NCBI GenBank assembly: GCA_903832085.1
Contig: CAIKZZ010000022.1
Coordinates: 1-64,000 of the forward strand
DNA: 64,000 nt
DNA from: an uncultured Pseudomonadota bacterium
Lineage (GTDB): Bacteria > Pseudomonadota > Gammaproteobacteria > Steroidobacterales > Steroidobacteraceae
Direction: 5' to 3'
Shown: positions 1-64,000 of the stretch, one piece after another
How positions within the stretch are numbered: the first letter of the stretch is position 1
Layout of the letters: each line of letters opens with the position of its first letter
The notes under the pieces: generated by a model
Database searches by the model: none
Told to the model about the DNA's origin: nothing
Seen by the model: the letters and a program-made list of their open reading frames with translations, nothing else
Made by a program: the position numbers and the translations under genes

Positions 1-1
1 G

Positions 2-1495
2 TCGGGTAATGGTATTGCTGCAGTGACCGCGCCTGTGATGACCGTGACACCTACAGCCTTGGTATTTGCGGATCAGCAAGTCAATACAGTGAGTAGCACT
101 CAAACGGTTACCTTAACTAATACGGGGCCTGGGGATCTGACTATTACGAGCGTCGCTTTGGCTGGAGCTAATCCCACTGCATTTAATGGTCCGAATAATT
201 GTCTGAATGGCGCATTGTCGCCGAACGCCTCGTGCACAATCTCTGTGAGTTTTGCGCCCACGACAGTGCAAGCGTATGCGGCGAGCATTCAGGTTCTTTC
301 GAATGCAGCGGCAGGCACCGTGAATGTTGCGCTGTCGGGGAATGGATCGAGTGCGCCGGTGATCTTAAATAATACCGCTCAAGTGATTGTGGACAGTGGT
401 CCGTCAGAGGTCGGCGGTGGCGTTGTGAATTTACTCTACACCACGGTCAGGTTGTGCGCCCCTGGTAGTCAAACAGCCTGTCAGACGATTGATCATGTAC
501 AGGTGGATAGCGGTTCAGTTGGTTTTAGGGTTTTGGCAAGTGTGCTCGGCGCCGGAGTGGCCGAGAGCGATCTTGGCGCCGTGACAGACAGTTCTGGCGC
601 GGCACTCGTTGAGTGCACGCAGTTTGTGGATGGCTACAGTTGGGGGCCCGTGAAAACCGCGGACGTTACCATTGGTAGTAAGGTGGCTGTGGGTCTAAAT
701 ATTCAAGTGATTGGCGATCCGGTGTATGCAGGGATTGTGCCTGCGGCATGCAGTCAGCCGGTGGATAACTCCGAGAACACGGTGGCCCAGTTTGGCGCTA
801 ACGGGATTATCGGGGTCGGTAGCTACCTACAGGACTGTGGTCCGAGTTGCCCAGCAGATGGTACGTTCTACAGTTACTGCACGGGTACGACGTGCGCGCC
901 GTCCTCGGCGGGCTTGTCGCAACAGGTGGAGAATCCGGTGGCATTCTTTGCCAATGATAATAATGGTGTGTCGATTACTCTGCCAACAGTGCCACTGACT
1001 GGCCTAGTCAGCGTTACTGGAACGATGACCTTTGGGATCGGGACCGAGACGAATAATGCATTGGGTTCTGCAAAAATTTATCAGCCGAGTCCGTACACGG
1101 GTTATCTGACTACGGTCTACGGTGGCAAGACCTTGAACAATAGTTTTATAGACTCAGGCTCCAACGGGTACTTCTTTAACAACGTGGATTCCAATCCGGC
1201 CTTGGTGGTCTGTCCGTTGCGGAACACATCGTTCTTTTGTCCAGCGACGGATCTTGCATTGCAGTTAGAGATGGATGGCTTTAACGGTACGAAGGGTACG
1301 GTGTCATTTAGCGTCACCAATCTTGAGAACATTGCGAACAGTGTCACCGCAGATCCAGGTCTTGCGGGGCCAGCAAGTAGTCAAACGCCCGGAGCCTTTG
1401 ATTTAGGCTTGCCATTTTTCTTTGGACGGACGGTGTTTGTGGGCTTTGAGACCACAACGATCAATAATGTGACTGGGCCTTTCGTCGCATTTTAG
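2..1495 (+). CDS. DUF3443 family protein with choice-of-anchor D repeat (5' partial)
   Basis: The reading frame is already open at the left edge: in-frame codons before the GTG at 23 encode SGNGIAA, the same end motif as the repeat finishing at LSGNGSSAP. So the gene starts outside the window and at least two choice-of-anchor D/ASPM-SPD-2-Hydin-type Ig-like repeats precede the main domain. The remaining part is a DUF3443-type domain with paired cysteines and two D-S-G-S motifs, VDSGSVGFRV near nt 505 and FIDSGSNGYFF near nt 1150. These are spaced like the two catalytic aspartates of pepsin-like proteases, which is my inference; the family has no function known to me. The protein is probably exported or anchored at the cell surface. 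It ends with TAG at 1493-1495. The next 244 bases hold no gene; only an imperfect spaced repeat (1611-1617 with 1630-1636) is visible. Confidence 0.75.
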   Translation, partial: SGNGIAAVTAPVMTVTPTALVFADQQVNTVSSTQTVTLTNTGPGDLTITSVALAGANPTAFNGPNNCLNGALSPNASCTISVSFAPTTVQAYAASIQVLSNAAAGTVNVALSGNGSSAPVILNNTAQVIVDSGPSEVGGGVVNLLYTTVRLCAPGSQTACQTIDHVQVDSGSVGFRVLASVLGAGVAESDLGAVTDSSGAALVECTQFVDGYSWGPVKTADVTIGSKVAVGLNIQVIGDPVYAGIVPAACSQPVDNSENTVAQFGANGIIGVGSYLQDCGPSCPADGTFYSYCTGTTCAPSSAGLSQQVENPVAFFANDNNGVSITLPTVPLTGLVSVTGTMTFGIGTETNNALGSAKIYQPSPYTGYLTTVYGGKTLNNSFIDSGSNGYFFNNVDSNPALVVCPLRNTSFFCPATDLALQLEMDGFNGTKGTVSFSVTNLENIANSVTADPGLAGPASSQTPGAFDLGLPFFFGRTVFVGFETTTINNVTGPFVAF

Positions 1496-1739
1496 CGAGG
1501 CGGCTGTAGATGCAAAGCGCAGGTCATCACCGTAGGTCTGCTCAATACTGCGCTCAGGCTTAGATCAGCGGAGCTGAGTCGACTGTTTCGTCGGGTCGCA
1601 GTGCGGGCTCAACATTGCCAAGTTGCGGTCAATGTTATTGAGTCTGCTGATCTTAGCCTTCGAGATCATTAGGACTATTCCAATAAATCCAGCTTGAACG
1701 CGTTACGGTCCGTGACGCTTATGTAGCGCACTGGAGTCC

Positions 1740-2752
1740 ATGATGCTCTCCTACAGTCTCTTGCAAGAGTTTGTTTTGCTCACCTTGGAAGATGAGGGTG
1801 GTGGTTTTGAATAGGTTCCAGAAGTGCAAATCGCCTGCGGTACCGCGGGGGCTGTGCTTATGGACTTGGCGCTGCAGGGCCGAGTGGATTCTGATATCAA
1901 CCAGCTGTGGGTAGTCGATACAACCCCCACAGGCGATCCTATCTTAGATGGAGTGCTGGCCGAGATAGCCGCGGAGCAGACTAAGCTAGATACCAGACTC
2001 TGGATTAAGCGCTTAGCACGACAGGCCAGCGCCATGCGCGTAATAGCGGTAGATGAACTATGTAAGCCAAGGAGTCCTTCACTCGAATGATTCCAAATTC
2101 TTGTGGGTGATGAAGGAGCGCCGCTATCCGGCCACAGGTGGGCAGGAGCAAGTTGAGGCAAAGAGGCGGGTTCTTGCGGTGTTGTTGAGTCGTGATATCC
2201 CGAGCCCGCGCGATGCCGTACTAACGGCTCTCGCTGATGGTTGTCTGTTGTTCGATCGGTTTTTTCAGCCGAAGCAGCTCGGTCAGGTGCGTAGTCGTAT
2301 CGACTTTATCATCGGCATGGATATCGGATCGCTACGGGCGTAAACCCACACTGCTCGTCGCGTCTGCAGTGTTGGTTACATGTGTTGTGCCGATCTTTTG
2401 GCTCATGGCGCACCAGTCGCTTGCACTCATCACATGTGCGGTGCGTTGGCTTGCCGCGATCGATGCCTTCTTACGGTCTGGACTCTCTGCTTTCATGGTC
2501 GAATCCTTCCCGAAGGAGGTCAGGGTGTCAGCCGTCTCTTTAAGTCACAATGTGTCGGTCAGTGTCTTTGGGGGTACGTTGCCCTTGGTGGCCAGTTTCT
2601 AATCCCGCACCGGATGCGTCTTGGCGCCAGCGTATTACTTGTGTCTGGGGGCGGCTATCTCGCTAATCATCTTAGTGGCCAGTGTCCGTGGCGACAGCCG
2701 TTACTCTCGAGAGAGCAGCGCATCGCATCGTAGCGTAGCGTGTACGCCTTGA
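1740..2752 (+). pseudogene. Decayed GPP34-MFS fusion gene
   Basis: Fragments in three frames line up in order with the intact gene at 34037-35911. From ATG 1740 the frame reads like the GPP34 start (QEFVLLTLEDEGG against EELLLLTLDDAGG) but meets TAG at 1812-1814. It then continues through LWVVDTTPTGDPILDG to about 2062. A frameshift moves the match to another frame (SKFLWVMKERRYPATGG to about 2325). Next a jump to a third frame joins directly to the late transporter part, SDRYGRKPTLL and VESFPKEVRVSAVSLSHN. About 300 residues, most of the transmembrane helices, are missing. A TAA at 2600 interrupts the end, and the matching tail LAPAYYL continues in the same frame to TGA 2750. At least two premature stops, one frameshift and one large deletion make this a dead paralogue. 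Confidence 0.88.
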
Positions 2753-2863
2753 AATACTTTGAACAGACTCGGTAGGCAACCGTTTGATTTATTTGCTAAA
2801 ACGGATGCTGCCGTGGCGAGTCAGGCAGACGTTTCCGATCGGTGTTTTGGCAAAAGTGAGAGT

Positions 2864-2939
2864 TGGCTCCCCGGGTTGGACTCGAACCAACGACCAAGCG
2901 ATTAACAGTCGCTTGCTCTACCAACTGAGCTACCGAGGA
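2864..2939 (-). tRNA. tRNA-Asn (anticodon GTT)
   Basis: Read on the minus strand, the acceptor arms TCCTCGG and CCGGGGA pair (one G-T). The D-arm AGCTCAGTTGGTAGAGC, the anticodon arm with CTGTTAA centred on GTT, and the TTCGAGTCC T-loop are all present. The length is 76 nt, including discriminator G and an encoded CCA. It has its own promoter-like sequence 36 bp upstream. Confidence 0.96.
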
Positions 2940-2974
2940 ACAGTGAGTGCTAAGCCTTCCGATGAAGGTCGCGC

Positions 2975-3003
2975 ATTGTCGAGATCGGGCCTCTGGAAGT
3001 CAA
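2975..3003 (-). promoter_or_regulatory. Promoter of tRNA-Asn
   Basis: On the minus strand TTGACT (-35, 5 of 6) is followed after 17 bp by GACAAT (-10, 4 of 6), then by the GC-rich discriminator GCGCG. That layout is typical of stringently controlled stable-RNA promoters. Initiation would be near 2968, giving a leader of about 29 nt before the mature tRNA. Confidence 0.6.
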
Positions 3004-3049
3004 GTAATCCAGCTAAATTGGTTGCATAAACGAGGGCTTAGGATCGCTG

Positions 3050-4231
3050 CTAGCCGAGGGTTTTGCGCAGCCGATCCAGCGCTTTTTCTAATGTTTGCAT
3101 CGAGCAGGCAAACGATAAGCGCATGTGTCCCTCCGCGCCGAAGCCGGAGCCTGGCACGACAGCGACCAACGCCTCGCTGATCAGCCGCTCGGCAAGAGCG
3201 GTGTCGTTCGCAAGCCCAAGGTGTTTGATGGCGCCTGAGACATCGGCGAACGCGTAGAAGGTGCCCTGGCCAGGGAGGCAGCTCACACCGCGAATGGTGT
3301 TCAGGCCCGCCACGACAAAATCATGACGCTCTTTGAAGGCGAGATTCATCTGCCGCACGCAGTCCTGATCCGCATTTAAAGCCTCCGTGGCCGCTTTTTG
3401 GCTGATGGAACTCGGGTTTGACGTTGACTGCCCTTGGATCGTTGCCATGGCCTGGATGAGTTCCTGTGGCCCGCCGCAGTAGCCGATGCGCCAGCCTGTC
3501 ATCGCATAGCTTTTTGATACGCCATTAATAGTCACGGTCCGGTCATACAGTGTGGGGCAGGCTTCGGCAAAACTGGTAAATCGCTCAGGCCCCCACCAAA
3601 TATGCTCATACATGTCGTCAGTGCCGATCACGATCTGTGGGTGCTCGGATAGCACCGCGCCGAGTGCGACGAGTTCAGCGCGCGTGTAAGCGGCCCCCGT
3701 CGGATTGGAGGGGCTGTTGAGGATAAACAGACGGGTTTTCGGCGTGATAGCCGCTTCTAGCTGCTGTGGCGTGATTTTGTAGCCCTGATCGGCCCCTGCA
3801 CTGACGATGACTGGTGTGCCATCTGCTAGCAAGACCATATCCGGGTAGGACACCCAGTACGGCGCCGGGATCACGACTTCGTCTCCTGGGTTCAGTAACG
3901 CCGTGACTAGGTTATAAATGGTGTGTTTAGCGCCCGCGGACACCAAAATCTGTGCGCGGCTGTAGGCGAGTGCATTATCGCGCTGAAACTTCTGGATAAT
4001 GGCGTCTTTTAATTCAGGTATACCATCCACATTGGTATAGCGGGTGAAGCCGCCTTTGATCGCCCGGATACCGGCTTCCGCAATGTGTGCGGGGGTGTCA
4101 AAGTCAGGCTCTCCCGCGCCCAGTCCGATAATGTCGACGCCCTCGGCTTTCAGCTTAGCGGCACGTGCCGTGACAGCAAGGGTGGGACTTGGTTTGATGC
4201 GCTTGACGCGCGCGGATAAGGCGATGGGCAC
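3050..4231 (-). CDS. Pyridoxal-phosphate aspartate aminotransferase
   Basis: This 393-residue protein is a class I/II aminotransferase of the aspartate aminotransferase Ib type. It moves the amino group between aspartate and 2-oxoglutarate in the cytoplasm. Visible signatures are GAGEPDFDTP near residue 38-47, the cofactor-binding NPTG at 176-179, and the Schiff-base lysine K240 in GVSKSYAMTGWR, with R248 nearby for cofactor phosphate. Length is normal for the family. It is divergent from uvrB, with only 67 bp between the starts. Related aromatic or arginine/lysine-type aminotransferases share this fold, so the exact substrate is inferred; the N-terminal KPSPTLAV segment is typical of AspB-like enzymes. 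Confidence 0.88.
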   Translation of the reverse strand: MPIALSARVKRIKPSPTLAVTARAAKLKAEGVDIIGLGAGEPDFDTPAHIAEAGIRAIKGGFTRYTNVDGIPELKDAIIQKFQRDNALAYSRAQILVSAGAKHTIYNLVTALLNPGDEVVIPAPYWVSYPDMVLLADGTPVIVSAGADQGYKITPQQLEAAITPKTRLFILNSPSNPTGAAYTRAELVALGAVLSEHPQIVIGTDDMYEHIWWGPERFTSFAEACPTLYDRTVTINGVSKSYAMTGWRIGYCGGPQELIQAMATIQGQSTSNPSSISQKAATEALNADQDCVRQMNLAFKERHDFVVAGLNTIRGVSCLPGQGTFYAFADVSGAIKHLGLANDTALAERLISEALVAVVPGSGFGAEGHMRLSFACSMQTLEKALDRLRKTLG

Positions 4232-4298
4232 GATGGTGTTTCTTTAAGGACTGTGTAAACGTTAATTCTCGCGGAATTTTTGCCTAGGATCAATCGAC

Positions 4299-6344
4299 AT
4301 GAGCGTTTCTCGCAGCCGTTTTACCGATTCCACGGTCAAGCCGTTCGTGCTGTCCTCCGAATACGCGCCAGCCGGTGATCAGCCGGCCGCGATTCTGCAG
4401 TTGCTAGACAACATTGGTTCAGGTTTGCGGTATCAGACTCTGCTTGGTGTCACCGGTTCTGGTAAGACCTATACGATCGCTAATGTGATTGAGCGGCTGC
4501 AGCGCCCAACGATCGTGCTTGCGCACAATAAAACATTGGCAGCTCAGTTGTACGGTGAGTTTCGCGAGTTTTTCCCATCCAATGCGGTTGAATATTTCGT
4601 CAGTTACTACGACTACTATCAACCGGAGGCCTACGTGCCGGCCTCCGATACCTTTATCGAGAAAGATGCATCGATCAACGATCATATCGAGCAGATGCGT
4701 CTATCTGCGACGCGCGCACTCCTTGAGCGGCGCGACTGCGTCATCGTCGCAACTGTGTCGGCGATTTATGGTCTTGGTGACCCTGAAGCGTATCTATCGA
4801 TGGTGTTGCATATAAAAAAGGGAGATCGAATTGATCAGCGCAAGTTACTGCATCGGCTGACTGACATGCAGTACACGCGTAATGAGATGGATTTATCGCA
4901 GGGCACCTATCGAGTTCGTGGCGATGTGATTGATATTTTTCCGGCCGAATCCGAGCGTGAGGCCGTGCGGCTGCAAATGTTTGATGATGAGATCGAAACA
5001 TTAACCTATTTTGATCCGTTGACTGGTGAGACCTTGCGGTCAGTGCCACGTCTAACGATTTTTCCGTCGAGCCACTACGTGACTCCGAAGGAACGAGTTG
5101 TAAAAGCAATTGATCAGATCAAAGACGAGCTCAAAATCCGTTTGGAGGTGCTGCGAGGTGCTTCAAAGCTGGTGGAAGCGCAGCGCCTCGAGCAGCGCAC
5201 CTTGTATGACATCGAGATGATGAATGAGGTCGGCTATTGCGCCGGAATCGAAAACTACTCGCGCTATCTGTCAGGCCGTAACCCAGGTGAGCCGCCACCG
5301 TGCCTATTTGACTATCTTCCTGAAGGCGCTTTGCTCGTGGTCGATGAGAGTCACGTCAGTATTCCGCAGCTAGGTGCTATGTATAAAGGCGACCGCTCGC
5401 GCAAGGAAACCCTGGTGGAATATGGTTTTCGCCTGCCGTCGGCGCTTGATAACAGGCCACTACGCTTTGATGAGTGGGAGGATTTAAGTCCGCAGATGAT
5501 TTTTGTCTCAGCGACGCCGGGGCCTTATGAGCTGAAGCATTCCGCTGGAGCAGTTATTGAGCAGGTGGTACGTCCGACTGGGCTCATAGACCCCGAGGTC
5601 GACGTGCGGCCGGTACGCACGCAGGTGGATGATGTGCTGTCCGAGATTAATCTTGTCGCGGCCCGCGGTGAGCGCGTGCTCGTCACGGTGTTGACCAAGC
5701 GTATGGCTGAAGACCTGACGGATTATTTGAATGAGCATGGTGTGAAAGTGCGTTATCTGCATGCGGATATTGATACCGTCGAGCGTATGGAGATCATCAG
5801 AGATCTACGTCTAGGGAAATTCGATGTCGTGGTCGGCATCAACTTGCTTCGTGAGGGGCTTGATTTACCTGAAGTGTCACTCGTGGCGATACTTGATGCC
5901 GATAAAGAAGGATTTTTGCGCTCAGAGGGGTCGCTGATTCAGACGATTGGGCGAGCGGCACGGAACGTGAACGGTCGCGCCATCCTGTATGCAGATACGA
6001 TAACAAAATCCATGCGACGGGCGATGGACGAGACTGCGCGGCGCCGTGCAAAACAAGTCGAGCACAATCTGCTGCATGGTATTACCCCTGTTGGAATTCG
6101 TAAGGCAGTGCAAGATGTGATGGAAGGTGCTCGCTGGTCCGAGAATCATGGGGATCGGGATAAAGCGACGCTTGATATGAAGGATCTAACGCCTGAACAG
6201 GTGATGAAGCGCATCAAGAAACTGGAAGTCGAGATGCATAAACTGGCCCGCAATTTAGAGTTTGAGGGCGCGGCGCGCGTGCGTGACCAAATTAGCGAGT
6301 TGCGGCGCGTGGGGCTCGGGTTTTCAAGTCGCCGGGTAGGATAG
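4299..6344 (+). CDS. uvrB: UvrABC excinuclease subunit B
   Basis: UvrB is the damage-verifying helicase-like subunit of nucleotide excision repair. It receives DNA from UvrA and recruits UvrC. The 681-residue protein has the usual length and order: Walker A GVTGSGKT (residues 50-57), the beta-hairpin segment [16 protein letters not shown] Walker B, SATPGPYE, the C-terminal helicase lobe with REGLDLPEV and QTIGRAARN, and a final UVR domain for UvrC contact. AGGA at 9 bp spacing supports the ATG at 4299. I do not see a canonical LexA box in the short divergent upstream region. The following 54 bp to the convergent peptidase gene contain no clear terminator. Confidence 0.98.
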
Positions 6345-6398
6345 GGCTAACAGTCAATGTGAGCCGTTCGGCGACTTAAAAGGGCGGGACTGACATTG

Positions 6399-8486
6399 TT
6401 AATGGGCCGCGTTAGCCGCCTCAGTGACGCCAAGGTGCTTGCCATACCAGTCGAGATAACGCGCAAGGCGGTCCGTTAAGTGACTCGGGCGGCGAAAGCC
6501 ATGAAACTCGTTTGGATAAATCACCAGCTGGGTTTCAGTGCCCACGCTCCGTAGAGCCTCGTACATCTGTTCGGAATTCAGTAATGGGACGTTAAAGTCT
6601 TTATCGCCCACCATGAATAACGTCGGCGTCGTGATACGGTCGGCATGCAGGAACGGTGTCGAAATTTTCAAATAGGTGTCTAGATTTTTCCATGGTACCC
6701 CGACTTCTGTTTCATAGCCGCGCACATACATGTCCGTGCCATAGCCCGCGAGCCAGTTGCCGCCACCGGCACCCGCGATTGCGGCTTTAAAGCGGGTATC
6801 GCGCACGATTACGTTTTCAGTGAGGATCGCCCCGTAACTCCAGCCACCGATTCCTAAGCGAGCAGGGTCTGCGACGCCTTTGGCAACGGCAAGATCCACG
6901 AGCGAGAGTACATCCTCTCCATCACGGTGGCCCCAGTCGGCTGTGATGGCGGCGGCATAGGCTTCGCCACGACCTGAGCTGCCGCGCGGATTGCCAGCAA
7001 CCACGACATAGCCGTGAGCCGCATAGAGCTGCCAGTCGAATTCAAAGGCGTTGCTGTATTGTGATGTCGGTCCTCCGTGGATGCGCAGGATCGTCGGATA
7101 GCGTTTGCCCGCAACCAGATTCGCGGGGGTCACGAGGTAGCCGGAGACGCGGGTCCCATCAGCGCTTTTCGCACTGACTTCGTCAACCGTTGCGAGCGTG
7201 CGGTGGCTGAGCCATGCATCGTTCTGGTGGCTGAGTTGTTTGGTGTTGTGTCCATCGATCGCCACAACCTCGAACGGTCGGCTTGGGTTCGATTCGAGCG
7301 CTGTTATGCGATCCTTCGGTCCAAGCTCAAAGGCGCTGAAGGTGCGCCGACCACTGGTTAACGTGGTAACGGCACCCCCGGTGCGCGAAACGCTGGCGAT
7401 TTGCTGGTTGCGGTCATCTTCGAGCAAGAAGTAAATGGACTTGCCATCGGCTGACCAGCGCGGGTTTAGGACGTTGCGGTCAAGTTCACGGGTGAGTATG
7501 GCCGCAGTGCCACCAGTTACCGCAATGGTCGTGAGGCGATGTACGGCATACCAGATCAAGGCGGGATCACCACCGCTGATGAAGGCCAGTGTTTTGCTGT
7601 CAGGGCTAAAGACGGGCGCTGACATGAACTCCGAGTCACCACTTTCGCCTGTGAAAGTGGTGAGTAGCTGGGAAGTAGTGCTCGTCAGATGCTGCAGATA
7701 CAAGCCGAAGGTCTCGCCACGATCGGGGTCGCCAACGCGCTTGCTGTAGTACGCAATACTGTCACCATCGGGCGACCAGGCAGGTGAGCGTTCATCAAAG
7801 TCGCCACGGGTCAGTTGCTGCGTCGTACCGGTCGCGACATTGAGTAGATATAGATGGGCGCGCTGGTGACGCAAGTAGCCGCTGACATCTTCCTTAAAAT
7901 AGTAACGGTCAATCACGAGCGGTGGGTCTTTAGCCGCGCTCGCTTCCTCTGGTGGATCTAGTGCGATTACGGCCATCTTCTTGCTGTCAGGGGACCACAC
8001 AAAGTCGATGACCCCACCCTTAAACACGGGGGCCGCCTGCGCCTCACCGCCGCGCCGATCGAGTAGATAGATCTGTGCACCTGTGGTTTGTGGGTCTCGC
8101 TCTGATAGCACCGCAAGATGGGTGCCGTCAGGGCTGAAGCGTGGGTGGTCTGCCGACGTCATGAGGCTGGTTGCCGGCATGTGCCCGCTGCCGTCACGCC
8201 GTGCAAGCCATACCACCGTTTTCATTTTATCCTCAACGCTATCGGTGTAGGACACTGTATAGGCCAGTGACTCCCCGTCTGGTGCGAGCGCAAGACCAGT
8301 GACTTCGCGCAGACTGGCAAGATCGGCTAGCTGTATGGGTGTTTGTAGTTGGGTCAGGGTGCTTGGTATGGGGTTGCTGTAAGCATCGCTCACTGCACAC
8401 ATCTGGGTGCAGCCGAAAACGCACAGCATCACGAGGCTGCGCCTCACGGCGACACTAAACCGTAATACGGGCGCGGCACTATGCAT
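6399..8486 (-). CDS. Exported S9 family prolyl oligopeptidase-type peptidase
   Basis: This 695-residue secreted serine peptidase would release dipeptides or cut proline-containing peptides in the periplasm. An N-terminal hydrophobic signal (residues about 13-34) is followed by a WD40/TolB-like beta-propeller with repeated SPDG/SPDSKK blocks. The C-terminal alpha/beta-hydrolase domain has nucleophile GGWSYGAIL, aspartate GDKDFNVP and histidine NEFHGFR. Start ATG 8486 has GAGG 8 bp upstream on the minus strand. It is divergent from the alkaline phosphatase-family gene and is one of two S9 enzymes in the window (other at 20299). Substrate is not determinable from sequence. Confidence 0.9.
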   Translation of the reverse strand: MHSAAPVLRFSVAVRRSLVMLCVFGCTQMCAVSDAYSNPIPSTLTQLQTPIQLADLASLREVTGLALAPDGESLAYTVSYTDSVEDKMKTVVWLARRDGSGHMPATSLMTSADHPRFSPDGTHLAVLSERDPQTTGAQIYLLDRRGGEAQAAPVFKGGVIDFVWSPDSKKMAVIALDPPEEASAAKDPPLVIDRYYFKEDVSGYLRHQRAHLYLLNVATGTTQQLTRGDFDERSPAWSPDGDSIAYYSKRVGDPDRGETFGLYLQHLTSTTSQLLTTFTGESGDSEFMSAPVFSPDSKTLAFISGGDPALIWYAVHRLTTIAVTGGTAAILTRELDRNVLNPRWSADGKSIYFLLEDDRNQQIASVSRTGGAVTTLTSGRRTFSAFELGPKDRITALESNPSRPFEVVAIDGHNTKQLSHQNDAWLSHRTLATVDEVSAKSADGTRVSGYLVTPANLVAGKRYPTILRIHGGPTSQYSNAFEFDWQLYAAHGYVVVAGNPRGSSGRGEAYAAAITADWGHRDGEDVLSLVDLAVAKGVADPARLGIGGWSYGAILTENVIVRDTRFKAAIAGAGGGNWLAGYGTDMYVRGYETEVGVPWKNLDTYLKISTPFLHADRITTPTLFMVGDKDFNVPLLNSEQMYEALRSVGTETQLVIYPNEFHGFRRPSHLTDRLARYLDWYGKHLGVTEAANAAH

Positions 8487-8610
8487 GGGTTAAACCTCAG
8501 CTTGAAAGAGTAAACAGACGCATTCTGAGTATGGCATTCTCCACCGTGTCGTGGGAAAGATCCAGACTCGGGATATCAACCTAGTTAGCGGGCACAGAGG
8601 ATAGTCAGAT

Positions 8611-9708
8611 ATGAATACCGTGAAACGTCTCTTGGTCGCGAGCGTATTGATGTTGTTATGTGGTGCGGCGTGGGCCGGTAAGACCCGACACGTCATTTTG
8701 CTCATTAGCGACGGTGTGCGCTGGCAGGAGGTATTCACCGGTGCGGATCCGACCTTAATGAACGACAAGGAGGGCGGTAGTTGGACCGAGATAGCGGTGC
8801 TTAAAAAACGCTATTGGAATGATGATGTCGAGGCGAGGCGGGCACTGTTGTTTCCTTTCCTGTGGGGTACGGTCGCCACACAGGGCCAGATCTTTGGCAA
8901 TCAGGCCAAGGGTAGCGTGGCGCGTGTGACCAATGAGCGGTGGATTTCGTATCCTGGCTACAACGAAATGTTAACAGGCGCAGCGGATCCACAAATCCGC
9001 ACCAATAAATTTGGGGTGAACCCAAACATTAGCGTCTTTGAATGGCTCAATTCAAAACCAGCCTTTGCGGGCAAGGTGGAGGTGTGGGCCACCTGGAGTA
9101 AGTTTCCGGATATTTTCAACATTGCGCGGAGCAAATTGCCGGTACGAGCGGGTGGGAGCCTGGTTGATCGGAATGATCATAGTCCCCGCGGCCAACTGTT
9201 TACTGAGCTGTACGACACCACGACGCCCTTTGAGGATGAGGATCCGATGGATTCCTTTTTACACATCGCGCTGAGGGAGCGGCTTGCGCGTTCGGATGCG
9301 CGAGCGCTATTTGTTGGCTACGGCGATACGGACAACTGGGCGCATGCAGGCACCTATGACAAAGTCCTGCAAGCCGCGCACGCGTTTGATGCATACGCGG
9401 CGGAGCTTTGGCAGCAAATTCAGGCGAAGCCAGGCTGGAAAGATCAGACTACTTTAATTATCGCAACCGACCACGGTCGGGGAAGTGGACCGGTGCTGTG
9501 GCGTGATCACGGTGTGAAACAGCCGGGCTCTGAATATATCTGGCTGGCGGTGCTTGGACCTGATACCAAAGCGTTGGGCGAGCGCGAGAATGTGCCTCAG
9601 ATCACGCAGTCACAAATCGCAGCGACCGTCGCTGAATTTTTAGGCGAGGATTTTCGGGCTTTCAAACCAGCAGCGGCGCCATCGTTGCTTGAGGCGTTAA
9701 GCCACTGA
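8611..9708 (+). CDS. Exported alkaline phosphatase superfamily hydrolase
   Basis: The 365-residue protein has a clear signal peptide (MNTVKRLLVASVLMLLCGAAWA). The mature part begins with LLISDGVRWQEVFTGAD, the first metal-binding aspartate followed by the likely threonine nucleophile. Further metal ligands of the superfamily are visible as GYGDTDNWAHAG, IATDHGRG and WRDHGVK. The layout fits phosphodiesterase/sulfatase/phosphatase-type members rather than classical PhoA. Substrate is unknown. GAGGAT precedes the ATG. The gene ends only 3 bp from the stop of the convergent MFS gene, so the two transcripts must overlap. Confidence 0.8.
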   Translation: MNTVKRLLVASVLMLLCGAAWAGKTRHVILLISDGVRWQEVFTGADPTLMNDKEGGSWTEIAVLKKRYWNDDVEARRALLFPFLWGTVATQGQIFGNQAKGSVARVTNERWISYPGYNEMLTGAADPQIRTNKFGVNPNISVFEWLNSKPAFAGKVEVWATWSKFPDIFNIARSKLPVRAGGSLVDRNDHSPRGQLFTELYDTTTPFEDEDPMDSFLHIALRERLARSDARALFVGYGDTDNWAHAGTYDKVLQAAHAFDAYAAELWQQIQAKPGWKDQTTLIIATDHGRGSGPVLWRDHGVKQPGSEYIWLAVLGPDTKALGERENVPQITQSQIAATVAEFLGEDFRAFKPAAAPSLLEALSH

Positions 9709-9711
9709 GTA

Positions 9712-11064
9712 CTAGCGATTGTCCTTGCGCGCATAGGCGGCAGCGACTTGGATGGACTCGCGTGGTAGCGGTTCGTCGCCTTCATCTGTCGGCGGTTCGC
9801 GGTGATAGGGTAGCCACGAATAGATTGCTGGGGATGTCTGCGGATAGGCGATAAACTCTTCGTGGTGTTCGGTGGCGCGCTCGGCGGGGCGCTGGCGCAG
9901 ACGCCACATCGCAAAGAGGCTAAACGCCCCTGTCAGTACAGTGGCGTAGATGAAAAAAGCGCGTGGATCAAGGAACTGCAGCGCCAAAGTTCCCGTGGTT
10001 GGGCCTATCGCACCGCCAACGGCCCACACAAACAATAGGGTCGACGACAGTGCGACGTAGTCAGCGGACACCGAACGGTCGTTAGCATGTGCCACGCCAA
10101 CCGCATAGAGGCTCTCAGCTAATCCTCCAAACAAGGAATACAGCAGCGCGAGCACCACAAATGGAGTGGCATGGCTCACTGTCACGAGCGTGGCCGCGAC
10201 CGTTAGCGTCCCGATCCCGAGCCCGATCAGTGCGTACAGGCGATCAATTTTGTCTGAGATATAGCCGATCGGCCATTGTAGAAACAGACCACCGAGAGAC
10301 ACGCAGGCCATTAGGATACTGATGTCCGCCTGGCCGAAGCCGATACGTTGGCTCACCAAGGGGCCCACGGTCGTAAACGCGGTCAAGATAAGACCATTTA
10401 GCAGACACGCCATAACGCTCACTGGTGAGGTCCGTAGCGCTTTTAAAATGGTGAGTCGCACGCGCCCAGCGGGTGCAGCGGGCGCGCGTACATCAATGGC
10501 AGACATAGGGACTAGCGCCACAATAGTGCTAATTCCGGCAATGAGTATCATTTCTGGACCCTGCAGAGACAGGTGCTGGCCAAAGAGTTGGCCAGCACCA
10601 AAGAACAGCCCATAAACGAGTACATAAATTGTAAGTACTCGGCCACGCTGCTCATTAGTGACTAAAGCGTTTAGCCAACTCTCCACAATGATCGCAAGTC
10701 CCGCTGCATTGATACCTATCAGAAAGCGCAGCATGAAAAGGAGTGGGGCAGCGCTGGCAAAATACAGCGAGAGAATTGCAACGGCTTTCATGCCGGCAAA
10801 GGCGGCATACGCTCGCTCAAGTCCTACCGGCTTAATGACGCGATGCGCATGCAAGCATCCAACCAAAAATCCTAGAGCTTCGGCTGTTGCGATCAAGCCA
10901 ATTAGGCTCGGTGACAGACCCATTGCGGAGAAGCGCAGTGGCAGCAGCGTCCCTAAGACACCTGCCCCTACCATTGTGCACGCTGTGCTCACGAGCGGCA
11001 GCGCCACGCGCCATGGCAGTGCGATGAGTCGTTGAGTAGCTAAGGGTTGATTGGCCTGGCGCAT
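9712..11064 (-). CDS. MFS transporter, YcaD-like
   Basis: A 12-helix major facilitator protein. It shows the loop-2/3-like segment GCLHAHRVIKPVG, the N-half MLRFLIGINAAGLAIIVESW characteristic of the YcaD-like group (substrate unknown), and a cytoplasmic hydrophilic tail of about 60 residues. I chose ATG 11064 (450 residues). The frame extends upstream to a TTG at 11142, but that extension is polar, unlike a transporter N-terminus, and has no Shine-Dalgarno. The gene is divergent from the M13 peptidase gene. Confidence 0.82.
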   Translation of the reverse strand: MRQANQPLATQRLIALPWRVALPLVSTACTMVGAGVLGTLLPLRFSAMGLSPSLIGLIATAEALGFLVGCLHAHRVIKPVGLERAYAAFAGMKAVAILSLYFASAAPLLFMLRFLIGINAAGLAIIVESWLNALVTNEQRGRVLTIYVLVYGLFFGAGQLFGQHLSLQGPEMILIAGISTIVALVPMSAIDVRAPAAPAGRVRLTILKALRTSPVSVMACLLNGLILTAFTTVGPLVSQRIGFGQADISILMACVSLGGLFLQWPIGYISDKIDRLYALIGLGIGTLTVAATLVTVSHATPFVVLALLYSLFGGLAESLYAVGVAHANDRSVSADYVALSSTLLFVWAVGGAIGPTTGTLALQFLDPRAFFIYATVLTGAFSLFAMWRLRQRPAERATEHHEEFIAYPQTSPAIYSWLPYHREPPTDEGDEPLPRESIQVAAAYARKDNR

Positions 11065-11154
11065 AGGTCGTTTATCGCAGAAAGTGCGGCCGGGTGACAG
11101 TCCGAACACGACATTTTTGCAAGGGAAACTACGGATTCCCAAAAATCGTGTGAT

Positions 11155-11163
11155 TGCTATACT
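11155..11163 (+). promoter_or_regulatory. Extended -10 promoter of the M13 peptidase gene
   Basis: TGCTATACT is an extended -10 element (TGn plus 5 of 6 match to TATAAT). It lies about 30 bp ahead of the ATG at 11194, with the GAGG ribosome site in between. No good -35 is visible, which extended -10 promoters tolerate. Confidence 0.5.
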
Positions 11164-11193
11164 GGGTTACCGAAATATGCTGCGAGGTGGGTG

Positions 11194-13257
11194 ATGGCGA
11201 ACTACCGTTGGTCTCTTTTAGTCAGTGCTATTGTCTTAATAGCTGGTTGCACGAAACACGCCCCCCCGGCGGCAGTTGCCCCGCCACTCGTCTCGGGTAT
11301 TGAGTTAGCTGAGGTGGATCCTCAGGTCCGGGCTCAGGATGACTTGTACTTGCACGTAAATGGTAAGTGGCTCGCACGTACAGAAATACCGGCAGACAAA
11401 GGCGGTATTGATACCTTCGATCAATTGTATGACGCGACTCAAGAGAATCTGCGCGGGATTATTCAAGGTCTGACCACTGAGTCACTCGATCCCGCGACTG
11501 CGGATCCCGATCGAGCGAAAATAGCGGACCTGCACCGCAGCTTTATGGATGAGAAGACGATCGAAAAACGCGGGCTACAGCCTATCGCGCCGCAGTTAGC
11601 GCGGATTGCGGCGCTGCGTGATGCCAGTGAGCTACCGGTGCTGATCGGTGAACTGAGTGCGAATGGCTTTACCCAGCCATTTGCAGGGCGAGTACATCAA
11701 GACGCCAAGGATCCCACCCAGATGGTGTTTGATCTCAGCCAAGACGGGCTCGGGATGCCTGACCGCGACTATTATTTGCTGAAGGATGCCAAACTGACGC
11801 AGATACGCGCTGACTATTTGAAGCATGTGGGCAATATGCTTGCGCTATCCGGTGATGGTGATGCAGAGCGTGACGCGGGCTATGTGCTCGATTTAGAGAC
11901 GCGCCTCGCGCGTGCACAATGGACGAAAGTCGCAAGCCGCGATCCGGTGCGTGCTTACAATCGACTGACCAGTGCAGGCTTGCAGGCGCTGACACCGCGC
12001 TTTGACTGGAAAGCCTATTTTAAAGCACTTGGCGGCGTTGATGTGGGCGGGTCACTCGTCGTCAGCCAGCCCAGCTACGTCAAAGAAGTCGGCGTGCTGG
12101 CAGCGACTACACCAATCATGGTTTGGAAGGCGTATTTACGTTGGCACGTGTTAAGCGATATGGCGCCTTTTTTGTCAAAGCAAGTAGTTGATGAGCACTT
12201 CGCTTTTTATGGTACGATTTTACGTGGCGTGCCAGAACAAAAGCCTCGTTGGAAGCGTAGCGTCGACTTGATTGATGGGTCCTTAGGTGAAGCCCTAGGT
12301 AAGCTGTATGTTGCGCGCTTTTTTCCACCGGCAGCAAAGCAGCGGATGGATGAGCTGATTAAGAATTTGATAGCGGCATACCGCGCTGACATTGATGGGC
12401 TGGACTGGATGAGTCCGGAGACCAAAGCGAAGGCAAAAGAGAAGCTTGCAAAGTTCACGCCAAAAATCGCCTATCCAGCAACTTGGCGTGATTACAGTGC
12501 CCTTCAGATCGACAAGACCGATCTGGTCGGTAATGTCTTGCGCGCGCGGGCCTTCGAATACCAGCGTAGTTTGCATAAATTGGGTAAGCCAGTTGATCGC
12601 AGTGAGTGGGACATGACACCACAGACCATCAACGCGTACTACAACCCTGAGTGGAATGAGATCGTGTTCCCAGCTGCGATTTTGCAACCACCCTTTTTCA
12701 ATGCACTTGCCGATGATGCAGTGAACTATGGTGGTATAGGCGGCGTCATAGGCCACGAGATCAGTCATGGCTTTGATGACGAGGGTAGCCAGTACGATGG
12801 TGACGGCAAGTTGCTAGGAGTACCGGGCTGGTTCACCACGGAGGATATGGCAAAGTTTAAGGAGCGTACCCGGGGGCTGGTGTCGCAGTACGCCGCCTAT
12901 GCGCCGGTGCCAGGCTTTCCTATCAATGGCGAGCTTACGCTGGGTGAGAATATTGGCGATAACTCGGGTCTTGTGATCGCGCTGAAGGCCTACCGCTTGG
13001 CTCTCGGTGGCAAGGCAGGTCCCGTGATGGATGGGTTAACAGGGGAGCAGCGCTTTTTCTACAGTTGGGCACGTGTCTGGCGCAGCAAGACGCGGGATAA
13101 CCAAGCCATCATGGGGATTAAATCCGACCCTCATTCACCCGATCAGTTTCGTGGGCGAGTCCCGGTCATGAACTTGCACGAGTTCCATGAAGCGTTTGCA
13201 ACCAAGGAGGGCGACAAGATGTATCTCGCGCCCGATAAACGCCTCACGCTCTGGTAG
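11194..13257 (+). CDS. M13 family (neprilysin/PepO-like) metallopeptidase lipoprotein
   Basis: This 687-residue zinc endopeptidase cleaves oligopeptides outside the cytoplasm. The N-terminus is a lipoprotein signal with lipobox LIAGC, the modified Cys being residue 19. The M13 N-terminal domain follows, then the substrate-binding motif NAYYNPEWNEIVFPA, the zinc site GHEISHGFDDEG (HExxH around residue 521) and the third-ligand motif ENIGDNSG. The usual C-terminal CxxW of eukaryotic members is absent; it ends in LTLW. GAGG six bases before ATG 11194 decides the start over GTG 11191. Its neighbours include other exported peptidases, fitting a protein-scavenging lifestyle. Confidence 0.92.
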   Translation: MANYRWSLLVSAIVLIAGCTKHAPPAAVAPPLVSGIELAEVDPQVRAQDDLYLHVNGKWLARTEIPADKGGIDTFDQLYDATQENLRGIIQGLTTESLDPATADPDRAKIADLHRSFMDEKTIEKRGLQPIAPQLARIAALRDASELPVLIGELSANGFTQPFAGRVHQDAKDPTQMVFDLSQDGLGMPDRDYYLLKDAKLTQIRADYLKHVGNMLALSGDGDAERDAGYVLDLETRLARAQWTKVASRDPVRAYNRLTSAGLQALTPRFDWKAYFKALGGVDVGGSLVVSQPSYVKEVGVLAATTPIMVWKAYLRWHVLSDMAPFLSKQVVDEHFAFYGTILRGVPEQKPRWKRSVDLIDGSLGEALGKLYVARFFPPAAKQRMDELIKNLIAAYRADIDGLDWMSPETKAKAKEKLAKFTPKIAYPATWRDYSALQIDKTDLVGNVLRARAFEYQRSLHKLGKPVDRSEWDMTPQTINAYYNPEWNEIVFPAAILQPPFFNALADDAVNYGGIGGVIGHEISHGFDDEGSQYDGDGKLLGVPGWFTTEDMAKFKERTRGLVSQYAAYAPVPGFPINGELTLGENIGDNSGLVIALKAYRLALGGKAGPVMDGLTGEQRFFYSWARVWRSKTRDNQAIMGIKSDPHSPDQFRGRVPVMNLHEFHEAFATKEGDKMYLAPDKRLTLW

Positions 13258-13268
13258 CGTGTCTTGTG

Positions 13269-13299
13269 TAACGGCTGACCTATCTTGGGTCAGCCGTTA
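13269..13299. terminator. Bidirectional hairpin between convergent genes
   Basis: A perfect 12-bp inverted repeat (13269-13280 and 13288-13299, 7-nt loop) lies just after the M13 peptidase stop and covers the last codons and stop of the convergent acyltransferase gene. No long T-tract follows on either side, so termination strength is uncertain. Confidence 0.55.
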
Positions 13300-14285
13300 G
13301 CGCGCCGGCGCGGGACTCCAACGAGTTCCGGGAAGTAGGCGAGCACTAACATATTGATTGGTACTAGCACGGCCACCGCGACAGCAGTAATCAACATCGA
13401 TTTGTAGCCCCAAGACAGTGTATCGAGTGGCGCAAGTAACGCTTCACCGAAACGCAAAGTGTATTGGTGCAGGCACAGGATAAAGAGCGTGTTCGCGGAG
13501 ACAAATACGATCGCTCGTTGTAGCCAGATGCTGCGTGCCAGCGTTGACTGCAGCAGTTGCGCGCCAGTAATGACCATCGCGATGCCAACGAGTCCTGCGC
13601 CTAATGACAGTGCATAGTGGGGACCTGCGTACCAGACGTTGCCGATGCTCGCCGCCATAATGGTCGTGGTGCCCGCCACGAGCAGAAGTCCGAGCAACAC
13701 GGCCGTGCGGCCCTCGAGCCACACCGTGAGGCGAAAGCGATTGGCCAATATGCCGGCAAGATAGTAATTTAGTCCCAAGAGTGCTAAATCCACACTCATG
13801 TACAGATTGATCGCACCACTGCGGTAGATCGCATAACTCAGCGCGAGTATGGGCAGATAGGCCCACGGATAGCGACGAATAATGAGCTGATGAATGATTT
13901 GCACAATGATTAGTGCCGGCAAGAACCACATGGCCGCATTGACAAACCCCGGATAGTCATGGGTGCCATAAGCAACCCCGGCGAGCATCGTGCCGATGTC
14001 ATGCAAATCATAGCGATGGTCTAAGACCATAGTGATGGCGACATTGAGTATGTACAGCAAGACATACGGGATGGCTAAGCGTCGCAGCGTGTGTTTAAAA
14101 AACACAGGTGTTGCAGTGTCCTTTGCTAAAAATCCAGAAATAAAGAAAAACAAAGGCACATGAAACGTCCATAAAAACGACGACACCGCATCAGGCTGGT
14201 CTAAATGACCGAGCGCGACGAGATAGATGCCGAGTGCTTTTGCGATATCAACCCATTGGTGACGTTGGGTGGGCGCGTTTGTCAT
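13290..14285 (-). CDS. Acyltransferase family 3 membrane protein
   Basis: A 331-residue integral membrane acyltransferase of the OafA/fucose-4-O-acetylase-like family, with about ten hydrophobic segments. The family hallmarks sit at the N-terminus: WVDIAKALGIYLVALGHLDQP, with the conserved histidine in GH, and FHVPLFFFISGFL. Such enzymes O-acylate exported sugars or lipids in the inner membrane; the acceptor here is unknown. ATG 14285 is preceded by the GH81 gene end at 14301, 15 bp upstream on the same strand. It may therefore be the last gene of the dgcN-dgcA-GH81 transcription unit. Confidence 0.85.
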   Translation of the reverse strand: MTNAPTQRHQWVDIAKALGIYLVALGHLDQPDAVSSFLWTFHVPLFFFISGFLAKDTATPVFFKHTLRRLAIPYVLLYILNVAITMVLDHRYDLHDIGTMLAGVAYGTHDYPGFVNAAMWFLPALIIVQIIHQLIIRRYPWAYLPILALSYAIYRSGAINLYMSVDLALLGLNYYLAGILANRFRLTVWLEGRTAVLLGLLLVAGTTTIMAASIGNVWYAGPHYALSLGAGLVGIAMVITGAQLLQSTLARSIWLQRAIVFVSANTLFILCLHQYTLRFGEALLAPLDTLSWGYKSMLITAVAVAVLVPINMLVLAYFPELVGVPRRRANG

Positions 14286-14300
14286 GAAGTGCTCTTGTTC

Positions 14301-16649
14301 TTATCGTGATTGGGTACGGGACAGAGTATATGCTGCCACGTTCACTTGGTGTCCATCACTGAACGTGACGGTACGCGCGGAGGCGTCCGCGTTGTAGGCC
14401 AAATAAGTCATCAGCCCATTGCGCTGCTGGAAAACAGCATAGAGCGGGGTGTCAGCATGCACTGTACCATTTGGGGTGCCCATCGCATTGAGGCTCAAAA
14501 GCCAATACAAGGTGTGGCTACGATTTTCACCGAACTCCACGCTGGAAGCGGGCGACCATGCGGCGAGTGCGGCTGGTGGGTCTTGGAGTGCATAGAAAGA
14601 CAGTAGTATGTCGTTCCAGATATCGGTGGCTGTGTAGTCTGTGAGTCCGCTTGCCAGATAAGAGGATTTTCGTGCGGGCAGGTCGTTGAACAGATCGGTG
14701 ATCGACCGCGTTGCGTGGGCAAGATAGGTTGAGGCTGGGGTGATGGGTAACAGATTAATACCCAACACTTGGCGCGGCTCTGCGGTCCACCAAGTGCCAT
14801 AGCCGTACTTGCCACCGAAGATCAGACTCGCATAGGGTTTGCTGTACTCGGCAGGAAAGACGCTTTTGTTTTTATCAAACCAGTATGTCTCAACGGCAGC
14901 GATTTCACTGGTGTACAGATAGATGCCGAGGTCACGCAGTGCGGGGCGGTGGGTGAGTTCGCCATACAGAAGGAGTGCGGCCCACGCATTGACGGCCTCT
15001 GAGGAAGACTCCTGGTTGTTGCCATCTGCCCATACGGAGTCTCCTGCAGCCCATGAATGGCTTTCGTATGCATCGAATGGCCGTAAGTACGGGTAGTCAG
15101 CTCGGGCACGCTCGTTGGTTGCAATATCCGCGATCAGTCGATCAAACAGCGGACCGTAGTGCGCAGGGTCCACCCACGTGGGATCGTAGAGTGCGATGAT
15201 GGCAGCAGCTTGTAGCCAATAGCCATAATGAAAGTGGTGATCATTTAAGTTGCTGATGCTGCGATATTCCTCCGGTACGCCGTACACGCTCCCCACGCGA
15301 CGATCGTTGACAAAGTACCAGGGATGATTGCCATCAAACCACTGCGCGCACTGGGCTTCAATTTTCTTAACTAGCGCATCGCGTGTAGGTCTGAGGCCTT
15401 GCACATTGGCAATGGTGGCAAGTTGAGCGGCGGCTGCGAGTTGTTTTCCGACCCAGTAGGTGCCACGGCCTTTGACGGGCTGTATGTCGACGGCTTTCGC
15501 CAGGTCCATTTGTAGCAGCGTCTGAAGTTGCTCGCTTTCAGGCGATGCGTCTATCGCAGGCCAAAAGGGCACGATGCCTGTATAGGCGTGTTCAGTTGTG
15601 AATGCGTTGCCGGCGATCATCGCAATAGGGCCACGTACCGAGTCATACTGTGCCACTGATCTGACCACGTCAGTGAGTGCTGCGCGATGATGCGGATATA
15701 GTCCTAGTATGGTTTGGCGGCTCGTGCCTTGCAGTGGCTTTGTGATCACGCTGTAAGTGGTGCGCACTCGGCTTGAGCGCGCATCAATCGTAAATTGTGC
15801 TTTGGTGTGCGTTGGTAGCGCAAAAGCAAAGGGCTCATAGAGCTGTGCGGTGCTTAACGAGTCGTCCGGAAGACCTGCTACGGTAAAGTAGCGATGTGCT
15901 TGTGGTAAGTGCAGCACCAACGTTGAGTCGTCCTTGCACTCAAAGCGAGTGCCAGCCGGCACATAGATCGCGTAGCTATGGGCTGCAACAGTTACAACGG
16001 CAAGTTGACTGCTTGTCTCATGGCAGGGCTCAGTACGCCACAGGGTGATGCCCGTGAAGTGAATGTGCATTTCGGCGCTGGTGCTTTCATAGTAACTGTA
16101 GGGGCTGCCATGCAGCACTGTTACGCTGAGGCGGCTGTGCGGGGCAAGCAACTGCAATCGCACCAACCAGTCCGAGTAGTCCTCGAGACGCGCACCAAGT
16201 GGTGTGCCTTCAGGTGGCGTAATGAGTAGCGCTGCGCGATGTGGGTAACTAATTTCCTCGCCACCGGTGGGTGTTATGCGATGGATCTTGTCTGGCAAGC
16301 CCACCTCAAACCCATTGTCTGTGGCTTGGTAAGTCATGGGCTGGGCATAGAGTGGTTGTGGGTGGCGATGAAATGCCAGGGTCGAGTACCACTGGTTGGT
16401 GGGCGCGGCCCGAGCACGCGCTTTCCCCACGCGGTAATCAGCGAATGGTGGAGTGAGTCCCACATCGGGAGGTGCATCTGGATCGACTGAGTCTGCGCGA
16501 GCGATGCTGTGCAACTGTCCGCGCCCGACCGGTATAGGGGTGGCGCGCGTCGCAGGACTCGTGAGCAACAGCAGCACTGTCGTGAATGCGAGCCATGCCG
16601 CGACCGTTACTGGTATGCGGACCTGCAGTGCGAGGCCGTTGCTTCGCAT
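14301..16649 (-). CDS. Glycoside hydrolase family 81 endo-beta-1,3-glucanase
   Basis: The 782-residue exported enzyme should hydrolyse beta-1,3-glucans such as laminarin or fungal wall glucan. A signal segment (residues about 8-30) is followed by the N-terminal beta-sandwich domain. The (alpha/alpha)6 catalytic part then contains LNDHHFHYGYWLQAAA, the SHSWAAG motif and WADGNNQESSSEAVNAWAAL with the catalytic glutamates. Its ATG at 16649 overlaps the stop of dgcA as TAATG, so translation is probably coupled; the GTG at 16658 gives a longer alternative. A beta-glucanase in the same unit as D-amino-acid genes suggests joint use of microbial cell-wall material, which is inference. Confidence 0.9.
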   Translation of the reverse strand: MRSNGLALQVRIPVTVAAWLAFTTVLLLLTSPATRATPIPVGRGQLHSIARADSVDPDAPPDVGLTPPFADYRVGKARARAAPTNQWYSTLAFHRHPQPLYAQPMTYQATDNGFEVGLPDKIHRITPTGGEEISYPHRAALLITPPEGTPLGARLEDYSDWLVRLQLLAPHSRLSVTVLHGSPYSYYESTSAEMHIHFTGITLWRTEPCHETSSQLAVVTVAAHSYAIYVPAGTRFECKDDSTLVLHLPQAHRYFTVAGLPDDSLSTAQLYEPFAFALPTHTKAQFTIDARSSRVRTTYSVITKPLQGTSRQTILGLYPHHRAALTDVVRSVAQYDSVRGPIAMIAGNAFTTEHAYTGIVPFWPAIDASPESEQLQTLLQMDLAKAVDIQPVKGRGTYWVGKQLAAAAQLATIANVQGLRPTRDALVKKIEAQCAQWFDGNHPWYFVNDRRVGSVYGVPEEYRSISNLNDHHFHYGYWLQAAAIIALYDPTWVDPAHYGPLFDRLIADIATNERARADYPYLRPFDAYESHSWAAGDSVWADGNNQESSSEAVNAWAALLLYGELTHRPALRDLGIYLYTSEIAAVETYWFDKNKSVFPAEYSKPYASLIFGGKYGYGTWWTAEPRQVLGINLLPITPASTYLAHATRSITDLFNDLPARKSSYLASGLTDYTATDIWNDILLSFYALQDPPAALAAWSPASSVEFGENRSHTLYWLLSLNAMGTPNGTVHADTPLYAVFQQRNGLMTYLAYNADASARTVTFSDGHQVNVAAYTLSRTQSR

Positions 16650-17632
16650 TAGCCCCACAACCGTGGATCAGGCGCACTCATCACGCCGTTGTTATAGTGA
16701 ATCGCATGCTCTCGGTCAGCGTTTTGCAGCAGTGGCCCGTCAAGATCGCTATAAGCGCAACGCTGCGCAATCAAAAATGCGGGAGCCATACCGAGCGAGG
16801 TGCCGCACATATTGCCGACCATCAGCTTAAAACCGGCTGCAGTGGCGGCATGCGCGAGTGCCAAGGCCTCTGTGAGGCCGCCGCTTTTATCGAGCTTGAT
16901 ATTGATCAGTTGGTAGCGATCACGCAGTGCAGCGAGCGAGCGACGGTCTGTGCAGGATTCGTCCGCGGCAAGCGGGATAGGGGATGTTAAGCCAGCCAGC
17001 GACTGATCGTCGCCGCGTGGTACGGGTTGCTCGACGAGCTGCACACCTAACCCATGCAGTTGAGGGAGAAGGCGCTCAAGTAGGTTGCGCGACCAGGCTT
17101 GATTTGCATCCACAATGAGCGTGGCGTGAGGGGCTTCTTCTCTTACTATGCGTACCACGTCTATGTTGCGTTCCCGATCGAGCTTGAGCTTCAGTAGCGG
17201 CAAGTGGCGTGCCGCCCGCGCTTTGCGTCTAGTGTCAGCTTCGCTACCGAGCCCAATCGTAAGGCACGTGAGTACCGGTGAGAGTGTGCTAAAGCCTGCA
17301 CTCACGTGAGCGGGTATGCCGCTTTGTTTCGCGCGCAGGTCCCATAACGCACAATCGAGCGCATTGCGTGCCCCACCTGCGGGCAGGAGCTGTAGCAAGT
17401 CTGCGGGTGTGGTGCTAGTTGTGAGTTGCGGGCTGATGGACGCCAGTTGTGCTTGTATGCTCTGTGGGGTCTCACCGTCGTAATCGACTCCAGCAGCCTC
17501 ACCCACGCCCGAGTAGCCACCGGTATCTGTGAGCGCGACTTTGATTAGCGGGACGTGAGTAATGGAATCCCGAGAAGTCGCAAAAACTTCCGTGAGCTCC
17601 CAGCGTTCAATCGTCGTTTCTAGAGTCAGCAT
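16649..17632 (-). CDS. dgcA: N-acetyl-D-glutamate racemase / dipeptide epimerase-like enolase superfamily enzyme
   Basis: This is a 327-residue enolase-superfamily protein. Ligands and bases are in place: LKLKLD (KxK catalytic lysines), LIVDANQAW (metal Asp and Asn), VEQPVPRGDD (metal Glu), LAADESCTD (metal Asp) and INIKLDKSGG (opposite-face Lys). Alone it would be called L-Ala-D/L-Glu epimerase. Paired with a DUF1611/DgcN protein it fits DgcA, which racemises N-acetyl-D-glutamate in the DgcN/DgcA D-glutamate catabolic route. Its ATG lies inside the dgcN end (7-nt overlap), and its stop overlaps the GH81 start. The epimerase alternative remains possible, because dipeptide epimerases process murein peptides. 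Confidence 0.8.
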   Translation of the reverse strand: MLTLETTIERWELTEVFATSRDSITHVPLIKVALTDTGGYSGVGEAAGVDYDGETPQSIQAQLASISPQLTTSTTPADLLQLLPAGGARNALDCALWDLRAKQSGIPAHVSAGFSTLSPVLTCLTIGLGSEADTRRKARAARHLPLLKLKLDRERNIDVVRIVREEAPHATLIVDANQAWSRNLLERLLPQLHGLGVQLVEQPVPRGDDQSLAGLTSPIPLAADESCTDRRSLAALRDRYQLINIKLDKSGGLTEALALAHAATAAGFKLMVGNMCGTSLGMAPAFLIAQRCAYSDLDGPLLQNADREHAIHYNNGVMSAPDPRLWG

Positions 17633-18636
17633 GCGGTCATGAGTGCATCGACTAAGGGCGTGACCGTATCGCGTAAGGGGTCACACACCGGCAGCTGTAA
17701 TTGATCTTCGAGCTGCGTTCGGTAAGCGTGCCACGCCGGCTCGCTAAGACTTGAGGAGTTAATGCTGATGCCAGTGCAGCGTACGTTTGAGTTTGTGATG
17801 CGCCCATTCGCCAAATACAGATCGATCACTGTGTTTAAGGGCGGGATCGGGTGATCGGGGTATTCCTCAATGGTGAGGCGCTCGGGATCATGGCATAGGA
17901 TGATCGCGTCCGGTTGTGAACCATGCAAAAGACCGAGCGTTACGGCCGCATATGCAGGATGCAGCAGTGATCCTTGTCCTTCAATCACGTCCCAGTGGTC
18001 GTGTGTATTGGCAGGTGAGAGGGCTTCCGCCGCGCCTGCTATGAAGTCGGCAACAATGGCATCCATCGGTATCCCAGTACCTGCAATCATGATGCCAGTC
18101 TGGCCAGTGGCCCTAAAGGTGGCGGTAATTCCACGGGCGTGTAGTGCCCGCGTCAGTGCCAGAGCGGTGTATTTTTTACCGAGCGCGCAGTCGGTGCCTA
18201 CCGTGAGTACGCGTCTGCCCGTACGACGCGCACCGGTGGCAACCGGATATTGAAGGCCAGTGTGTCTTACATCAATCAGTCGAGTGCCACTGAACGCCGC
18301 TGCAGCGACGAGCGAGGGGAAGCTGGAAAGACGTGTGTGCATGCCGCTGACCACATCGAGGCCTGCGTGTAGTGCATTTTCAAGATCCGCCAGCCAATGG
18401 CGCGGTAGCTGCCCGCCGGTGGGGGCCACGCCCACGATCAATGAACCTGCTCCGCGTGCGTGGGCCTCTTGCGGGCTTAGGCGGGGTAGTCCTAGGCTGA
18501 CCGTGCCATTGGGATGGGACCATTCAGCGAGTACGGCGTCTGTGCACCAGTCGCGCAGCCCAAAGGCGGTTTTACAATCCGACTTTAAGACGGCATCGCC
18601 CAAATATAAAAGATATGTTTTACAGAGAGTTATCAT
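17626..18636 (-). CDS. dgcN: DUF1611 protein, D-glutamate N-acetyltransferase DgcN-like
   Basis: The 336-residue protein has the DUF1611 layout: an N-terminal Rossmann-like half (SLIVGVAPTGGQLP, VVSGMHTRLSSFP) and a C-terminal P-loop half. The P-loop is GTDCALGKKYTALAL, followed by GQTGIMIAGTGIPMDA. Known DgcN enzymes N-acetylate D-glutamate, and the product passes to DgcA, encoded directly downstream with a 7-nt overlap. That coupling is the main reason for the specific call; other DUF1611 proteins have no assigned function. The gene is divergent from the amidohydrolase gene across a 232-bp region. Confidence 0.82.
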   Translation of the reverse strand: MITLCKTYLLYLGDAVLKSDCKTAFGLRDWCTDAVLAEWSHPNGTVSLGLPRLSPQEAHARGAGSLIVGVAPTGGQLPRHWLADLENALHAGLDVVSGMHTRLSSFPSLVAAAAFSGTRLIDVRHTGLQYPVATGARRTGRRVLTVGTDCALGKKYTALALTRALHARGITATFRATGQTGIMIAGTGIPMDAIVADFIAGAAEALSPANTHDHWDVIEGQGSLLHPAYAAVTLGLLHGSQPDAIILCHDPERLTIEEYPDHPIPPLNTVIDLYLANGRITNSNVRCTGISINSSSLSEPAWHAYRTQLEDQLQLPVCDPLRDTVTPLVDALMTAC

Positions 18637-18753
18637 GATGACTTAAATTAAAACAACTGACTATAACCGGTAAGACGGTTTGCCTGCTAGCCCTGGTTGC
18701 CCGCAATCAAACAGGAAAGGTCCATCCCTTGTAGCAGTATTTATGCTTAGTGT

Positions 18754-18838
18754 CTGCGCCACACGCAGTGCGGTCGCTGCCCTGAATGGACCAGATTGCG
18801 GTAGCCTCAGTGCTCGGCAATGTATGCCGCACTTTTTT
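18754..18838 (+). promoter_or_regulatory. Structured leader with intrinsic-terminator-like hairpin
   Basis: Just upstream of the amidohydrolase gene lies GTG-CT-CGGCA (18810-18819), a 5-nt loop and TGCCG-CAC (18825-18832), followed at once by six T (18833-18838): a rho-independent terminator shape in the sense direction. An upstream GTGCGG (18768-18773) can pair with the terminator right arm CCGCAC, which would give an antiterminator. A small hairpin CTGCG/CGCAG (18754-18768) precedes it. An attenuator or a short terminated RNA are the two readings. Confidence 0.4.
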
Positions 18839-18868
18839 CAGTGATCCGTTTGTTGCAAGGGGGACTTT

Positions 18869-20218
18869 ATGCGCATTTTGATCCACCGGTTTGCCGCCAT
18901 TTTCGTCGCACGCGGTCTAGTCGTGCTCGGCGGCGTGTTGGGGCTGATGGTCCATAGTGTGAGTGCGATGGCAGCAAGCGCGCCAGCGCAAACAGTCACT
19001 GTGCTGCGCTGCGGACACCTCTGGGATGGGCGCGGCGGGCCGTCGGGGCCTGTCTATATCGAAATTAAGGGCGAGAAAATCGTATCGATGCGTGCCGCTA
19101 CTAGCTCCCCACCGCCAGGGGTGGTGACTGATTTGAAGGACATGACGTGTTTGCCAGGCTTGATCGACACGCACACGCACTTATTTTTGCAAGGAGATAT
19201 CACGGCTGCCGATTACGATGAGCAGTTGTTGAAGCAATCCCCTGAGTACCGCACGATTTTTGCGACCGTCAATGCACGTCGCATGTTGTCCTATGGGTTT
19301 ACAGCGATCAGAGATCTTGAGACCGAAGGTGCTGGATATGCTGATGTGGATATCCGTAATGCTATCGATCGGGGCATCATTCCGGGTCCACGGATGCAAG
19401 CTGCAAGTCGCTCCATGGATGTGACAGGCGCCTATCCTTTGCTCGGCTATGCGCCGGGTTTAACAATGCCTAAAGGCGTGCAGGAAGTGGATGGTGCGGA
19501 TGGTGGGCGACGCGCGGTGCGTGAGCAATTGTCGCACGGTGCAGACTGGATCAAAGTGTATTCGGATCGCAATTACCGAGTGATTGCCGGCGGTGTGCTC
19601 GATGATATTCCCACGTTTACCATTGACGAGCTGAAGGCGATCGTGGACGAGACGCACCGTGAGCGTCACAAGATTGCGTCACATGCCAATGCACTGTACG
19701 GCGTGCATAACTCGGTTGAGGCAGGTGTGGATTCCATCGAGCATGGTAACTACATTGCGGATGCTGACATCAAAACAATGGTGGAGAAGGGCATCTATTA
19801 TGTCCCGACAATTTTTGTTGGCGAATACGTCGCTGAAGGGCGCGCCAAGGCCGGCGCCCCCGTTTGGCTGCAGATGGGCGTTATCCACAAAGCGACCTTT
19901 GCCCGGGCACTCGCCGCAGGCGTGAAGATTGCGTTTGGAACCGACATCGGTGGCTTTGATTGGAATATCAATCCAGCGGTCGAGTTTAATTGGATGGTTA
20001 AATATGGCATGACGCCCGAGCAAGCACTGCGCTCGGCGACGGTGGTGGCGGCGGAGTTGATGGGTTTAAGCGACCAGATCGGTACGCTTGAACCCGGCAA
20101 GTTTGCCGATATTGTTGCCGTGCCTGGGAATCCATTACACGATGTGACGCAACTCGAGAAAGTGGGCTTTGTGATGAAAGGCGGCGTGGTTTACCCCGTC
20201 AACGCCACACAGCACTGA
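18869..20218 (+). CDS. Exported amidohydrolase (imidazolonepropionase/prolidase-like)
   Basis: A 449-residue metal-dependent amidohydrolase with an N-terminal signal (about residues 1-35). The TIM-barrel metal ligands are visible: LIDTHTHLFL (HxH), GADWIKVYSD (candidate carboxylated lysine), KIASHANALYG and DSIEHGNY (histidines), and AFGTDIGGF (aspartate). The C-terminal segment returns to the small beta-domain (LEPGKFADIVAVPGNP). Secreted members of this group hydrolyse Xaa-Pro or N-acyl-amino-acid dipeptides; the substrate here is unknown. It leads a same-strand run with the S9 peptidase and esterase-like genes. Confidence 0.87.
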   Translation: MRILIHRFAAIFVARGLVVLGGVLGLMVHSVSAMAASAPAQTVTVLRCGHLWDGRGGPSGPVYIEIKGEKIVSMRAATSSPPPGVVTDLKDMTCLPGLIDTHTHLFLQGDITAADYDEQLLKQSPEYRTIFATVNARRMLSYGFTAIRDLETEGAGYADVDIRNAIDRGIIPGPRMQAASRSMDVTGAYPLLGYAPGLTMPKGVQEVDGADGGRRAVREQLSHGADWIKVYSDRNYRVIAGGVLDDIPTFTIDELKAIVDETHRERHKIASHANALYGVHNSVEAGVDSIEHGNYIADADIKTMVEKGIYYVPTIFVGEYVAEGRAKAGAPVWLQMGVIHKATFARALAAGVKIAFGTDIGGFDWNINPAVEFNWMVKYGMTPEQALRSATVVAAELMGLSDQIGTLEPGKFADIVAVPGNPLHDVTQLEKVGFVMKGGVVYPVNATQH

Positions 20219-20298
20219 GTGTTTCATCAACATGTCGATCATTCATGAACTATATCTGGCTGCTCGCATACGCAGCCGCGAAGCCGGAGTACTTAATT

Positions 20299-22299
20299 AT
20301 GCATGCTGATGTCTTAGTGAGCCGCGTATGGGGTGGCATGTCTCGACGGATAGGGTTTTGGCTGATTCCATTAGCCTGCATGTTATTGCTCGGCGCACCG
20401 GTGTACGCGGGCGTTTCACAGCATACCTATGCCGATCTCGGTCTGTCTCCTGATGGTGAGCATGTGGTGGCATTTGAGGCGGATGATTCGGATGCGCTTG
20501 CGACGGAGCCACACAAGACGCTCGTCGTGCGTCGTGCGGCCAATGGCGCGGTGGAGGGGCATTTTGACCCGTGTCCTGACTGTCGTTATCGCGACCCCAC
20601 GTATGCGCCGGACGGTAAGACCTTGGTGTTTATGGGTCATGATGTAAGCGCCGGCACCACCGTGCTCTACAGCGTGCAGGGCACAGTAGTAAAAGTGCTG
20701 GCCTCGATCAAGGGTATTGCAACTCGACCACGTTGGTCGCCCGATGGTAGTACGGTGGCGTTACTGGCGATCGTGGGAGCGCATAAAGAAGTCGGCGCAA
20801 CGCAAGCTGCGGCACCCCAAGTGGGCGAGATCGGTGACAGCTATGATGAGCAGCGCATTGCCGTCATTGCGGCGGCGGGTGGGGAGTTACGATTCGTCTC
20901 GCCGGACGACACCTTTGTGTATGAGTATGACTGGACACCCGATGGCAAGGGCTTTGTGGTGACAGCAGCGAAGGGCGATGGCGATAATAACTGGTGGGTT
21001 GCGACGCTAAATCATATTGATCTGGAGTCTGGTGCGACACGGTTGATTGCGCATCCGGATGACCAGCTGAACTATCCATTAGTGTCTCCCGATGGCCGTC
21101 AAGTTGCTTTCATCGGTGGGCTCATGAGCGATTTTGGGAGTGTCGGCGGAGACGTTTACCTTGTGCCAATCACCGGCGGCATGCCTGTGAATATCACGCC
21201 AAACTTTAAGGGCACTTTTACTTCGCTGGCGTGGCGAGCCGGGCGCTTGTATGCAACTGCATTGATTCGTGAGAAAAGTGCCATTGTCGTGATCGATGTA
21301 ACGAAACATACGACAGATGTGCTTATGAGCGCGCCAATTACCATGACTGCTGGCGATGCGGATGTGTCTTTCGACGCGCGTGGTATCAAAGTGGCGGCCG
21401 TGGTTGAGGACTTTACGCACGCTCCTGAGATCGCTGTCGCACCTGTGGCGCGCTTGAGTCTCGCGTCACGACTGACGCATGACAATGTGGCGCTTGAGCC
21501 TGCAGGAGAGGCCCAGAATGTGGAGTGGGTGAGCGAAGGCCGTGATGTGCAAGGATGGTTGTTAGCACCGAAGCGCCGCGTTGCCCAGCAGACGTATCCA
21601 ATGATTGTTGAGATCCACGGTGGACCAGGGGCTGCGAGCACGCCCACGTTCCCGCGTGTCGGGTCGCGCTTTGGGAGTACGCGTCAGTTTTTAGATAACG
21701 GCTATTTTGTGTTCTTGCCGAATCCGCGTGGGTCCTACGGTCAGGGGGAGGCGTTTACGCGCGCAAATTATCGGGATTTTGGTGGAGGCGACCTACGTGA
21801 CATTCTTGCAGGTATCGATGCGGTCGAAAAAGTTGCACCGGTGGATGATCAGCGTTTAGGTGTGTTTGGTCATTCTTATGGTGGATTCATGACGATGTGG
21901 ACCGTGACGCATACCGATCGCTTTCACGCGGCAGTGGCGGGCGCGGGGGTTGCCAATTGGATTAGCTATTATTCTCAAAACGGTATTGACCAATGGATGA
22001 TCCCGTTTTTTGGCGCCTCACCCTACGACGATCCGCAGATCTACCGTGCGTTATCACCGCTTGAGACGATCAAGCAGGCGCATACGCCGACATTTATTTA
22101 TGTGGGTGAGCGCGATGTGGAGTGTCCTGCGCCCCAATCTGTAGAGTTTTGGCATGCACTGAAAGCTATGGGTGTCCCGACCAAGCTCCTGATTCTGGAG
22201 GGTGAAGGGCATGGTATTCGTAACCCTGCGCACGTCAAACAATTAGCAGAGTCAGAGATGGGTTGGTTTAATCATTATCTACAGCCTACTGCCCACTAG
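20299..22299 (+). CDS. Exported S9 family prolyl oligopeptidase-type peptidase
   Basis: From ATG 20299 the protein has 666 residues. GGAG stands 9 bp before this start. Other in-frame starts are 20245 and 20338, and all keep the signal peptide around RIGFWLIPLACMLLLGAPVYA. A beta-propeller with SPDGEHV, SPDGSTVAL, TPDGKGF and SPDGRQVAF blades is followed by the alpha/beta-hydrolase domain: GGPGAAS, nucleophile FGHSYGGFMTMW, GERDVECP aspartate and EGEGHGI histidine. It would cut short peptides in the periplasm. It follows the amidohydrolase by 80 bp and precedes the esterase-like gene by 44 bp. Confidence 0.9.
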   Translation: MHADVLVSRVWGGMSRRIGFWLIPLACMLLLGAPVYAGVSQHTYADLGLSPDGEHVVAFEADDSDALATEPHKTLVVRRAANGAVEGHFDPCPDCRYRDPTYAPDGKTLVFMGHDVSAGTTVLYSVQGTVVKVLASIKGIATRPRWSPDGSTVALLAIVGAHKEVGATQAAAPQVGEIGDSYDEQRIAVIAAAGGELRFVSPDDTFVYEYDWTPDGKGFVVTAAKGDGDNNWWVATLNHIDLESGATRLIAHPDDQLNYPLVSPDGRQVAFIGGLMSDFGSVGGDVYLVPITGGMPVNITPNFKGTFTSLAWRAGRLYATALIREKSAIVVIDVTKHTTDVLMSAPITMTAGDADVSFDARGIKVAAVVEDFTHAPEIAVAPVARLSLASRLTHDNVALEPAGEAQNVEWVSEGRDVQGWLLAPKRRVAQQTYPMIVEIHGGPGAASTPTFPRVGSRFGSTRQFLDNGYFVFLPNPRGSYGQGEAFTRANYRDFGGGDLRDILAGIDAVEKVAPVDDQRLGVFGHSYGGFMTMWTVTHTDRFHAAVAGAGVANWISYYSQNGIDQWMIPFFGASPYDDPQIYRALSPLETIKQAHTPTFIYVGERDVECPAPQSVEFWHALKAMGVPTKLLILEGEGHGIRNPAHVKQLAESEMGWFNHYLQPTAH

Positions 22300-22343
22300 T
22301 AGATCATCAGACGATTCTTTATCTATCCGTTAGGAGTTTCTCC

Positions 22344-24095
22344 ATGAAGGTGACACACCGTTGGTTGGTTGGAGTAATGGCTGGCGCGCTGCTGTGCGGG
22401 CTTGCTGAAGGTGCTGCTGCGCCGCACGCATTAAATGCACCGGCCGTAAGCATCAGTTTTCCGGCCGCACGTAGCACTGATCCGCTCGAGGGTCGCATTA
22501 TTCTCTTGCTTAGTCGCGACCTGACACGCGAGCCTAAAAGTCACATCGAGGCAAATATGCTGCTAGATGCACCATTCATGTTTGGCATGAACGTGGAACA
22601 TCTCGCGCCAGGTGCACAAGCCATAGTGACTGACGGCGCATTTGGATGGCCGGCCGCTAAGTTGTCGGCGTTGCCTGCAGGAGACTACAACGTGCAGGCT
22701 GTGCTCAATCGTTACGAAGTGTTCCATATGCAGGACGGTCGTACATTGCATCTGCCGCCTGATAAGGGAGAAGGCCAGCACTGGGAGCATAAGCCCGGCA
22801 ACTTATACTCAGTCGCTCGCAAGGTTCATATTGATCAGGGCCGGCCATTGCAACTCGCGCTCGTGCTTGATCAAGAAATTCCAGCGATCACGCCGAAAAC
22901 GGACACCGAGTTTGTTAAACACATTAAAATAAAGAGTGCGTTACTGTCCAAGTTTTACGGCCGCGATATGTACCTAGGTGCGCATGTGCTGGTGCCGAAG
23001 GATTTCGATAAGCATCCTGAGGCGCACTATCCATTGATGGTGTTTCATGGTCATTATCCTGATGACATCTCGGAATTTCGCACGATTCCGCCGGATCCTG
23101 ATCTGAAGCCGAACTACTCTGATCGGTTTCATCTGGCGGGCTATAACCGAATCGAGCAGGAAGAGGCGTATGGCTTCTACCAAAAGTGGATCTCCGCAGA
23201 CTTTCCGCGTTTCCTCGTGATTGAAATCGAGCACGCAAACCCCTTTTATGATGACAGCTATGCGGTCAACTCTGTGAACGTTGGTCCTTATGGTGATGCA
23301 ATCAACCAAGAACTGATCCCTGAAGTTGAGAAACAGTTTCGCGGTATAGGTGCCGGTTGGGCGCGTTTTACCTATGGCGGTTCCACTGGCGGCTGGGAAG
23401 CGCTGGCAACCCAAGTGTTTTATCCAGACATGTACAACGGCGCGTATGCTGCTTGTCCGGATCCGATTGATTTTCGGGCATATACGCTCGTTAATCTCTA
23501 TTCAGATAAAAACGCGTACGTGTTGCAGGGTGAGGCCTCGACTGTAGAGCGGCCAGCGTTCCGTAATTATTTAGGCGAAATAACTGCTACGCAGCGTGAT
23601 ACCAACTATGAGGAATTGGTGACGGGCGATCGGACTCGTTCTGGCGGTCAGTACGATATTTGGCAGGCGGTTTTTGGTCCTGTGGGTCAGGATGGGTATC
23701 CAAAACCGATTTTCGATAAAGTCACGGGTGCGATCGATCCGTCGGTGGCCTCCTATTGGCGTGAGCATTTTGATTTGGCCTACATCATTGAACGTGATTG
23801 GCCTATGTTAGCGCCGAAGCTACAGGGGAAAATCCATGTGTTTGTCGGTAGTGCCGATAATTATTACCTCACTGATGCCGTGTATTTTGCAGAAGAGCGC
23901 TTCAAGGCACTAAAGCCGGCTTATCAGGGCGAAGTGTTGTATGGCGATCGAGCTGAGCACTGCTGGAACGGCGATCCTACATTAGCAAATGCATACTCGC
24001 GCTTGCACTACAACTGGCAGTACGTGCCGAAGATTTTGGATCGTATAGCAGTGTCTGCACCGGCTGGGGCTGACCTTAAAAGCTGGCGGTACTGA
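22344..24095 (+). CDS. Exported alpha/beta-hydrolase, esterase-like
   Basis: The 583-residue protein has a signal peptide (about residues 1-24), an N-terminal beta-rich part and an esterase-D/feruloyl-esterase-like alpha/beta-hydrolase core. The nucleophile elbow is YGGSTGGWEAL. Candidate partners are VFVGSADNYYLTDA (aspartate) and RAEHCWNGDP (histidine). Large secreted proteins of this kind are annotated only as putative esterases; no substrate can be assigned. AGGAG lies directly before the start. It closes a three-gene block of exported hydrolases, after which a hairpin at 24125-24149 separates it from the convergent permease gene. Confidence 0.75.
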   Translation: MKVTHRWLVGVMAGALLCGLAEGAAAPHALNAPAVSISFPAARSTDPLEGRIILLLSRDLTREPKSHIEANMLLDAPFMFGMNVEHLAPGAQAIVTDGAFGWPAAKLSALPAGDYNVQAVLNRYEVFHMQDGRTLHLPPDKGEGQHWEHKPGNLYSVARKVHIDQGRPLQLALVLDQEIPAITPKTDTEFVKHIKIKSALLSKFYGRDMYLGAHVLVPKDFDKHPEAHYPLMVFHGHYPDDISEFRTIPPDPDLKPNYSDRFHLAGYNRIEQEEAYGFYQKWISADFPRFLVIEIEHANPFYDDSYAVNSVNVGPYGDAINQELIPEVEKQFRGIGAGWARFTYGGSTGGWEALATQVFYPDMYNGAYAACPDPIDFRAYTLVNLYSDKNAYVLQGEASTVERPAFRNYLGEITATQRDTNYEELVTGDRTRSGGQYDIWQAVFGPVGQDGYPKPIFDKVTGAIDPSVASYWREHFDLAYIIERDWPMLAPKLQGKIHVFVGSADNYYLTDAVYFAEERFKALKPAYQGEVLYGDRAEHCWNGDPTLANAYSRLHYNWQYVPKILDRIAVSAPAGADLKSWRY

Positions 24096-24124
24096 TCGCT
24101 CAAGCGTGAGGTCTCTGGGTTTGG

Positions 24125-24149
24125 GCGCCGATGGCTGTCGCATCGGCGC
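24125..24149. terminator. GC-rich hairpin between convergent genes
   Basis: GCGCCGATG and CATCGGCGC form a perfect 9-bp stem with a 7-nt loop, in the 69-bp gap between the esterase-like gene (+) and the permease gene (-). No T-tract follows, so it may be a weak bidirectional terminator or only an mRNA 3' stabilising structure. Confidence 0.45.
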
Positions 24150-24164
24150 TCGTCCCGCCAAGAT

Positions 24165-25853
24165 TTAAGCGTCGGTGATGGTGGTTTCTAGGCGCTGTAG
24201 CCCGGATGAGGTGCCGCGTACTCGCATGGCGTCGGTATGGTGCTGCATTAAGCGCAGTGCGAGGCCTATCGCGACAGCTGGTGATGCAGCATCTATTGTG
24301 AGTGATAGGGTCTCCAGTGGCTTAATGGCAGTGCCATGCCAGTCAAAGTGCATCTTGAGAGAGACCTCGTCGTAGGTGGTACGTATCCGTATCGACGTGT
24401 TCTTTTTAGCGAGTAGCGCTCCAATGCTGCAGTACTCTTCAGCGACTAGGAGTGTTCGATTAATGAGAGTGATGCGCGCTCCCCAAGCGCCCGCATTGGC
24501 CCGAAGAAAATCTGCGACCGGGCTATAACCGTCAGTGGGGTTCCAGTGCAGTGTGGCAATGCGACGTTGACCAATACTGAACAGGAAGTTCAGCAAAATG
24601 CCCACAAATAGCGCTATTGCTAGCGAGGAGGGCAGTAAATGGAGGGACCAAGCGGGTAGGTCGCGATAGAGTGCAGGTAATGTGTCTAGAGACAGCCCGA
24701 GGATGAGTGCCGCCCCAATCGTGATCGTGCGCCGTGTGTCGAGCATGCGATCAGCCAGCATGCTAAATCCCGAGCGAATAACGAAAGTGGCGACATAGAA
24801 TAGGATCGCGCCCAATAATGCCTTAGGTAGCATGGTCACCATGCTCGGTACTCCCGGAATCAGCGCGAGGACGATCCAGCAAGTCCCAGTCCACCACGCG
24901 ACGCGTCGCGCCGTAATGCTGGTTGCAGCCGATAATCCCACCGATCCTGAATAGGTGTTGATCGCGCAGACACCTAGCAGACCGGCAAGAAGGGAGCTCA
25001 AGCCATCGGCAAAAAGGCCAGATTGGACGCTTGTGAAATTCGTGCGTTTCCAGTCCGGGTCATTCACGCGTTGGGCAGTGATGATATCGCCCGTCGCGCG
25101 TGCCGTTGCTGTGATCGCTCCTAGCAGGAACCCAGGAAGTACACCAAGCGGTAGGCTTGGAGCCGACATTAGTCCACTGAACCAAATGTAGTCGATGCTC
25201 TGCGTGTGGGCGATCAGGCTTGGCGTGCTGAGCCGATACAAAGTAAACAAGATGCCCCCGACGATAAGCCCAATCAGCACAGCGATTGACTTGATTCGGT
25301 CTGAAGCCCAGACACCGATGCCTATCGTAACGATGAGACTCACCAGCGCGATCGTCGCGTCCAGCATGCTGACTGGTGTGTGTGTATCAAGGCTAGTGAT
25401 CATGCGTATCGCAATGGTGCCAAGCGTGATGCCGAGTATTAGTACAATCAGGCCAACAAGCTCAGTTGGAAGGTAGCGGCGCACACGCAATGTCATATGC
25501 GAAAGTAGCATTTCTGTAATGCCTGCAGCGATTGTAAGACCTGCGACGGCGCTAAGGCCTCCAGTACGTGCGGCGAGGAGCGCCGAGGGTAGGTAGATTG
25601 CGGTAAAACAACTGCCGATTAGGTAGCCAGAGCCGATTCCATAGCGCCCTACAGCTTGTAGCAAGGTGCCGATACCCAGAGCGATCATGCACAAGCTTAA
25701 GTAATGGGATTTAGTGCTGGAATCTACACCGGCGGCATCAGCAATTAAGAGGGGAAATGCCAATGTGACTGCAGTCACGCCCACGTGCTGAATGGCCGTG
25801 GCGAGCGCAGTGACGACTGGAATTCGCGCGTGTTGTTCGTATCGTAGCAGCAT
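24165..25853 (-). CDS. NCS2 (uracil/xanthine) permease with C-terminal HATPase-like domain
   Basis: The 562-residue protein starts with an NCS2/solute-carrier-23 nucleobase permease: about 12-14 helices, GIGTLLQAVGRYGIGSGYLIG and the mid-protein motif TNFTSVQSGLFADGLSSLLAG. It should import a purine or pyrimidine by proton or sodium symport. From about residue 437 a soluble domain follows that resembles the RsbW/anti-sigma ATPase fold. LLVAEEYC matches the N-box, FDWHGTAIKPL the G1 region, and AIGLALRLMQHHTDAM the G2 helix, when set against the RsbW-like protein at 32443. The N-box Asn is replaced (Ile near residue 477), so catalysis is doubtful. Start ATG 25853 has GAGG 11 bp upstream. Confidence 0.82.
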   Translation of the reverse strand: MLLRYEQHARIPVVTALATAIQHVGVTAVTLAFPLLIADAAGVDSSTKSHYLSLCMIALGIGTLLQAVGRYGIGSGYLIGSCFTAIYLPSALLAARTGGLSAVAGLTIAAGITEMLLSHMTLRVRRYLPTELVGLIVLILGITLGTIAIRMITSLDTHTPVSMLDATIALVSLIVTIGIGVWASDRIKSIAVLIGLIVGGILFTLYRLSTPSLIAHTQSIDYIWFSGLMSAPSLPLGVLPGFLLGAITATARATGDIITAQRVNDPDWKRTNFTSVQSGLFADGLSSLLAGLLGVCAINTYSGSVGLSAATSITARRVAWWTGTCWIVLALIPGVPSMVTMLPKALLGAILFYVATFVIRSGFSMLADRMLDTRRTITIGAALILGLSLDTLPALYRDLPAWSLHLLPSSLAIALFVGILLNFLFSIGQRRIATLHWNPTDGYSPVADFLRANAGAWGARITLINRTLLVAEEYCSIGALLAKKNTSIRIRTTYDEVSLKMHFDWHGTAIKPLETLSLTIDAASPAVAIGLALRLMQHHTDAMRVRGTSSGLQRLETTITDA

Positions 25854-26013
25854 CGTGACTCAGGCCTCGGGCGTGTCCTATCCGAGGTTAGTGGTTTATA
25901 TTGTGCCGGTAAGTATAAGCGAGGCGACGGCCTGCGTGACGGTTTTATACCTCTGTGTAGGCTCCTCGTTTGCCGTCTTCAGGTAGTACAGTCCAAGCGT
26001 GAGAGTGGCTCGA

Positions 26014-26982
26014 CTAGCGGCGCTTAACCCAGCGTCGTAAGGGGCCAATGAACTCTACGCCATTGACCAGAGCTATCCCCCCAAGAACGAGGCTAGTACC
26101 CACCGCGAAGTGACTATTCACAGGGTCGCCGAGTAAGGTATGCCCAAATATCACACCAAATAGTGGTGTCATTAGAGAGAGCAGCATAAGTCTTGAGGCC
26201 AGATACTTCGTCAGCAACCAAAACCAGGTGAGATAGCTCATGAATGCAACCACGATGGTCTGGAACAGCAGGCTAGCGATTGCAATAGGTGTGAAATGAA
26301 CGGTGGCCTCTCGATTGAAAAAGGTGAAGCCTCCCAATATCACGCCAGCGATGAGGAGTTGATAAAAGGACGTTTTCAGTGGGGATGCATTGGCAAGTGC
26401 CGAGCGACGCAGAATAATCGCTCCTAGACCCCAACATAGCCCAGACAGTAGGGCCAGTGCATCACCAAGTAGGGCGAGGTGTCGCTGGCTATCGGTGTGG
26501 CTTAGGAAGGCAACGGCAATCCCGATAAAGGCAACGATAATCCCAGACCACTGAGCGTTCTTGATGCGCTCTTCGGGAACAAATACAAGGCCCAGAGCAG
26601 CAAACACAGGTGCTGTATAGAGGAACACCACGGTGTGAGCGGCAGTGGTAAAGCGTAGTGCTTCGGCAACCAGTAGAAATTCCACGCCAAAAAAAATGCC
26701 AACGATGCACCCTGGTAACAACGTCCCGTCAGTCAAGAGGCCGAAACCTTCCCGCCGGATGCTGAGCGCTCCAAATACCGAGCCGGCAATCCCAAAGCGT
26801 ATGGCCAGTTGCAATACGGGGGCGATATCCGTCGCAACTGCTTTAATTGCGATTTGCTGAAAGCCCCAAATCAGGCACAGCAGCAGCATGACCCCAAAAG
26901 CGAAAAGGTTCAGTGGTTGACGGGGCTTGCTCACTGGCGGTGGGTCACTTGAGCGCGCTGTTATTTGGGTAGTTTTAGGCAC
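26014..26982 (-). CDS. EamA/DMT family transporter
   Basis: A 322-residue drug/metabolite transporter with ten hydrophobic helices in two EamA repeats. The first repeat is around LCLIWGFQQIAIKAVATDIAP and the second around GDALALLSGLCWGLGAIILRR. The end GDPVNSHFAVGTSLVLGGIALVNG is typical of the family. It likely exports a small metabolite or amino acid; the substrate is not predictable. The start is GTG 26982, with AGGA 8 bp upstream. The 270-bp divergent region to the PQQ dehydrogenase gene contains no convincing gene; a 79-codon frame there looks spurious. Confidence 0.88.
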   Translation of the reverse strand: MPKTTQITARSSDPPPVSKPRQPLNLFAFGVMLLLCLIWGFQQIAIKAVATDIAPVLQLAIRFGIAGSVFGALSIRREGFGLLTDGTLLPGCIVGIFFGVEFLLVAEALRFTTAAHTVVFLYTAPVFAALGLVFVPEERIKNAQWSGIIVAFIGIAVAFLSHTDSQRHLALLGDALALLSGLCWGLGAIILRRSALANASPLKTSFYQLLIAGVILGGFTFFNREATVHFTPIAIASLLFQTIVVAFMSYLTWFWLLTKYLASRLMLLSLMTPLFGVIFGHTLLGDPVNSHFAVGTSLVLGGIALVNGVEFIGPLRRWVKRR

Positions 26983-27252
26983 GCTAAGATCCTAGAAAGT
27001 GGGGTGTTGCTCACAATGCCAAGGCTTCTGGTGTGGTCTTGCATTGAGTTTAGCTGTAGCTGGATGTTTGCGGGGAGTAATTGCATGTGGATCAGACTCC
27101 GCCGTAAACTTCCGATCGAGAGCGAGTGGGTTCGGGTTAAGCTCAATCGTCCTCAGGCGGTTCTGAGTCGTGCCTGGGTGGTCGTCAACAGACGGCAATA
27201 TTGAGCAGTTCATTTAATGTAATGCACCGTTGATGCGAAAGGAAGTGGCACA

Positions 27253-29334
27253 GTGTACGTCCTAAGAACAATCGCTGTAATGGCGCTGACTTTAAGCGCC
27301 AGCATCGTACTTGCCGCTGGTGATGTTGAGTGGCCGATTAATGGTGGCGCTTACAACATCCGTTATTCGCCACTGACGCAGGTGAACGCGGATAATGTGC
27401 AGAAACTTGAGGTGGCGTGGAGTTACGACTCGCACGACGCATTCAAAGATTCAGAGATGCAGAGTAACCCCATCGTCGTTGATGGCATGTTGTATGTCAC
27501 CACTCCTGCCATGAAGGTCGTGGCGCTTAATGCGGCAACCGGGGCAGAAGTATGGAAGTTTGATCCTGCGGGGGGTGTGATCGCTCAGCGCCATTTTCGT
27601 CAGCGCGGCGTGACGGTGTATCAGGACCGATTGTTTGTGACTTATCGCAACTATTTGTATGCACTTGATCGCAAGACTGGGCATCCAATTGACTCGTTCG
27701 GCGTTTCTGGAAAAGTCGATCTACGCGAGGGCTTAGGCAGGCCGGCAGATAAGCTGAGTGTCAGCGCGAGTAGCCCGGGCGTGATTTACGAGGACATGTT
27801 GATCTTAGGTAGCACCGTTCCGGAGACACTGCCTGGCTCCCCTGGCCATATTCGTGCCTTTGACGTGCATACCGGCACACTCAGATGGATTTTTCATACG
27901 ATCCCATGGCCGGGTGAAGCCGGTTACCGCACCTGGCCAAAAAATGCCTATACCGTCTCTGGAGGCGCGAATGCGTGGGCGGGCCTTAGCGTTGATCCCG
28001 TGCGCGGTATGGTGTTTGCCGCTACTGGCTCAGCGTCATTTGATTTTTACGGCGCCAATCGGGTGGGGGATAACCTATACGCTAACTGTGTGTTAGCGCT
28101 GGATGCGCGCACGGGTAAGCGGATCTGGCATTTCCAAGGCGTACGGCACGACGTCTGGGATTTGGATTTTCCAGCAAGTCCGAGCCTTGTGACGGTGATG
28201 CGTCATGGTAAGCCAGTAGACGCAGTCGCCCAAATTACTAAAATGGGTACGGTGTACGTGCTCGATCGCCTGACCGGTGCACCATTATTTCCGATTGCCT
28301 ACCAAAAGGTTCCTGCTTCTGCGCTCGATGGAGAAAAGTTATCCAAAGTGCAGGCCTATCCCGTTTTGCCGCGCCCGTTTGCACGCCAAGCATTCACTGA
28401 AGACATGGTGACCAATCGGACTCCCGAGGCGCATGCCGCGGTACTGGCGCAGCTGAGAAGCTTGGATTCGCATGGTATCTACACCCCACCGAGCCTGCGC
28501 GGAACAGTGCTGATGCCCGGTACCGACGGTGGTGCCGAATGGGGCGGGGCGGCTTACGATCAGGCGTCGGGACTGTTATTTGTTAATTCGAATGAGCAGC
28601 CCTGGATCATTCGTATGGTGACCCACGACACAACCTCGTTATATAAAAATAATTGTGCGAGCTGTCATGGAGATAACCGGGAGGGTTCGCCGCCCACATT
28701 CCCTTCATTAGTCAACATTGGTGAACGACGTACGCGCGCTGAGCTGATTGCATTTATTCGTGAAGGTACGGGTCGGATGCCAGCATTTGATTATCTAGAA
28801 AAGAACGTCGATGAAATCGTCGATTACCTGCTCACGGGCAAAGACACCGGAGTCATTGATCCCAAGGTGGCCCGCCAGGATCCCAACTGGCTGAAATACC
28901 GCAATGAGGGCTATATCCTTTTCCGCGATCCTGATGGCTATCCACCGCTGACGCCGCCTTGGGGCACTTTGAACGCGATTGACTTAAATAGCGGAAAAAT
29001 TCGCTGGCAGATCCCTTTGGGTGAGTACCCGGAGCTAGTAGCCCAAGGCGTCAAAAAAACGGGCAGCGATAACTATGGTGGCCCAGTGGTGACGGCCAGT
29101 GGCCTTGTGTTTATTGCTGCCACAAATTTTGATAAAAAATTCAGGGCGTTTGACAAACTTACGGGTCGGTTATTGTGGGAGACGACGTTGCCAGCAGCTG
29201 GCAATGCCACGCCCTCTGTATACGAAATAGGGGGTAAACAGTACATCGTGATTGCGTGTGGTGGTGGCAAAAATGGTGCCGCGTCGGGGAGTAGTGTCGT
29301 GGCATTTGCCCTGCCAGAGTCAGTGCCTCAATAG
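27253..29334 (+). CDS. PQQ-dependent dehydrogenase with inserted cytochrome c domain
   Basis: This 693-residue periplasmic quinoprotein has a signal peptide (VYVLRTIAVMALTLSASIVLA) and a start at GTG 27253 with AGGAAG 7 bp before it. Beta-propeller tryptophan-docking-like repeats appear as LNAATGAEVWKFD, FDVHTGTLRWIFH, LDARTGKRIWHFQG and LNSGKIRWQIP. A haem c site NNCASCHGDN (Cys about residue 468) is embedded before the last blades, so the cytochrome is an insertion rather than a terminal fusion. Such enzymes oxidise sugars or alcohols and pass electrons through haem c to the respiratory chain. The substrate (glucose or another alcohol) is not decided by the sequence. Confidence 0.88.
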   Translation: MYVLRTIAVMALTLSASIVLAAGDVEWPINGGAYNIRYSPLTQVNADNVQKLEVAWSYDSHDAFKDSEMQSNPIVVDGMLYVTTPAMKVVALNAATGAEVWKFDPAGGVIAQRHFRQRGVTVYQDRLFVTYRNYLYALDRKTGHPIDSFGVSGKVDLREGLGRPADKLSVSASSPGVIYEDMLILGSTVPETLPGSPGHIRAFDVHTGTLRWIFHTIPWPGEAGYRTWPKNAYTVSGGANAWAGLSVDPVRGMVFAATGSASFDFYGANRVGDNLYANCVLALDARTGKRIWHFQGVRHDVWDLDFPASPSLVTVMRHGKPVDAVAQITKMGTVYVLDRLTGAPLFPIAYQKVPASALDGEKLSKVQAYPVLPRPFARQAFTEDMVTNRTPEAHAAVLAQLRSLDSHGIYTPPSLRGTVLMPGTDGGAEWGGAAYDQASGLLFVNSNEQPWIIRMVTHDTTSLYKNNCASCHGDNREGSPPTFPSLVNIGERRTRAELIAFIREGTGRMPAFDYLEKNVDEIVDYLLTGKDTGVIDPKVARQDPNWLKYRNEGYILFRDPDGYPPLTPPWGTLNAIDLNSGKIRWQIPLGEYPELVAQGVKKTGSDNYGGPVVTASGLVFIAATNFDKKFRAFDKLTGRLLWETTLPAAGNATPSVYEIGGKQYIVIACGGGKNGAASGSSVVAFALPESVPQ

Positions 29335-29421
29335 AAAAAAATGACAGCCTATATTTGATAGGGCTTTAACTGATCATGAGAAGCGAATGTTGCTGTTGTC
29401 TATGCTTATGGGGTGCTTTTA

Positions 29422-30306
29422 ATGATGTCGTCGAATTGTCGCGGGCAGCGAGCTCCCTCTAATCACAGGTTCCAAGTGGTGCTTATAGAGCCACCTGGCT
29501 ATGCCCATTCAGGGTGCATTCAAGAATTGGCAGACACGATCTTTAGTGCGCTCAAGATATTGGGTTTAGAAGCACGTTTTGGTGGTGAGCTAAGACACGG
29601 TGAACAGCAGATAATTTGTGGCGCACATCTGCTCGATGAGCGAGCAGCTGCTGATGTGCCCATCGATGCCATCATATACAACACCGAGCAGGTTACGCCT
29701 GAGTCGCATTGGCTTGGGGGCGCTTACCTGAATCTGCTTAAAAGTCGTACAGTTTGGGACTATTCCGAGCGCAATATAGAGCGACTGCGTGCATTCGGAG
29801 TGAAAAACATTGCGCTGATGCCAGTAGGCTATGTTCCGGAATTGCGTCGTATACCTCAGATTCACGAGGACATTGATGTGCTTTTTTATGGGAGTGTCAA
29901 TGAGCGTCGTGCGCCGATACTCGATGCGTTGTCTGCAAAAGGACTAAGCGTTGTACGGTTATTTGGTGTCTATGGAGCACAGCGCGATGCTTTTATCGCT
30001 AGAGCAAAAGTTGTGCTTAACCTGCATTATTACGAATCAAAAGTGTTTGAGATCGTGCGCGTGTCGTACCTTCTCGCAAATTCCAAGGCAGTCGTAGCGG
30101 AGTGTGGGGTAGATACCGAGGTTGAGACAGACATTCGCCAAGCAATCTGCGGGGTTGCCTATGACGAGTTGGTGCCAGCCTGTGAGCGGCTAGTCGCGGA
30201 TTTGCCTGCACGGCGTGCTTTGGGTGAGCGAGGCTATGCCATTTTTGCTGAACGCCGTGCTGAACAGTTTCTGCATGCTACGCTCACTCGCAATACATCA
30301 AACTAA
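29422..30306 (+). CDS. CgeB-like glycosyltransferase
   Basis: About 294 residues from ATG 29422; GTG 29413 or ATG 29425 are alternatives. The sequence shows a Rossmann-like start (FQVVLIEPPGYAHSG) and a central DIDVLFYGSVNERRAPILDAL, the glycosyltransferase-B/CgeB donor-domain signature. ARAKVVLNLHYYESKVFEIVRVSYLLANSKAVVAE follows, like the glycosyl-transferases group 1 nucleotide-sugar site. No signal peptide; likely cytoplasmic. It is convergent with the large glycosyltransferase gene at 30376. The acceptor is unknown; protein or surface-glycan modification are both possible. Confidence 0.72.
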   Translation: MMSSNCRGQRAPSNHRFQVVLIEPPGYAHSGCIQELADTIFSALKILGLEARFGGELRHGEQQIICGAHLLDERAAADVPIDAIIYNTEQVTPESHWLGGAYLNLLKSRTVWDYSERNIERLRAFGVKNIALMPVGYVPELRRIPQIHEDIDVLFYGSVNERRAPILDALSAKGLSVVRLFGVYGAQRDAFIARAKVVLNLHYYESKVFEIVRVSYLLANSKAVVAECGVDTEVETDIRQAICGVAYDELVPACERLVADLPARRALGERGYAIFAERRAEQFLHATLTRNTSN

Positions 30307-30331
30307 AAGCGCTAGTGATAGCGGGGCTATT

Positions 30332-30362
30332 GCGCAGCGACTCGTTGTTGAGAGTCGAGCGC
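30332..30362. terminator. Hairpin between convergent glycosyltransferase genes
   Basis: CGACTC (30338-30343) and GAGTCG (30352-30357) pair, flanked by GCGC arms, with an 8-nt loop. It lies in the 69-bp gap between two convergent genes. No T-tract follows; weak evidence for a bidirectional terminator. Confidence 0.35.
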
Positions 30363-30375
30363 ACAGGGACAAAGG

Positions 30376-32337
30376 CTAGAGCGCAAAGAGTTTTTTGACA
30401 GCGGCAACATTCCTGTGTTCTTCAGCTTCGTCTGGAGAGCTAAAAGTGATGTAACCATACACTTCGCGATTATCAAGATATTGGCGGATCCCTTGAGTGC
30501 GGGCGCTGTCGCATACAATGACGTATTCGTGACGTTCACTGCCATCTTGATAGCGTAGTACTGCTGCTACATCAGCGCGGAGCAGATAGGTGGCGTGGAC
30601 GACTGGCATTTCGATGATGCCGCGCACCTTCTGATGCAGGATTTGCCAATACTGATCCGTCTCTTGCATGTATCCGTTTTGGTCAATCGCGGCGTGATAG
30701 TTGGAGTATGGATGTGCGCAGTCCACGTGTCGCAAAAAGGGGGCGATAAATGGCAGATCAAGCGCGACGAGTTCAGCAAGTGTGTTGGGCCTAACGAAGT
30801 TATCGACGTCAGACGTAAAATAGTAGTCGCATTGATGCTGATGGGTTTTTTCCAGACTGATTTGGCGAATTTCCCCAAGGACGGCAAAACGCGGCGCATT
30901 CCATTCGTGCGCGGCATAGGCCTCGACTTGTGTGGCCGTGTCCTCGTTGCGAAACTCAACGGCTGCATACAAGTGCCCAACACGATCTAACCAATCTTTT
31001 AAAATGTGTTCCGTATTGTCTGTATTGTTGTTGGTGCGCACGTATAGGACGATTGAAGACTTTGGATAGTCGAGGTTTTCAATTCCCTGTAGATAGAGGG
31101 GCAGAAACGACTCTTTTTGTTTGGCAAGAATCGCGACTAGAACGCGTGGCGCAGGTTCCTTCAAAGGCGCTAAAGGGCGCTGCGACTTTTCGCTGTGTAA
31201 CTCAGCAAAACGCTTTTCTGCATTAACTCCCAGATGCCGTTGTTTTTTCAGTTGATCGGACGCAAAACGTGCGTTAGACAGTATGCGCGGATGTTGGTCT
31301 TGTGGGGTTGCCGGTTGTGCTAGCACTGCGAGGCATGCATCGAGGCTGTCTTGATATCGTCCCGCCCAATAGGTGCAGACAGCAAACTCGTCACGCAGTC
31401 GGTAATCGTAGATGCCTTGGTCGACAAATAGCATGTCCGGACTCGGCTTAAGCTCAAGCCCCGCCTGTGCATACGCGCAACCGTCGTCCCAGCGATTCAC
31501 AAGCCTACAGGCTCGGGCAGCGTCATGACGTGCCTCAGCGCGGTTCGGTACTAATGCGATGGCGCGGTCGTAGGTGGCTAGCACCGTGTCTACTGGATGC
31601 TGCAGCGCAGTCTGTAGTTGGGCTGCGTTGTAAAGACTAATGTAGCGTTCCTCGACCCACCCTGCCATGTCCGCACGTTGCAGATAGGTTCGCAGTGCCT
31701 GCTCCGGCATGCCGGCGTCGCGGTAGGTTTGCGCTAAGTAGAAGGTATAGCGCGTGCGTAGAAAATCGCTGAGGTCGCCTTGTAGCGCTGTTTCTAAAAC
31801 CACTGCATCTTTTTTATAGGTGTTTGGATCCCGACTTCGAGCGCCTTCATGTGCGATCACAATGATGGGGTTGACTAGGTTCTCGGTATGAAAAGGCGTG
31901 TCACACTCAAGAAACTCGTGCAGCACTCCAGACCAGCGCCAGGGAAGGTTTGCGCGGATCAAGGCGACTCGGCCGTAACGGGTGTCACCATAGTGGCAGG
32001 TAAGCGAGTAAGCGTCGGCAACAAGAGAGGAGCGATCAAACTCCTGAAGCAGGCTAGCCGTCTCGTCGGCATCTATGAAAATGACATAATCGCCTTGCCG
32101 CTGTGCAAGCTGCAGGACTTCATTCCGGTTGTGGGCAAAGTTGACCCACGGTTTTTCAACAAGTGTTCCGGGTTTGTGCGCCATGACAGAGCGGATAATG
32201 GCTTGGGTCCCATCCGTGGATCCAGTGTCTGAGATGACCCAATGGTCGATCAGAGGCAACATAGAGCGGAGGCACCGTTCAATGACGTGCGCCTCGTTCT
32301 TAACGATCATGCTTAAACAGATGGTTGGTGCGGCCAT
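30376..32337 (-). CDS. Two-domain glycosyltransferase: GT2 plus collagen-galactosyltransferase-like domain
   Basis: This 653-residue protein has three parts. Residues 1-about 230 are a GT-A family 2 domain (LSMIVKNEAHVIERCLRSML, SDTGSTDGT, FIDADE). Residues about 230-390 are helical, TPR-like repeats. Residues 397-653 form a second GT-A domain with VLVAILAKQKESFLP, NNNTDNT, metal motif SDVDN (510-513) and VVHATYLL. This last part resembles, in order and spacing, the N-terminal domain of animal procollagen galactosyltransferases (COLGALT/GLT25D), compared from memory. No signal peptide; cytoplasmic. It would transfer two sugars to a protein or glycan; the acceptor is unknown. ATG 32337 lacks a strong Shine-Dalgarno. 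Confidence 0.82.
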   Translation of the reverse strand: MAAPTICLSMIVKNEAHVIERCLRSMLPLIDHWVISDTGSTDGTQAIIRSVMAHKPGTLVEKPWVNFAHNRNEVLQLAQRQGDYVIFIDADETASLLQEFDRSSLVADAYSLTCHYGDTRYGRVALIRANLPWRWSGVLHEFLECDTPFHTENLVNPIIVIAHEGARSRDPNTYKKDAVVLETALQGDLSDFLRTRYTFYLAQTYRDAGMPEQALRTYLQRADMAGWVEERYISLYNAAQLQTALQHPVDTVLATYDRAIALVPNRAEARHDAARACRLVNRWDDGCAYAQAGLELKPSPDMLFVDQGIYDYRLRDEFAVCTYWAGRYQDSLDACLAVLAQPATPQDQHPRILSNARFASDQLKKQRHLGVNAEKRFAELHSEKSQRPLAPLKEPAPRVLVAILAKQKESFLPLYLQGIENLDYPKSSIVLYVRTNNNTDNTEHILKDWLDRVGHLYAAVEFRNEDTATQVEAYAAHEWNAPRFAVLGEIRQISLEKTHQHQCDYYFTSDVDNFVRPNTLAELVALDLPFIAPFLRHVDCAHPYSNYHAAIDQNGYMQETDQYWQILHQKVRGIIEMPVVHATYLLRADVAAVLRYQDGSERHEYVIVCDSARTQGIRQYLDNREVYGYITFSSPDEAEEHRNVAAVKKLFAL

Positions 32338-32442
32338 GGCTTTATCTGTAGTGCTTAGACGCTAAATCTCGGTTACGCGTCGAGAGGCTAACGGGGTTAA
32401 TCTGCTCGAGCGAGGTGTGCTACTAGGTGCTGCCTTGCTTTC

Positions 32443-32856
32443 CTAAAGTAACTGCTTGGTCATGGTTAAGTGGTTCTGTCCGTCGCTGAGACGGTAGCTA
32501 ACCTCGTCCATCATGGTACGTATCAGATGAATCCCAAGACCGCCAATACCGCGGCTATCTAAATCGAGAGTTGTATCTGGTGCATCACGACTCAGCGGAT
32601 CAAATGGTGTCGAATCATCGCTAATAGTCATCTGGACTGTGGTTGCGTCGGAATTTAACGTCAGGGTGACTAATCCTGGGTGCGCAGGGTCCGTTGCATA
32701 AGAGACGATGTTGACGAAAATTTCTTCAAGCGCTAATTCAAAAGGATAGCGCACGTCGACGGGCAGGGCCGCGGCTGCCCAGAATTCGGTTAGGAAGGAC
32801 TGCAGCGCAGCAAGTTCTGCTGCGCGTGCCTCCACTATCCGGTGGACTGAATTCAC
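32443..32856 (-). CDS. RsbW-like serine kinase/anti-sigma ATP-binding protein
   Basis: The 137-residue protein is a HATPase_c_2 domain. It has the N-box FELALEEIFVNI (Glu 44/45, Asn 49), G1-like ISDDSTPFDPL and G2 GGLGIHLIRTMMDEVSY. In partner-switching systems such a kinase phosphorylates a STAS antagonist and binds either that antagonist or its target (a sigma factor or enzyme). All key residues are kept, so it is likely active. Its GTG start overlaps the stop of the STAS gene by 4 nt (GTGA), giving a coupled pair. No sigma-factor gene is in the window, so the final target is unknown. Confidence 0.9.
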   Translation of the reverse strand: MNSVHRIVEARAAELAALQSFLTEFWAAAALPVDVRYPFELALEEIFVNIVSYATDPAHPGLVTLTLNSDATTVQMTISDDSTPFDPLSRDAPDTTLDLDSRGIGGLGIHLIRTMMDEVSYRLSDGQNHLTMTKQLL

Positions 32857-33206
32857 GCCGGCGTGCTGAACTTAGCGAGAGCCGCCGCCTGATCAGGAAA
32901 TACGTCGATGATGCGACCAAAGCCGCTGATATCGAAAACTTCTTTGACTCCTGCGGTCAGCGAGCACACGCCAAAGCCGATGGCAGCCGATTTTGCGGCG
33001 CGGGCGGCAACTAAAAATACGCGTAAGCCAGCGCTCGAGACGTATTCGATTCCCTCGCAATTAATCGCTACCGCAGCTTTGCGAGCTGCAGCGTTAGCGA
33101 TGGCTTGTTCGAGCTCTTTCTGAAAGCTCGCCGACGCTTCGAAATCAAGTCGGCCGGTGGCCTTGACGATCGTGGCAGAGTCTAAAGTCTCAATCGTGGT
33201 ATTCAT
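32853..33206 (-). CDS. STAS domain anti-sigma factor antagonist
   Basis: From ATG 33206 (AGGAG 8 bp upstream; a longer frame from 33239 is less likely) the protein has 117 residues, a single STAS domain. The phosphorylation site appears as EYVSSAGLRV (Ser 57/58). The C-terminal helix region VKEVFDISGFGRIIDVF is typical. It should be phosphorylated by the RsbW-like kinase encoded next and dephosphorylated by a PP2C phosphatase; a receiver-PP2C gene lies at 48234. The gene is 41 bp after the GPP34 gene on the same strand. Confidence 0.9.
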   Translation of the reverse strand: MNTTIETLDSATIVKATGRLDFEASASFQKELEQAIANAAARKAAVAINCEGIEYVSSAGLRVFLVAARAAKSAAIGFGVCSLTAGVKEVFDISGFGRIIDVFPDQAAALAKFSTPA

Positions 33207-33247
33207 GCAGTAACTCCTGAAGGCAAAACCGAGTAACAAACCAATAT

Positions 33248-33898
33248 TTAATGAACTGACATCATCATGACTCGTGCGCGCAGTTCCGCGTCGTCGCGAA
33301 TCGCGGCTTCCACGCCCCGCACAACGAGATCGAGTCCACCGACGACGCCGATTCGATCGGCAAGCTGTGCGATCTGCGCGCGCGTCAAGAATGATTCAAG
33401 TAGACCGCCGGCCACCGCAAGGCCGATGAGCACGGTGTCGTGGGGTGTAGGCAGCTCTGTGGAGAGCAACATGGAAATGATGCGCAGCTTGGCTTCTTTT
33501 TGTTCCTTGCCGTCAATCATCGGGTATCGACGTGAGCGCAGGGCCCACAGGAAGCGCGCCTCGGTTTGTTGTAGGACGCCACGCTGTAGCAGGCTGCGCA
33601 AGGAAAGCTTAACGAGTTCATTGCAGATGGGCTGCAGCTCCCGAGACCACGTGCGTACGGGGCGCTTTGGTCCGGCGCCAAGCTGCTTTAGGATGGCATC
33701 CAATGTCTCAATGCCGGTCGGCTCAGTTGACAGCACGTTGACCGCATCCAAATCGGCATCAATGCGCCCAAGAATATTTAATTCCACTAAGCAGGCACCA
33801 ATCAGCGCCATCGCAAAGCCAGGGGAGCCAGCTGTATAGGCGATCTTGCCATCATCTTCGATTGCAAGCAGCACGAGTTCTTCGGTCAGGCTGATCAA
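33248..33898 (-). CDS. GPP34 (GOLPH3/Vps74-like) domain protein
   Basis: This 216-residue protein is a stand-alone GPP34 domain. The start LISLTEELVLLAIEDDGKI, the middle RSLLQRGVLQQTEARFLWALRSRRYP and KLRIISMLLSTELPTPHDTVLIGLAVAGGLLESF match the family. In eukaryotes this fold binds phosphatidylinositol-4-phosphate and retains Golgi glycosyltransferases; bacterial roles are unknown. I place the start at TTG 33898, because AAGGAG stands 6 bp before it and the paralogues begin at the same point. The ATG at 33922 has no ribosome site and lies about at the predicted transcription start. It is the first of a likely unit GPP34-STAS-RsbW. Confidence 0.8.
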   Translation of the reverse strand: MISLTEELVLLAIEDDGKIAYTAGSPGFAMALIGACLVELNILGRIDADLDAVNVLSTEPTGIETLDAILKQLGAGPKRPVRTWSRELQPICNELVKLSLRSLLQRGVLQQTEARFLWALRSRRYPMIDGKEQKEAKLRIISMLLSTELPTPHDTVLIGLAVAGGLLESFLTRAQIAQLADRIGVVGGLDLVVRGVEAAIRDDAELRARVMMMSVH

Positions 33899-33925
33899 GG
33901 GCGTCTCCTTTGAGGAATGCATCCA

Positions 33926-33931
33926 ATTATA
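33926..33931 (-). promoter_or_regulatory. Consensus -10 box ahead of the GPP34 gene
   Basis: A perfect TATAAT on the minus strand, 27 bp before the TTG start at 33898. No good -35 at 16-18 bp. Its position puts transcription start near 33919, which supports the TTG rather than the upstream ATG as translation start. Confidence 0.4.
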
Positions 33932-33986
33932 GGGGTTCTTGGGGGCCCGTGTGGTGAAGTCTTGAGCTGTCCTTGGCTGCGCGGTC

Positions 33987-34010
33987 GGCCTGTGAGGGTC
34001 CACACAGGCC
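33987..34010 (-). terminator. Hairpin downstream of the GPP34-MFS gene
   Basis: GGCCTGTG and CACAGGCC form a perfect 8-bp stem with an 8-nt loop, 27 bp beyond the stop of the fusion gene. A further partial copy AGGCCTGT follows at about 34016. No T-tract, so either a weak terminator or an mRNA 3' structure. Confidence 0.4.
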
Positions 34011-34036
34011 CGTAGAGGCCTGTATGGAGGACGATC

Positions 34037-35911
34037 TCAGGGCGCGGGTTGTTGCCGCATAAATGCGAGAGTCACAAAAGACAAGATACATGCAGCCGTA
34101 AGGTAGTAGGCCGGTGCCACGGGATTGCCGGAGTGGGCGACTAGATACACAGCCACGAGCGGTACGGTGCCGCCAAACGCGGTCTGGGCAAGGTTATAGC
34201 CCACTGACAGACCCGAACAGCGGACGTGTTTTGGAAATGCCTCGACCATGAGTGCCGCGGAGCTGCCTACAACGCCGGCTAACATCACTGCGAATAGTGC
34301 CTCAGCGATTAGGACACGCCCTGCGTCTCCGTCGATCATTAGGTGAAATAGCGGTACCGTCAAAACGCTCAACAGTGCGAAGGATGTAAGCATCAATGGC
34401 TTACGCCCGATGCGGTCACACAGTGCGCCCGCGATCAATGTCGATGTGAGTAAGACGGTTAGCGCCGCACTCGTCAGCAACAAGGCAGTGGCGCTGGGCA
34501 TGTGATGTTCGCGTTTTAACCATGTTGGTAAATACACAAAGCACAGGTAGAAGCCCACTGCATGGCCGGTGTTCAGGCCAATGACTTGAAGCATCGCCCG
34601 CCACTGTGTGCGGAACACCTTGCGTATGGGCGCCTTACGCGCGCCTTCGAGTGCTGTAATGGTTTCGTCTGGCGGTAGGCGGCGGCGCACGATATACACG
34701 ACGATACCGATGAGTAGACCTGTCAAGAAGGCCAAACGCCAGCCCCAGGCCGCTGCATGTTCGGGTGAGAGCGTGGCGAGCAGTGTGGCGCCAACGCCGG
34801 AGCCCAGCAACATTCCTGCAATCGCTCCAAACGGAGCGAAGCTGCCAACGCGACCACGCCGACTGGGTTGCGCGGACTCAACGAGCATGACGATTGAAGT
34901 CGTGTATTCGCCACCGACAGCAAGTCCCTGCATCAGGCGCAGCAGGATCAACAAGAGCGGAGCGACAATGCCAATCTGGTCATATGTGGGGAGCAGCGCC
35001 ATCAACAGAGTGGGTATAACCATCATGACAACGCTCGCCATCACGGCCGTGCGCCGGCCGCGGCTATCCCCTATATAGCCGAAGAATAGTCCGCCCAATG
35101 GGCGTGCAAGAAAGCCGGCTGCAAAGACACCAAAGGAGGCGAGCAGCGACACCGCGGGATCGTGGGCTGGAAAAAACAGCTTGCCCACCGCTTCAGCGAA
35201 AAATCCATACACACCAAAATCGAACCACTCCATGATATTGCCAGCGAGACCTGCGACCACAGTGCTGCGCTCGGCAGTCTTGAGTTCCTTCCCAAGTTCC
35301 ACTGCTGTGCGCGTGATATCACCGCCAATCAGGTCGAGGGCTGCAATCTGTCGAATGCGCGGTGCGGCGCGCACCAGTTCTTTGGGCGTGAGTATGCGGT
35401 CAAATACCTTGCACGCGTCTGCGATGGCGGTTAGTGCGACATCTGTTGCATCGGGGATCTCGGCATTAAACAGGAGGCTGAGAATGCGTCCCTTTGCCTC
35501 AGGGCGTTGCTGCCCCTCAACTATAGGGTAGCGACGACCGTCGTTACCCCAAACGAAGCGATCTTCACTCGGACGCAGGATGCCACGCGCGCACAGTTGC
35601 TCGATCGCCGTCGTGCGCAATGCACTTGCCTGCCCAGCAAGTCGCTTCATCCATATCCGCACTGGCTCTCGGGTCGGTGCGGCTGAAATTAGCGTCAGGG
35701 CTTTATCCAATACTGGGTCGCCCGTTGGGGTTGCGTCAACGACCCACAGCGCCGTCAGATCAGAGTCGATACGACCTCTTAAAGCGAGGTCCATCAGTGC
35801 CGCACCGGCAACGCCACAGGCAAGCTGTAGTTCCGGCACCCGATCAAATTCGCCACCGGCATCATCCAACGTGAGTAGCAGCAGCTCTTCCAAAAGGCTA
35901 ATTGGCGGCAT
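34037..35911 (-). CDS. GPP34 domain fused to MFS metabolite:H+ symporter-type transporter
   Basis: 624 residues from ATG 35911, which has AGGGG 5 bp upstream; the frame extends to ATG 35980. Residues 1-about 205 are a GPP34 domain (PPISLLEELLLLTLDDAGG, RFVWGNDGRRYPIVEG). A short linker leads to a complete 12-helix MFS transporter of the ProP/metabolite:H+ symporter kind: NIMEWFDFGVYGFF, GYIGDSRGRRTAV, QGLAVGGEYTTSIVMLVE and LCDRIGRKP. A cytosolic lipid-binding-type domain joined to a symporter is an unusual architecture and suggests membrane-composition sensing or oligomer control, which is inference. A decayed relative of the same fusion lies at 1740-2752 and a free GPP34 protein is encoded downstream. 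Confidence 0.88.
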   Translation of the reverse strand: MPPISLLEELLLLTLDDAGGEFDRVPELQLACGVAGAALMDLALRGRIDSDLTALWVVDATPTGDPVLDKALTLISAAPTREPVRIWMKRLAGQASALRTTAIEQLCARGILRPSEDRFVWGNDGRRYPIVEGQQRPEAKGRILSLLFNAEIPDATDVALTAIADACKVFDRILTPKELVRAAPRIRQIAALDLIGGDITRTAVELGKELKTAERSTVVAGLAGNIMEWFDFGVYGFFAEAVGKLFFPAHDPAVSLLASFGVFAAGFLARPLGGLFFGYIGDSRGRRTAVMASVVMMVIPTLLMALLPTYDQIGIVAPLLLILLRLMQGLAVGGEYTTSIVMLVESAQPSRRGRVGSFAPFGAIAGMLLGSGVGATLLATLSPEHAAAWGWRLAFLTGLLIGIVVYIVRRRLPPDETITALEGARKAPIRKVFRTQWRAMLQVIGLNTGHAVGFYLCFVYLPTWLKREHHMPSATALLLTSAALTVLLTSTLIAGALCDRIGRKPLMLTSFALLSVLTVPLFHLMIDGDAGRVLIAEALFAVMLAGVVGSSAALMVEAFPKHVRCSGLSVGYNLAQTAFGGTVPLVAVYLVAHSGNPVAPAYYLTAACILSFVTLAFMRQQPAP

Positions 35912-35984
35912 GTCGACCCCTACGTTGGCTTGTTGTTTGTCTATCCGCCTCTGTGGGCGGGTGATGTCAGCGATACGCATTATA

Positions 35985-36047
35985 GGCTGCCTTGGGCAGC
36001 CGTGCGCTGCTACTAATTAGTTATTTTAATGGAGGCAGAATTTCTGC
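35985..36047. promoter_or_regulatory. Palindromes in divergent region before the fusion gene and the sensor gene
   Basis: GGCTGCC-TTG-GGCAGCC (35985-36001) is a perfect 7-bp stem with a 3-nt loop and could fold in the fusion-gene leader. GCAGAA-T-TTCTGC (36035-36047) is a 6-bp palindrome resembling an operator half-site pair. Neither matches a regulator I recognise. Confidence 0.35.
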
Positions 36048-36119
36048 TGTTCAGGCGGGCCCGACGCCCATAAGTACCGACGTTAGGCCTCTACCCGAGT
36101 GATCATTTTGGCTGAAACA

Positions 36120-36147
36120 TTGCGTTCATAAGTGTGTGCTATAAAAT
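36120..36147 (+). promoter_or_regulatory. Promoter of the sensor-Na/Pi unit
   Basis: TTGCGT (36120-36125) and TAAAAT (36142-36147) are separated by 16 bp, followed by an A/T-rich start region, 28 bp before the ATG at 36175. Confidence 0.45.
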
Positions 36148-36174
36148 TTTTTTAGCGTCACGGGTAGGGCGGCA

Positions 36175-36876
36175 ATGAGCGAATCGCGGGCATTAGTGGC
36201 TCATCGAGCGGCGGCAAAGCGCTCCTTAATCCAGTTTTCCAGTTTGTTGATTTTGACAACTTTGATTACCGGGCTTTCGGGGCTATTTGCGGTGTGGTCG
36301 CTCAACCGGACGCACGACCGAACGGAAGCCCAGCTCGTCCAAATTGCAGGCACGATTGAGCGGGGTCGCGCCGCGCAGGTCCAATTTAAGGTTCAAGTGC
36401 AGGAATGGAAAAACTTCCTGTTGCGTGGTGAAAGCCTCGCCGATCGTGATACCTACTTGCGTGCATTTCTGGATAGCGAGTCCAAGACACAAGCGATTCT
36501 TGCAGATCTCTCTCATCGACCAGATCTAGTTCTAAATTTTCATCTTGCGCAGTCAGTCAATGCTCTGATAGACGAACATAAGACCCTCAGTCAAGCCTAT
36601 GCAGGTGCGCGCTCTTTGATGAACGAGCAGCATTGGAATTACGCCGTGATGGATCGCGCAGTTCGTGGTCTTGATCGGCCAGTCAATCAGCATGTAGATG
36701 AGTTTGTCGAGCATGTGAACGCTCAGTTACAGGTTGTGTTAGGCGATGCCATTGCATATGAGCGGCATCGATATGGTCAGTTGGCACGCGTGATTTGGCT
36801 GGCAATGCTATTGACGATCGTGCTGGTCGGTACCTTGATATGGCGCTTGTTTACTGGGCGGGTGAAGGTAGCATGA
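36175..36876 (+). CDS. Membrane 4-helix-bundle sensor-like protein without output domain
   Basis: The 233-residue protein has a transmembrane helix at about 22-44, a periplasmic helical region like a four-helix-bundle chemoreceptor sensor (WSLNRTHDRTEAQL, QFKVQVQEWKNFLLRG) and a second helix at about 208-226. It ends ten residues later with no HAMP, kinase or methyl-accepting domain. The periplasmic part resembles sensors in chemoreceptors and histidine kinases. Its stop overlaps the start of the Na/Pi cotransporter gene by ATGA, so both are probably made together. It may be a cut-down receptor or an accessory subunit of the transporter. No function can be assigned. Confidence 0.72.
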   Translation: MSESRALVAHRAAAKRSLIQFSSLLILTTLITGLSGLFAVWSLNRTHDRTEAQLVQIAGTIERGRAAQVQFKVQVQEWKNFLLRGESLADRDTYLRAFLDSESKTQAILADLSHRPDLVLNFHLAQSVNALIDEHKTLSQAYAGARSLMNEQHWNYAVMDRAVRGLDRPVNQHVDEFVEHVNAQLQVVLGDAIAYERHRYGQLARVIWLAMLLTIVLVGTLIWRLFTGRVKVA

Positions 36877-38471
36877 GTTTGCCCTATGCTGGTGCCACGG
36901 CGTGTGCGGGATTGGGTTTATTCTTTGTTGGCATGCGCACAATTACCAGTCATTTGCGTGAGCTCGCAGGAGGCCGCTTGCGCGCGCTCCTCGCACGCAC
37001 CCTGCAGCGGGCCAGCATCGCCCCTATCGCGGGCTTTTTTGCAGGAGCGCTAACGCAGTCCACCAGTGCGGTGACCTTCATCGCAACAGGTCTTATTGCA
37101 GCGCGGGCTACAACTCTTGCAACGGCGCTTGTCATGCTGGCATGGGCTAACGTTGGTACGTCGATTCTGGTTTTGATTGCGGCCATTGATGTGCATGCGC
37201 TAGTTCTCTACCTCTTCGCATTGTGTGGTATCGCCTATTTTTCTGGACTCGAGCAGACCGAGCGCTACAGACATACCGTCGTGGCGTTACTCGGCTTGGG
37301 TCTGTTGCTGTTCGGACTGTCCACGCTAAAGGGCGCAGTTGTAAGCCTGAATACCGAGCCTTGGGCGCGCGAGTTCGTGGAGTTTGCAGGCTCAGGCACG
37401 GCGATTGCCTTTTTAGTCGGGTTTGTTGTGGCGGTCGCTGTGTCGTCATCATCCATTGTAGTGGTGCTCGCATTGCCGCTGATACAGGAAGGGGTGCTGT
37501 CGCTCGATGCCTCCGCCTTTTTGGTCTTTGGGGCGTGTGTGGGTTCTGGCGGCGCTGTGATATTGCTCTCATCTGGGCTTGATGGTGCGTCGCGCCAGCT
37601 GGCTCTAGCGCAGGGGCTGCTGCGTGCGCTTGCCGTCCTATTGTTGTTGCCCCTGTATTTTGTCGAGCATTATTCGGGACTGCCGTTGTTGCTTGTGCCA
37701 GTCCGGATGCTGGCATCGGCTGCTGTCCTGCAGATGGGCCTTTTGTTCCTAATCGCACAGGTAGCAACAGTCGTCGTCGTCATGGTGTTAGGTCGAGTCT
37801 TGGTGCGGTTTGTCAGTTGGATTAGTCCGCTTGATGCGACGACGGCGCTTGATCGACCGCACTACTTGTTCGATGAGGCCGTTAAGGATCCTGCAACGGC
37901 TCTAAAACTTGCTCAACTTGAGCATGCTGCAGTGATTGGGGTTTTGCCTGATTTCTTGGATGAGTTGCGCCCAATTGAGGAGCGCTCGGCGTCGTCTCCA
38001 TCGCTTAATGCGCGCCAAGCCGCCAGCAGTGTGCTGGTGATCGAGATACAGCAGTTCTTAACGGCGACGCTTCATTCAAATCCTGAGATGGGTGCTGAGG
38101 AAATCTATGATTTGCGCCGTCGATTAATTGCGCTCGGCGAGTTACAAGGTGCGATCTATCAATTTGCGCGAGAGTTGCTGGCGGTGCCGCAGGAGGAGCG
38201 ACCAGCGTTTTGCATTGCGCTGATTGAGGGCTTGCATGCGGTGCTTGGTGTGGCGGTAGAAACCACATTAGATCAAGCAGCCGATGCGTTCGTAACTCTT
38301 GAGATATTAACCGCTGAGCGAGGTGGCCTAATGGATAGCGTGCGCGCTGAACTTCTAGGCGGAGCTACAAGCATTTCTGGACGTGAGGCGTTGTTATCAG
38401 CGACGCTCCTCTTCGAGCGCATCATGTGGATGCTGCGCCTCGGTAACTGGCGGATTAGCGCGCCGCTCTGA
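36873..38471 (+). CDS. Na+/phosphate cotransporter family protein with PhoU-like tail
   Basis: 532 residues from ATG 36873 (GAAGG upstream, ATGA overlap with the sensor gene); an upstream frame to 36795 is unlikely. The first Na/Pi-cotransporter repeat has the hallmark GALTQSTSAVTFIATG (QSTS at 62-65). The second repeat reads AVAVSSSSIVVVLAL, so the usual glutamine of the second QSSS motif is missing. After about ten helices a soluble helical C-terminal half (from about 330) resembles the PhoU-like domain of bacterial NptA relatives. Likely imports phosphate or exports anions with sodium. Its 3' end overlaps the convergent binding-protein gene by 17 nt. Confidence 0.83.
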   Translation: MSLPYAGATACAGLGLFFVGMRTITSHLRELAGGRLRALLARTLQRASIAPIAGFFAGALTQSTSAVTFIATGLIAARATTLATALVMLAWANVGTSILVLIAAIDVHALVLYLFALCGIAYFSGLEQTERYRHTVVALLGLGLLLFGLSTLKGAVVSLNTEPWAREFVEFAGSGTAIAFLVGFVVAVAVSSSSIVVVLALPLIQEGVLSLDASAFLVFGACVGSGGAVILLSSGLDGASRQLALAQGLLRALAVLLLLPLYFVEHYSGLPLLLVPVRMLASAAVLQMGLLFLIAQVATVVVVMVLGRVLVRFVSWISPLDATTALDRPHYLFDEAVKDPATALKLAQLEHAAVIGVLPDFLDELRPIEERSASSPSLNARQAASSVLVIEIQQFLTATLHSNPEMGAEEIYDLRRRLIALGELQGAIYQFARELLAVPQEERPAFCIALIEGLHAVLGVAVETTLDQAADAFVTLEILTAERGGLMDSVRAELLGGATSISGREALLSATLLFERIMWMLRLGNWRISAPL

Positions 38472-39516
38472 GTCGCTCGAGTGTTTTGGCTTCGATCTCT
38501 TCAAGGCCCGCGGGTACCGGCGGATACCAGTGGATGTTTTTCAGACCCTGAGGAAAGCTGTCGAAGAATTGTGCTTTTAAGCGCGGGTCGATTAGCGACA
38601 GTGTTCCTTTGGTCGAGGTGAAGTTGCCCGCCGCTTTGGTTATCTTGGCTGCAATATCCGGTCGCATGGTGTAGTTGATCCATGCATAGGCGCCAGCTTC
38701 GTTTTGGCCTTTGGCTGGGAGTACAAACGTCATTTGCCACGCTAGTGAGCCGGATTTCGGGTTTAGAAAGCGGACAAAAGGGTTTTCCCGGTTTAATTCC
38801 CAGGAAGGCGAGTCCCAAAGCATGCCCGCAACCAGTTGGTCCGAGCGTAGGCCTTTTAAAACCTCATCAGACGAGCTGTAGGTAAACGCGAGATTCTGTT
38901 TGCATGAGAGCAGCTTATGGCCGACCTCATCGATTAGCTCGCTGTAGGCTTTTGGGTTCCCGTACAGAGCAAAAGGATCATGACCAAGCGCAAAAGCAAA
39001 GGCAATGAGGGCGGGTCGGCGCAGTCGTAGGGTGGTTTTCCCGTTGAATTCGGGTTTGCATAGATCCGTGTAGTCAGTGATATCTGCGCGACGCGTATTG
39101 ACAACCATTCCTTCAGCGCCCCACAAGAATGGCAGTGCATATAGCTTGCCATCCAAGGTCGTCATTTTTTTATCGATTTCCAACATGTCAGGCAGGTATT
39201 GGTCAGCGTTGACGCGTGATAAATCGATCGGTTTGTAAATGTGGTAGCTCTGTTGTGCGCCGGTCACACGATCCTGCGATGGCTGTGCAAGATCATAGCC
39301 GGCTCCGCCCGAAGCCTTCAGGCGAGCGACCATGTCCTCGTTTCCGGATAGCGTGACCTCGATTTCGATACCGGTTTCTTTGCGAAAGTCCTCAGCTACG
39401 TCGGCTGGAACATAACCATCAAAGGTCAGGATTCGTAACTTCTTTGACTCATCGGCGAGAGCCGACGCAGTGCAGAACAGCGCTAGCACCAGGAGACATC
39501 TACAAGCACGATTCAT
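38455..39516 (-). CDS. Periplasmic polyamine-type solute-binding protein (copy 1)
   Basis: 353 residues from ATG 39516 (AGGAA 8 bp upstream; GTG 39537 rejected). The signal peptide RCLLVLALFCTASALA is followed by a PotD/PotF-like class: KLRILTFDGYVPADVAEDFRKETG, DLAQPSQDR, LPFLWGAEGMVVNT, and the C-terminal GLKNIHWYPPVPAGLEEIEA. It should bind spermidine, putrescine or a similar cation. No ABC permease or ATPase gene is nearby. It is nearly a duplicate of the next gene (by eye about 85% identical, same length), with 221 bp between them. Confidence 0.86.
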   Translation of the reverse strand: MNRACRCLLVLALFCTASALADESKKLRILTFDGYVPADVAEDFRKETGIEIEVTLSGNEDMVARLKASGGAGYDLAQPSQDRVTGAQQSYHIYKPIDLSRVNADQYLPDMLEIDKKMTTLDGKLYALPFLWGAEGMVVNTRRADITDYTDLCKPEFNGKTTLRLRRPALIAFAFALGHDPFALYGNPKAYSELIDEVGHKLLSCKQNLAFTYSSSDEVLKGLRSDQLVAGMLWDSPSWELNRENPFVRFLNPKSGSLAWQMTFVLPAKGQNEAGAYAWINYTMRPDIAAKITKAAGNFTSTKGTLSLIDPRLKAQFFDSFPQGLKNIHWYPPVPAGLEEIEAKTLERLRAAR

Positions 39517-39737
39517 CAAAATATTCCTAACGAACACAACGAACTCAGGGAAGCATACAGCTTATAAGTGACAAGATTAACCTTGTATTTGCTATGTGTC
39601 ACGGCCGCCGGTTGGAATTGCCGTTCGCGGCGTGTGTCCATTCCCAAGGAACGCTTCGCAGTGGTTCGGTGCTTATCGTGCAGCACCCATGGTCGGCGAG
39701 GTCGGCGGTAGGTGCCGCCGCCATTAGGGTGTGTCCG

Positions 39738-40799
39738 CTAGTGCGGGGCTTTTAGTTTGTCGAGAACTTTGGCCTCAATGTCCTCAAGCCCGGCAGGTAC
39801 CGGTGGGTACCAGTGGATATTCTTAAGCCCTTGAGGGAAGCTTTCAAAGAACTGCGTTTTGAGGCGTGGGTCAACCAACCCTAGGGTTCCCTTCGTTGAG
39901 GTAAAGTTACCCGCTGCTTTGGTGATCCGTGCAGCAATATCGGGCCGCATCGTATAGTTGATCCACGCATAGGCCGCGGCATCGTTCTGACCTTTCGCAG
40001 GTAGCACAAAAGTATCTTGCCAGGCGAGGGCCCCAGACTTTGGGTTGATGAAGCGCACAAACGGATTCTCGCGATTAATTTCCCAAGCAGGTGAATCCCA
40101 AAGCATGCCAGCAACGATTTTATCTGAGCGCAGGCCTTCTAGGACTTCATCGGACGAGGTGTAGATGAACGCCATGTTTTGTTTGCACGAGAGCAGTTTG
40201 CGTCCGACTTCATCGATTAGTTCAGCGTAGGCTTTTGGGTTCCCATACAGCGCAAATGGGTCGTGACCAAGGGCAAACGCGAAGGCCATTAGGGCCGGGC
40301 GCCGCAGCCGTAGTGTTGTCTTTCCATTCAGTTCAGGTTTGCACAGATCAGTGTAGTCGTTGATATCGGTGCGGCGCGTGTTGACGACCATTCCCTCTGC
40401 GCCCCACAGGTACGGCAGCGCATAAAGTTTGCCATCCAAGGTGGTCATTTTTTTGGCGATCTCTAGCATGTCTGGCAGATACTGATCTACGTTTACACGC
40501 GACAGATCGATGGGCTTATAAATGTGATAGCTCTGTTGCGCGCCGGTAATGCGGTCTTGAGATGGCTGTGCAAGATCAAAACCTGCCCCGCCCGAGGCTT
40601 TCAGTCTGGCAATGATGTCTTCGTTGCTCGACAGGGTTACTTCAATTTGTATGCCGGTTTCCTTACGGAAATCCTCAATAATATCGGCTGGGGCGTAGTG
40701 GTCCCAAGTGAGAATTCGTAGCTTCTTGGCATCGTCGGCGTGGGTCTGCGCGCTGAGCAGCAGCACGAGTAGTGGTAAAGAGCGACGGAGACGAATCAT
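39738..40799 (-). CDS. Periplasmic polyamine-type solute-binding protein (copy 2)
   Basis: Start ATG 40799 has AGGAA at 6 bp spacing. The open frame continues far upstream without stop, but that part overlaps the divergent promoter region and cheA, and is not protein-like. The 353-residue product has signal peptide RRSLPLLVLLLSAQTHA and the same fold and motifs as copy 1 (KLRILTWDHYAPADIIEDF, PSQDRITGAQQSYHIY). Differences cluster near the N-terminus and in residues around FDGYVP/WDHYAP, which in PotD-type proteins lie close to the ligand cleft. The copies may thus differ in ligand preference. It is divergent from cheA. Confidence 0.86.
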   Translation of the reverse strand: MIRLRRSLPLLVLLLSAQTHADDAKKLRILTWDHYAPADIIEDFRKETGIQIEVTLSSNEDIIARLKASGGAGFDLAQPSQDRITGAQQSYHIYKPIDLSRVNVDQYLPDMLEIAKKMTTLDGKLYALPYLWGAEGMVVNTRRTDINDYTDLCKPELNGKTTLRLRRPALMAFAFALGHDPFALYGNPKAYAELIDEVGRKLLSCKQNMAFIYTSSDEVLEGLRSDKIVAGMLWDSPAWEINRENPFVRFINPKSGALAWQDTFVLPAKGQNDAAAYAWINYTMRPDIAARITKAAGNFTSTKGTLGLVDPRLKTQFFESFPQGLKNIHWYPPVPAGLEDIEAKVLDKLKAPH

Positions 40800-40837
40800 T
40801 CGCATTTCCTGTGGACGGATCGAGTCGCTCAGAACGC

Positions 40838-40860
40838 AGATTACCCAGATTACCCAGATA
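40838..40860. repeat. 9-bp tandem repeat between binding-protein gene and cheA
   Basis: Two full copies of AGATTACCC plus five bases of a third lie in the divergent region, about 40 bp upstream of the copy-2 binding-protein start. Direct repeats of this kind can be regulator sites; no known consensus recognised. Confidence 0.5.
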
Positions 40861-41025
40861 CGATCGAGAATAGCCTTGGCGGTGCTCGCTGTCACGCGGT
40901 GACTGCTCGGGCGGGTCATTGGACCGCGAAAAGTCGCCGGTAGGCCCGTACAGCATGGCGACACTGTCATGGTTTTCAAGGTAAGCTGAGCGGAAGACTG
41001 TTCGTAGCAGAAAGACCGCTCCCGC

Positions 41026-43260
41026 ATGACCGACACGACCGCTGAAATCCCGCTTGATGTGCTCGATGGACTTGCGCAGTTGCTGACGCGAGTGGCCGAA
41101 GAGTTGGCGTTTGTGGAAGACGGGTCTGATGCTGGTTTGCTTGCGATTAACGCGCTGCTGATGGATTTAGAACAGTTACCAGGCATCGAGGCCTTGCGTG
41201 AACCCTACGGGCAAGCTCAGCGTATTGCTCGCGCATGGGTCGACTCGGTACTTGATGGAACCGGGCGATTTAGTGCCAAGGTCATCGCGGACTTACAGCG
41301 GTGGCACGACTGGTTAAACGAGTGGTTGGCATGCACGGTTGCAGGCGTTGCGAGTGAGCCGCTGCCGGCGAGTTGGGATGTCACACAATCGGTTAACGAT
41401 GGTGGCGCGGCTTCTCTTGAGCCCATGCTGGGCGTCGTGCCTGCAGCAGTGGATCCTGTGGTAGCCGTGGCGCCTGTGAGTGCCGAGTATGGTAGTGAGG
41501 TCGCCACTATTTTGCTCAATTTGCCTGCGGACATCGATTTATTACGGGAGTTTTATAGTGAGTCGCTGGAGTTGCTGCAAGCCATTGAACGGGCGGTGCT
41601 GACCCTTGAGGAGAACCCGTCTGCTGCGGAGGCAGTGAATGCGATATTCAGAGCCTTCCATACCTTCAAGGGCAGTGCCGGTTTTCTCAAACTCAATGCC
41701 TTGCAGCATTTGGCGCATGAACTAGAGACTCTTCTAGACTCAGTACGGAGTGGTTCGCTTGCGGTCAGCCGTCGAGTCATCGATGCGATTTTGATTGGGG
41801 CGGATGTGCTCGCGGATTGCACTCGGCGGGTGGGCGAACAGGTCAATGGCACCCAGTCCGTGCAGCCCATTCCGCTACCGACCACCCAGGTATTAGCATT
41901 GATTCGGGCTGCCACTGAGCCTGAGCCCATCGTGCCAGTGGCGCCGTTGCCGGTTGTGCCGGTAAGTGCGCTGGGTGGTTCGGGGATGCACAGCGCGGTT
42001 GCAAGCCCAGCTGTAGCCGCGGCGCCAGTGAGTAAAGCGGTTCCTGCAGCGCCTGCTGTTTCACGCGAGGGCGGCGTTGGGGCATCCGACAGCGGCACCG
42101 TACGGCTTGACGCATCCAAGCTCGATGATCTGGTAAATCTCGTCGGGGAGCTTGTGGTCGCCCAAGCAATCGTCGCAGGTAGCCGCGATGTGCGCGTGCA
42201 TGCAGGTCCTGAGTTTGCCCAAGCGATGAGCAGCCTGATGCGGATTACCAAAGACTTGCAGCGCAATGCCATGTCAATGCGGATGGTGCCGATCAGTGGT
42301 CTGTTCCGCAAAATGACACGCCTGGTTCGAGATCTGGCCAGCCGCGAGGGTAAGCAGGTCAAGCTGGTGTTGCAGGGTGAGGACACAGAGCTCGATCGTC
42401 AGCTTGTGGATAAGATGGGTGATCCATTGATCCACATGATTCGTAATGCCTTAGATCATGGCATTGAGCTCCCCGCTGACCGAATCGCAGCGGGGAAGGA
42501 TCCAGTCGGGACCATCGGCCTTGCCGCCTGCCACGAGCACGGCGGGGTCGTTATTCGTGTGTCGGATGACGGACGAGGCCTCGACGGAGAGCGCCTGCAG
42601 GCCAAGGCTGTGGAAAAGGGTCTTATTAGCCCTTCCTTAACCTTGTCGGTGGCGGAGACCCTCGAACTCATCTTCATGCCCGGCTTGTCTACCGCGGCAA
42701 CTGTCACAGACCTGTCAGGCCGCGGTGTGGGCATGGACGTGGTCCGGGGCCACATTGAGGCCCTACGCGGCACGGTCGAGATCGAATCCCACCGCGGGCG
42801 CGGCACCACCTTCAGTATCCGTTTACCCTTGACCCTCGCGTTGATTGACGGGTTGCTCGTGGGGGTTGGGCCCGAACGGTATGTCATTCCGGCACTCGCC
42901 GTGCGCGAGTGTTTTAGGCCTGCCAAGGGCGCGGTAACGGCTGTGCATGAGCAGGGTGAACTGGTCAACGTTCGTGGACACCAGGTTCCGGTGCTAAGGC
43001 TGGGTCGGTACCTAAACAAGCCCATGCAATCGCTGCAGCCAGAAGAGGGCATAATGGTCGTTGTTGAGTCCGGTGGGGCCATCCGGGCAATCCTGGTCGA
43101 TGAAGTGCACGGCAAGCAGGAAATGATCATCAAAAAATTAGGGCACACGTTTGAGCAGCAGATACTCATCGTCGGTGGAGCAGTGCTTGCGGACGGTACC
43201 GTTGGGTTGATTCTAAATGTGGATTCGTTGGTGCGTGCACCGCGGGCGGTACAGGTATGA
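41026..43260 (+). CDS. cheA: Chemotaxis histidine kinase CheA
   Basis: The 744-residue CheA starts with about 110 residues of extra N-terminal helix. The Hpt domain has phospho-accepting H212 in FRAFHTFKGSAGFL, followed by a long Ala/Pro/Val linker with no clear P2 domain. The dimerisation helices (KLDDLVNLVGELVVAQ), the ATPase domain with N-box MIRNALDHGIE, G1 VSDDGRGLD and G2 SGRGVGMDVV, and a CheW-like C-terminus complete it. It phosphorylates the CheB, CheY and receiver-PP2C products encoded downstream. It is the first gene of an eight-gene operon. Its stop overlaps cheW by ATGA. Confidence 0.95.
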   Translation: MTDTTAEIPLDVLDGLAQLLTRVAEELAFVEDGSDAGLLAINALLMDLEQLPGIEALREPYGQAQRIARAWVDSVLDGTGRFSAKVIADLQRWHDWLNEWLACTVAGVASEPLPASWDVTQSVNDGGAASLEPMLGVVPAAVDPVVAVAPVSAEYGSEVATILLNLPADIDLLREFYSESLELLQAIERAVLTLEENPSAAEAVNAIFRAFHTFKGSAGFLKLNALQHLAHELETLLDSVRSGSLAVSRRVIDAILIGADVLADCTRRVGEQVNGTQSVQPIPLPTTQVLALIRAATEPEPIVPVAPLPVVPVSALGGSGMHSAVASPAVAAAPVSKAVPAAPAVSREGGVGASDSGTVRLDASKLDDLVNLVGELVVAQAIVAGSRDVRVHAGPEFAQAMSSLMRITKDLQRNAMSMRMVPISGLFRKMTRLVRDLASREGKQVKLVLQGEDTELDRQLVDKMGDPLIHMIRNALDHGIELPADRIAAGKDPVGTIGLAACHEHGGVVIRVSDDGRGLDGERLQAKAVEKGLISPSLTLSVAETLELIFMPGLSTAATVTDLSGRGVGMDVVRGHIEALRGTVEIESHRGRGTTFSIRLPLTLALIDGLLVGVGPERYVIPALAVRECFRPAKGAVTAVHEQGELVNVRGHQVPVLRLGRYLNKPMQSLQPEEGIMVVVESGGAIRAILVDEVHGKQEMIIKKLGHTFEQQILIVGGAVLADGTVGLILNVDSLVRAPRAVQV

Positions 43261-43754
43261 GTGAAGTGCAAGCGACTCGCGATGTAAAAGCAGCTGCTGG
43301 ACGTTATTTAACGTTTCATCTGGGTGCTGCGCGTTACGCGGTACCAGTGCGTGATGTTCGGGAAGTGGTGCGTCTATGTCCCATTACCAGCGTGCCTTTG
43401 ATGCCGCCGCATGTGCGTGGTGTCATTAACTTGCGTGGCTCAGTGATGGCGGTGCTTGATTTGCGTGCGAAATTTGAGATGCCGGCAATTACTTATGATG
43501 ATAGGGCGTGCATCATTGTGTTTGAACGCCGCGATCTTGGCGCTGCGTCCACCGTAATTGGTGCAATTGTCGATGGCGTCAATGATGTCGTCGTGCTCGC
43601 GCAACAGCACATTGACGTGGCACCGGACTTTGCTGGTACTGTCGATGCCGATTACTTGCTTGGAGTCGCGACGACCGACAACAGTGTACTTGCGATGCTG
43701 AATATTAAAAATATACTTGCAACCGACGGCAGTCTGACTCTGCCTTCGATTTGA
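43257..43754 (+). CDS. cheW: Chemotaxis coupling protein CheW
   Basis: A 165-residue CheW domain linking the receptor to CheA. Typical stretches are LTFHLGAARYAVPVRDVREVV, PHVRGVINLRGSVMAVLDLRAKF and a final LAMLNIKNIL. The start overlaps the cheA stop by 4 nt, so expression is coupled. The receptor gene follows after 32 bp. Confidence 0.95.
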   Translation: MSEVQATRDVKAAAGRYLTFHLGAARYAVPVRDVREVVRLCPITSVPLMPPHVRGVINLRGSVMAVLDLRAKFEMPAITYDDRACIIVFERRDLGAASTVIGAIVDGVNDVVVLAQQHIDVAPDFAGTVDADYLLGVATTDNSVLAMLNIKNILATDGSLTLPSI

Positions 43755-43786
43755 TTACCTACTGCCGCTAGCCGCCGAGAAATCTC

Positions 43787-45433
43787 ATGAATATGAACGA
43801 CTGGACTGTCACTCGCCGGATCACCGTTGGCTTCGGGACGTTGATCTTCCTCACGTTGTTACTTAGCGGATTTTCGCTCATTCGCTTAATCGGCTTAAGT
43901 TCCCGTATTGGTGAGCTCGCTGACAGCACTATGCCAAGTGTCGCGACGCTAGGCGATATGGCGATTCATGCACAAGCGCAACTGCTCGATCGGCAGAAAT
44001 TAGCGAGTGGCGATCCGAATCAGCAGGCTCTTAAAGATGACATGGCATCGCGCGAAAATTTAATCACTCAAGATATTAAGTTCTATGAGAGCAAATTAAT
44101 TTCCGATGCGGAGGACGCGCGTCTTTTTGCAGATGTAAAGCAGGCACATGAAGCAATTGTCAGCACGCGTGGGCGTCTTGAGCAACTCGATCGGCCAGAT
44201 GCGCCCGATGAATTCAAGCAGATGATTGAATATCAGAGAATTGTCAAGACAGAGCAGGATCCAAACCATGAGCGTTTGTTGAAAGCGATTCAGCTTGATA
44301 CAGCCTACAATGAAAAGTTGGGGCAGCAGACCGCCGCATCAGGAAAAAAGTCTGCCCTTGTGACGATGTGGGTGTTGGTGCTTTTGGTGCTCGCAGGCGC
44401 CGCCGCCGCCGCACTCTTCGCGCGTTACACAATCCGCGCGATCGCTGATGCGCTGAATCGAATTACCTTGAGCCTTGATCGCGGTGCGATTCAGACCTCG
44501 TCTGCTGCGCGGCAGGTGGCAACCGCCAGTCAGAATTTGGCTGCAGGTGCAAGCGAGCAGGCCGCTGCCATTGAGCAGACCAGCACGTCGCTTGAAGAAA
44601 TGTCGACGATGATTCGTACGACTGCTGAGAACTCCCAAAAGGCAAAAGGCTTGGCCTCGGATGCTCGAACGGTCGCAGGCACTGGCTTAGGTAACATGCA
44701 AGCTATGTCAGAGGCGATGAATGAGATCGGTGTAGCAAGCGCTGAAGTCGCTAAAATCGTTAAAAATATTGACGAAATTGCTTTCCAGACGAACATCCTT
44801 GCGTTGAATGCAGCTGTTGAAGCTGCGCGTGCTGGTGAGGCAGGGGCGGGCTTTGCCGTCGTCGCGGATGAGGTTCGATCGTTAGCTCAGCGCAGTGCAG
44901 CCGCTGCGCGCGAGACCGCGGCGAAAATTGAGGCGGCGATTGCAAGTGCAAAACGCGGCTCTGATCGCAGCAGTGAGGTCGCCCGATCACTCAAAGAAAT
45001 CACCGACAAAGTAGTAGCAACAGACCTGCTGGTTGCCGAGATCGCAACCGCGGCAGGAGAGCAGTCGCAAGGGGTGACGCAGGTAAATCTCGCGATTGCG
45101 CAGATGGACAAAATTGCGCAGAGCAATGCTGCTAGTGCCGAGCAAAGTGCAAGTGCTGCGGATGAGCTTGATGCGCAGGCAGAAGCAATGAAAGATACCG
45201 TTGCCAAGCTTCAGTCTTTAGTTGGCGGAGACGCGGTATATGATTCGCGCTCTGAGTCTGAGATGGAGCCGAGCCATGTCAGTATTGCGCAGCAGAGCGT
45301 CAATGTTAACCGTACCTCGCGCAGAGCTCGGCAGCTAACGCAACTAGCGCGTCCAGTGCTGAATCGCATCCCGATGCCCAAGATTCCATCGTCGCAAGCA
45401 TCTGGGGACGATGATGATTTTCGAAGCTTCTGA
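43787..45433 (+). CDS. Methyl-accepting chemotaxis protein
   Basis: The 548-residue receptor has a transmembrane helix at about 16-36, a periplasmic four-helix-bundle-type sensor to about 187 and a second helix near 188-210. There is no obvious full HAMP domain. The long cytoplasmic coiled coil carries the hairpin tip [20 protein letters not shown] followed by [13 protein letters not shown], the CheA/CheW contact. Glutamine/glutamate-rich segments on either side are candidate methylation sites. It is the only full receptor in the window. A C-terminal CheR-docking pentapeptide is not evident (ends DDDFRSF). Confidence 0.93.
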
Positions 45434-45454
45434 TACGGACCCGTCGGTAGCGCG

Positions 45455-46288
45455 TTGCCGTTGAGTACTCTTGCAGATGGTTTGTCAGCGAGCCTGTTTA
45501 AGGTGCTCGCGGGCCTTATCCGCACGCACAGCGGCATCGCGCTTGGTGACGACAAGCGAACGCTTGTCGCAAATCGTTTGCGAAAAAGGGTGCTTACTCT
45601 CGGGTTTCAGTCCTACGAGCCGTATTGCAAGTTGCTGACCACAGCTGCTGGGGCCGCTGAGATTGACATGCTCATCGATCTCGTCACGACGAACCACACG
45701 TTTTTTTACCGTGAACCGGATCACTTTCAGTACCTAGCCGATGTCGTACTGCCAGGGTTGGCAGCAAGTGGCGTGCCCGTGCGACTGTGGTCTGCTGCCG
45801 TGTCTTCAGGAGAGGAAGCCTATACGATGGCGATGGTGGCAGCCGAGACGGCGCGACGCGTGCAAGGGCTTAACTGGCAGATCAATGGGTCTGACATCTC
45901 GCGCCGCATGGTTGCAATGGCCGAAAAAGCAATTTATCCAATGGATGCGTTACAGCCTGTGGGTAGTCTCCTTACTAAGCGTTATTTTGAGCGTGGTGTT
46001 GGCAAGCAAGAGGGTATGTGCCGAGTGCAGGCGAATCTGCGCGAGCGTGTGCGCTTGCAGAGAATCAACCTATTGCAATCTTCATATCCTCTTGATGGCT
46101 TGCAGCACGTCATTTTTTGCCGAAATGTCATGATTTATTTTGATGCGGCAGCTCGATCACTGGCAGTAGATAACTTAACCCGCCAACTCGCGCCGGGTGG
46201 TTATCTGTTTGTCGGTTACTCAGAGAGTTTGGGCTCTAACCCAAAAGGGTTAGAGCCGATGCAGCATGGAGTGTATCGACGCATATGA
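45455..46288 (+). CDS. cheR: Chemoreceptor methyltransferase CheR
   Basis: The 277-residue CheR transfers methyl groups from S-adenosylmethionine to receptor glutamates. It has the N-terminal helical domain (SGIALGDDKRTLVANRLRKR) and the catalytic part with TTNHTFFYREPDHF, LWSAAVSSGEEAYTMAM (cofactor site) and VIFCRNVMIYFD. The start is TTG 45455 (TTG 45461 possible); no ATG is available near it. It ends with an ATGA overlap into cheB. Confidence 0.94.
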   Translation: MPLSTLADGLSASLFKVLAGLIRTHSGIALGDDKRTLVANRLRKRVLTLGFQSYEPYCKLLTTAAGAAEIDMLIDLVTTNHTFFYREPDHFQYLADVVLPGLAASGVPVRLWSAAVSSGEEAYTMAMVAAETARRVQGLNWQINGSDISRRMVAMAEKAIYPMDALQPVGSLLTKRYFERGVGKQEGMCRVQANLRERVRLQRINLLQSSYPLDGLQHVIFCRNVMIYFDAAARSLAVDNLTRQLAPGGYLFVGYSESLGSNPKGLEPMQHGVYRRI

Positions 46289-47340
46289 CGCGCACCCCTA
46301 GCCGCATTCGAGTATTAATTGTTGATGATTCGGCGTTGGCGCGCCGTGCCATCAGTGAGGCATTAAGTGCCGATCGGTCAATTGAAGTTGTTGGGGTTGC
46401 GAGTGATCCTTATGTCGCGCGTGAGCAGATTTTGCTGCTCGAGCCTGATGTAATTACGCTAGATCTTGAAATGCCACTCATGGATGGCCTGACGTTTCTT
46501 AAGATTTTGCAAGAGCACCACCCAATTCCTGTGGTGGTGGTTAGTGCATTGACGCCAGCGGGGTCAGCGCTGGCACTGGCGGCGCTCGCGGCAGGTGCTA
46601 TTGACGTCATTCAAAAGCCCGATGGAACGCAGTCGGCACGCGAAGTAGCGCGGCGCTTATCGACGCAAATTAAGGCAGCAGCTCGGTCGCGTCGGGCAAG
46701 CACTGCGCTGGTTGTGCCTGCCGCGCGTGCGGCGTCAGTAGCCACAGGTCGCGAGTATTCCTCGCAACGCATCATTTTAATTGGTGCATCGACAGGTGGT
46801 GTTGAGGCACTGCGCTTTGTGTTGCCACAATTACCTGACGGCTTACCACCTATAGTGGTAGTCCAGCATATCCCAGCTAATTTTTCCCGCATCATGGCTG
46901 AGCACTTAAATTCATTAACGTCTTATGAGGTTCGCGAGGCAGTGGATGGCGACGTTCTGCGACCAGGGCTTTGTTTAATTGCGCCTGGCGATTTCCATAC
47001 TGTGCTTTGCAGGCGCGCCGTGGGTTATGCAGTGCGGGTGACGCGGTCACCGCCTGTTAATCACTGCAGGCCTTCTGTGGATGTTCTGTTTCGGTCGGGA
47101 GCTGAGGTGGCGGGTGCGCATGCAGTGGCTGCTGTATTGACTGGCATGGGATCCGACGGGGCACGTGGCTTGCAGTTATTAAGGGCAGCTGGGGCACGCA
47201 CGCTCGCGGAAGCCGAAGAAAGTTGTGTAGTGTTCGGGATGCCGCAGGCCGCGATAGCGTTGGGAGCGGCTGAGCGCGTCGTTCCCTTGCAGAAAATGCC
47301 GCGGGCGATTTTAGATGCGCTTGCTAAGGATTCAGAATGA
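46285..47340 (+). CDS. cheB: Chemotaxis methylesterase/response regulator CheB
   Basis: A 351-residue CheB with an N-terminal receiver (VDDSALARRA; phospho-acceptor in VITLDLEMPLMDG) and a C-terminal methylesterase. The catalytic triad elements are GASTGGVEAL (serine), VVQHIPANFS (histidine) and GMGSDGARGL (aspartate). It removes methyl groups from receptors once phosphorylated by CheA. Both ends overlap neighbours by ATGA. Confidence 0.95.
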   Translation: MTRTPSRIRVLIVDDSALARRAISEALSADRSIEVVGVASDPYVAREQILLLEPDVITLDLEMPLMDGLTFLKILQEHHPIPVVVVSALTPAGSALALAALAAGAIDVIQKPDGTQSAREVARRLSTQIKAAARSRRASTALVVPAARAASVATGREYSSQRIILIGASTGGVEALRFVLPQLPDGLPPIVVVQHIPANFSRIMAEHLNSLTSYEVREAVDGDVLRPGLCLIAPGDFHTVLCRRAVGYAVRVTRSPPVNHCRPSVDVLFRSGAEVAGAHAVAAVLTGMGSDGARGLQLLRAAGARTLAEAEESCVVFGMPQAAIALGAAERVVPLQKMPRAILDALAKDSE

Positions 47341-47813
47341 GACCGCGCGAACTGACACAGGCATGGTGTGATGAGGTTGCGGCTAGTGCCTTCGAGGGGC
47401 TACTAACGGGCACGTTCGGGCGCGATGTACAGCGAGCGCTTGATGTGACGATCACGGGGCTGCTTAGCTCCCATGCGCTCATTGTCGCTGTCCCTCTGAA
47501 AGGCTCTCAGGCGCACGGGCAGGTGTTTCTCAGTGTGCCGCAAGCACTGAGCGCCCAGTTAATGAATGCCTTTCTTGGCCAGACGGGCGGCAGTAACCCC
47601 GACGTGAGTCAGTTGAGTGATTTTGTCGGTGAGCTATGCAATATGCTCGCGGGGCGTTTTGGCGCACTTTTAGCCGATGCAGGGGTAGAGCTTGAGCTTG
47701 GAACGCCCTCAAGTGTCAGTCCCGCTGCCGCGCAGCAGTTGGCTCGCTGGCTGATTTGGACCTGTGCGACGTTGCCTATTGGATTATGTGTACAGATGGA
47801 AGGTCTCCAATGA
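47337..47813 (+). CDS. CheX-like chemotaxis phosphatase-family protein
   Basis: The 158-residue protein resembles the CheC/CheX/FliY phosphatase fold: VGELCNMLAGRFGALLADAG matches the conserved E-x-x-N helix, and GQVFLSVPQALSAQLMNAFLG precedes it. Such proteins remove phosphate from CheY. Its place directly before cheY, with ATGA overlaps on both sides, supports a role as the signal terminator of this pathway, which has no CheZ. Similarity is moderate, so the call is less secure than for its neighbours. Confidence 0.68.
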   Translation: MRPRELTQAWCDEVAASAFEGLLTGTFGRDVQRALDVTITGLLSSHALIVAVPLKGSQAHGQVFLSVPQALSAQLMNAFLGQTGGSNPDVSQLSDFVGELCNMLAGRFGALLADAGVELELGTPSSVSPAAAQQLARWLIWTCATLPIGLCVQMEGLQ

Positions 47814-48199
47814 GCGCTCCCACGATATTAACGGTTGACGACAGTAGCGTGCTGCGTATGGCTTTGGTCGAATTATTTAAGCCGTATGAGTGCACGCTAT
47901 TGCAGGCCGCTGATGGGGAGGCGGGTCTTGTGGTGGCCCGTGAGCACCGACCGGATCTGATTTTGCTGGATTACAACATGCCAGTATTGGATGGTATTGG
48001 AATGTTAAAGCGTTTGCGGGAAGAGCCTGAGATTCGACGTACTCCGGTGATCATGCTCACCGCAAACTCAGCCCCGACGACTATTGCAACGGTAGCGCGC
48101 TTAGGTGTGCGCGACTATGTGACGAAGCCCTTTGATGGTCCGCTACTGTTATCCAAGGTTGCGCGGCTGGTTGCTCTGACCCAGCGCGCTGCTGGGTAA
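47810..48199 (+). CDS. CheY-like single-domain response regulator
   Basis: A 129-residue receiver with all switch residues: VDDSS acidic pair, DLILLDYNMP acceptor aspartate, MLTANS threonine and VTKPFD lysine. ATG 47810 overlaps the stop of the CheX-like gene by ATGA; the longer frame from 47756 is not needed. No flagellar or pilus genes are near, so the partner of phospho-CheY is unknown. Confidence 0.92.
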   Translation: MSAPTILTVDDSSVLRMALVELFKPYECTLLQAADGEAGLVVAREHRPDLILLDYNMPVLDGIGMLKRLREEPEIRRTPVIMLTANSAPTTIATVARLGVRDYVTKPFDGPLLLSKVARLVALTQRAAG

Positions 48200-48233
48200 T
48201 GAACTGGTTTTCTTTCTTTGAGGTATTGTTTCC

Positions 48234-49490
48234 GTGAATCCCAATGATCCGATTGTAAGTGGTGGCGCCGCAGTACCTGTCATCGAAGCTGATCCTGCTC
48301 TCATTTTAGGTACCGCGCGCGTACTTGTCGTGGATGACAGTCGGCTAATGCGCCTCGGACTCATTCGGGCATTGAATGCGCTCGGTGTGCAGTCCGTGTC
48401 AGAGGCTGGCAACGGACGTGAGGCGCTTGAGCGGATCCGAGTGGAGTCCTTCGATGTCATGCTGCTGGATATTGAGATGCCAGTGATGAATGGTATTGAG
48501 CTGCTGCTGGCGATGAAGGCGGAGCCGCAGTTGGGCCGATTGCCAGTGATTGTGATTTCAAGTGCTGAGCAGCTGGAAACGGCTGTTAAATGCATTGAGG
48601 CTGGTGCAGAAGACTATTTGCCAAAAACCTTCAGCCCGACTCTGTTGCGGGCTCGTGTCATGTCTTCGGTCGAAAAAAAGCGCTTGCGCGATCTTGATGC
48701 GCAGCGCGTACTCGAGCTGCAAACCGAAAAAGATCGACTCGAACGCACCCAGCGGCGGTTAGATGAAGAGCTTGCCCAAGCATCGCACTATGTGCAGTCG
48801 AGTTTTCCAGTGCCGATGAATGCGCCGTTAAAAGTGGACTGGTTTTATCAGCCGTCTACAGAGCTTGCAGGTGATGCGTTTGGGTATCACTGGATTGATG
48901 ATGATCATTTTGCCGTGTACTTGCTCGATGTGTGCGGCCACGGCGTAGGCGCCTGTTTGCTCGCAGTGACTGCGATCAACGTGCTGCGCACAGGCGCTAT
49001 CCCGAATGTGGATTTTCGTGATCCTGCGGCTGTCATGGCTGGTGTGAGCAATGCGTTCTTGAGTGAGAAGCACAACGATATGTATTTTACGCTGTGGTAT
49101 GGGGTATACCATGCGCCTTCACGGATGCTGCATCACGCCAGTGGTGGGCATCCTGCCGCATTGTTGCTCTCTCCGCCGAAGGCCGATGGCACAACATTGA
49201 GTCAGCAGCTGCGTAGCCCAGGAATGATCGTCGGTGTGATGGAAGATCTGAGCTACGACGCCCAATCGGTTTTAGTGCCGCCTGGCTCGCGCCTTATTTT
49301 GCCATGCGATGGATGCTTTGAAATCGTCGATCCACAGGGAGTGGATGCAACCTTTGAGGAATTTGAGGAGTTCATGAGGCAACGCGGCGCCCACGCTGAT
49401 GGGCTGTCCGATTTGTTCGGCTGGGCGAAAAACCGACACGGTGATGGTCCGCTCGACGATGATTTCTCCTTAGTACGCGTAGAGTTTTAG
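48234..49490 (+). CDS. Response regulator with C-terminal PP2C (SpoIIE/RsbU-like) phosphatase
   Basis: The 418-residue protein joins a receiver (VVDDSRL; acceptor D79 in MLLDIEMP) through a coiled coil (about 148-188, LRDLDAQRVLELQTEKDR) to a PP2C phosphatase. The phosphatase metal sites are visible as ELAGDAFG (D214), LLDVCGHG (D232), PCDGCFEI and a final DDDFSL. In the receiver the usual Lys-Pro reads K131-T132. It should dephosphorylate a STAS antagonist in response to CheA signalling; the candidate substrate is the STAS protein encoded at 32853. The start is GTG 48234. Confidence 0.92.
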   Translation: MNPNDPIVSGGAAVPVIEADPALILGTARVLVVDDSRLMRLGLIRALNALGVQSVSEAGNGREALERIRVESFDVMLLDIEMPVMNGIELLLAMKAEPQLGRLPVIVISSAEQLETAVKCIEAGAEDYLPKTFSPTLLRARVMSSVEKKRLRDLDAQRVLELQTEKDRLERTQRRLDEELAQASHYVQSSFPVPMNAPLKVDWFYQPSTELAGDAFGYHWIDDDHFAVYLLDVCGHGVGACLLAVTAINVLRTGAIPNVDFRDPAAVMAGVSNAFLSEKHNDMYFTLWYGVYHAPSRMLHHASGGHPAALLLSPPKADGTTLSQQLRSPGMIVGVMEDLSYDAQSVLVPPGSRLILPCDGCFEIVDPQGVDATFEEFEEFMRQRGAHADGLSDLFGWAKNRHGDGPLDDDFSLVRVEF

Positions 49491-49589
49491 AGCCGTTGAG
49501 GTACGCAATCCCCTGCAGTGGGCGTTTGCGTGCCTGTGGTGTGGCCGCTAAATGTGTGGCTTGAGCGCATTTTAACCAGTGAAAGCACT

Positions 49590-49623
49590 TTATATTTATC
49601 ATGTAACTATATGATAAATATAA
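49590..49623. promoter_or_regulatory. AT-rich 13-bp perfect inverted repeat
   Basis: Arms 49590-49602 and 49611-49623 are perfectly complementary (left arm begins TTATATTTATC), with an 8-nt loop. It stands 100 bp after the chemosensory operon and 150 bp before the NlpC/P60 gene, and is strikingly AT-rich for this DNA. It could be an operator, a cruciform or a transcript end. The remaining 284-bp gap holds no gene. Confidence 0.5.
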
Positions 49624-49774
49624 TATAGCACTCATTACGGCAACTGCTCTGGCTGTGTTTTGATGCTACACTCCGCCGCTCGCAGAGCCTCTGTGCATTT
49701 CTTTTGCGCGTGGTGAGCAGTAATTACGTGCCCGCCAACCAGTCGGTAGGGCGCGCAAGGACAGAGGTGTGTGC

Positions 49775-50287
49775 ATGCGTTTGCTAAGTCGTTATCGGCA
49801 GTGTGGATGGGTTTTGCTGCTGTCAGTCGCGCTGTGTGCGCAGACGGTTGCGGCGGAGGTTAGCACTGCGGAGGCGCCCGTACAGGCGGGGAGTCCCATT
49901 GTTGAGTTTGCGAAGACCTTGCTTGGGGTGCCGTACCGCCGTGGCGGTGTGTTGCCAGAGACCGGTTTTGACTGCAGTGGATTCGTGCAGTACGTATTTC
50001 GTCAGTTAGAGACCTTTGTCCCACGCAGTGCCGCGGATCTGTACCGGCAATCAGAGAAGGTGAGCGTGCATGCCCTACAGCCTGGAGACATGCTGTTTTT
50101 CAAGATACGTAGTAGCACGTTATCCCACGTTGCGATCTATTTAGGTGATGGCAAGTTTATCCACGCACCGCGTCCCGGTCAGGTTGTCAGTATTGAACGG
50201 CTAGATGCGCCTTATTATCAGAAGCACCTAAGCGGCGCTGCGCGTGTGATGGTGCCCGATAGCCCTACTATGGCGATGGGTCGGTGA
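49775..50287 (+). CDS. Exported NlpC/P60 peptidoglycan hydrolase
   Basis: 170 residues from ATG 49775, which has AGAGG 7 bp upstream (GTG 49769 is less suited). The signal peptide (CGWVLLLSVALCAQTVAA) leads into a C40 cysteine peptidase domain with TGFDCSGFVQYVFR (catalytic Cys), LSHVAIYLGDG (His) and FIHAPRPG. It should cut D-gamma-glutamyl-meso-diaminopimelate bonds in the cell wall. No extra wall-binding domain is present. The length equals a minimal spr/MepS-like enzyme. Confidence 0.92.
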   Translation: MRLLSRYRQCGWVLLLSVALCAQTVAAEVSTAEAPVQAGSPIVEFAKTLLGVPYRRGGVLPETGFDCSGFVQYVFRQLETFVPRSAADLYRQSEKVSVHALQPGDMLFFKIRSSTLSHVAIYLGDGKFIHAPRPGQVVSIERLDAPYYQKHLSGAARVMVPDSPTMAMGR

Positions 50288-50316
50288 CGCCAGTACGCTA
50301 GGACTAGCGGTCGGCC

Positions 50317-51261
50317 TTAAGCTTCGCTGCGCTCGCGCAGCAAACGAGGCCGCAAGGTCCAAGACGGCTCACGTGCGGGTGTCGGCGGTGCAAACGGTCC
50401 GCGTAGTGCGCGAGGCCAGCCCGGCATACAACCGGGTACCGTTGTATCGATGCCACCGAGCGCATACACACGTCGGCACAATTCGTGCGATAACTCTAAG
50501 CGGTTCGTTTGTTGCGGTAGATCCGCATAGGCAATGGGTTCACCAACTACCATGTGTACGGGCCGTTTCAGATGGCGCATGTTCTCACCGAGCAGCATGC
50601 CCCAGCGCAGCACGAGACTGAGGTGACTTGCTATTTGGAACCATCGACTGTTTTGGCCTGAGAACCACACGGGCAGTACTGTGCAGTGGGTCTTTGTCAG
50701 CAACTGACCTGCAAATGGATGCCATGGAATATCCATGGCAGGGATCCGGCCTAGTGGGTCTTTGGAGGTCGAGATACCCCCCGCAGGGAAAATAATGAGC
50801 GCGCCGCCACTGTCTAAAGTGCGCCGTGCTTCCCGGCGTGCTGCGATATTGGTTTTTTGGCCCTCACGTGTGCCGGAGGTGTCGACCGGTATGGCATGTC
50901 CGTCCATTTCAGGGACGTACCGCCCGTCGACGAGCATGATCTTAAAGTCGGTACGTACTTGGCTCACGAGCCAACAGGTCAGCAGTCCGTCGAGTACACC
51001 GAACGGGTGGTTCGCCACCACCATTAGTGGGCCCTGCGCTGGGACCTTGGCCAGGGACTGTGCGTTAAGCGTTGTTTTGATATCAAAAGCGTTAACAGCA
51101 TTATTCCAGAAGTCGCCACGATGAGCATTGCCTGCGCAGTAGTTCTCGTAGATGGACTGCAACCGGGCTTGACCGGTCAGTTGTTCAAGCAGCCGGATCA
51201 GCCCACGCTGTATTGAGGGTAGGTTATGAGAGGACATGGTGTACGGCTGGCGATCGGGCAT
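50317..51261 (-). CDS. PlsC-like 1-acyl-glycerol-3-phosphate acyltransferase family protein
   Basis: 314 residues from ATG 51261, with GGGGA 5 bp upstream; the frame reaches GTG 51291. The acyltransferase motifs are [11 protein letters not shown] (HxxxxD), FPAGGIST in place of the usual FPEGTRS, and [14 protein letters not shown]. It would transfer a fatty acyl chain to a lysophospholipid or another lipid hydroxyl at the inner membrane. The extended C-terminus is proline-rich ([13 protein letters not shown]). Substrate is unknown; ornithine-lipid and haemolysin-type acyltransferases look similar. Confidence 0.82.
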
Positions 51262-51490
51262 TGGTTTCCCCATGCGATGCAGAGCGCACACGTTGATGCG
51301 TCTGGCGTTATTACACGTTGTTTACAGCAGTGTGTCAGCAACTTGCCAACACGGTGAATATTAAGCACACCAACTGCTACAGTTTCATGACTGCTACATG
51401 AATTGCTGACTGATCCGTAGGCGGCGAGTTACGCGCGGGAGTCGCGACTGTATAGATGGTTGGTAGAGTGCCGCAGTGAGGCGCCGGCGC

Positions 51491-51868
51491 TCAGATTGGC
51501 CGTAGAATATACTTACCAATTTTCTCGTCACGGAGTTCAAACCACACCATAAATGGTTGTTCACTGCTGTCGGGTCCCAACACATAACCTATTAGTGCGC
51601 CCACTTTGCCATCGCAGATCAGATCGCGCACTCGGTGACGGATCTTGGCTGCGGCCAGTTCTGAGCGTCGGGCGAGCAGCAAATCGCGTATTGCGGTACG
51701 CCCTCGCAGTTGCGATGGGTTGCCTCGTGGGAAGCCGTGGTGTGCCCACACTTGTTGATGTGACCACTCAACATCCTCGTGCAGTGCAGAGGCCGCCATC
51801 TCCATATCCCCTTTGTCGACCGAGTCATAGTAGGTGAGTTGCAGTAGCTGATAAGCAAGTTCGTGCAT
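51491..51868 (-). CDS. SnoaL-like/NTF2-fold protein
   Basis: The 125-residue protein fits the SnoaL-like cone fold: helix LLQLTYYDSVDKGDMEMAASALHEDVEW followed by a beta-rich half ending in DEKIGKYILRPI. Family members are isomerases, hydrolases or binding proteins; no active residues can be named here. The gene lies 30 bp downstream of the alcohol-dehydrogenase-like gene on the same strand and is likely co-transcribed with it. Confidence 0.7.
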   Translation of the reverse strand: MHELAYQLLQLTYYDSVDKGDMEMAASALHEDVEWSHQQVWAHHGFPRGNPSQLRGRTAIRDLLLARRSELAAAKIRHRVRDLICDGKVGALIGYVLGPDSSEQPFMVWFELRDEKIGKYILRPI

Positions 51869-51898
51869 GGCGGTGAGTCCTTCGTAAAGTGCAGGTGA

Positions 51899-52936
51899 TC
51901 AGTTTGCGATGACGACTTGGGCTGGGTTAATGAGCCCATATTGCGCCTTATTGGCAGTGAGCTGGAATGCCTCAGGTACGCACTCAATGCCCTGTAATAT
52001 GCGCGTAATCATCGGTTTGAGTTGTACGCGTCCAGAGGCCACGAGTTGTACTGTCGTTTCAAATAAACGGCGATCTAGAAGCGATGGGTACACATATCGC
52101 AGGCTACGAAACCGAAAGATTTGGTAAGGCAGTGCGGTTCCGTCCCCCTCAAAGGCGACGCCCACCACCGTGCCTTGATCGCGTAGCATGCGGCCTGCTT
52201 GTAACAGCGTTTCGTTGCCGGCAAGACCCTGAGCAAGTGGCCCCCCAGCGGTCTCAATTACCACATCAGCACCTACACCGCGGGTGAGCGTTTTGACGCG
52301 GTCTACTGGGTCTTCTGTGGTTGCGTTAATCGTCATATCGGCGCCAAGTTCGCGCGAAAGCGTGAGGACTTCCTGTCGGCGTGCAACAGCAATCACGCGG
52401 CCGGCTCCTGCGGTACGCGCCACCTGCATACAGGCAAGACCCATAGATCCTTGGCCTATTATGACCACAGTGTCGCCGAGCTCAATGCGTGCTGCGTGGA
52501 CTGCAGCCACGGCATCTGTCAGTGGTTGTATCGCCGCTCCCTCGCTGTTGCTGACGTGCTTTGGGAGCACGGCAAATAGGCTTTCGGGAAACACACCATA
52601 TTCTGCTAGCGCACCTGGGTAATCAAAGCCCACAATGCCCTCTGGATGCGAGCCGCGTGCTGCCACGCGATCGCCGACCTGCAACGAGGTAACGCCAGAG
52701 CCTAGTTCAACGACTTCGGCCGAGAACTCGTGCCCAAAAACCTGTGCGGGGCCCGCCGCGAGCGCTTTGGTGATTAAGGCATGGCCATAAGTGTGGTAGC
52801 CATGAAACAGCATGCACTCGGTAATGCTGGGTTGGACGCTCAGGATGCGCGCTTTGACCCAGCCCGGGCGTACCGTGGGCTCCGGGATATCGGCAAGGCG
52901 CATCGTATGGGGGCCTTCGGTCAGCCAAGCGCGCAT
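51899..52936 (-). CDS. Medium-chain dehydrogenase/reductase (alcohol dehydrogenase-like)
   Basis: 345 residues from ATG 52936 (AAGGAG 8 bp upstream; the upstream frame to 53020 is not needed). The GroES-like half shows VFGHEFSAEVVELGSGV and VGDRVAARGS. The Rossmann half has IGQGSMGLACMQVARTAGAGRVIAV and DVVIETAGG. Histidine and glutamate of the catalytic zinc site (GHE) are kept, but the four-cysteine structural zinc loop is missing. It probably oxidises an alcohol or threonine/sorbitol-like substrate with NAD. Likely operon with the SnoaL-like gene. Confidence 0.85.
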   Translation of the reverse strand: MRAWLTEGPHTMRLADIPEPTVRPGWVKARILSVQPSITECMLFHGYHTYGHALITKALAAGPAQVFGHEFSAEVVELGSGVTSLQVGDRVAARGSHPEGIVGFDYPGALAEYGVFPESLFAVLPKHVSNSEGAAIQPLTDAVAAVHAARIELGDTVVIIGQGSMGLACMQVARTAGAGRVIAVARRQEVLTLSRELGADMTINATTEDPVDRVKTLTRGVGADVVIETAGGPLAQGLAGNETLLQAGRMLRDQGTVVGVAFEGDGTALPYQIFRFRSLRYVYPSLLDRRLFETTVQLVASGRVQLKPMITRILQGIECVPEAFQLTANKAQYGLINPAQVVIAN

Positions 52937-53298
52937 CGGCGTGTATCTCCTTACCGTCTTAAGACTCAGTCGGCGCTTTGTAGCATAGCCTGTACGCGGA
53001 GTGCCGTCTTGCTTGTTCAATATTCAGAGCGTGGGTTGAGTTTTTCAGTCGTGGTTATGTGATCGGCCATTGGCACACGATAGGCGCGAGCGGGTGCTTG
53101 ACGAATGCAGATATTATAATGTTCTACAGTCAGTTAGCTGTGGCAGGATCAGGTCGTGTGAAAGATTGGGGTATCTAGAATGGTCAGTTCAGCGTACGGT
53201 CTAAGGATATGTCTGCAAATCTCTGGCAGAACTCGCTTGTCCTTGGTAGATGCTAGAACCATATGCCGTTGTGAGCCAATCAAGGAACCCAAAAGCCC
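52937..53298. other. 362-bp gene-free region
   Basis: Divergent spacer between the dehydrogenase gene (-) and the GT61 gene (+). A TATAAT occurs at 53115-53120, but the TTGACG before it is only 11 bp away, too close for a normal promoter. A 15-codon frame starts at ATG 53210 after AAGGAT; I see no reason to call it a gene. No repeats or RNA gene recognised. Confidence 0.6.
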
Positions 53299-54447
53299 AT
53301 GCATGCGCATTTAGTTGCTCGTATTTTTGAAAATATATCCGTGCAAGCGTTCAAGGATCATCCAGAACGTGGTTTTCAGGGTGGTTGCCGATTTACTCGC
53401 CGTGAAGACGACATATTGCGGCATTCGCGTTACTGGAAAGCCAGCGATACCTATACACCATCCGTTGCACCCGAACCCCTCATTGAAGGCGAGTATTGCT
53501 ATGCGGGAGCCGTGACTGGGCATTTTGGTCACTATATGGCTGAGATGTCCCACCGGATTTTACCAACCCTGCTCCAGACCACTCCCGCGCGCTGGCTGTA
53601 TATCGCACCGAACGGCGCACGATCCATCACGTATCAACAGCTACCGCGAACAGCACGTGAGGTTGCTGATTATTTTCTTATTCGTCCGCAGAGCATCCGG
53701 ATCGTAAGCTGCGACTCAGTAGTGCAGAGTCTGTATGTCTGTGAGCAAGGTTCAGATCTCGGTGGTGGGCCTAAAGACGGCTACGTTGATGATCTAGGAT
53801 CCTATGCAGACGAGCGACTACGGCAAATACACCGTCATGACACTGCTATTCCTAAAGTTTATGTATCGAGATCTGGTGTCCTAACGGGAGGTACGTTTCT
53901 AGGTGAGCGCTATTTGGAGAGCATCCTAGAACAGGACGGCTTCTTTATTTTTAAACCTGAAAACTACTCTTTAACGCGACAGATGGATGTCTATAGTAAA
54001 GCAGACGTTGTGGTATTCGCTGACGGTTCTGCGTGTCACGGTGTCGAGCTTCTAGGTCGAAACTCCGTACGCAGATGCTATCTGCTTTCGAGGCGAGCAG
54101 AATCCGTCGTTGCTGCGTTTGTAAATATATTTACACAGCGTACCGAGACGTTTGAGGTCCTAAACGAGTTTCATTCGCTAGGCACTTTTATACACGATGA
54201 GGCAACCGGCATGCCATGGGAGCATCTCAGTGTCTGCCTATATCATCCGGATGCGCTCGCTGCATTTTTCAAAACCCATCAGATTTCGAAGCTCACAGGG
54301 TTTAATAAGACTGAGTACATCGCAAGTGCCGCCCGCGATTTAGTGAGATATTTTTCCTATAACGTCAAACATCATCGCTCAATGGTCAATTACAGAGCTG
54401 CGTGGCGAGTTATTGGAAAGTACCTATCGTATGGGTCAAAACTATAG
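53299..54447 (+). CDS. GT61 family glycosyltransferase
   Basis: The 382-residue protein has the DUF563/GT61 layout: a central GHFGHYMAEMSHRILPTLL, the acceptor/donor region KVYVSRSGVLTGGTFLGERYLESIL and VVVFADGSACHGVELLGRNS near the C-terminus. Bacterial GT61 proteins are usually found in capsule or lipopolysaccharide loci; the sugar is unknown. No signal peptide. The base composition looks more AT-rich than in the flanking 40-50 kb. AAGGA lies 12 bp before the ATG. A 164-bp gap separates it from the convergent GT2 gene. Confidence 0.8.
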   Translation: MHAHLVARIFENISVQAFKDHPERGFQGGCRFTRREDDILRHSRYWKASDTYTPSVAPEPLIEGEYCYAGAVTGHFGHYMAEMSHRILPTLLQTTPARWLYIAPNGARSITYQQLPRTAREVADYFLIRPQSIRIVSCDSVVQSLYVCEQGSDLGGGPKDGYVDDLGSYADERLRQIHRHDTAIPKVYVSRSGVLTGGTFLGERYLESILEQDGFFIFKPENYSLTRQMDVYSKADVVVFADGSACHGVELLGRNSVRRCYLLSRRAESVVAAFVNIFTQRTETFEVLNEFHSLGTFIHDEATGMPWEHLSVCLYHPDALAAFFKTHQISKLTGFNKTEYIASAARDLVRYFSYNVKHHRSMVNYRAAWRVIGKYLSYGSKL

Positions 54448-54611
54448 AAGACCTGACTTGCAAGCGTCGTTGTGTAACAAAGTTTCAACGTTTTTAATTC
54501 ATTAACGTTTCTTAAGACGATATGTGCTTATACGCCTCTAAAAGTGAAAAAGCGGTGGGGGAGTCGACCTCAGCTTCGCCATGCCCACATCAATCGGATG
54601 ACGTTCTCAGA

Positions 54612-55658
54612 TCAACGTTTGCGTGCTGCGTCAAAACCAACACGAAACTCAGCCAACAGTTTTTTAAACCAGCTGGATCGTGTTTGTGACTCGACGGTTT
54701 TTGATAGGTCCTCGATTCGTGCAAGTAATGCGTCTAACCGCTCGAGAACTTGTTGTGAGGCCGCGTCTTTAGCAGTTTCCACGAGCCGTTTTTCCATCTC
54801 GTTCATTCGGGACAGAAGGGCGTGCAGTAAGCCAACGTATTCAGGATCTTTCGTTAGTAACTGCCGAAGAAGACTATTTCGGTAGCGTACTTGGTATTCC
54901 TTATGCACATCGTATTGCGCGGTGACCGAGTTTCCATAAACGTCTTCGTCTTGTGCTGGTAGGCGGTGATGATAATACGCGAGTGGTTTATTAATAGTCC
55001 CAATGTCGCCAATCATTGAAATACGCAGGTTGTAGTCCCAGTCACCGAGTACCGGCATCTGTGCGTTGAATGGCCCGACATGGTCAACGATTGATTTGCG
55101 AATCAGTAGACAAATGGGTGGGAAGTTGTTCTCGGCAAGCATGTTGCGTAAGTCCACCCTTTCAGTCCAAGGGATCCATGGCTCAATCCGATCAGTGAGA
55201 ACAGTGTCTGCAGCGAGTCGTTCAAACACAACGAGGCAATTCGTCGCGACTGCCGCGTAGCTGTGGTTACGCGATTCGTTAAGGAAAGCGACGGTTTCTG
55301 CGAGAAATGCGGGTTTCCACGAGTCATCATCGTCGTGTACTGCAACAAAGTCGCCTACTGCTGCTGCAAGGGCTGCATTGGACGCCGCTTCCATCCCGAG
55401 GCTTTTATGATGATGCTGCACGGTGACACGATTGCCTAGCGCCGCACGGTAGCTCTCGATTAGGTCCTCAACGGTTGCGCGATCACCACCATCGTTGACG
55501 AGATATAGATGCCAGTCTTCATGAGTCTGCTGCAGCACGCTAGCGAGCGCTCGAGCAAGTAGCACCGGGCGATTCTTAGTGCGCATGAGAATAGCGATGT
55601 GGGAGCCTGGGGTGCTAGCCGGTAATCGAGACATGCTATTTGGGAAATACAGAGGCAT
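54612..55658 (-). CDS. GT2 family glycosyltransferase with C-terminal coiled coil
   Basis: The 348-residue protein carries a GT-A domain: HIAILMRTKNRPVLLARALASVLQQ, YLVNDGGDRATVEDL, VAVHDDDDSWKP (metal motif) and MPVLGDWDYNLRI. Residues about 265-330 form a predicted coiled coil (LLSRMNEMEKRLVETAKDAA), which may hold it in a complex. The start at 55658 (ATG) is 10 bp after the HAD gene stop; ATG 55634 is an alternative. It is co-transcribed with the HAD-family gene and likely builds a surface glycan. Confidence 0.86.
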   Translation of the reverse strand: MPLYFPNSMSRLPASTPGSHIAILMRTKNRPVLLARALASVLQQTHEDWHLYLVNDGGDRATVEDLIESYRAALGNRVTVQHHHKSLGMEAASNAALAAAVGDFVAVHDDDDSWKPAFLAETVAFLNESRNHSYAAVATNCLVVFERLAADTVLTDRIEPWIPWTERVDLRNMLAENNFPPICLLIRKSIVDHVGPFNAQMPVLGDWDYNLRISMIGDIGTINKPLAYYHHRLPAQDEDVYGNSVTAQYDVHKEYQVRYRNSLLRQLLTKDPEYVGLLHALLSRMNEMEKRLVETAKDAASQQVLERLDALLARIEDLSKTVESQTRSSWFKKLLAEFRVGFDAARKR

Positions 55659-55668
55659 TCTTAAAGTC

Positions 55669-57741
55669 TCAGATAAACTGTTTGGTAATACTATCGTCGA
55701 GATGGCTCAAATGGCGTTGCACGATCTTGCTGATCAAGGATTTTTGTTCGCGCGTCGCGGTTCTTGTCCATAGTCTTAACTGCCCCAGTGGCCATGGGCT
55801 TTTTAGAAAGTCTTGGTATGCGGTCCGTTGATTTTTGGGCATTTCTGCAGAAAGCACGTGATCGAAAGACGCGTGATCAAAGGTTCCGCAATGGCGCACC
55901 TCTGCGAGCAGGTTTAATTCAGCATTAGTAGGAGCTAAGAATACGCTATCAATTGCACTAAGGGCCGCTGGTTGTTTTAAGTCGGTTAGCATCAAAGGCC
56001 CTGAACGTCCTTTCTCAAATAGCTGTCGGATCGTTTCAACAACGCCGTCTTGGAAAGGCTCACCTATTTTCGCATGCTGCTCACTTTCTAGCGGATGCTC
56101 TGCGAATAGGGGTTCGATAGCGCCAGCTCTTGTCGTGTAACCAATGACAGTCCCATGAGGGGCAGTATGTAGTTCTTCTAGGAAGGCGACTGAGTAGTGA
56201 ACACCCGCTTGATCTTCGACTCTTAGGAATTCATTCGCAAAGCATGATTCCATAGGACCTGCCAGAAAACGATTGCTGCTTGCCTGAGGCCACAGACCAT
56301 AGTAAAAACCCACTAACGTGCTCGAGCTGGCGTTTCGTACAATTGCCTGCACTGAGCGTTGCATGGTCCCGTGCCAACCGAGATCGACGAGGGCAGCACG
56401 GCCCGGCGCCGTAAGATTTTCTTGATGAAGATACTCTTTGACAAGCAAATACTGGTTTGCGAGTGTTTTATAGACAGTGCTTGCATGTCGCTGGAATAAA
56501 TCCTCGAGACGCCTCGTCCCTTCTGGCCACTGAGGCACAGCATCAAGTGATCCAAAGGTCTTTACCGCGTCGCTTACAAGCTCCTGACAGTCCTGAAGGC
56601 CTGCGCGGCTCAATGCAAGGCCGACTGATACGTTGTCCAAAGAGCTGCTCAAAAAGCTCAGTGTAGCGACGTCAAGCCGCGTAGGTGTGGAGGTTAACGC
56701 TACAGCGCCGAGGTTGAGGACACGTCGCGAGATGGCAAGATACCGAGCCTCAACGCCGAGCTTAGCGCTCAAGCCAGCCGCATCCCAGGCTCGCTTTATT
56801 AGCCAGCCATCGCGCGCGCAAAGATAAATCCTGTCAATCTTGTGGACTCGAATTCGTTGCTCGAGCCATTGCAGAAATGTACCGACGACGATCGCGCCGA
56901 ATGATTGTCCAAAGTCGAACCACTCCTGGCGCCGCGACGGTGCAGCGGTTAATTCCTTGGACTTCAAGACCAAATGCCGCTGGATCAGTGAGAATGGAAG
57001 CGTGTGTACGTTGGGTAGCTGATGGGTCCTTTCGAAAGATACCGCGCGGGTGTATTGCAACGTTACGACGCCATGTTTTGCAGGGAGTGTGACGTCTGAG
57101 TGCTTGTTGTCGCCGATATGTAGAATCCGCCCTTCGATTTGTTGGCGTATGTGGTGCCAGATGTTACCTGATGACTTCGTGAGGCCAATTTCACCTGATA
57201 CGTATAAGTGCTCCCAAGGCGGGAAGTCTGCGAGTACATCTGCAAGAAATTCAGAGGGAAGATACATATCTGAAACAAAAATCAGACGCTTACCGCGTTT
57301 CGTTGCTTGCTGCGCGAGGGACTTGATATCTGGGCACGCTTGCAGATAGTCGCGCTCAACAGCTAACTCAATCTCGGCAGCCAACTCTGGATCTGAAAAG
57401 TCAGGAAGGAAAAATCCTAGTTCTTTGTAGATATCCGCTAGTCTCAGGTCCTCTTGACCCGTCGCAAGATGTTTTTTTCGCCGCGCTCGACGTTCAGCGC
57501 GGATGCGTGCAGCGCCAAAACCGGCAGCATTTTGACCAAAGCGGCTTGTTAGCCTGCGCTCGACCTCAGCAAAAACATCAACTGGACTCGTGACAACACG
57601 AGTCACGGCAGTGTCGAATATATCCAACGATAAGACATCTGCATTGTCGAGTTGTATTAGTGCAGAATTTACAAATGAATCGTCTATAACCCACGTTAGA
57701 AGGTTCCGGCCCAGACCCACGTGATTGATATTAGATGCCAC
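55669..57741 (-). CDS. HAD-like hydrolase of COG5610 type, glycan cluster
   Basis: The 690-residue protein starts with a HAD domain: motif I SLDIFDTAVTR, motif II FVSDMYLPS, motif III lysine in EIGLTKSSG and motif IV HIGDNKHSDV. All catalytic residues are present (residues about 38-215). The remaining 450 residues include IYLCARDGWLIKRAWDAAG and LVDLGWHGTMQRS, a second domain common to COG5610 proteins of polysaccharide loci. The HAD part may dephosphorylate a sugar phosphate; the role of the rest is unknown. Start GTG 57741 with GGAAAG upstream. It heads a two-gene unit with the GT2 gene. Confidence 0.82.
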   Translation of the reverse strand: MASNINHVGLGRNLLTWVIDDSFVNSALIQLDNADVLSLDIFDTAVTRVVTSPVDVFAEVERRLTSRFGQNAAGFGAARIRAERRARRKKHLATGQEDLRLADIYKELGFFLPDFSDPELAAEIELAVERDYLQACPDIKSLAQQATKRGKRLIFVSDMYLPSEFLADVLADFPPWEHLYVSGEIGLTKSSGNIWHHIRQQIEGRILHIGDNKHSDVTLPAKHGVVTLQYTRAVSFERTHQLPNVHTLPFSLIQRHLVLKSKELTAAPSRRQEWFDFGQSFGAIVVGTFLQWLEQRIRVHKIDRIYLCARDGWLIKRAWDAAGLSAKLGVEARYLAISRRVLNLGAVALTSTPTRLDVATLSFLSSSLDNVSVGLALSRAGLQDCQELVSDAVKTFGSLDAVPQWPEGTRRLEDLFQRHASTVYKTLANQYLLVKEYLHQENLTAPGRAALVDLGWHGTMQRSVQAIVRNASSSTLVGFYYGLWPQASSNRFLAGPMESCFANEFLRVEDQAGVHYSVAFLEELHTAPHGTVIGYTTRAGAIEPLFAEHPLESEQHAKIGEPFQDGVVETIRQLFEKGRSGPLMLTDLKQPAALSAIDSVFLAPTNAELNLLAEVRHCGTFDHASFDHVLSAEMPKNQRTAYQDFLKSPWPLGQLRLWTRTATREQKSLISKIVQRHLSHLDDSITKQFI

Positions 57742-57958
57742 AGCCGCTTTCCATGACCCGCCAGATAAAAGTATACAGTATTGCGCTAGCCGACCTAGGA
57801 ACGACTCGAAACCCCTTTACATAATCACTCAAGAGCTTGGTGAGACTATGCCATGTTACGAAAGAGTTGCAGGGATCTTGTCGTTCGCGGTGGGTACAAA
57901 AGACTACTTGTCAACGGTCAATGCGACCGACAGACGAAACGTGCGAACACGTGGCAAG

Positions 57959-58978
57959 CTAAGTGCTTCCGTCCATATTGACACCTAAACACGACGCGAG
58001 AAATACATTGAATTCGTCGATAGTCTTAGACGTACTCGAGAGTAGCCACTGTGATGGATCTAACCAGGATTGAACTGCCACAAATAACCCGCTTGTGTGT
58101 TCATCAAACATAAAATGCTGCGCGTCATAGCAGCGGACGTTTTTGTAAGATGCGCTAATGTGCCACACAGACTTCGACAAATTTAGGATCGTGTCTCGGC
58201 TGGCAGGTATGTGATATCTGGAGAAATCCCCTTTTGCTCGCAAATACTGAAAGTAAAGAGCGTACTCCGTCCATGCTTCGGCATTAGCGAGGACGTTCTG
58301 CCATGAGGTTCTGTGACGGTCTGTTATATATGCTGTCAGATCGCGCACAGTTTGTGTGTGCAGGCTGACTGGTGTTTCTCCATAGAACACGTCGTCGAGA
58401 GCGTTGGGCGGATCGAAGCCCAACACGTTTGCAGCCGCTCGGAGTCGTTGTTTTTTCAGCGCTGTTTCGTGCCGAGTATGTTCAGCGTTATAGAGCTCTG
58501 CGTAGTCTTCGGGTGTTTCGATGTTGGTGTAGGCTTTTCCATTAGACAGTAAATCAGCAATGCCGAAGGGCTTGGTGCAGGCGATGTCTGCGTCCAACGT
58601 GACATAAAAATCCGTACTTACGTGATCAGCAATGGCAAGTTTGAGGATTTGCTGCAGATACCATCCTGGGATAGCTTTGTGCGGCGCTGGTTCGGACCTT
58701 GTGGTGCGATGAAGTAGGTCTGTCTCGTCTATTAGTCGTATGGCTAGCGAAGGGAACCGCGCAGTCAGAATGGTTTTGATCTCTTGTAGTTCGCGGCTTG
58801 GAACTATGACGATAAAATCGTATACATGTGCTTGATTAAAAAACTGAATGAATGAGCTTAATAATAATGTGACTCTACCTAACGTAGTATCTGCAGGATC
58901 GGCGCGCCATTCCAGCAGTGCAGGCTCTTTTAGGGTCAGTGGGAGCACAAAGGTGATTTTGGTGGGCGGCAGCGTCAT
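57959..58978 (-). CDS. DUF6492 family putative glycosyltransferase
   Basis: The 339-residue protein looks like a GT-A-type transferase of the DUF6492 group: FVLPLTLKEPALLEW, a helix GWYLQQILKLAIADHV and the metal-type motif YVTLDADIAC, with TEYALYFQYL later on. No membrane segment or signal is visible. It is on the same strand as the HAD-GT2 pair but 217 bp upstream of it, so it may have its own promoter. The specific sugar and acceptor are unknown. Confidence 0.75.
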   Translation of the reverse strand: MTLPPTKITFVLPLTLKEPALLEWRADPADTTLGRVTLLLSSFIQFFNQAHVYDFIVIVPSRELQEIKTILTARFPSLAIRLIDETDLLHRTTRSEPAPHKAIPGWYLQQILKLAIADHVSTDFYVTLDADIACTKPFGIADLLSNGKAYTNIETPEDYAELYNAEHTRHETALKKQRLRAAANVLGFDPPNALDDVFYGETPVSLHTQTVRDLTAYITDRHRTSWQNVLANAEAWTEYALYFQYLRAKGDFSRYHIPASRDTILNLSKSVWHISASYKNVRCYDAQHFMFDEHTSGLFVAVQSWLDPSQWLLSSTSKTIDEFNVFLASCLGVNMDGST

Positions 58979-59234
58979 ATAAGGTTAATTGATTACGTGA
59001 TCCTAAAATAATGGCTTCAGCGTGTGGTGGCCAATTGGCGCTTCGATGTCCGAATGAAGGCGCGTAGTTACGTTAACTGATATGTTACCTCACAGCGCGG
59101 GATGCTAGGAGGGTTGGCTGCCATAGGGCGTGCAGGGGCTTCGCAGTACTTGAATGCGATAGTCGTGTACGGTGGCGGAGTCGTGCAGGTGGCGCTGCAT
59201 TAAGTTTCTCAGCAGCCATTGCGAGGGTTTTTTA

Positions 59235-60461
59235 GTGTATCAGGCTAATGAGCGACGCCGATTTTTGCAGCTGGCCGCAGTAGCCGGTTTTGGTGTTGCC
59301 GTGCCGGCGACGACGCAGGCAGGTCAGAGTCGCGCGTCGAGACAGCTACCGAGGCTTGGCACCGTCCGCCCACTCGACCCTGTGGCGCTTGATGATATTT
59401 TGGTAGGCTGTTCCTACCTAGGCTGTGGCGGTGGCGGCAGTTTGACGGATGGGCGGGCACGGCTTGCAGTTGATGTGCAGGCTAATTTGTCTTTTTCGCT
59501 GCTGGATGTCGCCAGTCTTGGAGATGACGAATGGGTGGCCTCACCCTATGGGCTCGGTAGCCTTGCAGCCCCGACGGAGGCTCAGCAGCGAGAGTTTGAG
59601 GGTTTGGCTCGTGTGGCTGATTCTGTGGAGGCCTCGTTTCGATTGCTGAGTCAGCATCTGAAGCGATCTTTTGTTGCCGCAGTCGCCGGCGAGCTAGGCC
59701 CTTGGAGTACGGCGGCCGCCTTATCAACCGCTGCTCGATGCGGTATACCGCTCCTCAATGCTGATCGGGTGGGGCGCGCGGCGCCCGAGGCGACGCAAGA
59801 TTCCCTGCTGGCGGCTGGTGTTTCGAACCTACCTATCGCCGCAGTCACGTGCTTTGGTGACGAAATAATTTTGGAGAAGCTGGCGCGCGGCGCGCGCAGT
59901 GAGGACTTACTACGGGCGTTGTCAGTGGCAAGCCTGGGCGATCTTGGAGTCACTGACGCCGCATTGTCTGGGCGCACTGTGCGTAAGTCCGGGGCGCTGA
60001 TTGCTGGAACAATTACGCACGCTGAGGCGCTTGGACGTGCGGTGCGGCTCGCGAAAGCGGGTGCCACTAGTCCGCTTGAGGCGCTGATTGATGCCGGTAG
60101 TGGTGAGCGCATGTTTGAGGGGCGGGTAATTCAATGCAATTGGAAAGATGAGGCTGGCTTTTTGATTGGCAAAGTGCATTTAGATGGTGAGGGTGCGTTT
60201 GCGGGCGGCAGCTACCGTGTACATTTTAAGAACGAAAACATCATTGCGTGGCAAGATGATGCTGTCAGCGTGCTGCCTCCGGAGTTGATATCGATCATTG
60301 ATTCCTCGAGTGGCGAGGCGATCGCGAATCCAGCGTTTGTGATTGGTGCGCGAGTCACCGTGCTTAAATTTCCCGCGCCAGCGATTTGGCGCACGGAACA
60401 GGGTCGGCGACTTTTTGGGCCCGAACACTTCGGTTACGAAGTGGTTCCCAGTGACTACTGA
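59235..60461 (+). CDS. DUF917 family protein with Tat-type signal
   Basis: From GTG 59235 (GAGGG 7 bp upstream) the protein has 408 residues; a longer frame from 59172 is not protein-like. The N-terminus NERRRFLQLAAVAGFGVAVPATTQA is a twin-arginine export signal. The mature part carries the DUF917 signature SYLGCGGGGSLTDGRA, FVAAVAGELGPWS and a C-terminal KNENIIAW. DUF917 proteins are related to hydantoinase/S-methyl-thiohydantoin desulfurase-like enzymes and are mostly cytoplasmic, so a Tat signal is unusual. Substrate is unknown. Confidence 0.83.
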   Translation: MYQANERRRFLQLAAVAGFGVAVPATTQAGQSRASRQLPRLGTVRPLDPVALDDILVGCSYLGCGGGGSLTDGRARLAVDVQANLSFSLLDVASLGDDEWVASPYGLGSLAAPTEAQQREFEGLARVADSVEASFRLLSQHLKRSFVAAVAGELGPWSTAAALSTAARCGIPLLNADRVGRAAPEATQDSLLAAGVSNLPIAAVTCFGDEIILEKLARGARSEDLLRALSVASLGDLGVTDAALSGRTVRKSGALIAGTITHAEALGRAVRLAKAGATSPLEALIDAGSGERMFEGRVIQCNWKDEAGFLIGKVHLDGEGAFAGGSYRVHFKNENIIAWQDDAVSVLPPELISIIDSSSGEAIANPAFVIGARVTVLKFPAPAIWRTEQGRRLFGPEHFGYEVVPSDY

Positions 60462-60510
60462 GCTCGATTCGCGAGTAAATGGTTCAAATACAAATAGATA
60501 CGTGATCTAT

Positions 60511-60533
60511 TAAAACTGACTTCTTAAGTTTTA
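60511..60533 (+). terminator. AT-rich hairpin after the DUF917 gene
   Basis: TAAAACT and AGTTTTA (7-bp perfect stem, 9-nt loop) lie 50 bp after the DUF917 stop. The right arm itself gives a short T-run. Candidate transcript end in the 261-bp gap before the GNAT gene, which holds nothing else I recognise. Confidence 0.35.
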
Positions 60534-60722
60534 GTGTATCCAGGCCAGCGCCATGAGGCACGGTCCACCCCAGGGCTACCGCCGCGACAGAACGCTCTGC
60601 ACCCCCGATGGGGTGTCGGTCGTTGCTGCTTCAGTGCGGTGCGGATAACCACGATATACGCAGGCGCGATCACCCCATAGCCTGCGCTTGTGCGCTTCTG
60701 GTCACGTTACTCATGGAACACA

Positions 60723-61226
60723 ATGCAGTCACTCCCCACAACATCGGCTAGCGCCGTCAGGATTCGCCCAATGCGTATGACTGATGTGCAAATGGAAACA
60801 GATTTTATTCGTAAGTTATCTCCCCTCAGTAAGCACTATCGTTTCTTGGGGGGAGTGAATGAACTGTCGCCTGACGAAGTGAGTCGGCTGTGTAATGTAG
60901 ATGGCAAGCATTCCATGGCCTTCGTGGCTACCGTCGGTGATGAAGGGCACGAGACAGCGATCGGTGTGAGTCGCTATGCGCCGAATTCGCACCATGATGT
61001 ACGGGAGATTGCAGTAACGGTTGCCGACGAGTGGCAGCACAAAGGCATTGGAACGCTCTTGATGAAGCAACTCATTGAGTCTGCGCAAGTCAATGGTGTG
61101 AAGAAGCTATACTCGGTCGATCTGAACGATAATATTTCCATGCGTACGTTGGCAGCTGATTTAGGCATGCGTTCGTGCCAAGATCCGAGTGATCCAAGGC
61201 AAACAATCTACTCCCTGAGCCTTTAA
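60723..61226 (+). CDS. GNAT family N-acetyltransferase
   Basis: 167 residues from ATG 60723; an upstream frame to 60690 is possible. A single GNAT domain is visible: VRIRPMRMTDVQMETDFIRKLSP at the start, then EIAVTVADEWQHKGIGTLLMKQLIESA with the acetyl-CoA pyrophosphate loop WQHKGIG. The start LSPLSKHYRFLG resembles the GNAT domain that follows the acyl-CoA synthetase part of protein acetyltransferase Pat. It may therefore acetylate protein lysines, but this is weak inference. It is convergent with the CDF gene. Confidence 0.85.
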   Translation: MQSLPTTSASAVRIRPMRMTDVQMETDFIRKLSPLSKHYRFLGGVNELSPDEVSRLCNVDGKHSMAFVATVGDEGHETAIGVSRYAPNSHHDVREIAVTVADEWQHKGIGTLLMKQLIESAQVNGVKKLYSVDLNDNISMRTLAADLGMRSCQDPSDPRQTIYSLSL

Positions 61227-61264
61227 CCGATCATATGATGGATTCGCTGCTCGGCGATTGGTTG

Positions 61265-61278
61265 ATAGCCTAGGCTAT
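61265..61278. repeat. 14-bp perfect palindrome between convergent gene ends
   Basis: ATAGCCTAGGCTAT is fully self-complementary and lies 38 bp after the GNAT stop and 3 bp from the CDF stop. There is no loop, so it is not a classic terminator; possible protein-binding site or chance. Confidence 0.4.
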
Positions 61279-61281
61279 GAT

Positions 61282-62232
61282 CTAGCTGTTATGTGGGGTG
61301 GCTTGCGGGAGGAGTTTTTTCTGGTATGCGCTTGCAACCACCGTCACATGAGAATTGCGAATATCTTTTTCAAGCCCCGCCGTTAATTCATTGATCACGG
61401 ATTGAATGCTGCTGATGGAAAGTTGTGGCTGAAAGCTCAGAAAAATCTCAATAAAAACATCGCTGCCAGAGCTGCGCGAGCGTACCTTTTCAAGGTTTTC
61501 ATAGGCATCAAAGTGGATCACGAGATGCTGATTTACAATCATCTGTAGAGGTTCGGCGAGCGATTGATCGAGTACGTCATGCAAGGAATGACGAATCATC
61601 TGCCACGCTTGGCTCGTGGCAAACGCACCAATGATGACAGACGTCAGCATATCTAAGAGGTGTAGCCAGCTTGCTTGGGTTAATAAGGTGATAGCGAGCG
61701 TGCCTGCGACACCCACAGCGGTGATACAGGCGGTCGCATTCATGCGTGTCTGCGTGGCAACAATCGGTGACGGGTTGACAGCGTATTCGCGTCGACACCG
61801 CCACCACAGCCACCCGTCAGTGACACCAAAAAACAGACTCATGACTAAGCCGAGCGTGATACCAAAGCCTGTAGGGGCGGTGGGGTCTACCATCGACTCT
61901 ACGGCATTAAAAGCAATCAAAATGACACTAAAGGCAGTCAGCAAACCAATAAATAAACTCGCAAGTGTTTCGACTTTACCAACGCCATAGTCCAGCAAGT
62001 TGCGTTGCCTGCTGCGTTGTATCCTAAAAGTTGCGAAGGCCAATACTTCAGCGGACAGGTCTAGTGCTGCACTACATAAATCTGCGATCAAAGTGAGCGA
62101 ATGGCTCGTGGCGACGGCGATCGTGCAGCCAATAAGCGCGATCATAGAGACGCCAAGACCCGCTATAGCAATACCTTCGGTTGAGCTCTTACCTGTCACG
62201 GGGCCCCGGTCAACATGTTGATCGGTCGGCAC
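61282..62232 (-). CDS. Cation diffusion facilitator (CDF) metal transporter
   Basis: The protein exports divalent metal ions (Zn, Fe, Mn or Co type) by proton exchange. The six-helix core shows IADLCSAALDLSAEVLAF (metal aspartates of helix 2), DYGVGKVETLASLFIGL after it, and WLHLLDMLTSVIIGA (His and Asp of helix 5). A C-terminal cytosolic beta-alpha domain (VFIEIFLSFQPQLSI) completes it. The start is uncertain: no ATG is available. The frame runs to GTG 62436, but those first residues are not protein-like, so GTG 62232 (316 residues) is my choice. It lacks a His-rich loop. Convergent with the GNAT gene. Confidence 0.8.
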   Translation of the reverse strand: MPTDQHVDRGPVTGKSSTEGIAIAGLGVSMIALIGCTIAVATSHSLTLIADLCSAALDLSAEVLAFATFRIQRSRQRNLLDYGVGKVETLASLFIGLLTAFSVILIAFNAVESMVDPTAPTGFGITLGLVMSLFFGVTDGWLWWRCRREYAVNPSPIVATQTRMNATACITAVGVAGTLAITLLTQASWLHLLDMLTSVIIGAFATSQAWQMIRHSLHDVLDQSLAEPLQMIVNQHLVIHFDAYENLEKVRSRSSGSDVFIEIFLSFQPQLSISSIQSVINELTAGLEKDIRNSHVTVVASAYQKKLLPQATPHNS

Positions 62233-62550
62233 GTGCGCGATGCGCTGAAGTGAGTAGGCAAGGCGCGAATCCTGTTTGATATGACGTATTGTGCACAAGA
62301 GTCTCTCGGAGCCGCGCGTCTTGAATGCGAGGAGCCTATAGACAGAGTGAGCCTTACATATCGGCGACAGCAAATTCAAGTCGCATGAACGATTCGAGGC
62401 GAGCCTGCAGTTGAGTGACGGGCTGACACGATCCACGCCGGTATAAATGATTGACGGCCTGCTGTTGGGCCTTATGACGCTCTATTTTAGTGCGGTGGCG
62501 CACACCATTGGTGCGGTGTTGGCGGTCCGAGTCTGTTAACTTAGAAACGT
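62233..62550. other. 318-bp region, mostly gene-free
   Basis: If the CDF gene starts at 62232 this divergent spacer is empty apart from an open frame continuing from it (to 62436) and an 85-codon minus-strand frame (62354-62611) that overlaps the next gene. Neither has convincing protein character. No clear promoter elements. Confidence 0.4.
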
Positions 62551-64000
62551 ATGAAGCAGCACTTGAACTTGGGTAATGCGTTTCGTGGCGGCCGGTTGGC
62601 GGCGTGCGCACGGCTACACCTGCATTGGCTAGACCGGGTGGTGGTGGGTTATGTTGCTGCGCCGCTCATTATTTTTCTGGTGGGCTGGTTGCAATGGTGG
62701 GCCTCGGTGCCTCTGCTGATGTGCGTAGGCTATGCGTTACGGTCGGTGCTTTGGGTTGCGCCCGCCCGGCAGGTAGTGTCGCATGGGCTGAACACACTAC
62801 GTTCATGGCAGTTGCTGCTCGCGCTTCTAGTCGCCGGTGTCTGGGGAGTGTTTGGGGGCACGGCGCATCTTGTGTATGCCAATCCGGACTGGCTAGTGCG
62901 TGATGCTCTGTTGCATGACCTCGTCGTGTCGGGTTGGCCTGTGGGTTATGGCCTCAGTGCTGCCAAACTCACTGTATTACGAGCGCCAATTGGCTATTTT
63001 TTGCCGGCGGCACTGGTCGGCAAAGTTTTCGGCTTGGCTAGTGCCGACTGGGCTATGTTGCTGTGGACCATCATCGGAGTTGCGCTGTTCCTGATGCAAG
63101 TATTGTCACTGCTACGTCCGAAACGATGGGTGGCTATTGCGGGTCTGCTGATCGTTATTTTATTTAGTGGTATGGATATCATCGGCGCTATTTTAAATCG
63201 TGGCGCGACCTTTTATCAGAACGCCAACATCACGACGCATTTGGAGTGGTGGGCGCTAAGGTTTCAGTATTCGTCGATGACGACCCAGCTTTTTTGGGTC
63301 CCTAACCATGCACTGGGTGGCTGGTTGCTTATAGGTCTAGTTCTGCGTCATGAGCGTAGCTCAGTACTTGATGCCTTACTTCCGGTGCTTGTGATAGCGA
63401 CTTTCTTGTGGTCACCGTTAATGGCCCTAGGGCTTATCCCCTTTTTAACGTGGAAGGTGGGGGCGACTGCATGGGTGGCTCGCTCTTGGGAGGTGCTGCA
63501 TCCGCGGATTTGGCTTGTCTCCCTGCCGCTTGCGGTTGTGGTGCTTGCTTACATTGGACTCGATCCTGGGTCCATCCCGAAGGGATGGAGCCAAGTTAGC
63601 GGAGAGGGGGGGATGCATTACGCCCTGCGACATGCACAGTTTGTGCTCTTGGAGGCTGGCCTGATTGCAATCATGCTGCTGGCAATGCGTGTATCGGCGT
63701 TTGTCGTGATCGCAGCTGTTGTGCTCGCCATGCTGCCGTTGGTGTTTTTTGGGCCCGGCAATGACTTGGTTATGCGCGCTTCAATTCCAGCGTTGGCTGT
63801 CCTGGCGATATACTCGGCCCGCGCACTCACGGAGGATGGTAGAGCAGGTGGGATGCGGTATCGCGTCGGTCTAGGTGTATTGCTAGCCATTGGTGCCGTG
63901 ACTCCGATGCATGAGTTTGCGCGCGCGCTGATCTTGCCCGTGTGGCCACGAAATGCTGAGGCAACCATTGTTGGAACGAATTGCGGTGCGTATCCTGCAC
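62551..64000 (+). CDS. Multi-pass membrane protein of unknown function (3' partial)
   Basis: From ATG 62551 the frame stays open for 483 codons to the right edge, so the gene continues beyond the window. I count at least ten hydrophobic helices (VVVGYVAAPLIIFLVGWLQW, LLALLVAGVWGVF, AIAGLLIVILF, LVLIATFL-like and more). Short polar loops carry conserved-looking segments such as NANITTHLEWWALRFQYSSM and FWVPNHALGGWLL. The overall style resembles GT-C-type polytopic sugar transferases with large loops, but I cannot name a family. No Shine-Dalgarno is evident before the ATG. It is divergent from the CDF gene and lies 4 kb from the glycan cluster, to which it may belong. Confidence 0.75.
   Translation, partial: MKQHLNLGNAFRGGRLAACARLHLHWLDRVVVGYVAAPLIIFLVGWLQWWASVPLLMCVGYALRSVLWVAPARQVVSHGLNTLRSWQLLLALLVAGVWGVFGGTAHLVYANPDWLVRDALLHDLVVSGWPVGYGLSAAKLTVLRAPIGYFLPAALVGKVFGLASADWAMLLWTIIGVALFLMQVLSLLRPKRWVAIAGLLIVILFSGMDIIGAILNRGATFYQNANITTHLEWWALRFQYSSMTTQLFWVPNHALGGWLLIGLVLRHERSSVLDALLPVLVIATFLWSPLMALGLIPFLTWKVGATAWVARSWEVLHPRIWLVSLPLAVVVLAYIGLDPGSIPKGWSQVSGEGGMHYALRHAQFVLLEAGLIAIMLLAMRVSAFVVIAAVVLAMLPLVFFGPGNDLVMRASIPALAVLAIYSARALTEDGRAGGMRYRVGLGVLLAIGAVTPMHEFARALILPVWPRNAEATIVGTNCGAYPA

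What the first reader, a model, noticed from the sequence alone, without database searches (positions are those of the whole stretch)
33248..35911. GPP34 (Golgi-type lipid-binding) domain fused to an MFS symporter, beside a free GPP34 protein
The sequence shows a complete GPP34 domain joined directly to a complete 12-helix metabolite:H+ symporter, followed on the same strand by a stand-alone GPP34 gene. GPP34 (GOLPH3/Vps74) is known in eukaryotes as a PI4P reader that retains glycosyltransferases. Its bacterial role is undescribed as far as I know. A fusion to a transporter would let the GPP34 domain tether, oligomerise or gate the carrier in response to membrane lipid state. Two glycosyltransferase genes also lie within 6 kb.
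Basis: partly seen in the sequence, partly recalled or inferred. Interest (0 to 1): 0.75.

Follow-up and report, generated by a model that had tools for sequence, protein, structure and literature searches.

The report
Golgi-type domain fused to bacterial transporter
A bacterium carries a protein in which a domain best known from the eukaryotic Golgi is fused to a membrane transporter; other bacteria share this fusion, and such domains often sit beside a bacterial phospho-signalling switch, which suggests a testable role for the Golgi-type domain in bacteria.

Summary
The fusion is real: window 34037-35911 (-) encodes a full GPP34 domain (PF05719, E 1.7e-36) joined in frame to a full MFS carrier, followed by a stand-alone GPP34 gene (33248-33898). 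I found 18 GPP34-MFS loci in 14 genomes, Alpha- and Gammaproteobacteria. They form one GPP34 clade with a gap-free junction: one old fusion, probably spread horizontally. A decayed copy lies at 1743-2674.

The PI4P-reader idea is not supported: GOLPH3 residues W81, R90 and R171 are absent in 75 of 75 bacterial domains. Fold and hairpin remain.

The surprise is context. The free gene heads a GPP34-STAS-HATPase cassette (17 of 17 loci), and 7 of 18 fusions lie within 6 kb of partner-switching genes; a second GPP34 fusion, to cytochrome P450, shows none (0 of 17).

Best reading: GPP34 is here an effector of a STAS/HATPase switch, and the fusion wires a carrier to it. Linkage is shown, interaction inferred. 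I found no paper on either fusion or the cassette.

The parts
34037..35911 (-). GPP34-MFS fusion gene (open frame reaches 35980; likely start ATG 35911)
35327..35896 (-). GPP34 domain of the fusion
   Evidence: PF05719 129.7 bits, profile 1-190 of 201
34079..35242 (-). MFS carrier domain, metabolite:H+ symporter-like
   Evidence: TIGR00883 residues 247-634, below its cut-off; PF00083 and PF07690 above theirs; MFS fold in the model
33248..33898 (-). stand-alone GPP34 gene
   Evidence: PF05719 110 bits; model matches only GOLPH3/Vps74 at E<=0.001
32853..33206 (-). STAS protein (anti-sigma factor antagonist type), S-x-G-L-R serine motif present
   Evidence: PF01740, TIGR00377 above cut-off; motif; start
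32443..32856 (-). HATPase_c_2 protein (RsbW-like serine kinase type); overlaps the STAS gene by 4 bases
   Evidence: PF13581 98.3 bits; strongest of its kind in the genome; motifs
1743..2674 (+). decayed third GPP34-MFS copy: three pieces in three frames, about the first two-thirds of the carrier missing
48234..49490 (+). receiver-SpoIIE phosphatase; possible phosphatase arm of the switch (inferred, about 15 kb away)
   Evidence: PF07228, PF00072; a gene of the same architecture lies beside the cassette in G293

Best explanation
In these Proteobacteria GPP34 is an effector of a partner-switching system. SHOWN: the fusion; the GPP34-STAS-HATPase cassette; intact-looking kinase and STAS serine motifs; loss of most of the PI4P pocket. 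INFERRED: the HATPase kinase binds GPP34 as RsbW binds a sigma factor. When a SpoIIE-type phosphatase dephosphorylates STAS, STAS takes the kinase and GPP34 is set free. Free GPP34 then docks on the inner membrane through its aromatic hairpin and meets membrane proteins. In the fusion the GPP34 domain is tied by one long predicted helix to the carrier's first membrane helix, so kinase (or free GPP34) binding there could change transport.
For: Cassette GPP34-STAS-HATPase in 17 of 17 loci of the free-GPP34 clade; STAS, HATPase or SpoIIE within 6 kb of 7 of 18 fusions (two of these, window and G004, through the cassette itself) and of 4 of 4 further GPP34 genes from the order of L125, in different gene orders and orientations. 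By Pfam models alone, in 10 of 11 fusion-bearing genomes tested (of 14) a GPP34 gene lies within 6 kb of a strong (>=50 bits) HATPase_c_2 gene, against 0 of 8 GPP34-P450 genomes tested (of 14) (HATPase places; GPP34 places); chance per genome at most 0.012. STAS, kinase and a sensor-bearing SpoIIE phosphatase lie within 5.1 kb of the fusion in L125, L127, L130; kinase and phosphatase are within 1.2 kb in L129, with a weaker STAS 4.8 kb off. Kinase and STAS motifs kept. Junction gap-free in 16 sequences, one predicted helix 194-237. Hairpin tryptophan in 15 of 16 MFS-fused domains.
Against: 11 of 18 fusions have no such gene within the flank held (2 of the 11 on contigs under 6 kb). GPP34 genes of other clades (20 free, 17 P450, 4 membrane-type, 2 unknown) have none, though 16 of the 20 free ones had only about 1.5 kb of flank: the link is clade-specific, not general to bacterial GPP34. 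The converse fails too: strong HATPase_c_2 genes occur without GPP34 nearby in 8 of 8 P450 genomes and in G1148, so the kinase does not need GPP34. No direct evidence of binding. The STAS/HATPase/SpoIIE profiles were built from some of these same loci. Neighbourhood can reflect shared expression only. Sigma factors near the cassettes were not searched for systematically.
Confidence: 0.4

Rival explanations
1. GPP34 is a membrane-docking scaffold only. It concentrates the carrier (or, in other fusions, the P450) with itself and with free GPP34 through hairpin- or GPP34-GPP34 contacts; the STAS/HATPase genes are merely co-expressed.
For: GPP34 is fused N-terminally to unrelated partners: MFS, cytochrome P450, a multi-helix membrane domain, an unknown 225-aa domain. 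GOLPH3 dimerises and inserts through the same hairpin (PMC12494035, passages). Fold and hairpin kept.
Against: A carrier needs no extra anchor (inference). It does not explain the 17 of 17 cassette or the partner-switch genes around L125, L127, L130.
Confidence: 0.3
2. The fusion is a transceptor: the carrier senses its substrate and the GPP34 domain feeds this into the switch by capturing or releasing the HATPase.
For: The fusion lies directly upstream of GPP34-STAS-HATPase on the same strand in the window and in G004, and within 5.1 kb of such genes in four alphaproteobacterial loci.
Against: The carrier looks transport-competent (both motif-A-like loops present in the sequence; motif recalled). 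Only 2 of 17 cassettes have a fusion beside them (flanks short or absent in 5 of the 17).
Confidence: 0.12
3. One reading: a lipid-state (PI4P-like) reader that gates or tethers the carrier.
For: GPP34 fold and hairpin; R174-equivalent arginine in 14 of 16 fusions.
Against: W81, R90, R171 absent in 75 of 75 domains (3 rows have K and 1 a gap at R171); GOLPH3 R90L alone largely abolishes Golgi localisation (PMC13408441, passages); domains carry a net negative charge (mean -7 in MFS fusions).
Confidence: 0.1
4. A neutral or decaying fusion, kept by chance.
For: One copy is decayed in the window and one is frame-split in G029; patchy occurrence.
Against: Open frames and a gap-free junction across 16 sequences from 13 genomes at 35-73% identity to the window's, in two classes.
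Confidence: 0.08

Closest known systems
GOLPH3 / Vps74 (PF05719)
   Same: Same family and fold: profile E 2e-12 to GOLPH3; the model of the free gene matches only GOLPH3/Vps74 at E<=0.001 (8 chains, TM by query length 0.60-0.68); hairpin residues kept.
   Different: PI4P pocket largely lost; the window's likely starts leave no long N-terminal tail like GOLPH3's residues 1-58 (GOLPH3's tail from PMC12494035, passages); fused to a carrier; bacterial.
SCO4440, GOLPH3-like protein of Streptomyces coelicolor (PMC12402492, passages read)
   Same: Bacterial GPP34 protein.
   Different: Stand-alone, beside a carboxypeptidase gene, tied to wall-deficient cells; no transporter or STAS/HATPase link in the passages I read. 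A S. clavuligerus plasmid relative also had none by my proteobacterial profiles within 6 kb (L142).
RsbV/RsbW/RsbU-type partner switching (STAS, HATPase, SpoIIE)
   Same: Same three domain kinds, with serine and ATP-site motifs.
   Different: A GPP34 gene heads the cassette; whether it replaces a sigma factor as output is inferred, and sigma factors were not searched for systematically.
SulP/SLC26 carriers with a C-terminal STAS domain (PMC8256260, passages)
   Same: Carrier with a covalently attached cytosolic regulatory domain.
   Different: Different carrier family; the attached domain is N-terminal GPP34.

Membership tests
GPP34 (PF05719) | Profile match over the curated cut-off across the domain | tested here: met
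   126.6 and 110 bits against 29.1
GPP34 (PF05719) | GOLPH3/Vps74 fold with beta-hairpin | tested here: met
   for the fold of the free gene; hairpin strands 112-115/118-121 in the fusion model at block pLDDT 65-74; the hairpin is low-confidence (115-121 under 50) in the free model
PI4P-reading GOLPH3 subgroup | Pocket residues W81, R90, R171, R174 (PMC13408441, passages) | tested here: not met
   first three absent in 75 of 75; R174 position is R in 26 of 75
PI4P-reading GOLPH3 subgroup | Binds PI4P membranes and basic tails of client enzymes | not testable with these tools
   needs biochemistry
Major facilitator superfamily | PF07690/PF00083 over cut-off; MFS fold | tested here: met
Metabolite:H+ symporter (TIGR00883) | Score over 443.45 bits | tested here: not met
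   362.9 bits, yet full-length coverage
Partner-switching system | STAS with conserved serine + HATPase_c_2 kinase with N- and G-boxes | tested here: met
   domains; serine in 25 of 25 STAS rows, E...N and GGxG in 21 of 21 kinase rows (role of the motifs recalled)
Partner-switching system | SpoIIE/PP2C phosphatase near | tested here: inconclusive
   within 6 kb in 4 of 18 fusion, 3 of 17 cassette and 2 of 4 further alpha loci; about 15 kb away in the window
Partner-switching system | Kinase binds the output protein | not testable with these tools
   no co-folding or assay available

The most novel reading that the evidence does not exclude
Some bacterial GPP34 proteins are a new, non-sigma output of partner-switching systems: a serine kinase/anti-kinase pair controls a Golgi-type membrane adaptor, and in one lineage that adaptor has been built into a metabolite carrier, so that transport is switched by STAS phosphorylation. 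GPP34 would then be a general plug-in module of bacterial membranes (carrier, P450, multi-helix membrane domain), from which the eukaryotic Golgi adaptor could have been recruited.
Probability: 0.33. Interest if true: 0.87.

Novelty: new variant of a known kind. Interest (0 to 1): 0.68.

Why it matters
GPP34 is shared by bacteria and eukaryotes, where it sorts Golgi enzymes, yet its role in bacteria is almost unknown. A fixed fusion and a three-gene cassette give named partners and a direct test. If right, it adds a membrane output to partner switching, a signalling system known mainly for releasing sigma factors, and gives a bacterial starting point for the Golgi adaptor.

Tried and rejected
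Considered and set aside: (1) Frameshift or assembly artefact: one clean frame, and the same gap-free junction in 16 sequences from 13 genomes. (2) GPP34-glycosyltransferase retention: one GT gene in the window, no homologue of it beside the other loci searched, none among shared neighbour families. (3) Plasmid or phage cargo: the fusion query gave 1499 plasmid records, all under 60% identity, 15 listed; the named features there are MFS transporters (and one neighbouring lyase). Five of the 15 matches ran into the GPP34 part; two were fetched: in one the match begins before the annotated start of a plain MFS gene, the other record has no annotation and was not resolved. Two records said to cover 80% or more of the query were not among the 15 and were not examined. 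GPP34-only queries found 6 Streptomyces plasmids for the free gene and 5 plasmids (3 Streptomyces, Actinomyces oris, Chroococcidiopsis) at 25-31% identity for the fused domain, no phage; whether those plasmid genes are fused was not checked. (4) Sub-threshold GPP34 hits with 614-618 aa frames in G391 and G297: no MFS or P450 part found; treated as chance. (5) Genome-scan hit L139 (22 residues): treated as spurious.

Led nowhere: VIA structural alignment (library absent); substrate of the carrier not resolved; Foldseek of the whole fusion listed only MFS-type chains in its top 50 of 808, so the GPP34 half was tested through the free gene and by profile.

The decayed window copy and the second half-gene of G054 (C112) are not in the table. 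G141:C21 (680-aa frame) was not fetched. The 75 domains hold 16 of the 18 MFS fusions: G1201 came later, and the G029 frame-split copy counts there as 'free', as does a P450-clade gene cut by a contig end (L046); moves both to their own class.

Full report
OBSERVATION. The frame 34037-35980 (-) is open over 647 codons. Pfam places GPP34 at residues 29-218 and an MFS carrier after it. TIGR00883 spans 399 of its 400 positions, but under its curated cut-off, so 'complete carrier' holds and 'certified metabolite:H+ symporter' does not. The ATG at 35911 (residue 24) has an SD-like sequence and fits the relatives' starts. The next gene down is a free GPP34 gene, likely 33248-33898; its 216-aa length fits its near orthologues of 215-217 aa.

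WHAT LIES AROUND IT. Directly downstream on the same strand come a STAS gene and a HATPase_c_2 gene that overlaps it by four bases. These are the two core parts of a partner-switching system. Upstream, divergent, lie a gene without a Pfam match and a Na/Pi cotransporter gene; homologues of each lie near the cassette in 7 of 11 loci compared. A receiver-SpoIIE phosphatase, the usual third part, is about 15 kb away beside CheA, MCP, CheB and CheX genes. In G293 a receiver-SpoIIE gene of nearly the same length lies 1.2 kb from the cassette, with a CheB gene close by, so this cluster may be the input side of the switch (inference). At 1743-2674 (+) lies a broken third fusion copy, in three pieces and three frames, matching residues 24-130, 131-217 and 514-638.

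HOW WIDE. PF05719 rings in 17 of 98 relatives, 36 of 396 genomes of the order (31 over the cut-off), 11 of 369 of the class (8 over), 14 of 398 of the phylum (9 over) and 7 of 199 of the order of the alphaproteobacterial carrier L125 (5 over). These sets overlap, and each includes its centre genome. The fusion was found in 18 distinct loci of 14 genomes (17 in one frame, one frame-split), including 4 of 14 same-genus genomes. In named genomes, 15 of 16 loci are fusion loci, from MAGs titled Gammaproteobacteria, Hyphomicrobiales, Rhodospirillales, Methylocystis, Alphaproteobacteria or 'proteobacterium'. I recognise many isolate names as lake or water samples, from recall only.

ONE OLD FUSION. 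In a tree of 75 GPP34 domains the MFS-fused ones form one group (98/99 support, 17 rows: 16 MFS plus the frame-split copy), with alpha and gamma rows mixed, so horizontal spread is likely. The junction is gap-free across 16 sequences from 13 genomes. The AlphaFold model (mean pLDDT 84.4) draws one helix from residue 194 to 237 across the junction.

OTHER FUSIONS. A separate clade (100/98) fuses GPP34 to cytochrome P450: 17 loci tallied, one of them cut by the contig end and assigned by the tree; P450 by Pfam for the five scanned and by BLAST for the rest. RND pump and HlyD-type genes lie near 7 of 10 P450 loci compared (clusters; Pfam on one member of each). Four loci carry GPP34 followed by a further domain, hydrophobic with several helices in the three checked, with marginal below cut-off b561-like hits in two. 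Two carry an unknown 225-aa domain. GPP34 is therefore a portable module in these bacteria.

IS IT A PI4P READER? GOLPH3 binds PI4P with W81, R90, R171, R174 and inserts a hairpin, residues 190-201 (PMC13408441, and for R90, R171, R174 also PMC12494035; passages). With positions taken from the HMMER alignment and my MAFFT alignment, W81, R90 and R171 are absent in 75 of 75 domains (at R171 three rows have K and one a gap). The R174 position is R in 14 of 16 MFS-fused, 5 of 37 free, 1 of 16 P450-fused, 4 of 4 and 2 of 2 others. The hairpin's aromatic core stays (W in 15 of 16 MFS-fused and 28 of 37 free). So the fold and probably membrane contact are kept, but the known lipid pocket is not. The model of the free gene (pLDDT 85.6) matches only GOLPH3/Vps74 at E<=0.001 (8 chains).

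THE LINK TO PARTNER SWITCHING. Profiles built from a few of these loci (a bias) were run over all frames of the fetched loci. STAS, HATPase or SpoIIE lay within 6 kb of: the free-GPP34 clade 17 of 17 (STAS and HATPase in all); four other GPP34 genes from the order of L125 4 of 4 (STAS in 4, HATPase in 2; of the six loci over the cut-off five are linked, and the G1201 fusion is not); MFS fusions 7 of 18 (HATPase 6, STAS 7, SpoIIE 4; one of the seven, G293, has only a weak STAS domain within a larger protein; window and G004 share the cassette with the free gene); P450 fusions 0 of 17; membrane type 0 of 4; unknown type 0 of 2; other free GPP34 0 of 20, 16 of them with about 1.5 kb of flank. Two of the 11 negative fusions sit on contigs under 6 kb. 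A check with Pfam's own models: in 10 of the 11 fusion-bearing genomes tested (G003, G009 and G1201 were not) a GPP34 gene is within 6 kb of a HATPase_c_2 gene of 50 bits or more; the exception is G1148. In 8 of 8 P450-fusion genomes tested the strong HATPase lies elsewhere (with GPP34 places). Such genes number 1-3 per genome; chance per genome is at most 0.012 in the 11. The same data show that such kinases also live without GPP34 beside them, so GPP34 is at most one of their outputs. Related genomes are not independent events, but the alphaproteobacterial arrangements differ: STAS divergent with kinase and phosphatase downstream in L125 and L127; phosphatase immediately downstream in L129; all three upstream in L130; divergent kinase-STAS-phosphatase in G1219 and G1286. 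The STAS rows keep a serine in S-x-G-[LMI]-R (25 of 25) and the kinase rows the E...N and GGxG boxes (21 of 21).

MECHANISM. Steps shown: fusion, cassette, motifs. Steps inferred: kinase binding to GPP34, release by dephosphorylated STAS, membrane docking, effect on transport. In partner switching the kinase alternates between STAS and an output, classically a sigma factor; in some systems the output is unknown (PMC8256260, passages). I put this reading at 0.4 and a plain scaffold at 0.3.

NOVELTY. Searches of the paper library: GPP34 with bacteria, 49 papers, 30 listed, mostly on an insecticidal protein of the same name; GPP34 with MFS, two hits, by listing a rootworm and a mitochondrial study; a six-term search, 20 of 22,559 listed; 'GOLPH3 domain' with 'MFS transporter', 0; GOLPH3 with cytochrome P450, fusion and bacteria, 11 papers, 10 listed, none by title or abstract start about such a fusion; GOLPH3 with anti-sigma, 0; 'GPP34 family phosphoprotein', 0. 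Among 5 papers naming the domain, one is on bacteria: PMC12402492, which says GOLPH3-like proteins had not been described in prokaryotes and counts 218 bacterial species (passages). Automatic domain databases may list the architectures; I could not check them.

Noticed in passing
L036, L038, L047-L049, L106, L109, L112-L114, L117, L118, L120-L123: GPP34 fused to cytochrome P450, a second independent fusion; RND pump and HlyD-type genes lie near 7 of 10 such loci compared.
   Followed up: partly
L105:7986-9236, L107:7042-9153, L108:7281-8570, L110:7812-8987: GPP34 followed by another domain, hydrophobic and multi-helix in the three checked; two of the four show marginal, below cut-off DUF4405/cytochrome b561-like matches; a homologous gene (Tll0287-like in the one scanned) lies within 1.6 kb downstream.
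   Followed up: partly
L060:2847-4238, L040:11882-13135: Diverged GPP34 fused to a 225-aa domain without a Pfam match.
   Followed up: no
window 1743-2674: Decayed paralogue of the fusion in the same contig.
   Followed up: yes
L040:9757-11623: A fusion copy in G029 is split into two overlapping frames, GPP34 and MFS; decay, assembly error or a real split.
   Followed up: no
window 36175-38471: Na/Pi cotransporter and a gene without a Pfam match; homologues of each lie near the GPP34-STAS-HATPase cassette in 7 of 11 loci; one homologue of the second has a below cut-off 4HB_MCP sensory match.
   Followed up: partly
window 41026-49490: Chemosensory cluster (CheA, MCP, CheB, CheX) next to a receiver-SpoIIE phosphatase; CheA, CheW, MCP or CheB homologues also lie near the cassette in some other genomes. 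It may feed the switch.
   Followed up: partly
window 38455-41186: Two neighbouring PotD-like polyamine-type binding protein genes (below the model's cut-off), likely a duplication.
   Followed up: no
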